NCBI GenBank assembly: GCA_022496805.1
Contig: CM040106.1
Span: 1,178,001-1,242,000, forward strand
Direction of reading: 5' to 3'
Length of the DNA: 64,000 nt
DNA from: Pohlia nutans
Lineage: Eukaryota > Streptophyta > Bryopsida > Bryales > Mniaceae
Positions 1-64,000 of this stretch are shown here, piece by piece. Positions within the stretch are counted from its first letter, which is position 1. Each line of letters begins with the position of its first letter. Below the pieces are notes generated by a model. It had not been told where the DNA came from. It saw nothing but the letters and a program-made list of their open reading frames with translations, and ran no database searches. A program made the translations under genes and the position numbers.

Positions 1-1154
1 GCCAAGTTGTCAAAGGCCATGGGCATGATGCGTTGAAATAACGTTGCCTTTCTACTACACACTTCAACTACATGTCAGGATCGTCCATATCGACGACCGG
101 TTGCGTATCACGTCGAATAGAAGTCGGCAATACTAGTTCTTGTCCATACAAGAGGAAATAAGGGGAAAAAGTAGCCAAAGCTAAAACGATACCCCATAGC
201 CAACTACGGTAGCTGCAAATCCCAATCTCCATGATGTCCTTTTTGCAGGCCATATTTCCAAAGAGCCTGTTTGATAGTCTGTACCATGCGTTCTGCCAAC
301 CCATCTGCCTCAGGATGATCACGAGATGTAGTGCGATGATCGATATATGTCTCTTCTAGCAAACTTTGAAATTCTCCCAAAAACTCTCGGCCTTGGTCAG
401 TCAATACTTCAGCTAGTGCGCCAAATCGGCTTAGAACTCGATCAAGGAAAACAGACGCTACTCCTTCACTGTATTTATTAGGTAGTGCCACCAACTCAAT
501 CCAATTAGAAAAATGTTCAATCGTTACTAGCACATACTTGTTATGTCTCTTAGTGATCGGTAGTGGTCCTGCAAAGTCCAGACTCCATCGGTAACCAAGA
601 CCCATAATAGGTAATGGTTATAAAATAGGCGTAGGTGCATTAAATGATGCACGAACCCTGTCGCAAACCTTGCATCGAGACACAATGCGTTGAACCTCTG
701 CCTGCATACCAACCCACCAATATTGGCTTTGCAGTAAACTGTAAGTCCTTTTAACACCAAAACAACCAAGTTCTTCATGAATATGGAACACAAGTTTCTC
801 GCGCTCTAGTGGTTTAGAAACCACACGTGTCCTCCCATCTAATAGTTTCCTGAGTAGTTGAGCCCCCTCCCACTCGAACAGTTTGGCTCGTTGTAGAATC
901 CTATCTCTCTCTTTTGGAGTTGTGCCGTGTGCCAACTCCTTACTTCTCAAGTACTCCAGCACTAGTCCATCCTTATAAATGTCGTTGGCGCCTCCAGACT
1001 CCTCCTCTTCTTCCTTGTCAGAAGAATAACCGATCGTGGACTCTCCATTCGCCGCCAACAAACTCAAACATAATGATGAATGCCACCCTGGCACTTCTTC
1101 TTCATCTTCCCCAACATGCCACCTTGCTCTACTAGAGTCCTTTTGGCTAGGACA
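1..1154 (-). pseudogene. Ty3/Gypsy integrase (zinc finger plus DDE core)
   Basis: The integrase zinc finger region lies around 620-800 (HIHEELGCFG...YWWVGM...CKVCDR); the second His of the usual GHFG is Cys here. The catalytic core (605-204) has all three acidic residues in context: SLDFAGP, LTDQGREF and ADGLAERMVQ. A stop at 604-606 follows the finger. After ...GDWDLQLP the frame shifts, continuing in another frame as SPYFLLYGQELVLPTSI, the typical segment after the core, and then DDPDM followed by TAG at 68-70. Another frame change occurs near base 35. The C-terminal tail and any chromodomain lie beyond the window. Confidence 0.87.
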
Positions 1155-1556
1155 TGGGTTGCGGCTAAGACCGTCTGCATCCATATTAACCAATCCAGCT
1201 CGGTGTACCACCTTAAAATCATATTTTTGGAGAATTAAGGCCCACCTTGCAAGTTTTCCCGTAAGTTTATCGGACTCCATGAGCCATTTAAGTGGTTGAT
1301 GATTCGTGACTAGCAAGAATTTGTTGCCATGAAGATAACACTAAAAATGCGGTATTGCCCATACTGCCGCTAAACATTCTCCTTCATACGAGCTGTATTG
1401 GGCCTCTGCAATTTTGTTTGATCGGCTAGCATATGCTACCACAAACTCCTTGCCCTCATCATCCACTTGGGTGAGGACAACACCAATGCCCAATGAACTC
1501 CAATCGGTGTGCAACATGTATGCTCTTCCCGGGATAGGTCTTCGCAAAATAGGAGC
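1155..1556 (-). pseudogene. Ty3/Gypsy RNase H domain
   Basis: Two frames together give the RNase H that follows RT in Ty3 elements. The first (1,547-1,341) contains LHTDWSSLGIGVVLTQ with the first catalytic Asp, then AYASRS and SYEGECLAAVWAI with the catalytic Glu. After a frame change near 1,320 come LLVTNHQPLKWLM, where the motif normally has TDH (Asp changed to Asn), and NMDADGLSR, the usual end of the domain. The D-to-N change and the frameshifts suggest an inactive enzyme. Confidence 0.85.
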
Positions 1557-2569
1557 CGAACCAATCGTGCGTTAAGTTCCAAGAATGCTGCTTCTTGCTC
1601 ATCTCCCCATACCCATTCTTGATCATATTTCGTAAGTATGGTTAAGGCTTTTGCAATTTGACTGACGGCTGCTACAAACTTCCGATAATAATTTGCTAGT
1701 CCTGGAAAAGCTCTCAACCAACTAACATCCGTTGGTCTTGGTATCCCATTTAGTGCCTCAACCTTACTTTTGATCACTCCTAAGCCGCCGGGATAAATCA
1801 TATGGTCCAAGTATTCCACTTGGGAGCAAAAGAATGAGCATTTGCTTGGGTGTAACTTCAACCCATGATCCCGCAATCTCTCTAACACCTTTGTTACATG
1901 GTCCCGGTGTTCCCTTTTGTTTTGACTGAAGACAATAATGTCATCAATATGACATTGGGCAAATGGCAATCCAGCAAGTACCTTATCCATCACTCTCTGG
2001 AACTCTGCAGGGGCATTCTTAAGTCCAAACGGTAAGAAATTCCACTGATACAACTTATCTTTTCCATATTCATCAATACCCCAAAATGAGGTCTTTTGTT
2101 TGTCAACCTTCCGAATCGGTAATTGATGATAATCTGATCTCAAGTCAAGTGTACTAAACATTTTTGCGTGTCCGATTGACTCAAAAATTTCTTCAGGTGT
2201 TGGCATCGCATACTTGTCAGATCTTGTTTGTTTGTTTAGGGGCTGATAATCCCCGCACATCCTCTTCTCTGTCCACTTGCCATATATGTCTTTCTTCGAA
2301 GGCATTACTGTAGCTGCAGCATATTCCCCATCAAAAAGCTCTACTAAACCGGCATCCAACAGTTCTATAGTGCGGTTCTTAATCAATACTCTCTCCGCCT
2401 CACTATATCGATATGGCTTTCGAAATATGGAAGAGTCGTCCTGCAAGTCAATTCTCACCTCCTGTCCCTTGAGGACTCCCAAGTCTTTGAATCCAAAAGC
2501 AAAACAATTCTTAAATTCCTTCAAGAATTGTTGCTCCTCCCGCCGTTCCATCTTCCCTTCAAGAGCCAC
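1557..2569 (-). pseudogene. Ty3/Gypsy reverse transcriptase
   Basis: RT copies element RNA into DNA. The frame is open from Met at 2,569 and shows the Ty3 signature blocks: IDLQDDSSIFRKPYRYS, LLDAGLVELFDGEYAAATVMPSK, MCGDYQPLNKQT, FSTLDLRSDYHQLPI, WNFLPFGLKNAPAEFQRVMD, then the catalytic box HIDDIIVFS. The aromatic residue normally preceding IDD is His here, a probable decay change, though both catalytic Asp are present. The thumb/connection block (AFPGLANYYRKFV) follows. Near 1,560 the frame shifts by one base before RNase H, so the tail of the long ORF below about 1,557 is out of register. Confidence 0.9.
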
Positions 2570-2641
2570 ATTTGGCTCCCAATTCTCTGCAGAGAGTGGT
2601 ATCTTGACATCTGTCGTGATGGGTGGCGGTTTCCTTGGTTG

Positions 2642-3004
2642 CTAAGCAATTCCTCTGGACCCAGGGTCTCCTTCACCCTCGATGCCCGCCATGCTTGTTA
2701 AATTCTTCTGTATGAACATATATTCTTCCCAATCCAACGAATCATCCTCCTTTGAAAAGAACAAATGTTCCGCCAATGCTTCCAAAGTCTCATGAGATTC
2801 TACCATACCTCCGTGATGGGCTTCTTTATTAAATTTTGATGTGCTCCAATTTTGCCAAGGGTGTATAGGTTGTTGTAGTTCGCCCCCAGCTACCTTGCCA
2901 CCCGTCTCGGGTTGAGGTAAGCTCTGAATTATGGCTCGAAAATCGTCATAAGAAGGAACAATGGTCGCCACGGCCGTCATGCGTTGTTGCTCCACAGTGG
3001 CTAT
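2642..3004 (-). pseudogene. Linker region of the Ty3 polyprotein between methyltransferase and RT
   Basis: This is the same frame as the C-terminal half of the methyltransferase, continuing for about 120 residues to a stop at 2,642. It is acidic and Gln/Ser-rich with a ...EDDSLDWEEYMF... stretch. It might be where a protease or gag-like segment once lay, but no DSG/DTG protease motif is visible. The RT frame starts just beyond it. Confidence 0.5.
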
Positions 3005-3757
3005 AGCCAACATCCATGTGAGGTAGTTTAAATCCATGGCTTGATCCAATAGCACTCGCCTTTGGGATTCAGAAATAGACAGGTCGGAGAGAGATGTAGT
3101 CCCAGTAAGGAAGCCCATAGCTCTTTCCCGTTCGTCGGCATTGGGTTCTTGAGTTGTATATTCTCCACCACTAGTATCCAAGACCGTGCCGGGCCCATCC
3201 CCTCGAAATGCATAAGATTTGGGAAAGCTCACAATGGAGGCCACGCCCTTCGAGGTTCGCTGGCTTTGTTGACCACTGCATAAGGCGGTTTATCATCCCA
3301 CCGCACATGTCGTGGCGTCCTTTGTGGATCCAAGATGTCCTGGAGCAACAAGTCCTTAGGCCGTTCCAAGTGGTTGTATGCAGCTCGAAGAATGGAGGTG
3401 GGGACCAAATTAGTCCACCACATGTGAGCACGATGTGCTCGAGATCCCACTTTGGCTGCATCTATAAAGACAGAAGGCCGGAGGATAGCTTCGATCTTCT
3501 TGATGCTGGTCAAATTCCGTTCTCGTGATTCAGACATAACGGGCACATTTTCAATGATATACCCAGACCCATTCACTTGCACCACTTGCAGTGTATGTAT
3601 TATGCAAATTAACTCTTGGAATAACGCACTCCGCTTATCATACAATCCATTTTGGTTGCCCTCCATGGAAAGCCCTTGACATTCCCATCCTGCAATAACC
3701 AAGTCGATCGGTCCGTGCGCTCGAAGTTGAGTATCACTGACAAGGGAGATATCTGCT
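3005..3757 (-). pseudogene. C5 cytosine DNA methyltransferase domain inside the Ty3 element
   Basis: The minus strand encodes the central and C-terminal part of a C5-MTase, which would methylate cytosine using S-adenosylmethionine. Visible motifs in order: the motif IV region DLVIAGWECQGLS with the catalytic Cys (Glu replaces the usual Pro before it), then a RSALFQEL segment, motif VI YIIENVP, the motif VIII region AHRAHMWWTN, then ADERERAMGF and finally LLDQAMDLN, which sits where motif X is expected. The SAM-binding motif I (FxGxG) is absent, lying beyond the 3,757 break. A frameshift near 3,235 divides the domain between two frames. It directly precedes the RT region, so it belonged to the same element. 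Methyltransferase capture by retrotransposons has been described in dinoflagellates and a charophyte alga; this looks like a comparable case. Confidence 0.82.
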
Positions 3758-5623
3758 TAAATATAATCCCTAAAGATTCAACATTTTTATAGGTTTAAAG
3801 TACTATTATCCATAACCTTTATCTGTTTGTTTCAAAAAATATATATAACTAAGCCACCACGTCAACGAATTATCTATATGATTAAATATCAAATTTTCAG
3901 CATATATATAATATATAATATATAATATATAATATATATATAATATATATATAAATATACTATTTATTTTAATAGATATATTAATTAGCTTGGTAGCTAA
4001 AAATTATAGTTGTTAATAAATTTTTATGATATATTATTTTGCTAGAAGCACAAGACTAAAAATACCCACATGGATTGCAACACAAAGCTAAGTGACCTTC
4101 AAAAGGAGCTACAAGAGACCAAAGCATGCTTAGACCTTGCTAGAGTTTCGGGTGCGAAAGTCCCAAGACTATGCATTGAAAGTAGTAGGCAAAATAAACA
4201 CTTATTTGTGTAGATAAAATATTAGTATACAAGTGTAGCTTACAAGTATACAAGTGTAGGTTTATAAGAGCATATCTCTAAATATTGGGTTTAAACCTTC
4301 AAGTAGGAGGTACTAAAAGCTTTCATTTAAGGATTGATCTAGCTTTTTGGAAGTTTTGCACATTCCAAAATATTGGATTTGTGGTATTTCATGCTAAAAA
4401 ACAATAAGTCTCATTTTATTCATTATATTAGAGACTTTGTAGCATTAATTATGAATTTCAAAATTGAAATTTCCACTTTGAAATGAGAAATACGAATACA
4501 TTGAAACATCTTATACATCTTTTATATCAAGGGATGCTTGTACGTAATAGAGAAGCTTTTAGTACCTATTATTTCAACTTATATCAAGTACTCATTTGCA
4601 TACATACCATTGTTAACATCAAAATGCCTAGGCAACCATATTTGGGTTGCACCAAAAGTTGTAAAATATGCTAAAATCGTGTAAAGTGAGTAATTCAAAA
4701 GCTTGACCTTTTTAAAATCAAGTTGGTTGTAGGAATGTGTGTTTTGATTTGAGAAATTAGTTTTACTTAATTTATAAACAATAAAGAAATATGGTGGTAA
4801 TGATGCTTGAAGTAGTATATTAAATCGGCAAATATGTAAATGTTAAAAAAAAGCATGATAATGAATCCATTTTGCAAAGATGTGTAAAGACTAATCATAC
4901 ATTATGGATTTTAATTCAAATCTATCATAATTGATTTCTAAAATTCATCATAAGTACTTAGGTATACAATTTACAAACTATGAACTTCTAAAACTTATTA
5001 GAAGTACAAAAGTTATTATTATTTTTTAAATTTCATAATGATAAGCTAAAAGGGTAATTTTCATAAGATTCTTAAATATTCATTAGACTTCACCTCATTA
5101 AAAATATTCATTTTATCTAGTTTTGCGTACAAATTTATTTAAATTGGACAGATGCTTCTACAAATAAAAGATCCTTAATCTTGGCAACGTATGCCCTTAT
5201 TATGAACGTTATCCTTTCATCCAATCATAATTAAATTAAAAAAAAAAAAAGTAAAATGGTAATTTTTTATGAACATTCAAAGTTTTTCTCTTAAAATTGA
5301 TATAAAAACATTCCAAAGTTTTTTTACTAGTATTCAACTATATAGATAGGGTCTACACATTGTACAACACAACTTGCATATTCTATAAAACTTTAAGAAG
5401 TCATGTGAGACACATTTTAAGACCCATTTAATTCATGGAAAAGTTCTTCATTTTGTAAAAAGTAAACCAAAGTTTGTATTTTTCTTAATCTTACAAACAA
5501 ATGTCTTCTTCATGACTAGTGCCCCAATGCATAAATGTTTTCTCAATTGGATTGAATGGTTGTAGAGTTATTTGGTGTAATATGTGTTATTTCTTCATTT
5601 GGATAGGTTGAGTCATTGGACAG
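3758..5623. other. AT-rich spacer, no gene recognised
   Basis: Very AT-rich DNA with homopolymer runs and a TA-rich stretch at about 3,900-3,955 (ATATAATATA units). A 47-codon plus-strand reading frame at 4,070-4,213 (MDCNTKLSDLQKELQETK...) looks like a short coiled-coil fragment, but it has no neighbours in frame and I do not call it a gene. Nothing else is supportable. Confidence 0.6.
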
Positions 5624-5626
5624 TTG

Positions 5627-5714
<88 letters not shown>

Positions 5715-5750
5715 CATTATTATTAATAATATCATCATTCTTATTATTAT
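5624..5750. repeat. (TTA/ATT)n microsatellite
   Basis: A near-perfect trinucleotide run (TTA)n covers about 90 bases from 5,624 to 5,713, then becomes imperfect to about 5,750. The poly-Leu and poly-Ile reading frames across it are artefacts of the repeat. Confidence 0.97.
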
Positions 5751-6244
5751 TTTTTGAGTTTTTAAATTTAAAAAATAAGACTGTTTTGCTATCTCACTAT
5801 TTCCCGGGGGGACAAGGGAGGGCACTAACGGACATTTAATGACAACATGCAGTGAAATGTAGGATAATAATATTAATTTGAGATCAAATTTGAGATAAAA
5901 TTCCTAAATAAAATATAGGGGTTGATTAATGTCGAAAACAAATTATAAAAAAGATACCATACTATATAATGCTTGCTATTTTTTTTATTTAATCTACAGT
6001 AACCCTTGGATGAGTATACTTTAAGATGAACATGATTATCGAGGCTTAAAGTGAATGGACAAAAAAAATCATTTTTTCAATGTTATATATAGTTTTGTTT
6101 CTTAACACTATAACTTTCAAGATGCATTCTACTAGCATGCACCATTACAATTTTGTTGGTGTATTTTTGTTTGATTGTGTTTTCCTCTTTGTCATACCAC
6201 GACAATGCAATTCTTTTGTCAAAAATGTCAATCACAGTTATGAA

Positions 6245-6690
6245 TATAGGCCAATAGCCGAGAAATAGCCCAATAGACTCCAATAAACGCATCCAAATAA
6301 AAAAATTGGCTAGTAGCCGATAGTGCTAAGTCTGTCCTCTACAACCCCTACAGACAATGTAAAACGACGAAGGACTATAGTGATGAAATATACAAAGTAC
6401 AATCGACAAAATATAGTGAGATAGAAAATAGTACAAACTACATAGAGTATGCTCACATTGAAAGCAAACTTCACTTATGTTGTGTATAGATGTTTGTAAA
6501 AATTCTATACCAGTATGGCCCAATAGGAAGATATTATAATATTTATATTCCTACAATCATACTACAAGTGTACAAAGAAGTATGGCCGGCAGTCGATAGG
6601 GAACAAAGTAAAGCATAGAAGTTGGTCTATAGCCGACACGACGTTTGAAACAATTCAATGAACATAGATAGAGAGTTGTATCGGCTGGCA
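6245..6690. repeat. Cluster of degenerate TCGGC...GCCGA palindromes, remnant of the large element family
   Basis: Five or so degenerate copies of the 19-bp palindrome that fills 16.6-32.1 kb occur here: around 6,248 (GGCCAATAGCCGA), 6,308 (GGCTAGTAGCCGATAG), 6,584 (GGCCGGCAGTCGATAG), 6,624 and 6,677 (TATCGGCTGGCAACC). They lie downstream of the decayed transposase tail at 7.68-8.17 kb, the same relative position as the palindromes at 30.6-32.1 kb downstream of the main copy. Confidence 0.7.
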
Positions 6691-6699
6691 ACCAAAAGA

Positions 6700-7679
6700 G
6701 CCAAATCATTCTTCTGCATCCTACTCAACAAATCAATCCATTACAGCGCTAGTACACTCCAAGTATGCCAAAGTAGCTGCAACAAACAATGCAGGGATAA
6801 CATGAGTAGCGGAAGAGCCTTTTTTGGCATACAAAGATATCATGTGCAAAAACATAACAATACTTACATGTACAACTTAACTCTATAATGCCTAAAGAGG
6901 TCTTAGCACACTCGTTCAACAAAAAACATGTGAAGCGAGTTGCAATCCTCGTAGGGGTCTACATCACTAAAAAAAGGAAATCTTTGTTGTTTAGTTGTAC
7001 GGATGTCAAAGGGTTGACGTCATGATGTTGTCATCCTTAGATGAAATCCATTCAACCGTAGATGAAGGGCCATTATAATAGAAAGATGTGACTTTTTTGG
7101 TCATATTTGACTCATAAAGTATGCAAATTTACTAAATTTTAGTGCATTGGACATATTAACTTCCTGTCCCTAATCGATGTAAAGAAGTCATATCCAAATT
7201 CCATGTCTTTCAGACACAGGCATCGATAAACAAACTTTCGCAACCAAAATTGGTGCCATAGGCACTAAAGGGTTAAAGATGGCATGGCTCCTTTTGCCAT
7301 CGGCGCGATCGACATTCTTTGGCAATGAGAAAATTTCCCTCCTTCTTGGATCTCATGTGATCCACCATTCCTCCTTAAAGTTTCTATAGTTTGGACCTTG
7401 AATTATTCAAAAACTCAAGCACTTGTCCGAGCCAGCTTGGTAGGTAATAATTGTGGCTTGGGCAAGAAAGACAAAGTCCCCAAACAACACATCATAGAAG
7501 GGATTAAAGGTAGACTTTCAACCTCTTGCTAAGCCACAATATGGATAGGCGTCAACATCATCTGCAAGAGTGATATTTAAAGAATCGTTTGACGCGATCC
7601 AAAATCCAAGGAAGCATGAGCGGGATTATGTGCCTAGTCAAATTTTAGCCATCATCCTTCTATAAGTGTAGCTGAAGCT
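6700..7679. other. Non-coding remnant between transposase tail and palindrome cluster
   Basis: No open frame or RNA gene is recognisable. By comparison with 29.95-30.6 kb this interval probably corresponds to the eroded 3' part of the same element family, but I cannot align it by eye beyond the transposase tail. Confidence 0.35.
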
Positions 7680-8165
7680 ATTGGCAGCAATTTTCTGATC
7701 TTTGCGTGGATCCATTCCAATATGCAAAGTATTCGGCCATCTCACTAGAGCATCTCCTATTGCGTGCTATACCAGTCTTCCAATATTCAATGAATTCAGC
7801 AATACCATTCTTGATGAAACATAGCTTCTTGATGCATTTTCTATCCCTTGGATGCTTGTTCTCAACATTCACTCTGTAGCATTGACCTCAATATTTCTCT
7901 ATACGGCTTGAAAAGAATAAAATGACGGTCACCAATAGATAGTCGAGGTCTTCCTAGGGAATCAACTCAACACATGTTGATAGGAGGGCCAGAAAGAAGC
8001 CATGATGAATAAATCGCATGTGATTTATACCACATTATAAGTCAGCCAAGAATCATCTTCTCCTTCTCAATATAGAACTAAAACAAATTTTTATTCCCGA
8101 GTCCCACAATCTTGTTGATACCATCATAGTCAAAGTCTTTGACGTAAAATTTAAAATCAGCCATA
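7680..8165 (-). pseudogene. Decayed second copy of the DUF7869-type transposase tail
   Basis: Read on the minus strand, this matches the C-terminal part of the transposase at 29,520-29,945 (plus strand). Shared blocks: VKDFDYDGINKIVGLG vs VKDYHHDGVNKIVGLG, SSWLLSGPP vs SSWLPPGPA, and FIKNGIAEFIEYWKTGIARNRR vs FIKNGISKYIEFWKTGMARNRR, each in the same order and spacing. At least three in-frame stops interrupt it. One, TGA at 8,044-8,042, replaces the TGG at 29,623-29,625 of the main copy. With the palindrome cluster at 6.2-6.7 kb this identifies an older, inverted and truncated member of the same element family. Confidence 0.85.
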
Positions 8166-8189
8166 TCCAAAATTTTCATTTCGGACATC

Positions 8190-8430
8190 TCTAGACATAA
8201 TCAAGTCCAAAATGACATATGGACATTTGGACGTAGCGTCCGTCGAATGAATTCCGATTTACTCCGGATACTACCTTTTTCATCCTATCGGATATCCCCA
8301 CGAATGGCCGGATAGGCGACACTGCAAAGTACCATGCAGATGGGGAGGCGAACGATTTTGGTGGACGGTTTAGGCAGACGGTAGTTTGGACAGCGAGGCA
8401 AACAACCACAAACAACTTATAAATACTTTG
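8190..8430. repeat. Dispersed repeat also present at 56.8-57.0 kb
   Basis: Segments here recur in the same order at 56,806-56,970: ATCAAGTCCAA, GACATTTGGACG, GATTCCGATTTACTCCG, and CCACAAACAAC (preceded by CAAAC). The copies are diverged, with different inserts between the shared blocks. It may be the end of a non-autonomous DNA element. I see no coding capacity. Confidence 0.5.
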
Positions 8431-8457
8431 TGAAAATATATAATTGCTCTTAAGTCT

Positions 8458-9021
8458 TCAATCTTCTTTGTAATTAAAATCTCCTTTTACCTCTGCTCCA
8501 CTACTTTCATATAAATGACAGGACTTCTCATCACTAACAAAGTAAAACTTGCTTTCCTCAGCCTTTCTAAATGTTGGTTGGACAGTCTTCTTTTTTTGCA
8601 TGAGTCCCCTTGCATTACATGAGGTTTTAGCACAAGATTTCGGCATTGGCATAAAAGTTGCAAATGGTTGCATCGGCCTTTTTTGTTTACTGTTGCCATT
8701 CGTACCACAACAAACTTTCTCTACGCTTGATATAAAATGTTTCTCACCTCCACCTATCTCTGTATACATTGTTTTGTTGATTGAGCGGTGGTTGTAGCTT
8801 AGAGGCACATTTGAATGCTATTAAATTATTCCTAATGCTAGAGAATTTTTTTTGACACTTTTTGAATCTACATCAGATTCTTCAATACGTCTATGCACTA
8901 CTTTGGAAATGGATACCAATCTCGTTGAAGAGGTAAATGCAACTCTGCTTGTTGATCTCTTTGAATTATCAAAAACCGATCTAGAGGCTAGATTGGTCGT
9001 TTGAATTAGTAATTTAAGCAA
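8458..9021 (-). other. Two adjacent short minus-strand reading frames, unidentified
   Basis: Frames at 8,808-8,458 (116 aa, ...RKAEESKFYFVSDEKSCHLYESSGAEVKGDFNYKED) and 9,021-8,821 (66 aa, Ser/Arg/Lys-rich) lie on one strand with a 12-base gap, in different frames. The composition looks protein-like rather than random, but I recognise no family, start context or splice signal. They could be exons of a decayed mobile-element gene upstream of the transposase tail at 7.7-8.2 kb, or chance frames. Confidence 0.25.
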
Positions 9022-9579
9022 GAATAATTCTTATCTACAGAATTAAATAGACTCTTATTAATTAGACCATATTGCTCTTCTATGGCTTTCCATTTCAAAG
9101 GACCGTTATTAACCATCGTCGAGGTTTGCACATTTTAAATCTCCATTTTAGTATCTTTGAGGTTCTTCAAAGTGCCCTCTTGCATCTTTTCAATCCTCAT
9201 ACCACCATCTTAACCGCTTGCAATCCCTTCCTCTTTACTTAATTCTAGTGCATAATAAATCTATTGTGTGTCGTTCACAAATTATTGTTGTCATTTGATG
9301 CTTGCACATGATTGGCATCCATCCATTTTTAACAAAGTTGTATACATCTTTCCTAGATTTGCAAGATAACTAGACTATGAGAACGACGGAACGAAATGAT
9401 AACAATGAGTAATAAGTTATTCAATGCACAATTCTACAATCATTGTACTAAATCAAATTACAGAGAAATTAAGGTACGTAGCTGAGACCACCAAGTATAT
9501 TCATGAAGCCAGACTGAGAACAAGTCACCACAAAATCCAAGTTTTGGAAATATGAGTTGAAATCAAAGAGCAAGAGGTT

Positions 9580-10545
9580 GATTTCAACGTTCAAGCCAAA
9601 GAACCTTTATAGAAGGATCCATGGCGCATGTGCCAAGCATCCACAGTTTTTCAATTTTCATCTTTGGTTCTTCATCGTGACATTCATAGAAAGATTTCAC
9701 TTCATCAAGGAAGGATGTATTGTTGACTGGATCAAAAACAAGAAACACCTTCTTCAACTTGGTCTTATACTGTACTTTGGTTTTTTTCACAGCCTTGTTT
9801 ACAAGCTCATCAAGCCTCTTGGCAGTCCATTTTTCTAAGTTAGAATACTTCTTGCAAAATTTCCTCTAAGCAACAACAACTTCTCCAATCTCTTGTTGCA
9901 TTTAAAATACAAAAAAAATCATAGAAATCGGCTAAGAAAATGAAACCAAAATAGGATAAAAAAAAGTTGTATTATAGATAGAGTGGTATACTCAACTGAA
10001 AAGAACATTGAGAGAGTCAACAGTTAGTGTGAACTTAGTATTAATCTTGGAACATTTTCACATTATCTCAGACAATCGAAGCTCCTTTGGTGACACCAAA
10101 GATTAGAAATATGAGAGAGATTGGAAACCAATGTTACGAACTCGACAGGGTCCATGCACAAGGTTTGAAGTAACATGGGTCTTCTTGTTTCTTCTCCAAA
10201 AAAAATTAAATTAGAATATATATGGGTTTGAGAGGATGAAATACAACATGACGATATCAAACTCTGAGTCATAGAAATCGTACCCATTGATTTTGTGGAG
10301 AGCGGTGAGCATAGTGGTAATATGGTCTTTGACCTCTAGGATGATGCTATCAATAGAGTAATGCCAATGTAGATCATCTTAGTGATCTCGATCTATGTTT
10401 GGAATCCTAGCCTAAACCCTATGATTACCATCCTATACATAGAACCTTTTTCCACAAAACACTCTGTGGATGGGATTGACACCAAACATACATTGAAACT
10501 CATCATTGATGCCTATCCATTGAGGAGTCCAAGTACATGTAATCT
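9580..10545 (-). pseudogene. Decayed gene with ParB-like DGNHR motif
   Basis: On the minus strand a consistent but stop-ridden reading can be followed. Around 10,540-10,390 comes CTWTPQWIGINDEFQ, then FYV-stop-DGNHRV, matching the GxxR/DGNHR signature of ParB/sulfiredoxin-like nucleotide-binding folds. From 10,390 to 10,060 it continues DDLHWHYSIDSIILEV and HKINGYDFYDSEFDIVM. A downstream block at 9,895-9,585 gives FCKKYSNLEKWTAKRLDELV and then VFLVFDPVNNTSFLDE. At least four stops interrupt the reading. The gene at 22.0-22.5 kb has a related motif (SGQHTATA) but is not obviously an alignable copy. The function is unknown; the ParB-like label rests on one motif. Confidence 0.45.
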
Positions 10546-11104
10546 CTGGAGTAACAAACTTAGTCTTACCTTAGTTATCCTCAATCGGCCACATAGATAA
10601 CACCATTGCCTTCCATGTATCCATTCTTTATAAATTGTGAAGCTAACTAACGATGTTTTTGAGAAAAGGTCTCACAACATGAAGGTTTACCATTCTACAA
10701 AGAGGATGAGAAACCTAGATTTGTGACGGGGTTGGAATTAAAGACGTTCGATTTGGGATCTTGTGTTTGGAGTCTTACTTAACAAAATGGAATTGAGCTA
10801 GGAATGTACATCTTGCTCGCTTAGCCATCCTCCTTGCGTACTTTCTCTAAAGTCAACAAAGTCACCTTCAACAAATTGTAGTCACAAAATATAGTGTTTC
10901 AATGATCAAATCATGCCATGTAAAGAGCACAATCACAAGGATTGAATGAGCACCTTGAATGTCATTTTCATTTTCGTAAAAATCACCATCCGCATCCATT
11001 TTTGAAGTATCTACAAAATCACTTGACGTGAGTTGTTATGATATCTAAAGCATGATTATAAAAAGATAAGATGGAAACTCAAATTCTATGGATTTTGAGT
11101 TGCC

Positions 11105-11745
11105 ACTACTAGCAGGGATGAGGCTGCTTTGTCAAACTAGACGCACTAGACACTGTTCGCAATCAAACTAGACGCACTAATCTAAAACACTGGGTTTTTG
11201 AACTTGATTCTAAAAATTTGAATTTTTTTCAGCAAACTCAAACACACTACCAAGATAGTAGCCGACACCGGTTTGAATGGAAGAGGCTATTGTGATACAC
11301 AAACTAGACACTCTGATCTCTCACATTAGTTTCAAAAAATTGATTATAAAAATTTGAGATTTTTTCCATAAACTTAAACATATTGTTTGGAGTGTAGCGA
11401 TCACAAACAAAACACCTTGTTCTCATTCACTGGCGTGTGGCGGGGGGGATCATGTCAAGCACAAACTCGATCAACTAATCTTTAACACGTGGATCTAAAA
11501 AATTTAGAAAAATTGAAATTCTTCTCTTAAAACCCAACCACTGTGTTTTGGATGTAGCCGGCACCGGCTGGAGTAGGGGCGGGGCCATGTCAAGCTCAAA
11601 TTATACACCTTGTTTTCTACCACTTAGTTCTTAAATTTTATTCTAAAATCTTGAAATTTTGTTCTATAGAGTTAAACACCTTGTTTGGAAGGTAGACGGC
11701 AGCACATGAGGTGGCAAAAGCTCTTGTAACGTACAACGTAGACAT
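11105..11745. repeat. Tandem repeat array, unit about 140-155 bp, 4-5 copies
   Basis: Each unit contains a variant of CAAACTAGACGCACT, then a TTGATTCTAAAAATTTGA-like segment, then a GTAGCCGGCACCGG-like segment. Copies begin near 11,130, 11,165, 11,300, 11,455 and 11,600 and are diverged. No coding potential. The GTAGCCGRCACCGG core is not the palindrome of the 16.6-32 kb element. Confidence 0.7.
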
Positions 11746-11824
11746 CCTGATCTTTATCACAAGGTTTAAAATCGATTTAGAAAGATAGAAAGTATTTTCT
11801 ACGAAAATCAGAAAGGTTTGCATA

Positions 11825-12290
11825 AACCAAATGGGGTCACGAAGCTGCAAAGAGGAGATTGAGAATTCTCAAGTTTGATGTTGCTGAAGTTTCTTTTTGG
11901 TGTAGAGACTGAAGCGTGTAATATACAATTAGAACGGTCTTGAGGATACATTTTCAATGGTATATTACGCGCCCTTGAAATTGTGGAAAAGGGAAAATCG
12001 ACCAGTACCGGCAGTTCGGCTAGGGTCCCGAAGCGGCCATGACGAGATTGAGAATTCTCCAGTTTGATTCTGCTAGGATTTATTTTTGGTGTAGCCACTG
12101 CAATTTTTGGAATCTTGGAGCATGTGATATACTGTTGGAAAGGTCTTGAAAATACCTTTCCAGTAATATACTATGAGCTGTTGAATTGGGAAAAAAGGAC
12201 TGCCGGTTCCAACAATCTGGTTAGGGTCCTGAAGCGGCTATGACGAGATTGAGAATTGTCAAATTTGATTTTAGTGCGGGTTACACATGT
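11825..12290. repeat. Tandem repeat, unit about 190-200 bp, 2.3 copies
   Basis: The landmark GAGATTGAGAATTCTC occurs at about 11,855 and 12,044, and as GAGATTGAGAATTGTC at 12,245. Each is preceded by GGGTC(C/A)CGAAGC and followed by TTTGAT and TTTTTGGTGTAG. The short minus-strand frames with repeated LENSQSRH peptides are by-products of the repeat. Confidence 0.8.
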
Positions 12291-12299
12291 ACCTGTATT

Positions 12300-13935
12300 T
12301 ATAATCTTCAGTTCAATTATTGCTGACCACGCTAATTTTAAAGAGATTGCCAAAAGAAGGAAACCAAAGTCGCAATTTCGATACCAGGAGACCAAAAGCT
12401 GGTGGATACCAAAATTGCAGTGACGGTATTAGTAGACCCAAACCGAGAGCAAAACTCAAACACCTTAGGATACCAAAATCAAAGTGCTTGTACCAATATA
12501 CCAAAAGTGCAGTGTTGTTACGAGTAGACGAAAAAGGCAAGCAAGACGTAGTCACCACTCAGAACTTGAATACCTCAGAAGCTCACAAGTATGATCCATG
12601 AGAGCAGAGCTAGCACTCAGAACTTGAAAGCCGTGAATCTCTATATATTCGAAACCCTAGCAATCGACAAAGGTGGAACATGACCACTAGGCTTACCTTC
12701 TTCTCCAGTGCACTTTGTTCCTATGCGGTCATCTTCGCTCCACTCAATAATGCTCTCCACCTACATCTAGTGTTTTGAAGCCATCCCAAATAGTGGACCT
12801 CTGACCTCCAAGTCAGAACCGTACACATCAAAAACAAGTACTTAAAGTGCTCTATAAAAGAGCCTGAAGGATTCTATATGAGTCGCGGTTCCGCCATAGA
12901 AATTTCGCATAGGAGCTACTTTGCATTGGTGCAACCTACCCTATATTAGAGTCCACACAGTTACTATTGCACTGTCTTCACTACTATAGCGATAGCGTTG
13001 GGTACAAAAAATTGTCGCGGGCTTCATGTAGGCTTAATTCTAATATATTTACTAAGTTCCTTACCCAAATCCCCAAAAGATTCACAATTGATACTATATG
13101 TTAGTACTTGATGTGTTCTCCAAGTTGGAGGATTTCCTCTTGTCTTCTTTGCTTTCACGTAGACATAACAACTCCCTTAATCCGTTTCTCTCTACATTCA
13201 AAATTAGTATCAAAGTTGTAGGTGAATTTCTTGTTTTTCCATATTGGTCCACACCCACGGCATCTCCTTTTTCTTTTATCATTATTCTATTTCACCTTAG
13301 AGTTATACAACTACTAAGATATAATTACTTTATCTTCCTTCTCATCTTCTTCTATTGTCACTCCCTCATCTCCATGCACTCATGAGTACAATGATATTCT
13401 AATACTTTAGAAATAAGCAATATACACTACTTTTTGCTAAACACTTCTATAAGTATATATTACAGAACTTCAAAAATAGGTGTCAATCAACAGCTTGGCG
13501 TTATTTGGCTACTATATTCAAAGTCAAAAGTAAAATTCAGTATTAACGCATACTCTAGATATCCTTTTTGCCCAATAAATCAAAACTTAATGATTTGGTA
13601 CTAATAAACAATAGTTGACAAGGTTTGAATTCGCAATGGAAATCATAGACTCCCAAATCCCATAATGATTTTCCGACTGCAAAGCAAAGCAATTCCATGG
13701 AATTGACAAACACTATGACGGGCAAGCTTGGACTCATACCCACACGTCAAACATTGTGAACGATTTAGGTTTGATATTTTGTACCTCATCTTATTGTAGT
13801 CATCTACAATGTGAGAATGTCAAATGTGATTTTCTAACCTACGTGCATCATATGGCCTCTGTTTATGAAACAAAGTGACATGGAGTCTCCTCTATTGTTT
13901 TTTTTGTAGGATCTTATCCTTCTAAAGGATCCACT
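12300..13935. other. No gene recognised
   Basis: Short frames on both strands (for example 12,320-12,601 plus and 13,098-13,385 plus) do not resemble known proteins. The first contains short internal repeats of the type ATACCAAAATTGCAGTG. I see no RNA gene. Confidence 0.4.
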
Positions 13936-15393
13936 TTGGTATGCAAATGCTTTAATATTCCTCCTTTGTGTTTTGCAACCGGCATTGCCAAGTTTTATTA
14001 TGTTCTAGCTAAAGACAACATTAGCAGAGCTTATGTTCATTTTAGCACTCACAACCACCCGGTGAAGATTGGTGCTAATCGTGACAATACTGCAAGAGGC
14101 GAGAGCTTAGAAAAGGAGCAAGTGCACCGAACTCCTACTGCAAATAACTCTGCCATTGTTTTGGAGACTACAAATAAAATGGTTGGGATCATGCTCGTTG
14201 TTGCTGAAGGTGTGCAATCAAAGACACTAGAGCTCAATCAGCTCTTTTGACTCTTCAATAGATGTAAGGAGCTCACTTTGCCATGTATTTGCAATAAAGT
14301 GAATGGCTTTAAATTCCTCTGCAAGATTAGAGTTATAGACAGCATTACCAAGCTTTCGGATTGAGTAATAGGTCCTTTCTCCATGAGAACGAATTCTCTA
14401 CTCAAAGTTAGACAAAGTCAAAATGTCTGAAGTTGAGTCGTGTAGCATAGTGGACCTCGTCAAGCGCATGCAGCCTAGTATAGACCTTCAAAACACATGG
14501 CTTGTGTTTGACCATGTTAAAAGGGTCAAACAATGGACCACTATTGGCTGTCATGTCACCAGCCATACTTATTGTTGTGTCATGACTAACGTGCTTTGCG
14601 ATATGCAGCCTGAAGACGTCGCTGCCTAAATGGTCGTTTAGAAGAATCTTAACACCGTTGTTGGTCACCACGGAGTTGAGAATCCAAATTCCAAAGGCTT
14701 CATGGCTGATAATACACAAACTAGAATGCTATATGCATTGTATATAGAAGTGGAGATGCATGAATTCCAATGCCGAATAAGGAACAAACTTTTCTATTCC
14801 ATTGGATGTAGTCCCTGGAGATGCACACCGAGGCTGACATTCGAGTTGACCTCTAGCACCAACATCCCCTCTTGTGCAAGCAATACAAAAACGCCTCAAC
14901 GCAATCGGATGTTGATACCTGGTATCTTGCTATTTGGCCTGGTAGTTTTCATCCGGAGCTACAACTGAAAATAGCTTCCGGTGTCTTGACCTTTGGCTTG
15001 CCTTCAGGCATTTCCGATACCGCTAGTGGAGAATCTTTATGCAGTTGGTAAAGGAAGGTGAACATGGTTCCAATCCCCGCCTTTAGATACATTGTCACAT
15101 TGGATTCCGACAGTCATCCGACGATTCAACAATACCATCTCACAATTTTGCGATTCCTAAACTGCTCTTGCCCTTATTTCAAGGATATATTGACTATGGG
15201 AAAGGGAGGTTGTAATCAGTGGGCTTATTGCAAGAATTTGTATTTTTTTTTCACCATTATTTGTGGATTTGACGTTGAGGTCGATGCCTTCATACATGCA
15301 CCTACTCTTAGCTTCAACAAAGATAAGCTAGTTCTTGAGAGTGGATTGCTGACCCAATGCATCCAACTTCTTAGGGAAGTCGATTATTTCTAG
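13936..15393 (+). pseudogene. Decayed Mutator-like (MULE) transposase with C-terminal SWIM finger
   Basis: Three plus-strand frames form one decayed transposase. Frame 1 (13,936-14,250) has AYVHFSTHNHPVKIGANRD and an EQVHRTPTANNSAIVLE segment. Frame 2 (14,423-14,630) has LQNTWLVFDHVKRVKQWTT and CDMQPEDVAA, and past its stop reads into NSKGFMADNTQ; the Asp in VFDH and MADN are the likely catalytic residues. Frame 3 (15,058-15,393) ends in a SWIM-like motif, CSCPYF...WAYCKNLYFFF, where the expected His after CK is Asn. The order DDE core then SWIM is typical of MULE transposases, which cut and paste DNA elements. Stops and frameshifts between the frames make it inactive. No terminal inverted repeats were found. 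Confidence 0.6.
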
Positions 15394-16606
15394 TTTAAGT
15401 GTTTGTAATTGCATACTCTTCCAATCAATGAAATAGTAGTGAGACTAAAAGGGCCACTACTACGGATGACAAATTCGGGTTCCATACTTCATCCAATTAG
15501 GCACTTCTTCCTACATCGGCTACTATTATTCATCGTCAATGGTCTATAACAATGGCCAAGCATAGATTTCATCTTGTTAGAAACGGGACAATATCATTGA
15601 TTCACGGTTATAGATAAATTGAGTTTGGCTTTCATGTGCCTTTAACATTTTCTACTTACTCCATTATATAGTTATAGGTACAAAATATTCTAAAGCTATA
15701 GGATCAAACATTTACTTAAGATATACAAATATCCAAATATTTCTTATTTAAAGTTATGTTGACCACAGTTGACCACAGTTGACATAGAATCTTTGCTCAA
15801 AACACCACATTTTTTGCTCACCGATCCCCGCTCTACGAGCGTAGACTATCCTTGTCCTAATGTGAATAAGAGTACATTCCCTACAATTCACAAAACTCCA
15901 CTTTTGTTGAGAGCTGCGCATCAAAGTATTACAGATTTGTATGATCTATCAAGCACAAGTACCAAAGAAAGTTGATGCTTTTGAAGAAGATACATAATGC
16001 AAGTAATATAGCAAACACCTCACGTCGATTGGACATCAAGCTAAATGCATTGAATATAATTGCGGTCGTTTTGGAAAAGTCGGAAGTAGATGTAGGAAAC
16101 AAGCTCAATGCTACAGCTGTTTAGTTAACTATCACTAGCATGATTCCACCTAAACTAGAGGTGGAAAACCAACAGTTGTTTATCGTTATTTTGACAAATT
16201 TTTCCATTTCAATTGAAAAAAATTATAAATAAAAATATCCACACGTGAATGACATGAAATACTTTCATTCAAGTGCAAGTTTCATTTTAATGAATCAATT
16301 TTCATGTACTTATGCTTTGTGAATAAAATTGCCAAAAAACAACATTTGCAGGCATTGTAGTACAAAATAAATATCAAAGTTAATAGTTCAAATTAACTAT
16401 CTTAAATAACACATCTAAATATACTTCATTTCAAAATTTGGTACCAAAATGATGTCATTGGACATTTTTACCAAATGTTTTGGATTATCTTAAGCAGCAA
16501 TGATGAATTCTAGATTTTGTACAAGAAGTCTCTTAGAAAATCTTTGATCCTCTTCAAATTTTATGTGATTTTTTTATGCTACATGAGTGTAAGAAATTAA
16601 AAACTA
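15394..16606. other. AT-rich spacer; possible zinc-knuckle scrap near 16.06 kb
   Basis: Mostly AT-rich non-coding DNA. At about 16,055-16,135 the plus strand reads NCGRFGKVGSRCRKQAQCYSC before a stop, reminiscent of a CCHC zinc knuckle, but Cys/His spacing is incomplete and there is no neighbouring gag. Nothing else is supportable. Confidence 0.3.
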
Positions 16607-16610
16607 ATAT

Positions 16611-16635
16611 TTAACTAATTATGGACAAATTCATA
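16611..16635 (+). repeat. Left terminal inverted repeat of the large element
   Basis: The sequence TTAACTAATTATGGACAAAT plus five bases (TCATA) has its reverse complement at the right end. The first 18 bases match the outermost part of the right end and the last 21 match an inner repeat there. Confidence 0.75.
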
Positions 16636-16870
16636 GTCCATAAATAAGTCGGCCCTCAGCCAACAAATGCCAAATATGCAAAGGATGCAAAAATCGGACC
16701 AGGAATATAGAAATTGGTTGAATGTTTTTTTTGTTTTTTGATTTGAATATTAAAATCAGTGAACAAATACAAGTTGCTCAAATGGAGCAGAAGAGAGTCA
16801 GCCTGCAGCCAATACCTATAGCCAAACAAATGGAGCAAGAGAGAGTCGGCCCGCAGCCGATACCTCTAGC

Positions 16871-17524
16871 CTAGCATAAAGAATAGGAAGGAATCATGTA
16901 CTTCAGGGCATGTGCAACTTCGTAGTGTATCTGTCCAAGTCTATGAGAATGCTTCATATAATCACTGACAGACTCAAACTGATGTAAGGGATAAATGAAG
17001 GGAATAATATCTGTTGCAACATTAGGAATAGTCCTGCTTGATGCGGTGAAGTCTCCCTGAAATGGCCAAGGCATGTAGCACGCAGAATCAGGAGTCCTAC
17101 GTAGAGAGAGAGGGCTAACATCAACGAGGAGGACTTGGTCAGGCTTGCATACATCCCTCGAATGGCGCTTATAATAAAGAGTGTCGAGAACCTTGTAACA
17201 CCAGGGATAATGTTCAGGACATTCAAAATATACTCTACCGAAAACAAAGGATAGCCTATCTAGAACGCCCTCCGGGAGGATAAAATTTAGCAAGAGCTTC
17301 AAGTCTCGGATTGGCATCTTAGACCATAGGCCAACATGGAATCGCTCCAACAACATTGTAAACAACTTCCTAACACCTGGCCTCTTGACAACATTTCCAT
17401 GAGTATTCCAACGATCCGGCATAACATTAGGATTGATGTAGCAAAGCAAACCCGAAACACAGAGAACAATACTATTCTTGACGGCATGAGGTTGAGCAAA
17501 ATCAGAGTCCATGAGGCAATCTCC
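16871..17524 (-). pseudogene. FCP1/NLI-type HAD phosphatase-like protein A, catalytic residues lost
   Basis: A minus-strand exon begins after a polypyrimidine-CAG acceptor at 17,525 and is open to a stop at 16,871. The pattern of an NLI-interacting-factor/FCP1 phosphatase is visible: SIVLCVSGLLCY at the motif I position, KRPGVRKLFTMLLERFHVGLWSKM (motif II region, split for reading as KRPGVRKLF and HVGLWS), FVFGRVYF, then DQVLLVDVSPL at the motif III/IV position. These enzymes remove phosphate from serine/threonine using a DxDx(T/V) nucleophile. Here the nucleophile position is Cys and the second Asp of DDSP is Val, so it would be catalytically dead. It resembles protein B at 18.1-19.0 kb in domain order. 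Upstream exons probably lie in 17.55-18.05 kb but cannot be fixed. Confidence 0.6.
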
Positions 17525-18077
17525 CTGAAAAAAAAACAGACAAATAACTCATAAATGTGGCGGTTAGAGAAACAGCAAAAGCGGACGACAGTGCCAGAGA
17601 ACGTAAGTACGGAACATATCAGCCGGCATCCGACAACATGATAGAAGCTAGAATATAGAGAACATATCGGCTGGCAGCTGACAACAATATGAACATGAGA
17701 AATCCAATTGAACAACACAGATTGAGAGAGTGAGAAAGATACAAAAATAAAAAAAGACAAAGAATTATGTGAAAACGGGCTGAAACACTCATAATATTGA
17801 ACAAAAGAAGAACCATCGTAATAATAATTCAAACAGTCATTCTTCTACAAAAATGATACAGTATTAACCAAATAAACGTCCTCAAAATGTACATTTACAT
17901 GATAACGACGTCCTCACAACTACACAGTCTACTACTGAGTGTCCAGCTACAAAAATAGATCCTCAACATTTACAATTAGTCGGCATTAAGTGGGTCCTCA
18001 AAAGTGCATTCTCTACCAAAATGTACACCTATGCTAAAGATATATAACCTAGGTGACTAGAAAAGCTAAAGAAAAGT

Positions 18078-19000
18078 CTATCGGCCGACAGCCGACAAGT
18101 AGAGCCTCATCAACTTCGAGGCTGCTAGGTGCCGAAACTTGAAAATCTCCAACGCAAAAAAAGTGGCTGGAGACAAGTCAATATATTTGGCTAGCTCCGT
18201 CAGCTGTGGGTACCAGGCATCATCTAGAAAAATGTGACGTTGCCCATAAGCTTGGTGGGATTGGAAGAACTCTGGAACAGATTGTCCAGAGCAATAACGC
18301 TTATACAAAAGGGGCTGCAGAGTTTGCATTAAGAAAGGTTTCTGACCCTTCCTCAGCTTTGCCTCCGAGTACATCGTGCAGGTGGGTGGGTGAAAAAAAT
18401 TAAAGGGATTGTTCACGGCGTTCTTGTATGGGAAGTCATCAATGAGGAGGGTGTTCTCCATAGTGGCTCCACGCCTCACCAAGCATGACGTTGCTGAAAC
18501 AAGTTCTCTAAAGACTTCAAAAAATATGGCTTGGCGAGAGCGTCCTTGTCTCTATAAGCACTCACCTTGCAAGTTCTCTGCTTAAACTGCAAGCAGTTTT
18601 CTGGAAGGCGAGGGACTATACCCCGGATGAAATCGATCCGAGGAGCAAGGTTGTGCTCCATGACACAAGACCAGAAACAAATCTCCATCCCGGCGTCTAG
18701 AACCCAACCCTAGAACTTTTCTAGACCCGGTCTAGCCTTGGAATCACCCTTCGTCATTCCCTTGTCATGAGCTAGTATTTTAGGGTTGGAGAAGTGAATG
18801 AGAGTTCCATTGACGTCGAAGAGTAGAAAATATTTCAAAGGGGCTACCTGTGGTATTAGGGTGGTCGGAACTGGCACTAACGCCAGGGTATGAGCAGTAT
18901 CACCCTTGCCATCAATATCGTCCTCTCCGGAGTGTGCAGACCGCCCATCGTCACGGTCCGGTGACTCGTACTCAGAAAACTCTGCAAGAGGATGAAACAT
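18078..19000 (-). pseudogene. FCP1/NLI-type HAD phosphatase-like protein B
   Basis: The reading starts at Met 19,000 with an acidic N-terminus, then KYFLLFDVNGTLIHF at about 18,825, which is HAD motif I with the nucleophile Asp kept and Asn at the second position, as in many plant relatives. It continues RPGLEKF, MEICFWSCVMEHN (motif II), and after a frame change near 18,478 LLIDDFPYKNAVNNP (motifs III/IV) and a helical tail ending VPEFFQSHQAYGQRH and beyond. The likely role is a Ser/Thr phosphatase. Breaks: TAG at 18,712-18,710, TGA at 18,478-18,476 and the frameshift there. It is flanked by palindromes at 18,079 and 19,097-19,249. It may once have been an active accessory gene of the element. 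Confidence 0.65.
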
Positions 19001-19433
19001 TCATACGATGAGCGACAAGATAGCAGACAAGCACTCCAGACTCCATAGAAAATGAATGAGGCATGATAGAAGTGAATAACTGACGATTATAATATGCATC
19101 GGCTGGCAGCGACATTGCAAGCCTGTCGGCTGGCAGCCAATACAAAGCCAAGTAAAGGCAGTGAGCAAAATGCTCAAAATCTTGGAGACACTAGATTGTA
19201 GGAAATCCTGATATTTTGTATTGGCTGGCAGCCGACATCAAAGACCTGTCGGCTGGCACCTAATACAAAGCAAAATAAATCTAGTGAGCACAGTGCTCAA
19301 AATTGTTTAGGCTATAGACACTAAGGAATCCTGCATATATAAGCGCGGAAGGTTCTAAATGAGGACTAAGACGATGCGAATCTACAATGCTAGTGCAGAA
19401 TCTTGGGCACTCTTTATACAATAGACTAAAACA

Positions 19434-20353
19434 CTACTCCGTTGTCTGGGACAAACCTCCAATTGGCCGCGGTCGCTTTGGAGAGGACTGAGTAGCGGGC
19501 GGCGGTGATAGCTGCTCATTCGGCTTGTCAAGATCTGCAGCGTTTTCAGGGAAGTCCGTCTCCGTGATCTCGAGCAACAACAACTGCTTCTTGGATGTAG
19601 CCTTCTGAGAATCGGCGGACAATCGGGATTTTCTTCCACCCCCCTTGGGTAGAGAAGCCGAGGATGTCGGCTGGCGGCCGACATGCGGAAGACCGGATTG
19701 CAGCAATGACTTGCTAGCATCCCCCACTCGCGTATGACCAACATCGGCGCTTCGCAATCCTGACACGATTTCCGCCAAGCGCTTTGTGATAACCTTAGAC
19801 GAAGGAGGATCACTTAAATCCACTTGCATTGAGGCACCACCAGGAATGTTGAGATCCTCTAGGCCCTCTAGCGCATGCTCACTTGGCGAAGCAGTATTCG
19901 ACATGAAAGAGGAGTACTTCGTAGACTGCGAGAAATTGATACCATGCTCAGGCATCCGAGGAAAGCCTGACGTATCCATCGGCGGCGGAGATAAAGCTGT
20001 AGGACCCCGGGCGTGCGATACCGGCTGAGAAGATACGGTGGTGGCAGGCGTGAGAATTGGGGGAGTCTGATCCACCTCGTTTGCCTTTCCTTGACCCACA
20101 TTGAGTGCGCCGTGTCGGCGGGCAGCTGATACAGGGGTCCTGCAGCTTCAGATGGAGAAATCTCCGGAGGTGCAGTATCATCTTCCGCTGGCCTAGCATC
20201 TTCTTTGATATCCATGTTATCGTCATCGACATTGTCTGACTCGCTAGAGGGAGCAATGAGGACCCTGTCCAAGTTCATCCCCTCGACTTGGTGCAACACC
20301 TTCCCTACATCATCTTTGGAACGAGCGAATTCGAGAACAGACCTGCCATTCCT
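19434..20353 (-). pseudogene. C-terminal exon: end of methyltransferase fold and Ser/Pro-rich tail
   Basis: After the acceptor GTACAG at 20,354 the exon begins RNGRSVLEFARSKDDVGKVL, completing the SAM-fold block, then an acidic stretch (ESDNVDDDNMDIKED). After a frame change near 20,100 a Ser/Pro/Lys-rich, probably disordered tail runs to a stop at 19,434 (GLSQTTE). Palindrome copies at 20,116 and 19,665 lie inside this coding exon and encode variants such as VGRQPTSS and YQLPADTA. Confidence 0.45.
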
Positions 20354-20462
20354 CTGTACATACAGGGGAAATGATTAGTAGTGTATCGGCTGGCGGCCGA
20401 TATAAGAGAATGAAAGAAGTAAGAAAATGAAGTAGGAGATGATGATAAAGTAGGTAGCGTAC

Positions 20463-21791
20463 TAGGCCTATCTCAGTAACGTTACCGCCTCCCCAGATGT
20501 TGATGACAGTGGCATCGTTTGACGAACGCAGAGAGGGCTTGAGCAGCCTCTCCAGGGTCTCATGGTCGACGCCGCAATCTCCGCTATTCCAGTCATGAGC
20601 TCCCTTTGGACACGTCTGGAACTAATCCACGGGCTTCTGGATTCCAGTGAATTTCTTGAAGGTATCGAAGCCGCCCACTATCGTCATAGGATATGACAAC
20701 GACAATGTGACAAGTGGATGAGAGTCCATATCCGACTTCTTAAACCCAGCGCGATTTGAGGGCTGATAGTACACAGTATGAACCAACCACAAAGAATCTG
20801 ATCCCGTTACATATGAGACGATATCGCGCTGCCTCGAATCGCCGATGAAGAGCATTGGACAGGAATCTCGGGGCGCTCTGGGCGCGTATGCAAGTTGCCC
20901 TCATTGTCGTCAATGAAGGCTGATTCGTCAAGTTTAAACACCCCACGCTTCGCAATATCAATGATATCACCTCTGGAGACGGTTCAAGGGTCTCTTGAGG
21001 ATGAATATGCAAAGAGCACAATCATCTTGGGGCGGTTGGTGATGGGGACAATGCATGCTTCACCCCGAATCTAGTGCATGAAGTACGTCCCTGATGGAAT
21101 CCGCGAACACGCAGTCATACCGTTGCTTCGTACTTGTGGGTGCCACGATTGGAATTGAGACCTTCAGGTGGGCCTGCAGAAGTTGATTAAAAATTGGGGG
21201 CGCAATACCATTCTTGGACTTGTCCGTTGTGGGATTCATTGGATTCTGGCGTCCCTTCAACCACTCAGACCCGTCTGTGGACTTCTTCAAGTTAGTCCAG
21301 ACATTCCTGACAATGTCATCAGTGAAATTCTTTTTGTCTGCCAAATCGTCCCAATTGCTGTCGGAATAGAGAGACCAGCCCGCATCCTTGCACGGGAGCG
21401 GGTACTTCTTAAGCTTCCACATCAGCTCGTTCTTAATCACACGGTCGAGCTTCGTGTCACGGCACCAATTAGTCAACGTTAGCCTGTCACGGGTCTTGCT
21501 GTTGCTCTTTATGCAGATTTTCTTCGCAATAATTGCCTTTCCGCACACGATGAGATCAGAGTCACGCAAACCCAAGGTTGGGACGACGTCGGTCTTCGTA
21601 ATGCCCGTGAGCGGCACACTTTTAATTAACACTGGCTCTTTACCGTCATCTCCGATCAGCTCTTGTGCCTCTCATGCATCAAAAACTTCTATCCAGTTCT
21701 TCCTAGCCTCGTTGGTCTTACAAAACACGAGAAGAAGCTTGCTTGTTACCTTCTCCCCAACAAAATGTGCCATCACCTGGGCCTTTGCAGC
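20463..21791 (-). pseudogene. Putative amino-methyltransferase (N4-cytosine/N6-adenine type) exon
   Basis: The exon follows TTCTGCAG at 21,792 and opens AAKAQVMAHFVGEKVTSKLL. The long open part (21,632-21,060) ends YDCVFADSIRD, at the position where beta-class amino-MTases have the catalytic DPPY-type motif. After frameshifts comes MLFIGDSRQRDIV and, at the exon end, ATVINIWGGGNVTEIGL. The latter, continued in the next exon by RNGRSVLEFARS, matches the SAM-binding block FxGxG...GRxVxGxE of beta/gamma-type DNA methyltransferases. The DPPY motif is not preserved, so this copy is probably inactive or the motif is misplaced by decay. It could also be another Rossmann protein. Confidence 0.4.
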
Positions 21792-22015
21792 CTGCAGAAT
21801 AGACATGGAGATGTGTTAGGATATATATCCAAGATGCGCATATGTCAGCTGGCAGCAGATACATCAATCGAATAAGCATAGCAAAGCTGATATGATAACC
21901 TATCGGCTAACAGCCGACACATGATATTACAAAGTAAAGCAAAGGAGAAGTGAGATCTTATCGGCTGGCAGCCGATAAGCAAGAAGCATGATGAATTACC
22001 TCAAATGCTGCTGAG

Positions 22016-22493
22016 GCTTGCCTCCACCTTGGTGTGGCTAAGGGCGTCCATTTCTGATCCAAGCGGCCCTACGAAGCTCGGCGCAAGAGCAGAATGTCTC
22101 CTTCGCTACCTTCACCGCGATGTTCAAATTTAGAGCCTTGGAGACTCTCACGCTCACCTTGGTATCACGAGTAAAGATCAGGATCACCTCGAACTCGAGC
22201 AACTCCTTGCGTGCTTTAGAATCAGCCGGAAACTGCTCTGCAAGCTCACGGCATGCGGTAGCAGTGTGCTGTCCACTGATTATGTACCAGTGGGTATCCG
22301 GATGTTTCCACCACGCAATCTTGGATCCATCAGGCATCGTTATCATGGCATTCTCCGCGGGCATCGAGTCTATGACAGGATCCAAGACCTTTGCTCCTGT
22401 GTCCTCTTTCTGTGGCATACGCTTCAGCGGAAGAGTATGGATCTCAGGCTTCATCCTGATTGCTCCATAGCCCTTGTAAATGGTCTTTACCTA
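22016..22493 (-). pseudogene. ParB/sulfiredoxin-like domain exon
   Basis: The exon opens after TTTGTAG and reads VKTIYKGYGAIRMKPEIHTL, then WWKHPDTHWYIISGQHTATACREL and beyond. The pattern 'hydrophobic-x-SGQHT-x-A' fits the GxHR/GQHR box of ParB-type nuclease/CTPase folds, which in DNA-modification proteins precede a methylase. It ends at a donor, ATTTGAG|GTAATT, at about 22,000; the last part reads in a different frame (DQKWTPLATPRWRQ). About 150 residues. In this family the box binds nucleotide or contributes to nuclease activity; which applies here is unknown. Confidence 0.45.
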
Positions 22494-22593
22494 CAAAGAA
22501 CATGGTTAGTTGAGTCGTATAGAAAGATGTCGGCCGGCAGCCAATACCATCAAACAACTCATACAGAAGGACGGAGACTAATAATTTACCTAG

Positions 22594-23248
22594 CTCAAGC
22601 GCGCGGTGGCGATTTTCCTGTACTTCAGCTTGTCCGGCGCAATGAAGAGCTTCTCGCACGGAATCACTCCTGGAAGCCTCCGTTTCTTATAGGGAAACGC
22701 ATTCCCAAGTCCCTCCTCCAACGCCTTGTAGATCGCGTTGACCTCATCGTCCTTAGTCTCTGTCGACAAGCGGTTTCCATGCGATAAGGCCTCATCCAGT
22801 GTGAGCCTTAGCTCCTTCCCGACAGCGGCCTTGCTCTTCTCCTTCCGCTTTGGCTTGCTTCCCTCTCCAGTTTCTTGACCCGGCTCCTGATCACCCTCTT
22901 CTCCCGTCCCAGGAGCACCTCTCTTATTCCGCGGGGTGGCCTTCTTCTTGCCTTTTCTCCTTCATATGTGCCGCCTTCTTCTCTGCCTCAATTTTGGCTT
23001 CAACGTCTTCGTTAGCACTGATCATGAGCCGCATTCAGTGATTCCCACGAATTCATGAATTCGAGAGATTCAGGGTATTCGCCCTCAAATGTCATACCCT
23101 GCTCCTTCGACGCCTGGCCACAGACATTCTCGATGCACTTCTTCCAGGGAATGGATACTGCAATGTTGTCAGGCTGACCCGTGGGGTCATTGATGGGCAT
23201 GAAGCTGATCAACAGATCGATGATCGCCGACTCCATCCCCTCCGCCAC
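22594..23248 (-). pseudogene. N-terminal exon(s) of the ParB/methyltransferase-like gene
   Basis: The block starts MAEGMESAIIDLLISFMP and continues IPWKKCIENVCG. After frame changes it becomes strongly basic (KKATPRNKRGAPG, SKPKRKEKSKAAV) and then LRLTLDEALSHGNRLS, VNAIYKALEEGL and GVIPCEKLFIAPDKLKYRK before a donor-like TAG|GTAAAT at 22,594-22,590. The Lys/Arg-rich stretch could be a nuclear localisation signal. I recognise no domain. Confidence 0.4.
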
Positions 23249-23490
23249 TGCAAGGACGCATCCAAGCCCAGGCTAGCAGCATCCCTTTAGGATGTATGTG
23301 CACACAATGTCTATTCGTTTCATCTTGTTCACCCTCCAGCAAAGACCCCACTGTTCAACTGCATTGTTTGCTTCCCACACTCCGTGCGGAACAAAGTCGT
23401 CGAGTTTTACATTGGTCGTGCCTAGCAAAGTCCCAAGCAAATTAGTGAGGAGACCCGCCTTTCCGCAAGGTCAAAACAATTATAAGTCTC

Positions 23491-24151
23491 CATCGGCTGC
23501 CAGCCGATACCAATTATCAAGTGAACTACAACACGCCGACACTACAGATAGTTCATGCTCTATCGGCTGCTGGCCGATACACAACCACTATTAGATGACA
23601 CATAATCTTGATAGAGATGCATACACTATCGACTGCCAGCCGATACACAGCCACTATTAGATGACACATGATCTTGATATAGATGCATACTCTATCGGCT
23701 GCCGGCCGACATACATAAACGATCACACGACAAACCAACTACAGTGCCTTGCATACTCTATCGCCTGCCGGCCGACATATTATCACTACACGCTGCTGGC
23801 AAAAACACAAAGAGTATCGGCTGCCGGCCGACACCAGAACACTATGGAAAGCCCGAGCTGCTCCCTGTAGACGGACTTATATCGGCTGCTCGCTGATACA
23901 TCACGATAAACCTTATGAGATCACCCAAGAGCTCAAAGATAACAGATAAGACTAAAACGCGCTCTAGTATGTATTGGTCCACTACGATGAGTACATAGTT
24001 ATGATTGTATCGACCGGCAGCTGATAGGAAACACTCCATCGGCTGCCAGCCGATACAATTAAATACTCCTAATCCACAAACAAGAATTTTCAAAATGAAG
24101 TCTATCGGCCGGCAGCCGACATCCGCTACAACTATCGGCTGCCAGCCGATA
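23491..24151. repeat. Dense, phased palindrome array with ~66-bp period
   Basis: Copies of the 19-bp palindrome start at 23,491, 23,561, 23,627, 23,693, 23,759, 23,815, 23,880, 24,008, 24,037, 24,103 and 24,133. Successive spacings are mostly 66 (70, 66, 66, 66, 56, 65, 128, 29, 66, 30). The two units at 23,581-23,640 and 23,641-23,700 are also similar between the palindromes, so part of the phasing reflects tandem duplication. The array lies at the 5' side of the minus-strand gene. Confidence 0.9.
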
Positions 24152-24579
24152 CACCGATCACATGAGCAAATGATAAGAGATTTGCGTACCTGGGGGCCGC
24201 GGCCATCTGATCTTGCGCTGAATGTATCGGCTGCTGATGGTTCTTGTGTCGGCTGCTGCACTCCCCAATATCAGCTGCTGCACTTGACCTTTCAGCGGCT
24301 GTATCAAAAACTGTCGGCTGCTGCCTAAAGTGTATCGGCCAGTGCAGGAAAGCGACCACTGGGTTGGCGGACGGAGCGCAAGTATCGGCCGCCCGCAGGT
24401 AAGAGAGGAGAAAGAGAAGGTGAGGGAGCGTGAGGACAGAGGGAGGTGAGAGGGAGGAGAGAGGCAAGAATGAAAGTGAGGGAGTGAAATGAAAAAAAAA
24501 TGAGAGGGGGAGGGAGAGTAACCCCCACCAGCGCTCCTCCAAGAAATGATGGCGCGGGCCCGCCACGTCACATCGTAGG

Positions 24580-25400
24580 CCGTCAAATCGTAGGCCGCCC
24601 AAGTGTCAAATCAATCATTCCATCCGTCCTATCGGACGCCCACCTACACAAATTCATCCACTCTACTCACTAGGTGGCAATCATCATCAACGAACTATTC
24701 CATCCCAAGAACTTCATCGAAGATCAAACTCATTCCAAGAACTTCCAAGGAATTTGAAATTTTCTTGATTTGAGCGCCAATCGCGCATGGGAATTCCCCT
24801 GGGATATCCATTGTGCTTCCATTTTCCTCATTTCAGTCTAGGATTGTTGCGCCAGCTGCGGACTTCTGTGATTTGGATCTCTCTCTCTCTGTGATATATC
24901 TTTGTGGCAATTTTGATTCTCGTGCATAGAATGAGCTTACAACTGTGATTGTAGAATGTAGAATTATGTGGTTATTCTAATTATAGCATGTGCAATGAGC
25001 TTGCAAGGTTCCTCGTTTTGTTTTCTGAGGCGTATCAGAGCATTCTGAGCAATCATCTGGTGTAGAAATTGTCATTCCCGCTATACATGTTGACGCCAGC
25101 CGATACCGTCTAGCTCTCCAGCCAATATCCTCACTCTAAACCGGTGGTCACCTAATCTTTGTCGGCCGCCGGCCGATACTAAGTTCGCCACATATAGCGT
25201 GAGGGTCGACTGGAGTCTGATTCAAAATTTCTAGGGTTTAGTGCAACCTTTTCCGCACTAGATGATCGTTGTGTTCGCTAAGTTGTAGTGTCCAACCCTA
25301 TCGGCCGGCAGCCGATACAATCATAAAGAGGTCACTAACTTTGAAGTTGGATACTTAACTAATCGACGCATTTACGAAGAACGGTAGCTCTGGGCCAGGG
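24580..25400. promoter_or_regulatory. Divergent intergenic region between minus-strand cargo genes and plus-strand transposase gene
   Basis: This gap separates oppositely transcribed units. Its left flank (24,400-24,530) is purine-rich on the plus strand, giving a CT-rich leader for the minus transcript. Half-palindromes (24,225, 24,247, 24,270, 24,309, 24,333, 24,384) lie on the left and full ones at about 25,160 and 25,299 on the right. No TATA box can be assigned with confidence. Calling it a bidirectional promoter is inference from layout. Confidence 0.4.
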
Positions 25401-25403
25401 AAA

Positions 25404-26110
25404 GTGGGTAAGGGAGTGGTAGTGACTTTAACCCACTCTGGATTCTACTATGTCGGACGTGCAGTTATCAAACGCATTGTCTCTCGCGACCCGTATCTCC
25501 TTGATGTCCGGGTTCTAGAAGTTTGTGACAATATTGAGATGATCATACCTTACCCAACGGGTGACCTTAAGTATCTCAGTCAATGTGCTGGGAGAAACAT
25601 CGTGTGGGAGGAGTGATATGTGTATCCATATTTTTATGAGCTTGATACTGCTCCCAAGCCTGTTGCGTGGCAGCCGACACCGGACGCTACTAAGGAGAAG
25701 CCCATCGACCAGTTCCTTAATCTCACGGTGAACATGGAGGTAGCTCTTTTGCACAGTGACGGATGTGACCATCATTGTGCTCGAGTAGGAGTCATTGTGG
25801 AGTGTTCTCCAAAGGGAACGTGAGAGGGATTCCATGTTCCTCATAGCTTTTTCGTCATCGTTCGACTCATGACGATGCAGAAGGATTTTTTATACTTGGC
25901 GGCATACTACGAGAATTCAGATCTTACTTCCCTTCGAGATTGCCTCGGATATAGAATCATGTGGAGCGGATACAAGGTCCGGCTGCTGGATACGGAACTA
26001 CTCCATGCGCCTCCTTTTCAGCTGACAGCCAGGAAGCGGGTCCAGATTCAGGTCTGCCATATCCAGATCGGCCCCTCTATAGAAAAAGGTATTGCGAGCG
26101 GCTGAACGAG
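25404..26110 (+). pseudogene. N-terminal Tnp1/Agenet-like region of the transposase gene
   Basis: The frame 25,404-25,616 reads GKGVVVTLTHSGFYYVGRAV...NIEMIIPYPTGDLKYLSQ...GRNIVWEE, similar in pattern to the small beta-barrel domain in plant transposon proteins that ends '...DA.G..I.W'. A TGA at 25,617-25,619 precedes YVYPYFYELDTAPKP; then a second block VNMEVALLHSDGCDHHCARVGVIVE and, past another TGA, KDFLYLAAYYE. The repetition of V-x-V-x-L plus GRAV/GVIV suggests two tandem barrel domains. Such domains bind methylated histone tails or other peptides in Agenet/Tudor relatives; here this is inference. Confidence 0.4.
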
Positions 26111-26519
26111 GATTTTTCCTTGTATGGAAGGGCAAAGATTCAAGTTTGTCTTCTAGATGAAGCGTGAGATGAGAATGTTCTTGGTGATACAGATGTTGGT
26201 GTAATGTTCGTGTCCAAGCACAAATCGCTGCAAATGGCGACAATGCGTTGGCCGTTATCTCGCACTAGACTGGAGGGTGGTCGACTTCTATGTGATATTG
26301 TAACGCTCAGCTCTGAGGCTGCTCAGATGGACATTACGGATTGTGCGGGCCTGCAAGGTATTCCTCAAAATCCCTACAAGTCTGTTTGTCGAGAAATCTT
26401 ATCCAGAGATCAGCCCCATATATCCAAGTTGAAATTCAAGACTTCGGAGGATGAGGTTCGGAAGGTTAGTTCTCAAAGGTGTTGCAAGTATAAGTGCTGT
26501 CAGACGTTTCTATGGGAGT

Positions 26520-29150
26520 CTACGAGGATACTCCATCGCAGGTTCTACTCTTGCTCATTTGAGATCAGGAGAGAGACAGCGTATGCTGTCCGAAGACAGC
26601 TTCATGTTCATGCTCCCGAGGGTAGGAAATTCATTACCCATGAAGCTGTTGACGTCTGCGAGAACGCATGGTACATTATTCACGGAGTCTCAAGATGTGC
26701 ATACCACGTCAATAAGGCTGCAAGTGTGGGAGGATGCGTCAGTGGGTCTCATGGAAATTCATGATCACTTCGTCCTCGTCCCCACACTATTCAGGCCCGA
26801 GCTACCCTGCAGAAAATCATTGACGAAAAAGCTCACCTGATGCCTAACGAGTTCAGGCTTGTTGGAAATAAGCGTGCGGATAATCTAAAGGTGGTCCCCT
26901 CCGCAATGAATAGGGACCATATGCGTGAGCAAGTGAACCATGTACGTCTCTGCCCGCTTATCTCCCTGCACATTGTCATGTTGTTCGTGTTCATCTGTCG
27001 GCTGCCAACCGACACAACTATCCCAAGCTGAGTCTTTGCTGGGTCTGTGCATTTGGCCAATATCCTTGGGCATGCGCGGCATCTTTGCAGTATGTGTTTG
27101 TGCCTTTGGACAATGGGTGTGTCGGCCGGCAGCCGATACATTTTGCAATCTCCTGCAAATTGATTGGATATCAATTCTTGTCGGCTGGTGGCCGATAGAC
27201 TTCTCTCGCCTTCATTCTAACACTCTCTCTTGCATCCAGCTATGAGGTCAATGAGAAGTGTAATCACAAACTTGTCTCAAAATCAACTATGAGTGTGCTT
27301 CGAAAGAACCATTTCAGAAATGTCGAGGTGAAGGTTGTTGGGAATAACTTCTCGAACTGCATTGAGTGTGACTTCCTTGTTGAGTGCATTGCAAAATATC
27401 CGAGAGGTTGTGATGAGTGGCATGCATTAGACAATGACAGAGAGTGCTATCTTAATTATCAACAAGCTTGCCAAAACATTTATGCTGGTTCAAGTGCTCT
27501 GTCCGTGCAAGATCCGTCAGAGTTTCTATGTATTATCCATGATAAGATGGATACGACTAAGACAGCCATTCCAAGAATGCAGAGAATCACAAAGGCCACG
27601 GCGGGTCTCGGACAGATTCCTATTTCTTGTACTGGGATGTTGACTCATGGCCACGGTGATCGTGCGTATGCGCACTATTCTACAACACTGTGGCCTGGCG
27701 ATTCCAATTTTACGATTTCGTCTATGTATTGGGTCTTGCGAGCGCTGGACTGGCCACCAGGTGAATCCGGGGATTTGTTTCCCACGCTACCACAAAGCAG
27801 CTCCTTTCAAGCTCTCTTACATGGCAAGTCCAGGTGCTTATCTTCGAGGATACTCCGTTGCAAGTTCTACTCTTGCTCATTTGAGATCAGGTGAGAGATA
27901 GAGTATGTTCATGTTCATGCTCCCGAGGGAAGGAAATTCATTACCCTTGAAGCTGTTGACGTCTGCGAGAACGCATGGTATATTATTCAAGGAGTCTCAA
28001 GATCTGCATACCACGTCTATAACGCTGCAATTGTGGGGATATGCGTTAGCGGGTCGCATGGAAATTCATGTTCACTTTATCCTTGTCCTCACACTATTCA
28101 GGCCCAAGCTACCATGCAGAAAATCATTGACGAAAATGCTGACCAGATGCCTAACGAGTTCAGGCTTGTTGGAAATAAGCGTGCGAATAATCTAACGGTT
28201 AACCCCTCCGCAATGAATAGGGACCATATGCGTGAGCAGGTGAACCAAGTACGTCTCTGCCCCCAAATCTCCCTGCTCATTGTCCTGTTGTTGGTTTTCA
28301 TCTTTCGGCTGCTAGCCGACACAACGATCCCAAGCTGAGTCTTCGCTGGGTTTGGGCACTTGGCCCCGTCCGTTGGGCATGCGCGGCATCATTGCAATAT
28401 GTGTTTGTGCCTTCAGACGATGGGTGTGTCGGCCGGCAGCCGATACATTGTGCAATCTCCTGCATATTGATACGATATCAATTCTTGTCGGCTCGCAGCC
28501 GATAGACTTTTCTTGCCTTCATTCTAACACTTTCTCTTGCATCCGACTATCAGGTCAATGAAAAGTGTAATCACAAACCTGTCTCGCAATCAACTATGAG
28601 TGTGCTTTGAAAGAACCATTTCAAAAATGTCGAGGTGAAGGTTGTTGGGAGCAACTTCTCAGAGTGCACTGAGTGTGACTTCCTTGTTGAGTGCATTGCA
28701 AAATATCCGAGAGGATGTGACGAGTGGCAGGCATTAGTCGATGACAGAGAGCGCCATCTTAATTATCAACGAGCTTGCCGAAACATTTATGCTGGTTGGA
28801 GTGCTTTGTCCCTGCAAAATCCGTCAGAGTTTCTATGTATTATCCATGATAAGATGGATACGACTAAGACAGCCATTCCAAGAATGCAGAGACTCACAAA
28901 GGCCACGGCGGGTCTTGGACTGATTCCTATTTCTTGTACCGGGATGTTGACTCATGGCCACGGTGATCGTGCGTATGCGCACTATTCTACAACACTATGG
29001 CCTGGCGATTCCAATTTTACGATTTCGTCTTTGTGTCGTGTCTTGCGTGCGCTGGAGAGGCCACTAGTTCGTGAATCCCGGGATTTGTTTCCCACGCCAC
29101 CACAAAACAGCTTCTTTCAGGCTCTCTTACATGGCAAGTCCAGGTGCTTA
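26520..29150 (+). repeat. 1.31-1.32 kb tandem duplication inside the transposase gene
   Basis: Copy 1 spans about 26,520-27,840 and copy 2 27,841-29,150. Landmarks repeat at a fixed offset: CTCC(A/G)T(C/T)GCA(G/A)GTTCTAC at 26,531 and 27,853 (offset 1,322), and ATGGCAAGTCCAGGTGCTTA at 27,821 and 29,131 (offset 1,310). Copy 2 lacks about a dozen bases near its start. Copy 1 has TGA at 26,762-26,764 where copy 2 has TGT. Only copy 2 runs on into the FLQLNNSAKDNKN core, so copy 1 would have to be skipped, or the duplication disables the gene. Confidence 0.9.
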
Positions 29151-29950
29151 TTCTCTATTCCGCCCCCTACTGGGATATGTACGAATCCTCCTCTCCCTAG
29201 ACGCCCGACGGTGCCTCTTCCTAAGATGCTCTTCTTGCAACTAAATAACTCCGCCAAGGACAACAAGAACAGATTTGTAATGGCCTTTTGCTTTTTGCAA
29301 ATTGCAAGACGCATATTCAAGGAAGTCACTGTTGGATTCTTGATTGTTGGTCATACTCATAAGGACATTGATGCACATTTTAGTTACTTGTCCAAGCTTA
29401 TCAAGAGGAAGAACACCTACGTTGTAGCAGATCTCATGAAGGCTTCCTTCTCGAGTTTGTTCGTACAAGACGGTGGCCTTCCTTCCCAAGTTTGTTCAAG
29501 AGGTAGCACATTTCAAATCATACGTTAAAGACTACCACCACGACGGTGTCAACAAGATCGTTGGATTGGGCCATATGCATCTCTTCAAATGTTTCGTCGA
29601 GGAGGACGGAGATGATAGAGGTTGGCTAGTGATGAGATACAAGAAACAAGCAACTCATTCATCTTGGCTCCCGCCAGGGCCTGCAGTCAAGATGTCGACG
29701 GCCAATTGCCACGGTAGACCTTGTTTTCCAACTGATGATCCACACCTTGTTCCATTTAAGCCAATGTGGGGAGTTACGGAGGTTAATCCGAGGAAATTGA
29801 ATTCCGAGAAGGAGCATGCCCGAGCTAGTGAATGTACAGAGAAGCAGGATTTTATCAAGAATGGAATCTCCAAGTATATTGAATTTTGGAAAACCGGTAT
29901 GGCCCGCAATAGAAGATACTCTGAGGAGATGGCCGGATGTGTTGCTTACT
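29151..29950 (+). pseudogene. Transposase core and tail (main copy)
   Basis: From the end of the duplication the frame reads KMLFLQLNNSAKDNKNRF, FLQIARRIFKEVTVGFLIVG, HTHKDIDAHFSYLSKLIKRK and NTYVVADLMKASF, then a frameshift near 29,470. The next frame gives FKSYVKDYHHDGVNKIVGLG, SSWLPPGPAVKMS, FIKNGISKYIEFWKTGMARN and stops at 29,950. This tail is the part conserved in the eroded copy at 7,680-8,165, where it lies on the other strand. Confidence 0.8.
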
Positions 29951-30560
29951 AGGAGCGAATCTACGCGGAGATCAATTCTCCGTTGCCCACAGCGCCTGCA
30001 GCACTTGTGGAGGGATTTTGGCTGGTATCAGATTGGACTCGTAATCATGCTCGTGCAACCACGTACTCCGGATCTAGTCCATCTAATCCTGAGGTCACTA
30101 CGCCCGAGGACGATGTTGACCCTTTTCCATATTGTGGTCCGCCATAGGGGAGACCAAGGTTGACTTTCAATCCATACCGAGACGTGCTGCTTGGAGACTT
30201 TGTTCTTTTTCGACCAAGCAATGACCATTACCTTCCTGTTTGGCTTGGACGGGTGCTAGAGTGTGTCGACCTTACCTCAAGCCCCAGCTACAGTAACTTT
30301 AAGGTAGAATGATGGATTCCTTTGAGATCAAAGAAGGAGGGGGAGTCGGTTGTCGCTAGGGAGTGTTGGACACGCCGTTGGCAGAAAGAGCAATGTCTCC
30401 CTCAAGTTGTGAACGCTAGCATTGTCTTGTTTTCACATAGAATGCCCTCGCATGCTAAGAAAGGACCACCTGCTACCCATATAATTCCAGAGGCGTTTGT
30501 ATGAGCTGCATTGGCGAATCTTCAGGCCGCTGGTGCTGTGATGGAACAGGACATTGAAGA
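29951..30560 (+). pseudogene. C-terminal domain of the transposase gene, BAH/Agenet-like
   Basis: Beyond TAG at 29,950 the same reading continues ERIYAEINSPLPTAP, and then after further stops GDFVLFRPSNDHYLPVWLGR, WIPLRSKKEGESVVARECW and NASIVLFSHRMPSH. The pattern 'D-V-L-F-R-P-x-D...W-L-G-R-V' resembles small beta-barrel reader modules (BAH, Agenet or Tudor-like). Stops near 30,147, 30,310 and 30,501 interrupt it. It is followed at 30,685 and 30,753 by two full palindromes with similar flanks. Confidence 0.4.
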
Positions 30561-31897
30561 TGAAGTGGACGACAAGGGGTCGGGGATTGCTGCCATGGTG
30601 TGCTTTACTATCGCCCGTCACCCCATACGTTTGTACTGGTGCCGCCTATCGGCCAACACCCCATATGTTTGTACTGGTGGCGTCTATCGGCCGGCAGCCG
30701 ATACACTTATAACCCTAAACCCGACAGGGATTATATCCATGGCGTGCTCGCCTATCGGCCGGCAGCCGATACGCTTGTAACATATCGATCCGACAGGGCG
30801 TGCAGCCACGGTGTGCTCGCCCTTGGTCGAGTGGACTCTTCAGCAGATCTACCGTGCCGGTGATATACCGGGCTTTCAAGTGCTCGTTCATTTCTGTGAT
30901 TGATCTTGGACAAGAGCGCCTGAAAGCACAAGAAACGAAGTCATTGAGATATCATCGGATACATCTCTCTACATCACGGGGCAGAACGATGTGGCTGGAG
31001 CTTCGGATACCGCATGAGTGGGGAGCAACCGCCAATCTTAGAATTAACATTGCCAGCACCTCCCGGGTTACTCGTTTGGCGTTTGATTTTGGGATACTAA
31101 TGGCTGGTTTGGGATTGCGCGTGCAAGAGTTTTGCCCTGCTCATACTAGTATTGCGAATTTTGAGGCACCAAGGTTTTTTAATTTTGTTGTTGTGAAGTA
31201 GACAGTGTATGTATTTTGTTGGCCAGCTTGGTGGCCTTTGCTCACTGGTCAGGAGCATGTACATTTGTTTTATGAGTATATAGTAATACTACTGATGTCG
31301 GCTGCCAGCCGATACCTCTAGTTTCATATAGGCACCACCTTGAACATATTTCGTTTGGCGAATGATTTTGAAATTTTAGCGGCTGGCTTTCGGTTAGGGC
31401 AGACAAAAGTTTTGCCTTGCTCATAGCAGTATTTCGAATGTTTTGGCACCAAGGTTTTAGAATTTTCATGTTATGAAGTAGTGTATGTATTTTGTTGGCC
31501 ATCTTGGTGTCCTTTGCTCACTGGTCAAGAGCATGTACATTTGTTATATCAATATTTTGTAATACTACCGATGTTGGTTGTCAGCCGATACCTCTAGCCT
31601 ATAGGTTATGTTTCGTCCTTCGACTTTGCCTTTAGTTCTCATCTATGTATCACTGTATCGACTGCCGGCCGATACTTCTTTCACAGTCTTTCAATTTGGT
31701 TGTTGCTGATCATGTTGTCCGTCATATTTGAATTGGGCTGTGCTGCTTCTGGAGTTCTACAGACATCAATTCATTCTTTGAGGGAATTTCCTTTTCCATA
31801 TGAACTTCAATTGTATCATTGGTGTGGCCTCTGTTTGCCTTCTTGTATTCCCTGAATTGGATTTTATTGGAGTGATCTCTTTCCTTTTTTTTAGTGT

Positions 31898-31934
31898 TTT
31901 AGGGTCTAGGGGTTTAGGGTTTAGGGTTTAGGGT
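31898..31934 (+). repeat. Short interstitial telomere-type array (TTTAGGG)
   Basis: Five tandem units: TTTAGGG, TCTAGGGG, then TTTAGGG three times. This is the Arabidopsis-type telomere unit, supporting a plant or green-algal genome. It lies about 290 bp inside the right terminus of the large element. A degenerate CCCTAAA-like run also occurs at 57,355-57,395. Confidence 0.9.
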
Positions 31935-32179
31935 ATAGTTAATTTAGTAATAATTGTGTCGTAGGCCGGCCGACTCTTTTCTTTGACTTGTTTGCCTTAT
32001 TTTTTTCTACATTAATTGTTTCAATGGGCTTGGTTTCTATGGAAAATGTGTTGGCAGGCCACCGATACTATTCAGTGAATGTGTTCATAATTTCTTCATA
32101 TTCAAGTGTTTTCCAATTTTTGCTTCCTCATTTTGGGGTTTATCTACAATTTTGGGACATATTTCACCGTCATAAATTG

Positions 32180-32223
32180 TATGAATTTGTCCATAATTAG
32201 CACAATTGTCCATAATTAGTTAA
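32180..32223 (-). repeat. Right terminal inverted repeat of the large element, internally duplicated
   Basis: Two copies of TTGTCCATAATTAG lie here (32,187-32,200 and 32,206-32,219). In reverse complement the outer copy matches the outer 18 bases of the left terminus, and the inner copy matches its inner 21 bases. The left terminus has one copy, so the right end contains a roughly 19-bp duplication. Confidence 0.75.
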
Positions 32224-32227
32224 ATAT

Positions 32228-35200
32228 AAGGTTAAAACTACAACCCGTCAATTTTTCATATAATGTTTTGAAGAGAGAAGCATTCAGAGTTGTCATAGGA
32301 GGTAATTTCAAAGTTCAAAGGGCTTTTTGGAGTTCCCATATCAAACGTTGCCCTTCAAAATGGAATAATTTTATCCAAGACAACTATAGTTTGGGTTATA
32401 TCCACCAATTAGTGGATGTGGATCAAATGGTGGATACGAAATTGAAATTTTTAAGACACAGGCTTGTTTGGATTGGAAGGATGTTGCTAGCAAATGGGTT
32501 GCATTAGAGAGTCATAGAACAATACTCAACTAACATTTGGGTGGACTCACTAAGTTTCCAATTTGGGGTGATATTAACCTCGTGATGCATTGGAAAAATC
32601 ATTTTCAAAATGATAGATGCAAAAAAGTTGAATGGGCTTCCGAGATAGACGAAGGGTGGATGCCATATAATGTCTTTTCATTGCACCTATCGAAGAAATG
32701 GAAGAAGATATACTAGGACAATGTCAACATACCGTTCACATTTTGTGCATTTCATAACTATGTTTGAGGATTTCTATGTGTCATGAGAGTCGATCTCCTA
32801 TATATGTAGTTTTTGAAGAAATGATAGGCCTTCGCCACATTATGCCATTTGGACATGAATGCAATCAATAGAACCTTTCTTTTGGATCAACTTTCTAAGA
32901 AATTTTTAAATTTCAAGCATTGGAGTCAACCATTGACATGGGGTGTCGACCTCAACTACCAAGATTTGTATCATGATTTCTCTATACACATTGAACCTCT
33001 TTATTAAATGACACAAGATTATAAAGTCGAAATGCAAGCACATGCAATTGAGAATGAGGTGTTTTGTCGCAACTTTGGAGGATACTGGAGAGTCAAAATC
33101 AAGCGGTTTTTTCAGGCTCCATAGAAAGAAGTTAAAAAGCAAGATGATAACACTTGGTATGAGACAAACAGTGTGGTGTATAGAGAAGAATACTCAAAGT
33201 CTTACCATACATTGATTGGTAGAGCCCTAGTCCTTTCAAAGTTGGAAGAGGCGGCTAGACTTCGTGCTACAATGGCATAAGACATGTATGTGGATGACGA
33301 GAATTCCTATGAAGTTGTTGCTAGTGCATTTGATAAGAGGATCACTGTTGTCATTACCAATTGGCAACGACATATGCAATCCAATACTACATGAATCAAT
33401 ATCCACGGCATTTATATACAATGTCAACGCTGAAGATCTTGTTGTAGGTTGCGTGAACAAGTTCATGGAAGTTTTTTTGGCAAAGGAGGAGGATTTGATC
33501 ACTACTTACAAGAGGAAACACAAGATAGACTCGGATGACTATTAGGAACCTTTTTAAGACAATCAAGAAACAAAACTCGCAATTGATTATGGGATTCAAG
33601 CAGGCGGTAGAATTACTCGTTTTAGTCAATTAGTATGATGTAGCAGTCTGTCGTCTGCTATAACCATCCGCCGTTTGATTGGTTTATCTATCGTGTGATC
33701 TTATAAGAATCGCAAACACAAAAACCTACTAGAATCAAAAAATGCCATATAGAATTGGATGTAGGTAATTAAGGCAGCCAAAAAATTCAAGGTAAGGATC
33801 CAAAGTTGTATCCAAAAAATTCTACAATGAAGACTGTACCATATTTGACAAAGTCAAAAGAAAATGCAACGACACTAGGTTGTGATCCATATTACTTAGA
33901 AAACAATCGTAATTTTGATTTTCTTATTGCATTTTTCTCTATTCATTGTACATTTGTAATTTGTACTTCATAATCAATGTACATATATATCATATGATAT
34001 CATTTACTATATTAAAAGAATTTATTGTTATCCTTCTATCTTTTGATATTGTATTCATTGAGTTGATGCAATTGTGTTGAATAAAGTTTGAAGAGTACTT
34101 TGTATAATTGGATTCAAGGAAGTTACAGTGAACCAATAATAATAACCTTTGTGTTCTTTGACCAAAAGTTATAAATGGATCATTTTATTTAAGTTTTTTT
34201 TATCTTCCTAGAGCCCTCTATGGACATTCTCTGGACTTAAATCTGAAGTTTCAAAAGAATGTCTTCAAAAACAGATATACAATGTTAGAAGGTAGTATTT
34301 GAAAAACAGGCTAAAATCTAATTCAATTGTAAATTTCATGACTTTAAGCATTTTCAACTTGATTGGTTTTTACCCCAAAATTACCAATCAACTATATAAT
34401 GCTTTAATTTTGGTCAAACACTCAAGATTTCGAGTGTTTTAGCATTATTGGAGTTGGTGTTTGCATTAAATGTTTAAACTAAGTAGGATAAATGTTTTGA
34501 CCATTGGAATTAGAAAATAGACTTCATTCGAAGATCTTTTACCGTCAAGAATCTTGAAATTTCAAGGTCCAAAATAAAAAGGGCTTTTTAAGAATGCTTC
34601 GATCATTTGTCTCTATTCTTTTTTACAATTTTATTTTTTTACTACTTGTAAATATAAATTTAATTTACCTTGAATATTCTTTTTGACATTAAACTCAACA
34701 AGAATATAATAATTTTGAGAAGTTTTCTTATATATAAGATAAAAATTGAAAATATTTTAAATATCTTCCAATTTTGTTGAAACATTTTTCAAACCTTCAT
34801 AATAATAGAACATTGATGATTATTTATCAACAATTATAAATTGTTGAAAGTGATATATCAAATCTCACAATGTAATATTTCAATTTGTGCTACTTTTTAA
34901 ATTTTAGAGGCATATGAATTTGCCATAAATTCACGTTCACTTTGAAGAATCTGCTGTAAATTTTTCTTTAATATACTCTTATTTTTTCACTTTAAATTTT
35001 TAAAAGGTTAGGAAGATCTTAATGGTCTATCATTATGACATATGTAAGAGCTTGGTTGTCTTAACCTCTAAAGGATGTTGGGATACTGTAGTCATCAATG
35101 TTATGAAGGTTTGAAAAATGATTCTAAGTATTTTCTAATTTTATCATATTAACAAGATAAATATATAATATTGTAAAAATAACTCTTATTACCCTTGATT

Positions 35201-36205
35201 ATACTTTTTGACATTAAATCCTACAAAATTATATTTATTATAAGAAGCTATCTTATAAAGATGATAGAATTTGAATTTAAAAGAAATATCTTCCAATCTT
35301 GTTGAAACATATTTCAAATCTTCATAACATGAAAGTCTATATATCGCAACACTCATGACTACAATATCCCAATATCCTTTAGGGGTTAAGACAACTAAGC
35401 GCCTACACTTCTAACAAAAACAAACCTTCAAGATTGTCGATATATACCTTTTAACTATATGGATTTTGGAGTGAATAAATATAATTATGTTAAAGCAAAA
35501 TTAATGGTAGACTCTTCATTCTTATTGTGATTGTACAAAGAACTCTAAATTTTTATATATATGTATATACATATAAATATATGTTCTTTTTAAGTACAAA
35601 TTTTCCCAATAAATTGATTGACTTTGTAATAAATATACATATATACTACTTTCTTGAAAAAGAATTCAATTGTTTTATATTGAATATGATTTCAAATTTT
35701 CAATTCAAATAAAATTCTCAAGCAAACTGAAAACTTAAAATTAAATAAAAATAAAAATTTAAAATACAAATGGGAAGGAGAAGGAGAAAGAAAAGCATTA
35801 GAAAGAAAACCGGGCCTCCGAAAGGCCGTTAGGAAGAATTGTTTTAGAGAGGGTAGGTAGCCAAGAGTACTCAAGAGCAACTGTTTTCCCATATATTCGC
35901 GCACCAAATGAATGGCTCTGATCTTCTCAGCACAATGATTGTCCTTGCCTGAAAGAAATGATTGCTGGTTTCTCCCACCTCCTTGATCCCGTCTGGCTGT
36001 ACACGCATCCCACTTTTGCCATCCTGGCAGTCTTGTTGGCGCTCACTGTCACTCTCCTTCGCGCCAAAATTTGCAAGGTTGGCATTGTCTTAGCACCAAA
36101 TTTTCAGGAGGACTTTGCCGCACTTTGTTTTGCTCTGTCAGTTGCGCACTTTGTCTTGATTTGTCAACTGCAGTTTGAGTGTGTAATTTATTGATTTTTT
36201 TAGCA
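32228..36205. other. AT-rich spacer with possible plus-strand coding scraps
   Basis: Between 32,268 and 33,545 several plus-strand frames (for example REAFRVVIGGNFKVQRAFWS, RHRLVWIGRMLLANGLH and ALVLSKLEEAARLRATMA) look like a stop-ridden coding relic of unknown family. From 33,600 to 36,000 the DNA is very AT-rich with no recognisable gene. ORF 35,958-36,194 (plus) has a hydrophobic segment but no recognised family. Confidence 0.35.
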
Positions 36206-37078
36206 ATGGAGGAAAGACTAACTGCAGCAAGTGAGTTGCCATACAAAATTCAAGTGACGTTGGATCCCAAATATCGATCGCTTGTAGTTCGAGGTCGTAT
36301 GATCCATAAACAACTAGCGCAGTCAACGTTTCCGGAGAAGCGCAAAGCTGACGATAGTAACTTGGATCTGTGGTTGGAAGGGCACATTTATCCGGTGGAT
36401 CCTTTGAATGGTAAGCGGCCTAAATTTCATGACGTGAAGAGTTTGTTAGAGTACGTGGGGGATGGAGAGAACGGCATGTTGGGTCATGCGAATCGCTTAG
36501 AGAATTCAGACGCTGATCTTGATTGTAGGCTTGTAATTGATCAAAGTAGAAGCGAAATTGAGATTGCATCATTGAGGGAAAGTTTGGAGGTGTCAAGACA
36601 TTAAGAGCAACAATGTTTACATACACAAGCAGTAGAGAGGGAAACCTTGCAAGCCAAAATTCAAGAGTGGGAAAAACAACATGCTACTGTAGAAACTAGT
36701 TCTGAAAATTTGATAACATCGCTAAGAAGCGAACTGGGGTAGGTCTGTAAGGATCTTGAGGAAAGCGTATTAGCGGAGGTTGAGCGCGAGACAGAAATCG
36801 AGGAATTAGAAAGAGATCATATCATGCGCACACAAAATTTGGTTGAAAGTCATCGTATTGAATTAGAAAGAGTCAAGCTAGAATTGAGGTCAACAGCCCA
36901 GACACTCCCGGGATTGGAGAGAAAATGGAGTAAGGTTCAGCTCACCCCTTACAGCTACAGAAGACAACAAAGACCTCGGCGTGACATTCACAGCCTCTCC
37001 CAATCTGGCGGTCACGCAATGTCGAACCTCGTTTTATTCAAAAACGGGCAGTTAGAGTTTTTAGGCAGTAAGGGGTAG
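36206..37078 (+). pseudogene. Coiled-coil protein of unknown family, interrupted by stops
   Basis: The reading starts MEERLTAASELPYKIQVTLD at 36,206, just after a TTTTTTTAG that could be a splice acceptor. A globular-looking region (DLWLEGHIYPVDPLNGKRPK) is followed by heptad-rich sequence (SRSEIEIASLRESLEVSRH, ERETLQAKIQEWEKQH, ELERDHIMRTQNLVESHRIE). The frame is continuous except for TAA at 36,602 and TAG near 36,740, and ends at 37,078. It may be a structural protein of a mobile element preceding the gag-like island, but no hallmark domain is visible. Confidence 0.4.
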
Positions 37079-37129
37079 CCCCAGCCGCCATAAAAAGGAG
37101 AAGTAGCGTCCATGATGGCCTTTTTATTA

Positions 37130-39563
37130 ATTTGGAGAGAGTGGTGCTCTCATGAGCGCTTAAGTGTTTGCTATGGAACTAGGAATGGCGGCGGACCCGG
37201 CAGGAAACCGGATAGGAAACCGGGAATCGGGAGACGGGCCCCTGACGGACCCGGCCACGATCCGGAATTTGAATTCGGCCGCTTTAAATTGGGCGGTTCT
37301 CTATTCATTCCTCCCCGGTTCCTTCAGCACTCCTTGCGCACCCTGTTTTGTGTTTCCGGATAGTGTTACGGTTCCCAGTGTGCGTCCAGAGGGAGAGAAC
37401 AGAGAGCGCTCGGAAATTGAGGAGAGTGAGCGCCAGGAAATTAGGCGGAGTTCATGGAAGAGAGGGAGTGCGCACCCGGGGAGTGAGGCGCGAGGGTCCC
37501 AGGAAGTTAGACACACATCACGGAAGAGAGAGAGAGCGCACCCGAAGAGAGAGGCGCGCAACTTACGGAGTAGGAGAGGTGCATCCGGAGGCAGCGGCTA
37601 TGGCGCGCAGGGAGTTGGGGTCCAAAATCCCGGAGAAGATAGTGCTTTCCGGCCATTCCATAGCAGTCAGAGGATTTTGAGGACTTGGTCACGGACCTCA
37701 CGACCATAGGATAGACGGGGCTCTTTTGCAGGGTGTGGGATGTGCAGGACACAAAGATGTTGGCGGAGATTGAGGGCAAAGCTATGGCGCCAGCCTTCCG
37801 GTCAAGCTACATCCTCGCAAAGTACGGGAATTAGACCCAGGAGCACTAGCGTTACACGTACGGCTTCCCAGAGACGGACCAGGACCTGGAGCCGGGCAAC
37901 AAGGGAGACTTGGAGTGGGTGAAGAAGCGTTTTAGCTTCCTCTCCGATCACGACGGATTCAAGGTGGGAGATTGCCTGAATCCCTGGGAACAGCGTCTTC
38001 TCGAATTCGTGGTGCCCATCCTCAACACGGAGAAGCCCACTACCCTCACGGTCACGCTGGCGAAGGGCATCCTCTCCACGCTGCATTACCAGAAGAAGAT
38101 CAACTGGGGCTTCTTGGTGCACCGGAATGCCAAACGGATGGCAACGAGTCTCGGAAGTAATAAGGTTTGCGCTTGCCCCTTTCCTTTATCACATGTACGA
38201 GAAGCACGGATGCATTACAGAACAGGAGAAGAAGAAGTTGGAGATTCCACCAATTCCGGGAGAGAGAAGTCTGGCCAAGAGGAAGGCAGCGCATCCAGGA
38301 GAAGCAAGGAACCGGCCAAGGCATGCACCGCAACGGGAGGAGAGGGAAATGGCCCACCCGGTGGGAAGAGAGCGGCCAAGGACGCCCCAACCGGACAGGG
38401 AGAGCATCCGGGAGGAACGCTGGAAGGAAAGGGAAGATCCGGCGCGGGAGCAACCGGTGGCGCCAGGGTCATTCCGGAGGAAGGAAGGAAGAAGAAGGAG
38501 GACCGCCCGGAAGAAGGACATTCGGGTGGTACCAGGCCGCAACGCGAGGAGCCGCAGAAGAAGAGGGAGGACCCGGAGGGAGGCCGACCGGGTGGAGCAA
38601 GGCCTTGACAGGAAGTGAGGTCAAAACGGAGGGAGGACCCGGAAGGAGTCCAATCGGAGGAGGAAGGGCCGCAACCGGAACTGAAGAGCAAGAAGAAGGA
38701 AGATCTGACAGCAGGTCCCAAACCGGATGAGGAAGGCCCCTCCCGAGTGCGCCCCCGGGAGCAGCAAGAGCGGAAGAGGAAGCTGATGCTCGGGCCCGAC
38801 GAGGAGGAAGATCTGGATATCCAAGAGGTTACTCCACTCCTGAAGAAGGGTCAGGGCCGGAAGAAAACAACTCCGGTGAACAACCGAGGAGCTCGTCCCA
38901 CTTAAGAGGACGATGGAGAAGATGACAAGGAGGAGGGCTCCGATGAAGAGGAATCCGGGACGAGGGAGACCAAGGGCAGGGACCAACCGCAGGAACGGAG
39001 CCAGCCTGGGAAGCAGGACCATCCGGGGAGGCACAGGAGAAGGTCCCCATCCTTGCGGTAGACGAAACCCTCCTGACAACCCAGGTAGCCCTGGATGTGG
39101 TAGACAAGAGGTACACTCCTCTATTCATTGCGCTGAGGGAAGTGGGAAACCTCCTCCGGAGCAAGGATGTGCTAGAGTACCCGGGGCTTGTCAAGAAGCT
39201 CAAGAAGAAGGCCAACCGGGACCGGGAACAGGCGAACTAGGCGATCGTCCTCGCGCTGGAGCAGAAGGAGGAGCTGCGTAAGAAGGAGCACATCCGGAAG
39301 ATGGAGGACCATATCCTGAAACAGGAGCAGCAAATCCAGAAGCAGGAGCAGCTCATCCAACGGGCTGAGGAGACTGGCCGGACCTGCAACACGAAGGTTG
39401 TCCGGTTATTCCAACCGGATGGGGAGGTGCAGACCAAGGCTCGGCTGTACGACTCGAAGATCACCCAACCGGGGATGGAAGGGGCAGCCCGGGTGAAGAA
39501 TATTGTCAGAGATTACGCGTGGAGGAGGCGTGGGTGGAGTTCCGGGCGCTGGAGGAACAAGTG
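37130..39563 (+). pseudogene. GC-rich gag-like / 'putative plant transposon protein' region
   Basis: The composition changes sharply to GC- and purine-rich against AT-rich neighbours. The plus strand encodes a helical domain (37,910-38,220): FKVGDCLNPWEQRLLEFVVP, TLTVTLAKGILSTLHYQKKI, NWGFLVHRNAKR and, in the next frame, FLYHMYEKHGCITEQEKKKL. This resembles the N-terminal region of plant retrotransposon-derived proteins annotated as plant transposon protein. Then come about 250 residues of Arg/Glu/Pro low complexity and, at 39,090-39,540, a coiled coil (KMEDHILKQEQQIQKQEQ). Frameshifts near 38,160, 38,610 and 38,900 divide it. No RT or LTR was found. Confidence 0.5.
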
Positions 39564-39599
39564 ATCTCGGAGGGGACCTCCGTCCCATCAACCGGATGG

Positions 39600-40480
39600 A
39601 CTAACCAGGTTCTGGTGTAGAATCAGTTAAGAGACCGGGTAGAAGATTTGGGGAGAGTTAGGATCGTTTGAATGTCGGGTTTTCCGTGCCCGGTTGCAGG
39701 GGATAATTCGGGTTAGTGGCTGGGTGAACAGGAAGGGGTACTCCGGTTTTCTCCGAACTCCTGGACGAGTAGTTCGGTAGAGGTGCCAGCACCCGGGTAG
39801 ATCTTGTAATTGCAGGGTACGGGGAAGCTAGAGTAAAATAGGTCGCTAGGAATCCAATCTCTGCCGGACACCCCGGATATTGTCCATTCCGGTTAACAAG
39901 TCGTTGTAGTATTTTGGAGAGAAGGAGGAAACCGAGTTGCGCTTGTGTGACCGGCTGTCGGTTTGGGATAAATCTATAGTTGAAGAGCAATACGGAAAGT
40001 ACCCAGATTGGGGAGTTGAGTTAGGATAACCGGGAGGTGGTGAATTTCCGGTCACTGAAATTAGTAGGGGAGGGTGTGTCTTTAAATCCAGCATCCTTAA
40101 AAATGTAAATAGAGAACCCTTTGAGGGAAAACAGAGGTTAAGTAAAACCGGGTTAAGTGGTGAGGATAGACCGAGTAGAGTAGGGTTGGCTAAACTTCCA
40201 ACCCGGATAGAATCCGGATCTAGCCATAGCCGGATTAGTCAGTCGGAAAGTTCCGGTTTTAGTACGGAAAGAGGGAGTTAATTGGTGACAGGAAGAGAGG
40301 ATTCACCAATCCGGACCCATTTCCGGAAACTTCCCACTTCACAGAGTCTCCGCAAAACGATAACCTGGAAATCACCTTTAAATACGAGCATTCTTAATAC
40401 AAAAAAGTGCGCTCTAGAGGAGTATCCGGTATCATGTGCCACAACAGGCAAAAGCATAAGGAAGGTTAGCCCGTTGAATT
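39600..40480. other. Non-coding stretch between gag-like region and DDE gene
   Basis: Repeated CCGGNT-rich words (CCGGTT, AACCGG, TCCGGA) are scattered through 39,600-40,480, more than in neighbouring DNA, suggesting it belongs to the same GC-rich insertion. I see no gene. Confidence 0.4.
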
Positions 40481-41095
40481 GTGGCACCTGCTACTGTCAG
40501 ACGAGTACAAGAAGGCAACGCTGCCAATCGCACAAAGAAAAGGCTATGTGGTTCTAAGGAGATTCAAGTTGAATCCGGAAAAGTCTTTGCATCAATTTTG
40601 TCAAAGACGGAGGTGTCAACAATGTTGTACATGTCGATCATAGAATTGGTAGGAACTGATATCACCAACCACTATCTAGAGAAAATCGGTGCAGAGATTG
40701 GGGCTCATGAAATACTTGCCATAGAAGATCGTAGTGGTATCACAAATGAAGCGTACAACAACATTTACAAGAAGTTTAAAGGGGGCACCAAAGCTGCAGG
40801 CAAAGGACTCCGTATAGGATGCTTGCCGAAGCCATACCATGTGTTGCTATTGCAAAAAGAATTGAACAACAAGCTACGTGATTTTGTTGGTGATTATTAC
40901 CCCATCAAGAATACTTTGGAGATTCTGCCTGGTCTAAAGTCGAAAAAAAAAGAACCCATGCAAATCGAGCTAAATAAAAACAATTCACTGTTCGTTGATG
41001 TAGAAACAGTACAAAAACCATGGTGGAATTGTACAAATTTACCCCTGCTGGTACGTATTCCATTCTTGTTCCTTCTTTTGGTAGTCAACTAAATT

Positions 41096-41126
41096 CACTA
41101 CAAGAAAACTAGCCCAATGTGACTAG
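41096..41126 (+). repeat. Left terminal inverted repeat of CACTA
   Basis: CACTACAAGAAAACTAGCCC continuing AATGTGAC. It matches the right end at 27 of 28 bases. Confidence 0.95.
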
Positions 41127-41379
41127 ATTTTATGACTACAATAGGGCATAAACCAAAATGTCACTAGCACTGTTTGTAGTCATTTTGACTTAGTCGCTTC
41201 GGAAAATCTGACTGGGGGTCATATCGGACACTTTTTGTTCCCAATGATGCGTTCCCACAGTGTTTTGGGACCTCAAAACGGGACCTGCAGTGGGACTTGG
41301 GACCATATGACTCTAAATAGTCATACATTTATGACTACACGTAGTCATCTATATGCAAATAGCGACTGATTGGCATGAC

Positions 41380-42075
41380 TATTTTTAGTGAGGTATGAGT
41401 CAATACATGACAGGTTCTATCACTACGAATAGTAGTGAGATGGTGACTGAATTGAGTCATACATTGAGTTGGGAGAATACGACTCTTTGGAGTCACATCT
41501 ATTTGACACCCCATAGTCACAAATACTGAAATAGCTTCTGAATGATATGACGAATTGTAGTGAGGTATCAGTCAATACATGACTGGTTTTATCACTACGC
41601 ATAGTAGTGAGATGATGACTGACATGCGTCATACATTGAGTTGGGAGAATAGGAGTCTTTGGAGTCACATCTATTGGACTACCCATAGTCACGAACACTG
41701 AAATAGCTTCTGAATGCTATGACTAATTGTAGTGAGATATTAGTGACTGCATCAACGGTTTTATCACTACGCATAGTACAGTGGTGGTGACTGCATTAAG
41801 TCACACATAGACTTGGGATAATACGACTCTGTAGAGCCACATCGAGGTGACTATGCATAGTCTACAATGCTGAAATCAAGAGATGGACATGACTAATTAT
41901 AGTGAGGTATTAGAGAATATAGCAATGGTTTGATCACTACGTATAGTGATGTGGTTGTGACTGTATTGCATCATACACAAACGTGAGATAATACAACGCT
42001 GTAAAGTCAAATATGCTTCACTACACATAGTCACCCATATCATCTGATGACTGCATGGAGTCCTTGTATACTCGT
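41380..42075. repeat. Subterminal tandem repeat of CACTA left end, ~171-179 bp unit, ~4 copies
   Basis: The landmark GTGAG(G/A)TAT occurs at about 41,389, 41,560, 41,734 and 41,912. Each unit also has TATCACTACG.ATAGT, a GTCATACATTGAGTTGGGAG-like segment and GACTCT..GGAGTCACAT. Units diverge toward the interior. Confidence 0.85.
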
Positions 42076-42327
42076 TTCTTTCACTACTGGGAGTCAAATT
42101 TCAATATTAAATCGGAAGCATCTGACTAGGACTTGACTGTCCGTAGTCTAATGCAAACGTATGCCATGCAGTCGAATCTGCCATTCTTACGGTGCGTAGT
42201 CATAGATTTCAGTTTCAGATTAGGGTGATAATGAGATCTGTTGACTATTACAAGTCAACCGTGCGGTTGTAATAAGCAAGTCATTTGATGTCCAGTGCTA
42301 AAATACTTTCAATGATTAATTCCTAGA

Positions 42328-43779
42328 GTGTGCTATGCTCAGGCGGGTCTCGTGGATGCGGAAAACGACCTTGTTGAAGAGGAAGTCAGGGAAAGCCCTC
42401 CTGAGCTTGACAACAACAATGGGGGCATGGACGCAATAAGAATGATCATGGAGTGCCTCTCTAGATACGATAACCTCGAGGACGAAGACCGAGAGGATTG
42501 TACTCCAACAAACGGTGTGGAGGAGGATGACGCAATCCCATGGGAGGAAGGGGACTGCAGGGCAGATGTAATGGAGGAGTTAGTGGAGCATGCCCGAACT
42601 CCTCTTTTTGCAGGTGCCACAACAAGTCGGTTGGTCTCAACTCTTCTGCTACTCAATTGTTTTGCGGTGTTTGGAGTATCGAATGCATTTGCTGACGAAC
42701 TACTTCAACTGCTGCATATTCTCCTTCCAAGCCACAATTACCTACCCCGTTCTCACTATGAAGCCCGGAAGTATGTGGTGAAGCTGGGATTGTCTTATAA
42801 TATTATACATGCATGCCGCAATGGATGCTGCCTGTTCAGGAAGGAGCTGCAGGATGCGAAGTCCTGTCCAAAGTGCAACGCCCCGAGATACAAGTCAGAG
42901 TCCAGCCCAATCCCATCCAAAATTCTACGCCATTTTCCGTTGATTCCCCGTCTGAAGCGCATGTACCGGTGTAAAAGACTGGCAGAACTTAACAAATGGC
43001 ACGCCAATTGAAAGAAGGAGGGGAGTAACGTGGATTGCATCCCCGATTCGAAGGCCTGGAAGCACATTGAGTCATTGGATGCCAACTTTACAGCAGAGCA
43101 CAGGAACATACGCTTGAGGATGGCTCTGGACGGAGTGAATCCGTTCGGAAACCAGTCGCCCAGTCACTCGACATGGCCGGTTCTCCTGGTGAACTATAAT
43201 TTGCCTACATGGCTAGTGATGAAGCCATTTTTTATCATGCTTGCATTGCTGATTCCAGGGACAGAGAGCGTGACCTCGGAGAACATCAATGTGTACCTTA
43301 CTCCACTGATTGAAGAGCTCTTGGAACTCTGGAAAGGGGTACCAGCGATAGATGTATCTGAAGAGCCCCCTAGACAGCATTTTAAACTGCGGGCTCTACT
43401 TCTTTGGTGCATGCACGACTTCCCTGCGTACGGACTAACATCTGGCCAAGTCACAAAAGGGTATAGAGCGTGTACGGAGTGTGGGCCAGATGTTAAAACT
43501 CGGCGGTCAAAGGCTTTAGGAAAGAATGTATATGTAGGTCACCGCCGGTATCTCAGGAGACGACATCCCTATCGTAGGCTCAAGCAAGCATTCGATGGTC
43601 AACAGGAGTACCGGCCGCCCCCTCCAATTCTAACAAGATGCGACATCAAGGGCTATGCACAAGAGAGAGTATCCTTCCTGCAGGAGTCACAGGGAAGAAG
43701 AGGTGGAGGAGAAGGCGACCCCATTCACCGGACCGGAGTGAAGCGGCTCTCAGCTCTGTACCTGCTTCCGTATTGGCAG
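42328..43779 (+). pseudogene. CACTA TNP2-like transposase, exon 1
   Basis: The exon contains an acidic N-terminus then ELVEHARTPLFAGATTSRL, LLLLNCFAVFGVSNAFADEL and FPLIPRLKRMYRCKRLAEL, ending its first segment at TGA 43,009-43,011. The reading resumes in the next frame with NVDCIPDSKAWKHIESLDAN, ALDGVNPFGNQSPSHSTWPV, LVNYNLPTWLVMKPFFIMLA, LLIPGTESVTSENINVYLTP and GVKRLSALYLLPYWQ. These are the conserved TNP2 blocks. The exon ends at 43,779 before GTACTAAG. TNP2 excises and reinserts the element. Confidence 0.9.
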
Positions 43780-44007
43780 GTACTAAGCGCATTCACTGGT
43801 TCCAGTAACTACTTTCAGAATTGTTGACTGAATCTAGTAACCTGCTTGATAAGAAGGTTGACTGTGAATAGTGCAATTTCTGAAATCCATCACTGCATGT
43901 AGGGAGAAAAATGAATATGGACCTATATCTTCTCAATGAATGCTTAAGATTCTTTGACAATAGTGAGCAAATTTGACGCTGGAATGCTATGTTGGGATTT
44001 CTGGCAG

Positions 44008-44907
44008 GACCTCCTCATTAGACATGTTTTGGATCCCATGCACTGTGAAAAAAAACATCTGCGAGAACGTGATGAAAACAATTTGGGGAGTCCGTGACAC
44101 TTTGAAGGCCAGGCTAGACTTAAAAGAGGCCAATATTCGACCACATCTGCACCCGCTTCCTAGAAGGAAACCTGGGTATGTCGTACTTCCAACAGCTCCA
44201 TATGTACTATCGAAAGAGGAGAAGGCGAAATTCCTAGACATTCTCCGCAATTTGAAGACTCCTACAAACTACGCTAGCCAACTTGCAAAGTGCATTGCGT
44301 CGGATGGGGACTTGAAGGGGCTGAAATCTCATGACTACCATGTCTTGATGCAACAGTTGCTCCCTTTGTGTTTGCGCACTCTCTTGGACAAGGATACGCG
44401 GGTGGCAATAATGCAGCTTAGTCGGGTGTTTGTACGATTGTGCGCAAAGTCCGTAGATCCCTCGTCCATGGAACAGTTATTGGAGTACACAGCTGAGACA
44501 CTATGCATGCTAGAGAAGGTTTTTCCACCTTCATTCTTTGATGTCATGTCACACCTCCCCATTCACCTGGTGCAGCAGTTGGATATATGTCGTCCCGTAC
44601 ACACCCGATGGATGTATCCTATTGAGCGATACTTGAAGAGACTGAAGGGCTATGTTAGGCAACGAGCAAAACCCGAGGGATCCATGGCGAGGGGGTACAC
44701 AATAGAGGAGGCGTTAGGATTTTGCACAGAGTACATGCAAGACTGTGAGCTAACACGCAGGAGGATCTGGGACGATTAGGAGGAAGTAGGGGCCAAGAGT
44801 GAGGTCGTGGAGGGTACAGGTCGATATCGACTCTTGACATCAGAGCTCAGGGCACGGATTCACGAGTTTGTTCTCACGAACGCGGAGCCTCTACAGTCAT
44901 ACAGAGA
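44008..44907 (+). pseudogene. CACTA TNP2-like transposase, exon 2 (DUF4218)
   Basis: It begins after CTGGCAG at 44,007 and reads DLLIRHVLDPMHCEK, which continues in the other frame as KNICENVMKTIWGVRDTLKA. The run of eight A at 44,048-44,055 is one longer than needed, a single-base frameshift. The LDxMHxEKN signature and the DUF4218 region (LKSHDYHVLMQQLLPLCLRT, HLPIHLVQQLDICRPVHTRW) follow. TAG at 44,777-44,779 interrupts the IWDD-EEVGAKSEV junction. The donor is GAGA|GTAAGC at 44,908. Confidence 0.92.
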
Positions 44908-45109
44908 GTAAGCATCATTTGTTTTAGTCATGCGCTCTGTCTAGAATGGACAATGTGACTGTGTGTAGTCACCAAAGGTCTATTGTGTACTAATTCTAGT
45001 CATCATATTGCAACACAAGACTAGAGAATGTTTTGTAGATGACGTTTCCTCTATCTGCTTCCTGTTTTTGTTATCTAAAAACTTTCCATCCACTGTGGCT
45101 TCTAATCAG

Positions 45110-45965
45110 ACGTCACTACTTGGAGATGGAAGCGCGGCACAGAATGCGTGCAGAGATACGCCGTCGATCACGGGGTAGAAGAGCAGAGTATCCACCAATC
45201 GCAAGGAATGAGCAGTTTTCTGAGTGGTTTCCTGCTGCAGTGCAACGGGATGTGGCAGCAGGCACACAGGTCGATGAAGATGTTCTTGGCCTTGTCCTAC
45301 CACCTTCATGTGAGGCAAAATCGTATCGCAGCATGTATGCATACGGGAACCATATACGTGTGCGCGGAGCAGAGGTACACTTGTCAACGTGCGACAGCGG
45401 AGTAGCTGCAACATTCTCACAATCTTGCCGTGCCAGCAGAAAGGACAAGAACCACAGGCTCGCGAACGTGGAGTACGTGGGGTGGGTCGAAGTGATTATT
45501 GGTGCTGACTATGGGAAGTTCGAGTTACTCCTACTGTATTGTAACTGGGTCCAAGCTACGTGGATTGGGCCACGGGCAACTATGAAGAGAGATGAGTACG
45601 GTTTCACTCTCGTGAACATTGACCGTACCATTCCGTACTCATCAAATTCGTTTGCGTTTCCTCTTCATGCTCAACAAGTCTTCTCTGTTGACGATGTGGC
45701 ACATCCTGGGTGGAAGGTTGTTCTACGCAATCAATCACAAAGTGTGAGAGTGACCTCCATGGCTGAGGGAAGGCCAGATCTACACTGCCTAAGCTTACGC
45801 GACGATGCTGAAAGTCGGGGATTGATGGCACAGAATGTCACTAATGATACCGCAGCAATGCCTCCTGTTTTATCAAGTTCCAGGGAGCTTTCTAGCAATG
45901 AGGTGCAGCTTGCTCTGCAAATGGAGGATACAGAGGCGGACTACAATGATGAGTCACCACAGTAG
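45110..45965 (+). pseudogene. CACTA transposase, exon 3 (DUF4216)
   Basis: It starts after TCTAATCAG at 45,109; joined to exon 2 in phase 2 it reads SYRERHYLEMEARHRMRAEI. The DUF4216 domain is visible as NVEYVGWVEVIIGADYGKFE, LLLLYCNWVQATW and ... VNIDRTIPYSSNSFAFP, ending VFSVDDVAHPGWKVVLRNQ. The stop is at 45,963-45,965. This exon itself is open and undamaged. DUF4216 commonly follows TNP2 in plant elements. Confidence 0.9.
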
Positions 45966-46059
45966 GACTGTAGGAGCCCAACTACTATCTGTAGAAATTT
46001 GGTACAGCAAAGGAATAGTCACAGAGATTGCACACTTAACAAATTCGAGTTGTATGGAA

Positions 46060-46860
46060 AAAGGCAGTTCATTACCAATATAAGTAAAGAAAACTGTCCA
46101 GTTGACTATGTAATTTTGCAATCATTACCAATATAAGTGAAGAAAACTATGCACATGACTACAGTATTTTGCAATCACTTTGACATCTCAAAAAAGTACG
46201 GAAAGGTGATCAGTAATAGCTCATTTGTCAACATGGGAAACCAATTTTTGGGCTCTCTAGCAATTAGTTAGTAATTGTTTGAAGTTGTATTTATAGGTGT
46301 TGCTAAAACGCAATTCATTACTAGTATACGTAAAGGAAACTGTCTAGATGACTATGTTATTTTGCATTCATTACTAATTTAAGTAAAGAAAACTGTCCAC
46401 ATGACTACGTTATTTTGCAATCACTTTGACGTCTCCAAAAAATATGGGAAGGTGATCAATTATAGCCCAATGTGTCAGCCTGGGAAATCTAAAGCAAAGT
46501 TAAACATACAAGGCATTTTCGTGCATCTGGAAAGTAAGTGGACAAATAGAGCAAGTGCTAATCATGATTTTTGGACTCTCTTGCAATTAGTTACTATTTT
46601 TTGAGGTTGTATTTATAGGTGTTACTAAAATGCAATTCATTACCAATATAAGTAAAGGAAACTATGTCAATGACTATATTATATCGCAGTCATTACTAAT
46701 TCCAGTAAAGAAAACTGTTCACATGACTACGTTATTTTGCAATCACTTTGACATCTCAAAAAAGTATGGGAAGGTGATCAATAACGGCTTCTTTGTGAGC
46801 ATGGGAAATTTGAACAAAGTTAAGCATACAAGGAAATTTCTTGCATCTGGATCGCAAGTG
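46060..46860. repeat. Tandem triplication in CACTA 3' region
   Basis: Three copies start near 46,064, 46,309 and 46,630, each with ATTACTAATATAAGTAAAG-like and ACTGTCCACATGACTACGTT-like words, then TTTTGCAATCACTTTGAC. The second and third are longer than the first. They carry the TGACTA words typical of CACTA subterminal repeats. No coding potential. Confidence 0.8.
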
Positions 46861-47427
46861 GAAAGATAGAGCAAGTGGAATCATGATTTTTGGACGCCCA
46901 ACCCAATTACTTACTAATATTTGAAGGTGTATTTAGGAGTGTTTCTAGAATGGTGCCCTAAAATGACATCCTAAAATGTTTGCGCGCAGACATGGTAGTG
47001 TTGAATAGACAAGCTTTTAAGTGAAGATTATGGACCTACTCCTATTTTACAGCACTCACCCATTGAGCCAACGAGTAGAGGACTTCAAAATCATCTGATT
47101 GAAATATATGACTACTATTAGTCAGGCTATTTACTACATGACTGCATGTAGTCACCCAAACCAACTCTATTACTACACTAAGACATACATAAACCATATA
47201 CCCATACAATCCGACTACATTAGTATGACTACATATAGTAAGCACTCAGAGCATGACTCCGGGAACCGGGCAGGAGAACATATGTCCCGTTCCCGTAGAC
47301 ATTCCCACCCAGGTCCTCAAAAATATGACTACTTATATGACTAGTCCATGACTGGACCCTCTTAGGACTGATTTTAGACTAAACCAATGACTGAGGTGAC
47401 TATATAGTCATATGCGCTTAGTCACAT

Positions 47428-47458
47428 CCGGTCACATTGGGCTGGTTTTCTTGTAGTG
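47428..47458 (-). repeat. Right terminal inverted repeat of CACTA
   Basis: Read as reverse complement: CACTACAAGAAAACCAGCCC continuing AATGTGAC. The end GTAGTG is at 47,453-47,458. Confidence 0.95.
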
Positions 47459-47574
47459 GTTGAATCTTATACTAGCTGGAGAGGTTATTTAATTAATTTT
47501 ATTTTCCTTTGGATTTGGTGGAGGCCGCTGTCAATACTTGTGCCACGATCAATTTATTGTGTGGATGGGTTTCT

Positions 47575-47780
47575 CAATTGTGCTTAATGTGCTTAAATAC
47601 TCAATGTAGGAATTAAGCACATTAAGCACAATTTTACTTTATGTGCTTAATGTGGTTAATGCCTACATTGGGTATTAAGCACATTAAGCACATTAAGTAA
47701 AATTGTGCTTAATGTGCTTAATATCAATGTAGGCATTAAGCACATTAAGCACATATAGTAAAATTGTGCTTAACACTCTA
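47575..47780. repeat. Cluster of long hairpin-forming inverted repeats
   Basis: The word TGTGCTTAATGTGCTTAAT and its reverse complement ATTAAGCACATTAAGCACA alternate several times. Between them the loops also pair (CAATGTAGG with CCTACATTG) and the flanks AATTTTACTTTA and TAAAGTAAAATT are inverted relative to each other. Stems of about 20 bp or more are possible. The cluster lies in the intron of the DDE gene, just beyond the CACTA right end and ending 19 bp before the inferred acceptor at 47,798. Confidence 0.9.
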
Positions 47781-49432
47781 CTGGATTGTGTGATGTAGAG
47801 TTAGGTGGAAAACCCCTTATCTTCGTTCTAAAGTTAGACGAAGCAGAGATCGTGCACGGCCAAAAATTGGAGCCTGTGAGCATTACGCTCATGAATCGTG
47901 CGCTTAATAACAACATTGAAGTAGGCAGCCCTAAATACTTTGCTGTACAGAGTGAACGTGAAATTTGGCCCATCGGATGCTTTCAAGTGCGAAAGGAATC
48001 TCACGAAGTCTTGTCTTGGGTTTTCAGTCAGACAAAGATTCCAGCGTTGATTGGGAATCTAAATAATGGACAATTGTTGTGTGTACCGAGGGTTGGTGAT
48101 TTCAAGGTCGAGTGGCATCTAGCTGCAGATATGAAAACGATAAAATGCATGTACGGGTTAAGTCATGGCGCATATTCAACTTACAACTATATATACTGCT
48201 CCTAGGAGCGTGTCAAGCCGGTAGTAGGTACAGAGGCACAAGCATTGGCTGCCTTTGGTAAGAAATCTAGTGGGTGGGGCGGAGGTTTATTTTGTTCGAA
48301 GATTCCAATAAAGCCAGTCATTAGTGCAGCTTCTCATGGAAGATGGAAGCCAGTGTTACCGATTTCGATGGATCGAGTCTACATGTGCACTTTACATTCT
48401 TTTAACCGAATTGTGGAGAAACTTGTACTACTGCACTTCCAATTTATCTGGACGCTGCGCGACAAACAACTCCAAAAGAAAGCAACTTCGGATATGCAGA
48501 AGGTCCTATCTTCTACTGGAGCACACGGGGGTAACGACTTAATCTTCAAAGATGACAAGTTATCAGGTAAATCAAACAATGTTCCTAGTAAACCATCTTT
48601 TAACGGGGCACATGCAGCGAAGCTTCTTGAGCCGTCAATGTTGCCAAGGGGCTCGGAAAAACTTTACATTGATGTCGTTGCTGCTCAAAGAAACTTTATC
48701 AATTCTGGTGTTTCGAAGAGGGCCAAGCTTGAGGTTTCGCACTGTTTGGATAAATTGCGGCCTTACTTCACAGGCCTGAAATTATCCCCAAATTCAAGAT
48801 CGATGTTCAAGACAGAAGTTGAAGCATGGGGCCGAGCCTATATTAAAGCCTTCGGCGAACATCACGTCACACATTATATTGTGAGTTGAGCAATGTTTTA
48901 TGTCATCCGCTGATTGCTATTACGTGACTGCTTTAAGTGAACAGTGTTGCATGCTATATTGTCCAGTAGGTTCATGGGTATTCACATTCATTTCATTAAT
49001 TTTTTTGCAGCACGTGTTTGTTAAGCATGTTGTTTGGTTCGTTAGCAAATATGGAAGCCTTAGTGTATGGTCCTGTCAAGGCATGGAATACAGCCATTAT
49101 GCAGCAGAATCCGCGTACCAAAGACACTCATCATGGAGGAGGCAAGTCTAAAAAAAGCCCGCTTGTTCAAACGTACCAACATAAGTATCGAATCATATAA
49201 CATCGGTTCAGAGAGATGGAGAAAAAAATAAGACTTGACAACGAAGCTGTTAATACTGAAGCCGATATTGACAATGAGCTACGAGTTTGGATTAAAAGAG
49301 AGATAGCGATTAACCCTAGTGCTGCTGCACATGCTGCTCTTTTGAGGGCAAAATGTGATTGAGTTGGAAGCAGGTGGATGCCCCGAAGCCAACCATCTGA
49401 AGAGAGCACTTCGAGCAATGGTATCAATGACA

Positions 49433-50881
49433 CTACAGGATCGGTTGGAGTAGAAGAACCTTCGGGGGCAGCACCTCTCCAGCAATAACATTCTTCTCGT
49501 TCCTTTGGTTAACCTACACATGATCAAAGGTAAGAGACATTGCGGGTAAGAGACATTGTGAAACTAAGCAGCCAAATCTGTAGAGATCTCTATAATTAGC
49601 TGTTTAAAGATTGTACCTTTATAGTTCTCTGCCCTTCTTGTATAATGCTCATGTTGAAGTCTTCGGGTGCAATTGATCCCAATGCAATCTCAATTTCTGA
49701 TCTCACTGAAGTTAGTGGCCAGTTATGCCCTACTTCAATGTTTTGTCGCCAAGCACCCATCACACACTCAACTGTAACAATCCTAACGGGTTCATGCTGA
49801 TCTATTTGTTCCCACAGCCCGCCGTGTTTGAATCTCCACCTGTTCAATTGAAAATTTGCGTACAAAATTGACCTACCTATATGATACTTGAAGAGCATAG
49901 AGAGAGGATCAATTATGCATTTAATTTCATCTGCCCCCAGTATGATTGCCTCGTTCCATCCTTTATCCATCAATGAAGCAAAAAGTTCATCTGATATGTG
50001 TTTGAAGACAAACAACGTGGGTGTTCTATGTATACTGTTGGCTACAGCAAACAGGTCTACCGTTACAGCAATCGGCATAAACCAACTAATCCGCGTTATT
50101 TTGCTACCTGTGCTAGGCTTACATGCACGCAGAAAATCTTCTCTCATCTGTGCTCTGAAAGCTTCAGTGGTTGCGTGATCAAGTAATGGCTACGTTGGAT
50201 CATTGAAACTAGGAAGTGGAATTGGATTCGTATTGCTGTAGCCGCCTTCAGGGTCCGGGATATACTCGGCATTGTAGAAAAAGGTAGAGTCGTGCAGCAA
50301 CTGCCTATGATTCCGAGATCCTCTACTTAACTCGCCAATCTCAGCATGAATGACATAAAGTACTTGCACAACACTCCGAGGATCAACCCAATCACTGTAT
50401 CGAGATGGATACAAATCTGAAGTCCAACATGCAGAAATTGAGCAAAAGGAAATTCAAACAAAGACAATTCAAACAAAAGCCGAAGCTTGTACAAAAGCAA
50501 AAACAAGCAAAAATTTAGAGGAAAGCAATTCAAAAAAAGCGATTTAAACTAAAGCAGAAACTTAGAGATTAGCACGACAAAAGTTGGGAATTGAAAAAAC
50601 TTACAGTTGCAAGCGCTAGATTGTGTATCAGGACGTGCAGGGTGTAACGACAATTCCCGCCGCATGTAAGCATGTTGGACCTCAATCTCAGTCACCACTC
50701 TATCAGTCACTCGAAACTTCAAAACCCGAGCCTTGTATGCACCATCAAGCGACCTTCCTTTTGGTTTATCCAATTGCAATGCAACCCAACTATTCACCTC
50801 GATTTTGAGGGGAATATAATCACCATTATTGCCTCTCTCATTATACAAAACTACACTCTGGACGTGTGGTCGTGGCCTCAT
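49433..50881 (-). pseudogene. Gene A: three-exon gene of unknown family, one nonsense codon
   Basis: Exons (minus): 50,881-50,605; 50,416-49,617; 49,513-49,433. The ATG at 50,881 is chosen because it aligns with the start of gene B (MRPRPHVQS vs MRPRSSVDS). Intron 1 (phase 1, GTAAGT...CAG) and intron 2 (phase 0, GTACAA...TAG) fall at the same places as in gene B. Without damage it would encode 385 residues. Exon 1 resembles a BAH-like barrel (GDYIPLKIEVNSWVALQL, VTEIEVQHAYMRREL); the C-terminus (WPLTSVRSEIEIALGS...) has a ubiquitin/PB1-like pattern; both are guesses. Exon 2 carries TAG at 50,192-50,190 where B has TGG (Trp). Its 3' end faces that of the DDE gene, 71 bp away. Confidence 0.7.
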
Positions 50882-50899
50882 GATCGCAGTGTCCCACGA

Positions 50900-53800
50900 T
50901 AGACACAGAAACACGGAGCTTCGAAAAACGCAAGAAATCCAAACAAAGAAATTGAACTAAACGCGGTGAACTCTCCCGCCAAACCAGCAAAGCAGAGCTC
51001 AGACCCTCCCGCACAACGAGCAAAGCAGCACGGCAAAACTTCCTGCCCTGAGCATTCATCCTACACACTCCTTGAGTGAATGGTAACCCGCCACGTGGAA
51101 ACGCTGTCCCCAACAGCCGAATTGCGACCACATCATACACGAATAATGATGACCTTCTTTATGCGCACAAATCATTTATTGCATCCCCGAGCCCTCATGA
51201 ACACGCAGCCCCGCATAGCCCTGACTATTTTTCTAATGAAGAAGGGAAACACAGACAAGGACAAGGGAAATGGAGAGAAGGAGAAGAAGAAGGAAGAAAC
51301 AACACGACAGAGGTTCGCAATTTGGAAAGTATAATTGTAGGAGATTTTAATGTGCATCAAATTAAATTTAGGGACATTCTTTGTTCGTAATTAAAACAAT
51401 CCTCAAGAAACACACATAAATTGGAAATGCATGTTGACATGTACAATCTACAAAGCAAAATTGGAGTTCAGGTCGAGGAACACTAATCAATTTCGTTGGA
51501 ACAACCATGCTTGCACAAATGTTGAGCGATGTACTCCTAGGGGGTTGTCTGATCTGACTGTCCGTTTAAGCCGTTTGCCTCCGTTCTTCAATTAGGCTGT
51601 TGACCATCGAATTGGGCTATTTAGCGTTGTTGGGTAGAGAGGGTTTTGCAATGGCATAATGCGGGGTGTCTAGCTGCAACTAGTCTAAGTTCAAGTTATG
51701 GGGGATGAAATATTGCAAATTGTTGTTTAGGCCTTCAAAATACTAAACATAATGTTTTTACAGTACCAAAGAAACAAGCCGCATAGAAGCTTGAACTCTC
51801 AAAACTACTATCAACATTCAAATGAATGCCACAAGTGCAAAACTACTCCAAATCAACATTAGAAGAAATTTGTAGTCACAAAAGGGCCTTTGCCTTTGGC
51901 ATGTGCTGAAAATTTTAGGCAAAACCGTGCACTTTACACGAAGGCACCAATGGTGCCACCGTGGTTGCCAGCAGTGCAGTTCCGTGGGTCGCGCCAATCG
52001 ACGCTGCCAACAGTGCAGACACTGCCAGCACTACCAGCACTGCGGCTTCCGATGCTGTCAGCGGGCAGCAACTGCACCAATGGGTTTACATAAAAAGGGG
52101 TACTTGGGCAGCCGGTTCACCTACCATGGGCTGGCTTACATGGCCCCTTTGGGACCCCATTTTTCTCCTAATGGCTTCTTGTGAGTTTTAGAAGGCCAAC
52201 ACAAGGCTACATAATTTCCAAAAGTTTCAAAAGAAAAGATTCTACTAGTCAATATATATAGCGAACTAAATTAGAGGCTTCAAAATTTGTTGGCAATTGT
52301 ATATTTCTCCACTTCACAGCATATATAGTATTCATGAATATTTTAAATACTCAATGGTATAGCTTTTTTTAAAACTATGTTCATTATCCATGTCTCCCAA
52401 AGAAAAATAGATCAGATTGTAATATTGTCTGGTTTTATAGCTCTTATACACTTATTACTTTTACACACAAACTCCAAAATAAGATTTTAATAGTTTTTAG
52501 AAATATTTAGATTTTCTACAAATATTTACAAGAATTTACAACAAAATAATCTTTGTACATATTTCTACAAGCTCTCTGATGTCGAGCTCTTGAAATCCAA
52601 CGGCAGTAAACCACCAATCACTTCACATGCAATGACTTTTTCATAAAAACTCCAAATAAAGGACACCACATGCCATTGAAATTATAACAAAGAAAGAAAG
52701 ATTCTCACAAAATTTCATTGAAATATAAATAATACACAGGAAGTCGCTTCATCTCAAAGACATGGGACAAACTAGAAATCTAAAGTATGAAAAACAAGAG
52801 AGAATGAGGTTTGAGAGAAGATTGTCCCCTTATCATACCACAAGGGGGTCACATTAGCCCATACAATGCCACATGGGTACCCTTAATCTAATTGGGTGAC
52901 CCAAATACCTCCTACACCTCTATTCATTCACTTATTTTAATTAAAAACCCACAAAAAACTGAAAGCACAGTAAAACAGTCTTAACTTTTCTTTTCAATAA
53001 CTATCAAAATTCAAATTAAATATCAAAACTCATTCTACGGACATAAATCTAGGATTTAACTCTTTTTAGTCAATAAACAAGGCAATTAAAGCCTTCTAGA
53101 GATCATGATTCAAAATCACAATTCTTTCTTAATGTTTCCTACTAATTTTTTCTTAAAGTGAGTTATCTTAAAACTCATCAGAATAACAACACTATAAGTA
53201 TTTATATTATATATGCATTTGCATTGCTACAACATTTGTCGTCCAATTGGACTATCCAACGTCTGATTGAGCCACCTCAAATTGGAAAACTATTTAATAT
53301 TTAGAGAACTTCAGGAATAAAAAATTATCACTCAAAATCCAATTTAGGTGATTGAAGCTCTCAAGGAATCTTAGGAAAGTATTCAATCGTAAGTCAAAGC
53401 ATTTTTTCTAAAGAGAACATGAGAAATAACAATTCTAAGCCCACCAAAAAAAAAATTCACCAAATTTAATTTTTCATTGCATTTTCCAATATCCCTTTGC
53501 AATGAGAGGCACGGAATTATTTTTAGATGAAGGTTGAGGGCTTAGGATTGAAGGGTTAGGGACTTAGAGCTATAACAAGGAAACAAACAAAAAAAGGTGA
53601 AATTAGTATCACCTCCACTTTAATGAATTGGAGGCTTGAGATATGGAGACGGAATTTTTTTATTTTTTATAATTTTACACACAATCAAAATGATCTTCCA
53701 TTAAAACTTGAGATGTAAACTATGTTTAATTGCTGCAATTGACTTGTCAAAACTAATTTAAATTGCACAAAAAGAGGAAATTCTGGTAAATTTTATCTAT

Positions 53801-55340
53801 AATATATAAATACTAAATGTTCAAACGTAAAATAGACGTGTTAGGGATCAAGTGATATAAATAATTGCAACAATACTAATTATGAATTAAAAAGAAATAT
53901 TGTTCAATAATGTAGGTATCTGAAATTTGAAAGTAATTTGCTACATTTCAATCTTCCATTCCAATGATAAAATTATAAAGCTAAAGAATTTGAGGTTGAA
54001 AGACCTTGTGCACTACTGTACATTCCTTAAACCCGATTAGGCTTTTACAACCTCACGAAATGAACTGTACATAGTTATTTAAGAATAAAGAGTTGATGTT
54101 TTGAACTTTTTGTTGTTTTCCATAACGCCTAATAGAGACCGCATGTTAAAAAGTATTGCAAGTGTTCTTGCACTTGGTATTTCACCACTAAGATTATGGT
54201 ATGGATAGAAACTGCAAATATGAGAAATAGTGCAAGGAATGGAGACTAAATATACATATATAAATTTATATATTAATATATGACACAAAAAAACGGCCAA
54301 TTAAAGAGTGTTCTAAAAGTTTTTGGAGTCGTGTACTCAAAAAATACATAAGTGTTTTATGATTACACCGGATGGAAATGCTATGGAAAATCAATACATG
54401 CACATTGCATGGATATGCACTTGATTAAAAGATCTCTCACCAATGTCTCAGTATTACACCTTTGAGCATCACATATTCATATGTGTGCTTATGCTTCCAA
54501 CATATATTATATCCACACATTCTTTAGGAATTAACACGCATTGCACTTTAGATTCATTTTGAAGAATCTTCGATAAGAAATTGAATGAAAGCAATTCGCC
54601 TTGATATGTTTGCCCTCCAAGTTTAAATTGGATGTAGTAGTGGAAGATGGCATAACTAACGTCATTGCTCAAGGTCGAGATATATGGTAAAATAGGGAAG
54701 TGTGTGAGTTACATCTCCATTCATTGTACCAACTCATTTCATTTTTAATTCTACTACATATATTTTATTGGAGAGTAGGGAGCGAGGAGATTATTTGGTT
54801 CTTTGGTATTTAAAAAGGTGAAAAGGAAAATCAACGAGATTAAATTGAGGTCCATATTCATAGTAAAAATAAATGTTATTTTGAATTTACAATTTTTATA
54901 TGTAACTTGAACACTGTAATTTGTTCTTCAATATTAAATTATATATTTTCAACATTACATCACTCTTTGAATCAATAAAACATACTGTTATTTGTATATC
55001 TATCATTTGGTTTTGTTTCCATTCAATTGCAATGATTCTACAAAGTAAAATTTATGCATACATTAAAAAATATACTTCTTATGGAATCCAAATAGAATTT
55101 GTCACCTCATTGCTTTGCCTATATTATCAATTATCAACTAGTCACAAAATATAAAGTGAATTGATGGACTTGGGCAAAGGTCGAAGGGAATAGAACAAAG
55201 GAACCAAAGCAGAACATAGAGGTAAGAAAGTTCACATTCTGAAAAGTAATGTAGTTGAAGAATTCAATGCAGAGCATATTAAATGTAGAAACATTCTCTA
55301 TTTGTACTTAATATAGTCCTTGAAATACGTGCATAATCTA
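50900..55340. other. No gene recognised (promoter side of gene A and AT-rich spacer)
   Basis: Apart from the upstream region of gene A this is mostly AT-rich. A low-complexity GCC/AGC-rich patch at 51,940-52,060 gives Ala/Ser-rich frames that I do not accept as a gene. A minus-strand frame at 54,672-54,469 (LGGQTYQGELLSFNFLSKIL) is unidentified. No RNA gene was seen. Confidence 0.45.
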
Positions 55341-58300
55341 AAAATAGATGTTGACTTGTAGTTTTGAATCAGAGCGCAGGATTCAAAATCAAAACTGCAG
55401 CACACCAGCAAGTGAGCTGCAAAAAACACAATACTTTGAACTACCTCCAATTTCAACAACTTGACACCGTTCACCAGGCGACATGTTTGATCTGCTATCT
55501 AATTTTTTTTCCAACCGGGTTGTTCAATCTTTCATTTGTTGTTCAATCACGTCGTTCGCAATGGCCGTCCAATTGAAGTGTCGGGTCACCGTAAGTAAGT
55601 CGTTTGATTGCAACATCAAAACATCTACTTTGGCCTTTGCCATCCAATCTGCTTGTGGGTGTTCTCTTGTTCAATCAGCATGTACAGATAGCTTCGATCC
55701 AAATTAACAAAAAAGGCTACACAATTGGTCGGTGCGTTGCCGTCGCGGACGACGCCTCAGACGGCGCCTCGGACAAGAGCTCTGAGCATCCGACGTTTGA
55801 GCGATGGTTTTCTTTGTCTGCATTGATCACAGAATATAAATGGCGGACAATTTTCTTCATTCCTACATGTAAGTAGATGAGCTAGCGTTGTCAGCATGAC
55901 ATCACATGCATCTCCTTGAGCAGGCATTCTGTGCATTTACTCAAATGCACCTGTGATATGTTTCCGCCAAGTTGCAAAACATGTTAGTTTGCATTTCCAC
56001 GTGCTTTTCATGGTAGATTTAATCGGATGTTTTGAAGGAGTAGCAAGAGATCTACACTTGGGTCTCCCTCAACATTGAACTGGAGTAAGTTGAAGACCCC
56101 AATTGTATTCCTCAACCGTGATTAGAATTTGAGCCTCAAAGACTATAGACTTGTATAACATACAAGAAGTCTGTGAAGATGACGCATTTGGCAAAATTTT
56201 GGCCATCATCCCAAATGATGAAAGTTTCTACCTCTTGTTGTTAAGTATTGACTTTGAATTGTTGAAGCAACCATTTCCGAGAACTGTATTTGAAATGCAC
56301 GATGCAGCTAGGTTGTCTAACTCAAAATTAGCCATGATGAATTATTCCACAATGCCAATGGTTTGGTAAAAGATAGTGTTGCACAGAGATGTGGTTTGGT
56401 GTACAATATATGGACGCAACATCAATACATCGAATTGGTCGAGACACATGATTCTTACTAATTGGACCGGACCAGTGATTGTATGCCACTATGGTCAAAT
56501 TTTCAATCTAATGAGACCGCATCTATAGTTGATGATGTTAACACTTCGCACTATGAAGAACAACAATGCAATAGTTATTGAAAATGTGACATTGAGAACA
56601 ATCCAGTAACATTTGGAGCTCCTCATATCTAGGAATTCTATGATTAATTATGAAAAAACCCCAATTCCAAGAGTGAGGGTTGAACAAGGGAGATCTAGCA
56701 ATGGCTACGGTAATAATGAATATGGCTCGACAATGATGAGTGTCATTTGTATTTGGACAGATATAGCACCTAGGGTTGTAATTTTGGATGTCCCTGTACA
56801 AAATCAAGTCCAATATGACATCTAGACATTTGGACGAAGTGTCTAGAGGCCGAGATATAGCGTCTGCCAGGTAGATTCCGATTTACTCCGTGGAGCATTT
56901 TTTTTCACTTTATCAAACGTGTATGCGGACGACACAACAAACCCACAAACAACAGTCTTATTTTTCCGCTGTCGAATCAGGCCATCGATTGTCCGATTTG
57001 AGTGTGTACCATTCGTTGTCCGATATAGTTGTTTTGAGCCTGATCTGACCCTTTGTCGTCCAATATGGCTATCTAGCATCTAATAAGGCGGCCTACAATA
57101 AAAAAATATTTAAAATATAGACAAGTTTGAGAAAAGACAAATATTATGCAGAATCAAATTGAAGTAATTAAGGCACCCAAGGTCAGGCCATCTCGAGGGC
57201 CATCCGACTAATAAATATGCATGCGATCCTTCCGATCAGGCAAACGGGGCTGAAGAAATGGTCGGCGCTTCGCCGTTGCAAATGGCATCTCAGACGAAAC
57301 AATTGAACATTAGACATATGTGCAGCTGCGAGAAAGAAAGAGCAGTGTGTCTACTTAAACCCTAAATCCCAAATCCTAAATCCTAAATTCTAAACAATTG
57401 GACAAGCAGATCAAACGTCCGCTTAGGTGTCCCTTTGGCCGTAGGCAAAGACATTCGTTTGGCTGTCTGTGGAGGTAAACGCAGTGTGTGGTCTTTCTAC
57501 CTCAATTGTAAAAGACTCGATTTTTCTAAATCGTTAGACATTTGTACGTAAACATCTGCATTTTCTAGATGTCCGAATGTGGACGTCCGCGTTTCAGCAT
57601 CCAAACGATCCAGATAGTACCCGACAAGCTTATTCTAAAAGTAATTACGTTGGAACTCACATATTTTAGGATATAGTCCTACATAATCCAAATTCCATGA
57701 AAGCTTATTGTACAATGCGTTTGTGAGCTTTTAATTGTTGAGATATGTATTGTGCTACAAACGTTCTTCATGTAAGATTTGTTGGAGGACCATCAACACA
57801 CTACAATGAGGACGATAAATATGAAGGTAGTATCCAAGGAACAATGAGACGAAGGCAACATGAGGAAAATGCAAAGATGCACATAGAACAATGTAATTTT
57901 GACCAATGGTGCAATTCATTACTAAGCACATTCAACCAAGTTGCCAGTATTAGGCTAGCTCAATTTAGCTCCTTCTCTTTAAATAAAATTTGAAGCATAG
58001 CTTAGGAATAATAGAGTTACGGACATGTTTTCAGTATGTTTAATTTTAACTTGTACACATCAAGGTAGGTCTTTAGTTTGAATTTTATATGGATTACACA
58101 AACTTTGGATATATCATGTGCTCATAGTTGTATGCTTAAAGTGCATGTACCTTCTTGTATGAATAATACATGTATATATATATAGATATATATATATATT
58201 TATTTATTTATTTATATATGTATATACATATATATACATATAAATTACATTCACAAAGAGTATACTGCAATGACTATATAATCTAATGTTAATTCCATCA

Positions 58301-58800
58301 GTAGGAGTTGGAGTTCGTGGGTCTCCAGGAGATACATCAATCTTGTCAATCTTCCCAAGTTTCTTATTGGAGACATCATATATTCGGTTGAAAATAAAAT
58401 GAGCTCTCTCCACATGCAACTGAGAATGTATAATTATATTTTTGATGTTGGTTGTGTACAACACAATTGCCTTCCTAAGATGGACTTTCACTGTATTCTC
58501 ATTTTCTTTTCCTTTAGAATCCCTTGCACAATAAAAACCACCATTACGTTTAGGGTTCTTTCTAAAATTCTTTCTTCTCTATACTTAGAAGCTCAACAGG
58601 GCAAATGAACGACCAAAGGTACACTTTTGTTATACCCTCTTCATTTTAGGACCTTACTATATACGTTGTACTTGAATCATGTGGCTTCTCGTATCTACTC
58701 TTGGCCAAGGTCTTTTTGCAAATCCTCTTCACTATCAAACAACCTCATGAGCTTTTGCTCAAGGTCAATTCATTAGAAAGATAATGGACCCTCAGCTGAT
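55341..58800. other. Spacer with short unidentified plus-strand frames and dispersed repeats
   Basis: Short frames at 55,483-55,876, 56,151-56,369 (DMYNIQEVCEDDAFGKILAI...) and 57,745-57,993 lack recognisable domains. Words of the type GTCCAATTNGG / TTGTCCGAT recur at 55,540, 56,985, 57,020 and 57,055, and also at 51,600 and 53,240, suggesting remnants of a common repeat. A TA-rich microsatellite covers about 58,172-58,245. A degenerate CCCTAAA run is at 57,355-57,395. Confidence 0.4.
56805..57085. repeat. Second copy of dispersed repeat (see 8.19-8.43 kb)
   Basis: It shares ATCAAGTCCAA, GACATTTGGACG, GATTCCGATTTACTCCG and CCACAAACAAC in order with 8,200-8,410. An inverted relative of the GACATTTGGACG block (ATGTCCGAATGTGGACGTCC) occurs at 57,568, so 56.8-57.6 kb could be a small non-autonomous element, but I cannot define its ends. 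Confidence 0.45.
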
Positions 58801-58964
58801 CTTTGAGTTCAAATGATGGGTCCCGCCTGTATCTTGGTTTCCATTGCCTGACTTGTCCGTGCCTTGTTGGCAAAAATCGAACCTTGGCCCAATGTTTGTG
58901 AGCCAATTGGACGTCAGTAGCGCGGGAGCCGCTTCTTTCTTTTAGTCCAACGAGGGGTTTGAGC

Positions 58965-59110
58965 TGGGGTTTGCGGAAGCAGACGCTTCGTGAACTGGCT
59001 AGGGTTTGTGGAAGCACGCGCTTTGTTTGTGGAAGCATGCGCTTCGATGCTTGTTTTTGAGGGTAAGAATGTTTGTGGAAGCAGGCCCTTCAATGCTTGT
59101 TTTTTGTATT
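58965..59110 (+). repeat. Short tandem repeat, GTTTGTGGAAGCANGCGCTT unit
   Basis: About four copies of TTTG(T/C)GGAAGCA(C/T/G)(G)CGCTT-like units, two of them followed by CAATGCTTGTTTTT-type sequence. They immediately precede the NUP88-like exons. Confidence 0.6.
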
Positions 59111-59199
59111 ATGATAGAATTAGTAATTGATAGGAGATTGCTTTATTTTGAACAATGTGTGGATAGTGGTACTTATTCAAGAGATTGTGACGTTTTGCA

Positions 59200-59780
59200 G
59201 ATTTTCATTACGAGAGTCCAGAGATCAACTTCAACGTGAGGTATATTGTGTCGAATAGAACCGGACGGTCGTTAGCAATTGCTGGCGACAATGAATTGGT
59301 CGTAGTTGACTTAGTTCCTCACCTCTCAGCTCTTTCGAATTCCTCCGGAAGCGTAACTGTTTGCAGGTACTAGTTCCTTGTCACCCTGATTTCACGTCAT
59401 CCTTGTTTTTAGGTTTATAGTCGGCCACAATTACTTAGTACACAACCTCTTGGAAGGCTACTGAATGTTGTGGTTTGTGCTTCCGTAAATCTCAGCAAAT
59501 GTAGTCTGAGGTGTCTCGTTTTGTCGACAGTGGTGTCGGCATTACACGGCCACTTGAACTTAGTGCTTTCAGAAGAGCCTTGTGCATTTATGTCATCGTC
59601 ACGACATCCCTGGGCTTTTTCTTATCGTCATATCAGGTTATTGGATTCGTCACTGGATGTTGAGGAGGCAGAGCATTAGTACCACTTGCAAGCAGAACTT
59701 CCTTCTCGTCCAGGATCGAATCCTTTTGCGCGAGCTGTTGGCTTTGCCTTCGGTGGTGAACATCTTTGGGATCGGTTTAC
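59200..59780 (+). pseudogene. NUP88/MOS7-like nucleoporin fragment
   Basis: Two plus-strand exons are visible. The first, after GTTTTGCAG at 59,200, reads FHYESPEINFNVRYIVSNRT, GRSLAIAGDNELVVVDLVPH, ending GSVTVCR before GTACTAG at 59,367. The second reads RHPWAFSYRHIRLLDSSLDV, YHLQAELPSRPG, then AVGFAFGGEHLWDRFT before GTGCGT near 59,780. The FGGxHLWDRFxV block and CR(T)V boundary are characteristic of NUP88, a beta-propeller nucleoporin (MOS7 in Arabidopsis) that supports nuclear protein retention. A TAG precedes YHLQ at about 59,679, and I find no convincing continuation downstream, so it is a fragment or pseudogene, or a gene with long introns not resolvable by eye. Confidence 0.55.
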
Positions 59781-59819
59781 TGTGCGTCCTGAACTTAACG
59801 CTCATTTTCATTTATTTTT

Positions 59820-60015
59820 TTATCGTTTTGAACTCACTGTCTTTGAATGCTCATCAACACTTTCCTTTTCCCATCACTTGGGTTTTCCCATCACTTAAAC
59901 TCACTGTCTTTGATTTATGAGCTCATCAACACTTGCCTTTTTCCATGTTTGGTAACTTATGAATGAAGCAACTATGAATGCTCATCAACACTTGCCTTTC
60001 CCCATCTTTGGTAAA
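59820..60015 (+). repeat. Tandem repeat, about 60-bp unit, three copies
   Basis: Units containing GCTCATCAACACTT(T/G)CCTTT and CCAT recur near 59,848, 59,921 and 59,979, in the presumed intron of the NUP88-like fragment. Confidence 0.65.
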
Positions 60016-60518
60016 TTTTCTCTAATTGACTTTTCGAAATTCAATGTAATTTCTGTTTTTCCCCCACAATAAGCTAATTAAACAAATATTGTCTTCCATG
60101 ATGTTAGAATTTTGGTGCACCTAACGTTGAATTTTGTTGCAGGTCTCACTTCACTTGATTTGTATAAGAGATGTGATTAACTGAGCTTGGCCTTCAAGTC
60201 CCTATCAGGAAGGTCAACTGAGTACTGATGCACATCCTACAAAAGAGGGCCAACAAAGTCAACAGGAGGCATCTCCTTTTCTCAGTTAAGACATTCTTGA
60301 AGTTATCGGATACATATTGAGACCAAGGACTGGGGCTTCCTCTGATTTACCAACCAAAATTGATTTTGTAATTAAAGCCTTCAGTCATGAAACTTTCCAT
60401 ATGATTGATGTTTTTCCCTCTGAAATGAAGCTACTTTGAATGTTGTTACTAACAGAGGATCTCAGTTGCTTTGAGGAGGATCTTGTAATTTGCAAGTCAT
60501 CAACAAGAACTTGCAATG

Positions 60519-60550
60519 TACTCCCTTTGTCCTAAAATAATTGTCTTAGT
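60519..60550 (+). mobile_element. Stowaway-like MITE terminus, single end
   Basis: TACTCCCTTTGTCCTAAAAT followed by AATTGTCTTAG closely resembles the Stowaway (Tc1/mariner MITE) terminal consensus TACTCCCTCCGTCCC, including a TA at its edge. No inverted partner is seen within 500 bp, so this is a solo or eroded end. Confidence 0.5.
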
Positions 60551-61093
60551 ATCATTATTGTCATGTCTTATAATACAATAATCGTCCTATGTCTTAGCAT
60601 GACCATAAAATAAAATCATGGGTCATATCAATGTAAAGGGAGATACGGCAGTTAGTGTAAAATCAGCCAAATGAAATTGCCGAATTACCAGTTGAAACTC
60701 ATAGTTTTAGCCTAAAATCTGGATAAAATTTGTGATACTCGGGTGCTACCTAAGTGAAACATCAAACATGGGTAATAATTGGATGGGTTCTTGTCTAAAA
60801 CTAGTTGCTTTTGTAAAATATTGGATTTTAGCCGGTTTCCTTGGAAACTCTCCGTTCAGTGGCTCGTATAACAACCTCACGTCAATTTTATCCTCTTGGC
60901 TGTGTGCAGAAGCTAAATATCAACCGCAAATGGTCCGACTGGCAAATCAAAGAATGTTCTAATGCCAAATTGGGACTTCAAATAAGTTGAGGATCCTGTC
61001 GGACAAAAATGGCTCTAAAGTGACCGTAAGTAAATGCTCCCAAGTTCGCAGCATTAAACAATCCTCTGCGGCTTGTGAGTGTTTGAAAGCACA

Positions 61094-62698
61094 ATGAGGC
61101 CTAGAAGTAGCGTGGATTCAATCTTAACGTTCAATTCGTTCCGCGATGATGGTGAGTGGGTGCCAACAAAAATTGCTATTCATTCATTGGCTACTTTACA
61201 ACCAGGTAGGCGTGGACAATATGCAAAAGATGCAAGAAAACATCGGGAAGGTGGTTACATTGTGAGAATTTTGAAGTTTCATCAAAAACAGGGATTCAAT
61301 TCAGTTGTAGAGGTACTTGTTCAACACGCATACGCGCATCGACAACTGGTGCTGGAGCCTGGTGTGCAACACGGTGCATGCAACTGTGAGTTTAGTTCAT
61401 TCTTGGGTGTGGTTATATCATCATCAACTCTTTTTCTTTCTGAAAGTATTCTTGCTAAGAGAATTTGAGATTTTGTGCTCCTAACTTAAGTGATTTTGAG
61501 CTTCTATCTTCTGTGATTTTCAATTCCTAGCTTTTGTGCTTCTATGATTTCGAAGTTATGCGGTTTTGGGCTTTTGCTGACTATGTCGTTTTGTTCAATG
61601 ACAGATTTGTATTTATCAAATTCTCAAGATTGGGTTGACCCACAAACAATCATAGATGTTTTGTACGTAGTACACGCAGACATAGGCGAGGCTCAACGTA
61701 GCAATGACACCCACAAGCAATTGTTAGAAATTGGTGTATATTTCTATTGTGCTCATTATTTTCCACCTACTGCGCATTCTGGATATGGTTGCTTAGAGAG
61801 TATCCCCGTTCCTGGCTTTCAAGATCCAGAGTGGCCACTTCTAGATATGGTGACCTGTGAATGTTTTAGGTCACGCTTTCGAAATGATTTCCAAGTTTCA
61901 ATGAAGCCATCAGTGGGATCCAAAGTAACACATATCAACTGGTTTCTTCCTATCCATGTAATGGTGGATTTATTTGCACCTGCAGAAGTGTATAGAACCC
62001 CATCAATGTTTGTATTTAAGCAATTGAATGAAGAAAGCTTCAGCTCCCTCATGGACTGTGGATGGGATTCCAAAATTTGTGTTGGCATGGATATTATCAA
62101 ATGCATAGTGGATCGCTCTACAGTTATCTTTCGCTACCACGTAGGTAGATCAATATTATACGTTAATTTTCAGTACAATAGACAATACCTACTTCAAGCT
62201 TCGGAGTGGGAGAACTTAGAGCAAGTTCAGTCTGATGAAATGGTGAAGATTTATTGTCAAGTAACCAACCGCAAAGAAACTTTTGAGCAGGAGGTTGGAT
62301 CACAGTGGACACTTGCTAGCGTGCGGCAAGAAATTTTGATTGCTCTCGGATCAGACATTGAGGACGAATTTTGCATAAGCATCACTGACCGAAGTGGTTA
62401 CATTCGAGAGAACGTATGTGTCAATATCCTAATATAACTTTGATTAGTTAATATACTACAATTCTCTACTTGATTTTCTATTCAATTTACTTTTGCATAA
62501 AATATAAACTTGGGAAGGTACATTTGCATTTACAATAGCTTCAATTGGTTTCATTTACACATTCTCACATTGGTTTTTTATTTAACAATTTTTTACATTT
62601 TTTTATTGAACCAGGTCGGTGTTCGAAATGAAAAGAATAAAACCGTTGCAGATGTGATGCCGCCAAGGAGTTTAAGACTTTCTCTTGAAAGAACATAG
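61094..62698 (+). CDS. Gene B: intact three-exon gene of unknown family (394 aa), paralogue of gene A
   Basis: Exons: 61,094-61,385 (donor GTGAGT), 61,605-62,413 (acceptor GACAG, donor GTATGT), 62,615-62,698 (acceptor ACCAG). Joining gives an uninterrupted 394-residue protein from MRPRSSVDS to LSLERT. Middle exon landmarks: DWVDPQTIIDVLYVVHADIG, EWPLLDMVTCECFRSRF, RTPSMFVFKQLNEESFSSLM, RYHVGRSILYVNFQYNR. The N-terminal 95 residues have a BAH-like pattern and the C-terminus a ubiquitin-like pattern (LASVRQEILIALGS); no catalytic motif is apparent. Gene A shares the exon structure, and about half the residues in the better-conserved blocks. It is the only multi-exon gene in the window without a visible lesion, so it may be under selection or young. 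Confidence 0.75.
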
Positions 62699-63590
62699 AA
62701 TATGGTTTGAATATAACATAGAGCCATGATCAGGACTATAAAATTTGGTGGTGAAGTGATCCAAGGATTTACAAACTAGGACTTGTATAGATTTGGGATT
62801 TCATGCCATGGTCATGAAGTAGCCACACTGAAACAGATGAAATAAAATGTGTGATTTTATGCGAAGGAACTATGCTCAACGTATCATTTTGTGTTTCAAA
62901 AATGAAGTCTGGAGATGTGCATTTGTCGACCAAGAACTTCCAATTTGAAATAGAATAGAAGTTTAATTGTCAAAATCCAACATCACTATTCTTAAGCAAA
63001 ATAAGAATAAGAACATTCACTATAATCAAACATTCTTATTCTTATTTACTAGCAAAAATCATCAGTAGTCAGCTTTTGAACGGATGACGCATACCACACA
63101 CTGTGCAGCTTGCCGCTGGCTCATCCAGTGCACAAATGCGTTGCATTACGAGGTTGGTCTTTTTGTAGGAACGGCGTGCGTTTGTTGTTGTAGAAATTGG
63201 TGGGTTTTTTCTAGACGATGGTGAGAAAAAAGATTTCCCTCGCTGGCTTTTTTGTTTCAGGGAGTGAGTAAGTCAGAAAGTAAGGAAGGGTCATCTGCTC
63301 CGTACTTTTTTCTTTCTTTCTTTATCAGTGTGTGGCTCCTGGTTTAGAAAGTGTGAGAGACTAACAGCAAATCGAAATTGGTAGCCATTGGTGACATGTG
63401 AAATTGGTAGCAATTGGTGACATGTGAAATTGCTAGCAATTGGTGACAATTGTTGGCATTCAATTCAATTGATCATCAGGTAACCAAATTGACCCTTTCT
63501 AGTATTATTAGTAATAGAATACCTTTGCCCAGTGCGCATTGTATCAAGGGTAGGATGAACAGACACTTTATTCACGCCAGTCTTATATAA
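62699..63590. other. Downstream of gene B, no gene recognised
   Basis: Non-coding. At about 63,375-63,450 a 28-bp unit, GAAATTGGTAGCAATTGGTG plus ACAT, repeats three times with small changes. Confidence 0.5.
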
Positions 63591-63950
63591 GATTGGAGTT
63601 CTTCTTCTTAGTAATAGAGTGGTCAAAGGGTTTGATTCAGTGATTGTTTTCTTTTAAGATTAGAGTTCTTCTTCTTCTTAGTAATAGAGTGGTCAAAGGG
63701 TTTGATTCAGTGATTGTTTTCTTTTAAGATTAGAGTTCTTCTTCTTCTTAGTAATAGAGTGGTCAAAGGGTTTGATTCAGTGATTGTTTTCTTTTAAGAT
63801 TAGAGTTCTTCTTTTTAGTAATAGAGTGGTCAAAGGGTTTGATTCAGTGATTGTTTTCTTTTAAGATTAGAGTTCTTCTTCTTAGTAATAGAGTGGTCAA
63901 AGGGTTTGATTTAGTGATTTTTTTCTTTTTTAGATTTTTCATTTTGTTTA
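63590..63950 (+). repeat. Minisatellite, 66-70 bp unit, five copies
   Basis: AGTAATAGAGTGGTCAAAGG begins at about 63,610, 63,680, 63,750, 63,816 and 63,884. Each unit continues GTTTGATTCAGTGATTGTTT and TCTTTTAAGATTAGAGTTCT with a variable CTT run. The copies are nearly identical, implying recent expansion. Confidence 0.97.
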
Positions 63951-64000
63951 CAGAGGTGCATTTGCTATTTTGAAAATTGGAATTTTGAAAACCGATAGCT

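What the first reader, a model, noticed from the sequence alone, without database searches (positions are those of the whole stretch)
16611..32223. A ~15.6 kb DNA transposon combining a DUF7869 transposase with ParB/methyltransferase and HAD-phosphatase cargo
Inverted ends (TTAACTAATTATGGACAAAT and its complement), a palindrome family confined between them, and a divergent gene arrangement argue that these genes travel together. A large transposon carrying a DNA-modification-like gene and two FCP1-type phosphatase-like genes beside its transposase is not a class I know. Cargo could modify chromatin or transcription at the element (self-protection or silencing escape). The termini and palindromes are seen directly; the gene families are recognised from motifs; the joint function is inference.
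Basis: partly seen in the sequence, partly recalled or inferred. Interest (0 to 1): 0.88.

Follow-up and report, generated by a model that had tools for sequence, protein, structure and literature searches.

The report
Four-gene plant-type transposon with palindrome sites
A large jumping-gene family carries, beside the gene that probably moves it, a bacterial-type DNA-binding gene and two odd phosphatase-like genes that travel with it, plus dozens of copies of one short palindrome that may be where its own proteins bind.

Summary
The element is real. True borders: 16602-32232, flanked by the 4-bp duplication TAAA. From the host genome I fetched 11 other inverted pairs of this terminus; with the window, 8 of 12 have exact 4-bp duplications, 3 differ by one base, 1 has none (cross-element control 3 of 132). 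Three of the 11 carry the same gene set in the same order: DUF7869 transposase and, divergently, a ParB-like gene and two NIF/FCP1-type HAD genes. The ParB-like exon occurs at 115 loci; 21 of 48 testable ones lie within 15 kb of an exact, inward-pointing terminus (random points 0.5%). The palindrome occurs 713 times (reversed control 0); 42 of the 50 sites listed lie near these elements. The window copy is decayed. ParB similarity is remote; no methyltransferase signal was found; HAD2 lacks catalytic aspartates in four of four copies. A ParB-plus-methyltransferase gene in a giant Sola1 transposon is published for Ectocarpus (PMC12477816), so this cargo is a known kind; the HAD pair and palindrome array appear new. 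Mechanism (inferred): self-recognition through the palindromes, to mark or de-silence the element.

The parts
16598..16601 (.). left target-site duplication TAAA
   Evidence: equals the right copy; 8 of 12 elements have exact 4-bp duplications, cross-element control 3 of 132
16602..16635 (+). left terminal inverted repeat (AACTAATATTTAACTAATTATGGACAAATTCATA)
   Evidence: inverted repeat; terminus shared by 11 other fetched pairs
16871..17526 (-). HAD2: NIF/FCP1-type phosphatase-like exon, motif I reads CVSGLL (no catalytic Asp); 5' border read by eye
   Evidence: Pfam NIF 1.1e-4, 22.4 bits, cut-off 21.8; in 3 other elements at 45-84% identity
18102..19000 (-). HAD1: NIF/FCP1-type gene, motif I DVNGTL, frameshifted and with a stop in this copy
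   Evidence: Pfam NIF 3.9e-5, 23.8 bits on the read-through; 3 other full elements
19437..20362 (-). probable last, low-complexity exon of the ParB-like gene; holds 2 palindromes
   Evidence: open frame; its start aligns in other copies; borders tentative
   Evidence: mismatches 0.34/0.25/0.60 by codon position, L041 vs L066; no methyltransferase match
22001..22490 (-). ParB-like exon (WYIISGQHTATACRELAEQ)
   Evidence: 13.6 bits to an 11-member phage ParB-like profile, best of 200 shuffles 3.0; 115 genomic loci
22591..23470 (-). first exon(s) of the ParB-like gene, frameshifted and with stops here
23471..25350 (.). divergent intergenic region with a dense palindrome cluster and half-sites near 24200-24400
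25359..30560 (+). DUF7869 transposase-like gene, with in-frame stops, a frameshift near 29480 and an internal 1.3-kb tandem duplication (26519-27840 / 27841-29151)
   Evidence: DUF7869 5.3e-35; repeats; stops; 3 other full copies
16647..32067 (.). span of the 19-bp palindrome family TRTCGGCTGSCAGCCGAYA; 36 sites at 13 of 14 arm matches, 34 of them outside putative exons
   Evidence: 713 exact sites genome-wide, reversed control 0
32180..32232 (-). right terminal inverted repeat with an inner repeated copy
32233..32236 (.). right target-site duplication TAAA
6245..8173 (-). outside the element: relic of a second, divergent element (last third of the transposase gene plus the outlying palindromes)
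   Evidence: 65% nucleotide identity over 893 columns, E 5e-40; mismatches by codon position 0.26/0.24/0.49

Best explanation
It is a decayed copy of a multi-copy, four-gene DNA transposon of a plant-type genome. SHOWN: shared termini, 4-bp target duplications, and a gene set (DUF7869 protein; divergent ParB-like gene; HAD1; HAD2) that co-occurs in other copies; the DUF7869 and ParB-like genes are conserved at protein level. INFERRED: the DUF7869 protein is the transposase that cuts and pastes the element. INFERRED: the dispersed palindromes, kept in introns and intergenic DNA, are binding sites for an element-encoded protein, most likely the ParB-like one, which coats the element so that it is recognised as self and kept open to transcription (or so that the transposase is gathered on it), much as Arabidopsis VANC proteins do through dense motifs in non-coding parts of VANDAL elements. 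The HAD pair, one member lacking catalytic aspartates, probably acts as a protein module (a phosphatase for the transcription machinery plus a pseudo-phosphatase partner) rather than as host-derived ballast.
For: Mobility: 8 of 12 elements (11 fetched pairs plus the window) have exact 4-bp duplications, 3 differ by one base, 1 fails; control 3 of 132. Gene set: all five query segments in the same order in 3 of 11 pairs; 1 (C2) has transposase and HAD pieces but no ParB; 7 short ones (6-8 kb) keep only end fragments of HAD2 and transposase. Genome scale: 115 ParB-like loci, the window's included; of 48 on contigs covered by the terminus listing, 21 have an exact terminus within 15 kb; the 25 termini involved all point inwards and 12 lie 5.3-6.0 kb downstream; random points on ten of the contigs 0.5%. 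Selection: mismatches by codon position 0.22/0.14/0.56 for ParB and 0.34/0.25/0.60 for the post-ParB exon, L041 vs L066. Palindromes: 713 exact, reversed control 0; 42 of the first 50 sites within 15 kb of a listed terminus or ParB exon, a zone of 0.46% of that span; at least 3 sites in each of the 30 best ParB loci; 34 of 36 outside putative exons; two intron palindromes at 18 of 19 in the distant copy L066 where spacers hardly align (by eye). VANC precedent: PMC5735166 (passages).
Against: No binding, methylation or expression data. Among close copies the palindrome arms are not significantly more conserved than the rest of the intron (0.900 vs 0.863 pairwise identity, p 0.63; my intron start was set too early there). 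ParB similarity is below Pfam's threshold (DUF6551 E 0.084 for the core, 0.22 for the exon; in 3 of 14 relatives, best 0.14, while two unrelated families score as well or better), falls when the nearest profile members are dropped (hhalign 48%, then 19%), has no PDB match of note, and the single-sequence fold is poor with no Foldseek match at E 0.001. Against the decayed window copy the ParB third-position excess is slight (0.127/0.106/0.156, 33 copies). HAD selection evidence is weak. C2 lacks ParB, so not every long copy has the full set. HAD and transposase genome counts did not complete. Nothing shows that the ParB-like protein rather than the transposase binds the palindrome.
Confidence: 0.5

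Rival explanations
1. The element is the same, but the palindromes are transposase-binding sites, spread through the element as an extended form of subterminal repeats; ParB and HAD genes do something unrelated.
For: Palindromes persist in the 7 short copies without a detectable ParB gene (13-21 sites of at least 13/14 each) and in the relic beside transposase remains.
Against: They are not concentrated at the ends; they sit in introns of both halves and are dense in the middle. Short copies mobilised in trans could equally need self-marking.
Confidence: 0.3
2. ParB-like and HAD genes are captured host genes (Pack-type cargo), carried passively without function for the element.
For: HAD/NIF genes are ordinary host genes in plants (recalled, not searched here); the window copy is full of stops and frameshifts; HAD selection evidence is weak.
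Against: Same set and order in 3 other elements, and a strong third-position excess in the ParB-like gene between distant copies: passive cargo would not be kept that way.
Confidence: 0.1
3. ParB-like protein plus a true N6/N4 methyltransferase methylates the element's own DNA, as proposed for the Ectocarpus Sola1 accessory protein.
For: Published precedent with the same opposite-strand layout (PMC12477816, passages). By eye, the relatives keep a YDC...DV...L...DCPK stretch and a GGGN.TEI stretch near the C-terminus that could be remnants of methyltransferase motifs.
Against: No methyltransferase match in Pfam, PHROGs, NCBIfam or PDB, single or aligned; no [DNS]PP[YFW] on the coding strand of the gene; the candidate motif reads DCPK.
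Confidence: 0.1

Closest known systems
Sola1-1_Ec32 of Ectocarpus (PMC12477816, passages)
   Same: Giant DNA transposon (21.5 kb) with a ParB-like accessory gene on the strand opposite the transposase; proposed to bind and modify its own DNA.
   Different: There a methyltransferase domain is predicted; here none is detectable. Two HAD genes, a palindrome array and a DUF7869 transposase are not mentioned in the passages seen. Homology of the two transposases was not testable here.
VANDAL / VANC anti-silencing system (PMC5735166 passages; PMC10398659 abstract)
   Same: Element-encoded protein and a short motif repeated densely in introns, intergenic and terminal non-coding parts of one TE family, rare elsewhere.
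   Different: The VANC21 motif is a 9-mer arrayed in one orientation; here a 19-bp palindrome. Relationship of the proteins was not tested; binding is not shown here.
TET/JBP-bearing KDZ, IS3EU, EnSpm and other fungal transposons (PMC12730594, abstract and passages)
   Same: DNA transposons that carry an epigenetic modifier as cargo.
   Different: Cargo is a dioxygenase; Zisupton TSD is 8 bp and the IS3EU families 6 bp with TAYGG ends, versus 4 bp and AACYNATATTTAACT here.
Phage ParB-like nuclease-domain proteins (Pfam DUF6551)
   Same: The GQHT/R box and about 50 residues around it align with the exon (hhalign 74% for the exon, 83% for its family; controls at most 0.4% of 60 and 3.2% of 100).
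   Different: Below Pfam's gathering score; the support drops without the nearest members; the plant-type protein is much longer.

Membership tests
TIR DNA transposon | terminal inverted repeats and fixed-length target duplications at several insertions | tested here: met
   8 of 12 exact 4-bp, 3 of 12 one mismatch, 1 of 12 none, control 3 of 132
TIR DNA transposon | encodes a transposase | tested here: inconclusive
   DUF7869 5.3e-35 lies in the element and is conserved; Pfam calls it a domain of unknown function; catalytic role not shown
Sola (Sola1) superfamily | 4-bp target duplication (length recalled, from no call) | tested here: met
   Ginger and others share this length (recalled)
Sola (Sola1) superfamily | transposase homologous to Sola1 transposase | not testable with these tools
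KDZ / Zisupton | 8-bp target duplication | tested here: not met
   4 bp; 8 bp for Zisupton per PMC12730594
IS3EU | 6-bp target duplication, TAYGG..CCRTA ends | tested here: not met
   definition from PMC12730594
ParB-like (DUF6551) domain | profile match above the curated cut-off | tested here: inconclusive
   12.8 bits vs 26.8; own 11-member profile 13.6 bits vs best of 200 shuffles 3.0; 14.5 vs 3.8 without two members, 10.9 vs 4.3 without four
N6/N4 DNA methyltransferase | profile match or [DNS]PP[YFW] motif | tested here: not met
NIF/FCP1 HAD phosphatase | Pfam NIF above cut-off | tested here: met
   HAD2 22.4 and HAD1 23.8 bits vs 21.8
NIF/FCP1 HAD phosphatase | catalytic DxD motif I (motif recalled) | tested here: not met
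   HAD2 no Asp in 4 of 4 copies; HAD1 DxN in 4 of 5 and NxN in 1
VANC-type anti-silencing element | family-specific motif dense in non-coding parts | tested here: met
VANC-type anti-silencing element | element protein binds the motif and removes DNA methylation | not testable with these tools
   needs ChIP/EMSA and bisulfite data

The most novel reading that the evidence does not exclude
A eukaryotic transposon that works like a ParB-parS system: the element's ParB-like protein loads at dozens of element-specific palindromes kept in its introns and intergenic DNA, spreads over the element, and with a phosphatase/pseudo-phosphatase pair acting on the transcription machinery keeps its copies, autonomous and short, open or marked as self. 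The methyltransferase part of the algal versions would have decayed into a non-catalytic body while the recognition role was kept.
Probability: 0.2. Interest if true: 0.88.

Novelty: new variant of a known kind. Interest (0 to 1): 0.66.

Why it matters
It extends the algal idea of ParB-bearing giant transposons to a plant-type genome with many copies, several with open ParB frames, adds a phosphatase/pseudo-phosphatase pair, and supplies what the passages read of the published case do not mention: a concrete candidate DNA target, one 19-bp palindrome nearly restricted to the family. That makes the question 'does a transposon-encoded ParB-like protein recognise its own element?' directly testable by a binding assay.

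Tried and rejected
Rejected: that the two halves are two unrelated elements (palindromes in both halves; termini and gene order shared by other copies). Rejected: chance termini. Not used as evidence: the single-sequence folds of the ParB exon (pLDDT 47) and of the post-ParB exon (pLDDT 36); only the ParB model was put through Foldseek (0 matches at E 0.001 in PDB and in the viral library). No tRNA (bacterial code) or Rfam hit in the window. Viral contigs held no relative of the transposase core; plasmids had no near DNA match. The MT836101.1 tblastn hit has E 5 and served only to name a family to test; choosing that family because of this hit is a selection bias, partly met by dropping its nearest members. 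Palindrome-versus-spacer conservation among close copies gave no significant difference. In one search my HAD1_L066 frame was off by one, so that row is not used. One search was a script that failed on a file name; one search repeated it.

Could not be done: genome counts for HAD2, the transposase and PF25273; protein database search (switched off).

Literature: one search found no paper with 'DUF7869'. Searches for ParB, methyltransferase or HAD cargo in DNA transposons: (in 31 only 15 of 81 papers were listed); of the listed papers only PMC12477816 bore on the question. PMC8226300 (passages) does not hold 'ParB'; PMC4455052 (passages) gave no duplication length for Sola. These searches cover open-licence PMC papers only. 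Of PMC12477816's refs 50 and 51 I saw only the tail of entry 50 and entry 51 in its reference list.


Full report
What is there. The window carries a terminus-bounded element at 16602-32232. Mean GC is 0.47 inside against 0.37 to the left and 0.41 to the right, though other parts of the window are as GC-rich. Comparison with other copies shows that the real ends lie 9 nt further out (AACYNATATTTAACT...), and the window copy is then flanked by the direct repeat TAAA.

Genes. On the + strand a transposase-like gene (about 25359-30560) has a strong DUF7869 match, 5.3e-35, in-frame stops, a frameshift and a 1.3-kb internal tandem duplication. On the - strand, from the middle outwards, lie a long ParB-like gene, HAD1 and HAD2; both HADs reach Pfam's NIF cut-off. 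Introns of the ParB-like gene were read by eye, so exon borders are approximate. This copy is decayed.

Mobility and linkage. The host genome answered one terminus search: 740 + 787 hits with up to 3 mismatches against 70 + 65 for the reversed control. From the 100 exact places listed I took the 11 adjacent inward pairs of about 6-19 kb; wider pairs (22.7, 28 and 55 kb) were not fetched. Of these 11, three (C12 13.6 kb, C12 14.2 kb, C4 19 kb) carry all five query segments in the window's order; one (C2, 19 kb) has transposase and HAD pieces without ParB; seven short ones keep only end fragments of HAD2 and of the transposase. Counting the window, 8 of 12 have exact 4-bp duplications, 3 have one mismatch, 1 has none; pairing left and right flanks of different elements gives 3 of 132. 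The seven short copies are probably non-autonomous deletion derivatives (inference).

Genome scale. The ParB-like exon matched 132 places, a lower bound since 150 of 517 candidates were scored; I count 115 loci after merging pieces by hand, the window's included. On contigs covered by the terminus listing, 21 of 48 loci have an exact terminus within 15 kb; the 25 termini involved all point inwards, and 12 of them lie 5.3-6.0 kb downstream; random points on ten of these contigs give 0.5%. Since only zero-mismatch termini were listed, 21 of 48 is probably a lower bound; the other 27 were not examined for inexact termini.

Selection. Between the distant copies L041 and L066 the ParB exon differs 0.22/0.14/0.56 by codon position and the post-ParB exon 0.34/0.25/0.60. 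Against the decayed window copy the excess is slight, 0.127/0.106/0.156 over 33 copies for ParB and 0.155/0.097/0.194 over 31 for the post-ParB exon. The transposase core differs 0.09/0.09/0.24 between the window and three copies. HAD2 shows only a mild third-position excess in the closer pairs (0.12/0.08/0.18, 0.12/0.07/0.14 and 0.05/0.04/0.09) and none against the damaged C12a copy; HAD1 (its C-terminal part, three copies) 0.28/0.26/0.39. So the transposase and ParB-like genes are clearly maintained; for the HADs the case is weaker.

What the ParB-like gene is. The only Pfam suggestion for the window's exon is the sub-threshold DUF6551 (E 0.084 for the core, 0.22 for the exon). The phage protein that I used as entry to this family matches DUF6551, and of the 30 phage records listed for it 12 are named ParB-like, 13 hypothetical, 1 DNA binding protein and 4 have no annotation. 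Among 14 relatives of the exon, 3 match DUF6551 (best 0.14), but 3 also match each of two unrelated families as well or better (0.013, 0.095). A profile from 11 phage members scores the exon 13.6 bits; the best of 200 shuffles gets 3.0, and the exon ranks first among 95 window ORFs; without the two nearest members it scores 14.5 (best shuffle 3.8), without four 10.9 (4.3). Profile-profile probability is 74% for the exon (60 shuffles at most 0.4%), falling to 48% and 19% as members are dropped, and 83% for the aligned family (73% without the two nearest) against at most 3.2% for 100 column shuffles. I read this as a genuine but remote ParB-like domain. No methyltransferase was found; the motif expected for N6/N4 enzymes (recalled) is absent from the coding strand of the gene, and where a remnant might be, the relatives read DCPK. 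That reading of a remnant is by eye.

What the HADs are. HAD2's motif I reads CVSGLL, CATGFL, CVTGLF and, in another frame of the damaged C12a copy, CVTGLL: no aspartate in four of four. HAD1 keeps the first aspartate in 4 of 5 copies but has Asn in place of the second. HAD2 is therefore best described as a pseudo-phosphatase.

The palindromes. 36 of 37 window sites at 13 of 14 arm matches lie inside; 34 of 36 lie outside putative exons that make up 62% of the element, P about 9e-13 on exon borders I drew partly by eye. Genome-wide there are 713 exact sites and none for the reversed pattern; of the first 50 sites listed 42 lie within 15 kb of a listed terminus or ParB exon, a zone of 0.46% of that span, and 8 do not. 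Each of the 30 best ParB loci holds at least 3 sites, usually at fixed places in the same introns, and the distant copy L066 keeps two of the three intron palindromes at 18 of 19 while the spacers hardly align (by eye). Among close copies, however, arms are not significantly more conserved than the remaining intron. The relic at 6245-8173 shows the same pairing of motif and transposase in an older, 65%-identical relative; four sites there is not in itself beyond chance for 48 kb, their clustering is what counts.

How it most likely works. Shown: it is a mobile family with a recurrent gene set and a family-specific palindrome. Inferred: the DUF7869 protein is the transposase; the ParB-like protein recognises the palindromes. 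The nearest tested system is VANC, whose motif is dense in introns, intergenic and terminal non-coding parts of its own VANDAL family and rare in other TEs (PMC5735166, passages). The rival that the transposase binds the palindromes is not excluded.

What is known. [quoted passage not shown] The present family resembles it in size class, layout and ParB-like gene, and its 4-bp duplication fits Sola (length recalled). I could not compare the transposases, so I do not file it as Sola. The HAD pair, the lack of a detectable methyltransferase and the palindrome array are differences from the passages I read.

Verdict.

Noticed in passing
window 3232-3756 (-), next to gypsy pol pieces at 207-2641 (-): A C-5 cytosine DNA methylase fragment (Pfam PF00145, 3.4e-8) lies just upstream of a gypsy-type reverse transcriptase and integrase on the same strand, with ECQGLS where a PCQ motif is usual (recalled); it may be part of the retroelement.
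   Followed up: partly
window 6245-8173 (-): Relic of a second, older element of the same family: last third of the transposase and degenerate palindromes.
   Followed up: yes
host contigs C22 (19.5 Mb) and C23 (16.7 Mb): C22, 2.8% of the genome, holds 51 of 115 ParB-like loci and C23 another 11. They could be sex or otherwise element-rich chromosomes (guess); giant KDZ and EnSpm transposons are enriched on Ectocarpus sex chromosomes (PMC12477816, passage).
   Followed up: partly
window 42316-45965 (+): A CACTA element with Transposase_21 (1.6e-69), DUF4218 and DUF4216.
   Followed up: no
window 49599-50956 (-) and 61079-62437 (+): Two stretches of open frames that look similar to each other by eye (...HAYxxRxLxLxPG..ACNC...FVFK...FxSLMDxGW...), with no Pfam match.
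   Followed up: no
L021 (C6 short copy): Palindromes in this short copy form arrays with a period of about 148 bp (1843, 1991, 2139; 2791, 2939, 3087), as if the sites multiply by tandem duplication.
   Followed up: no
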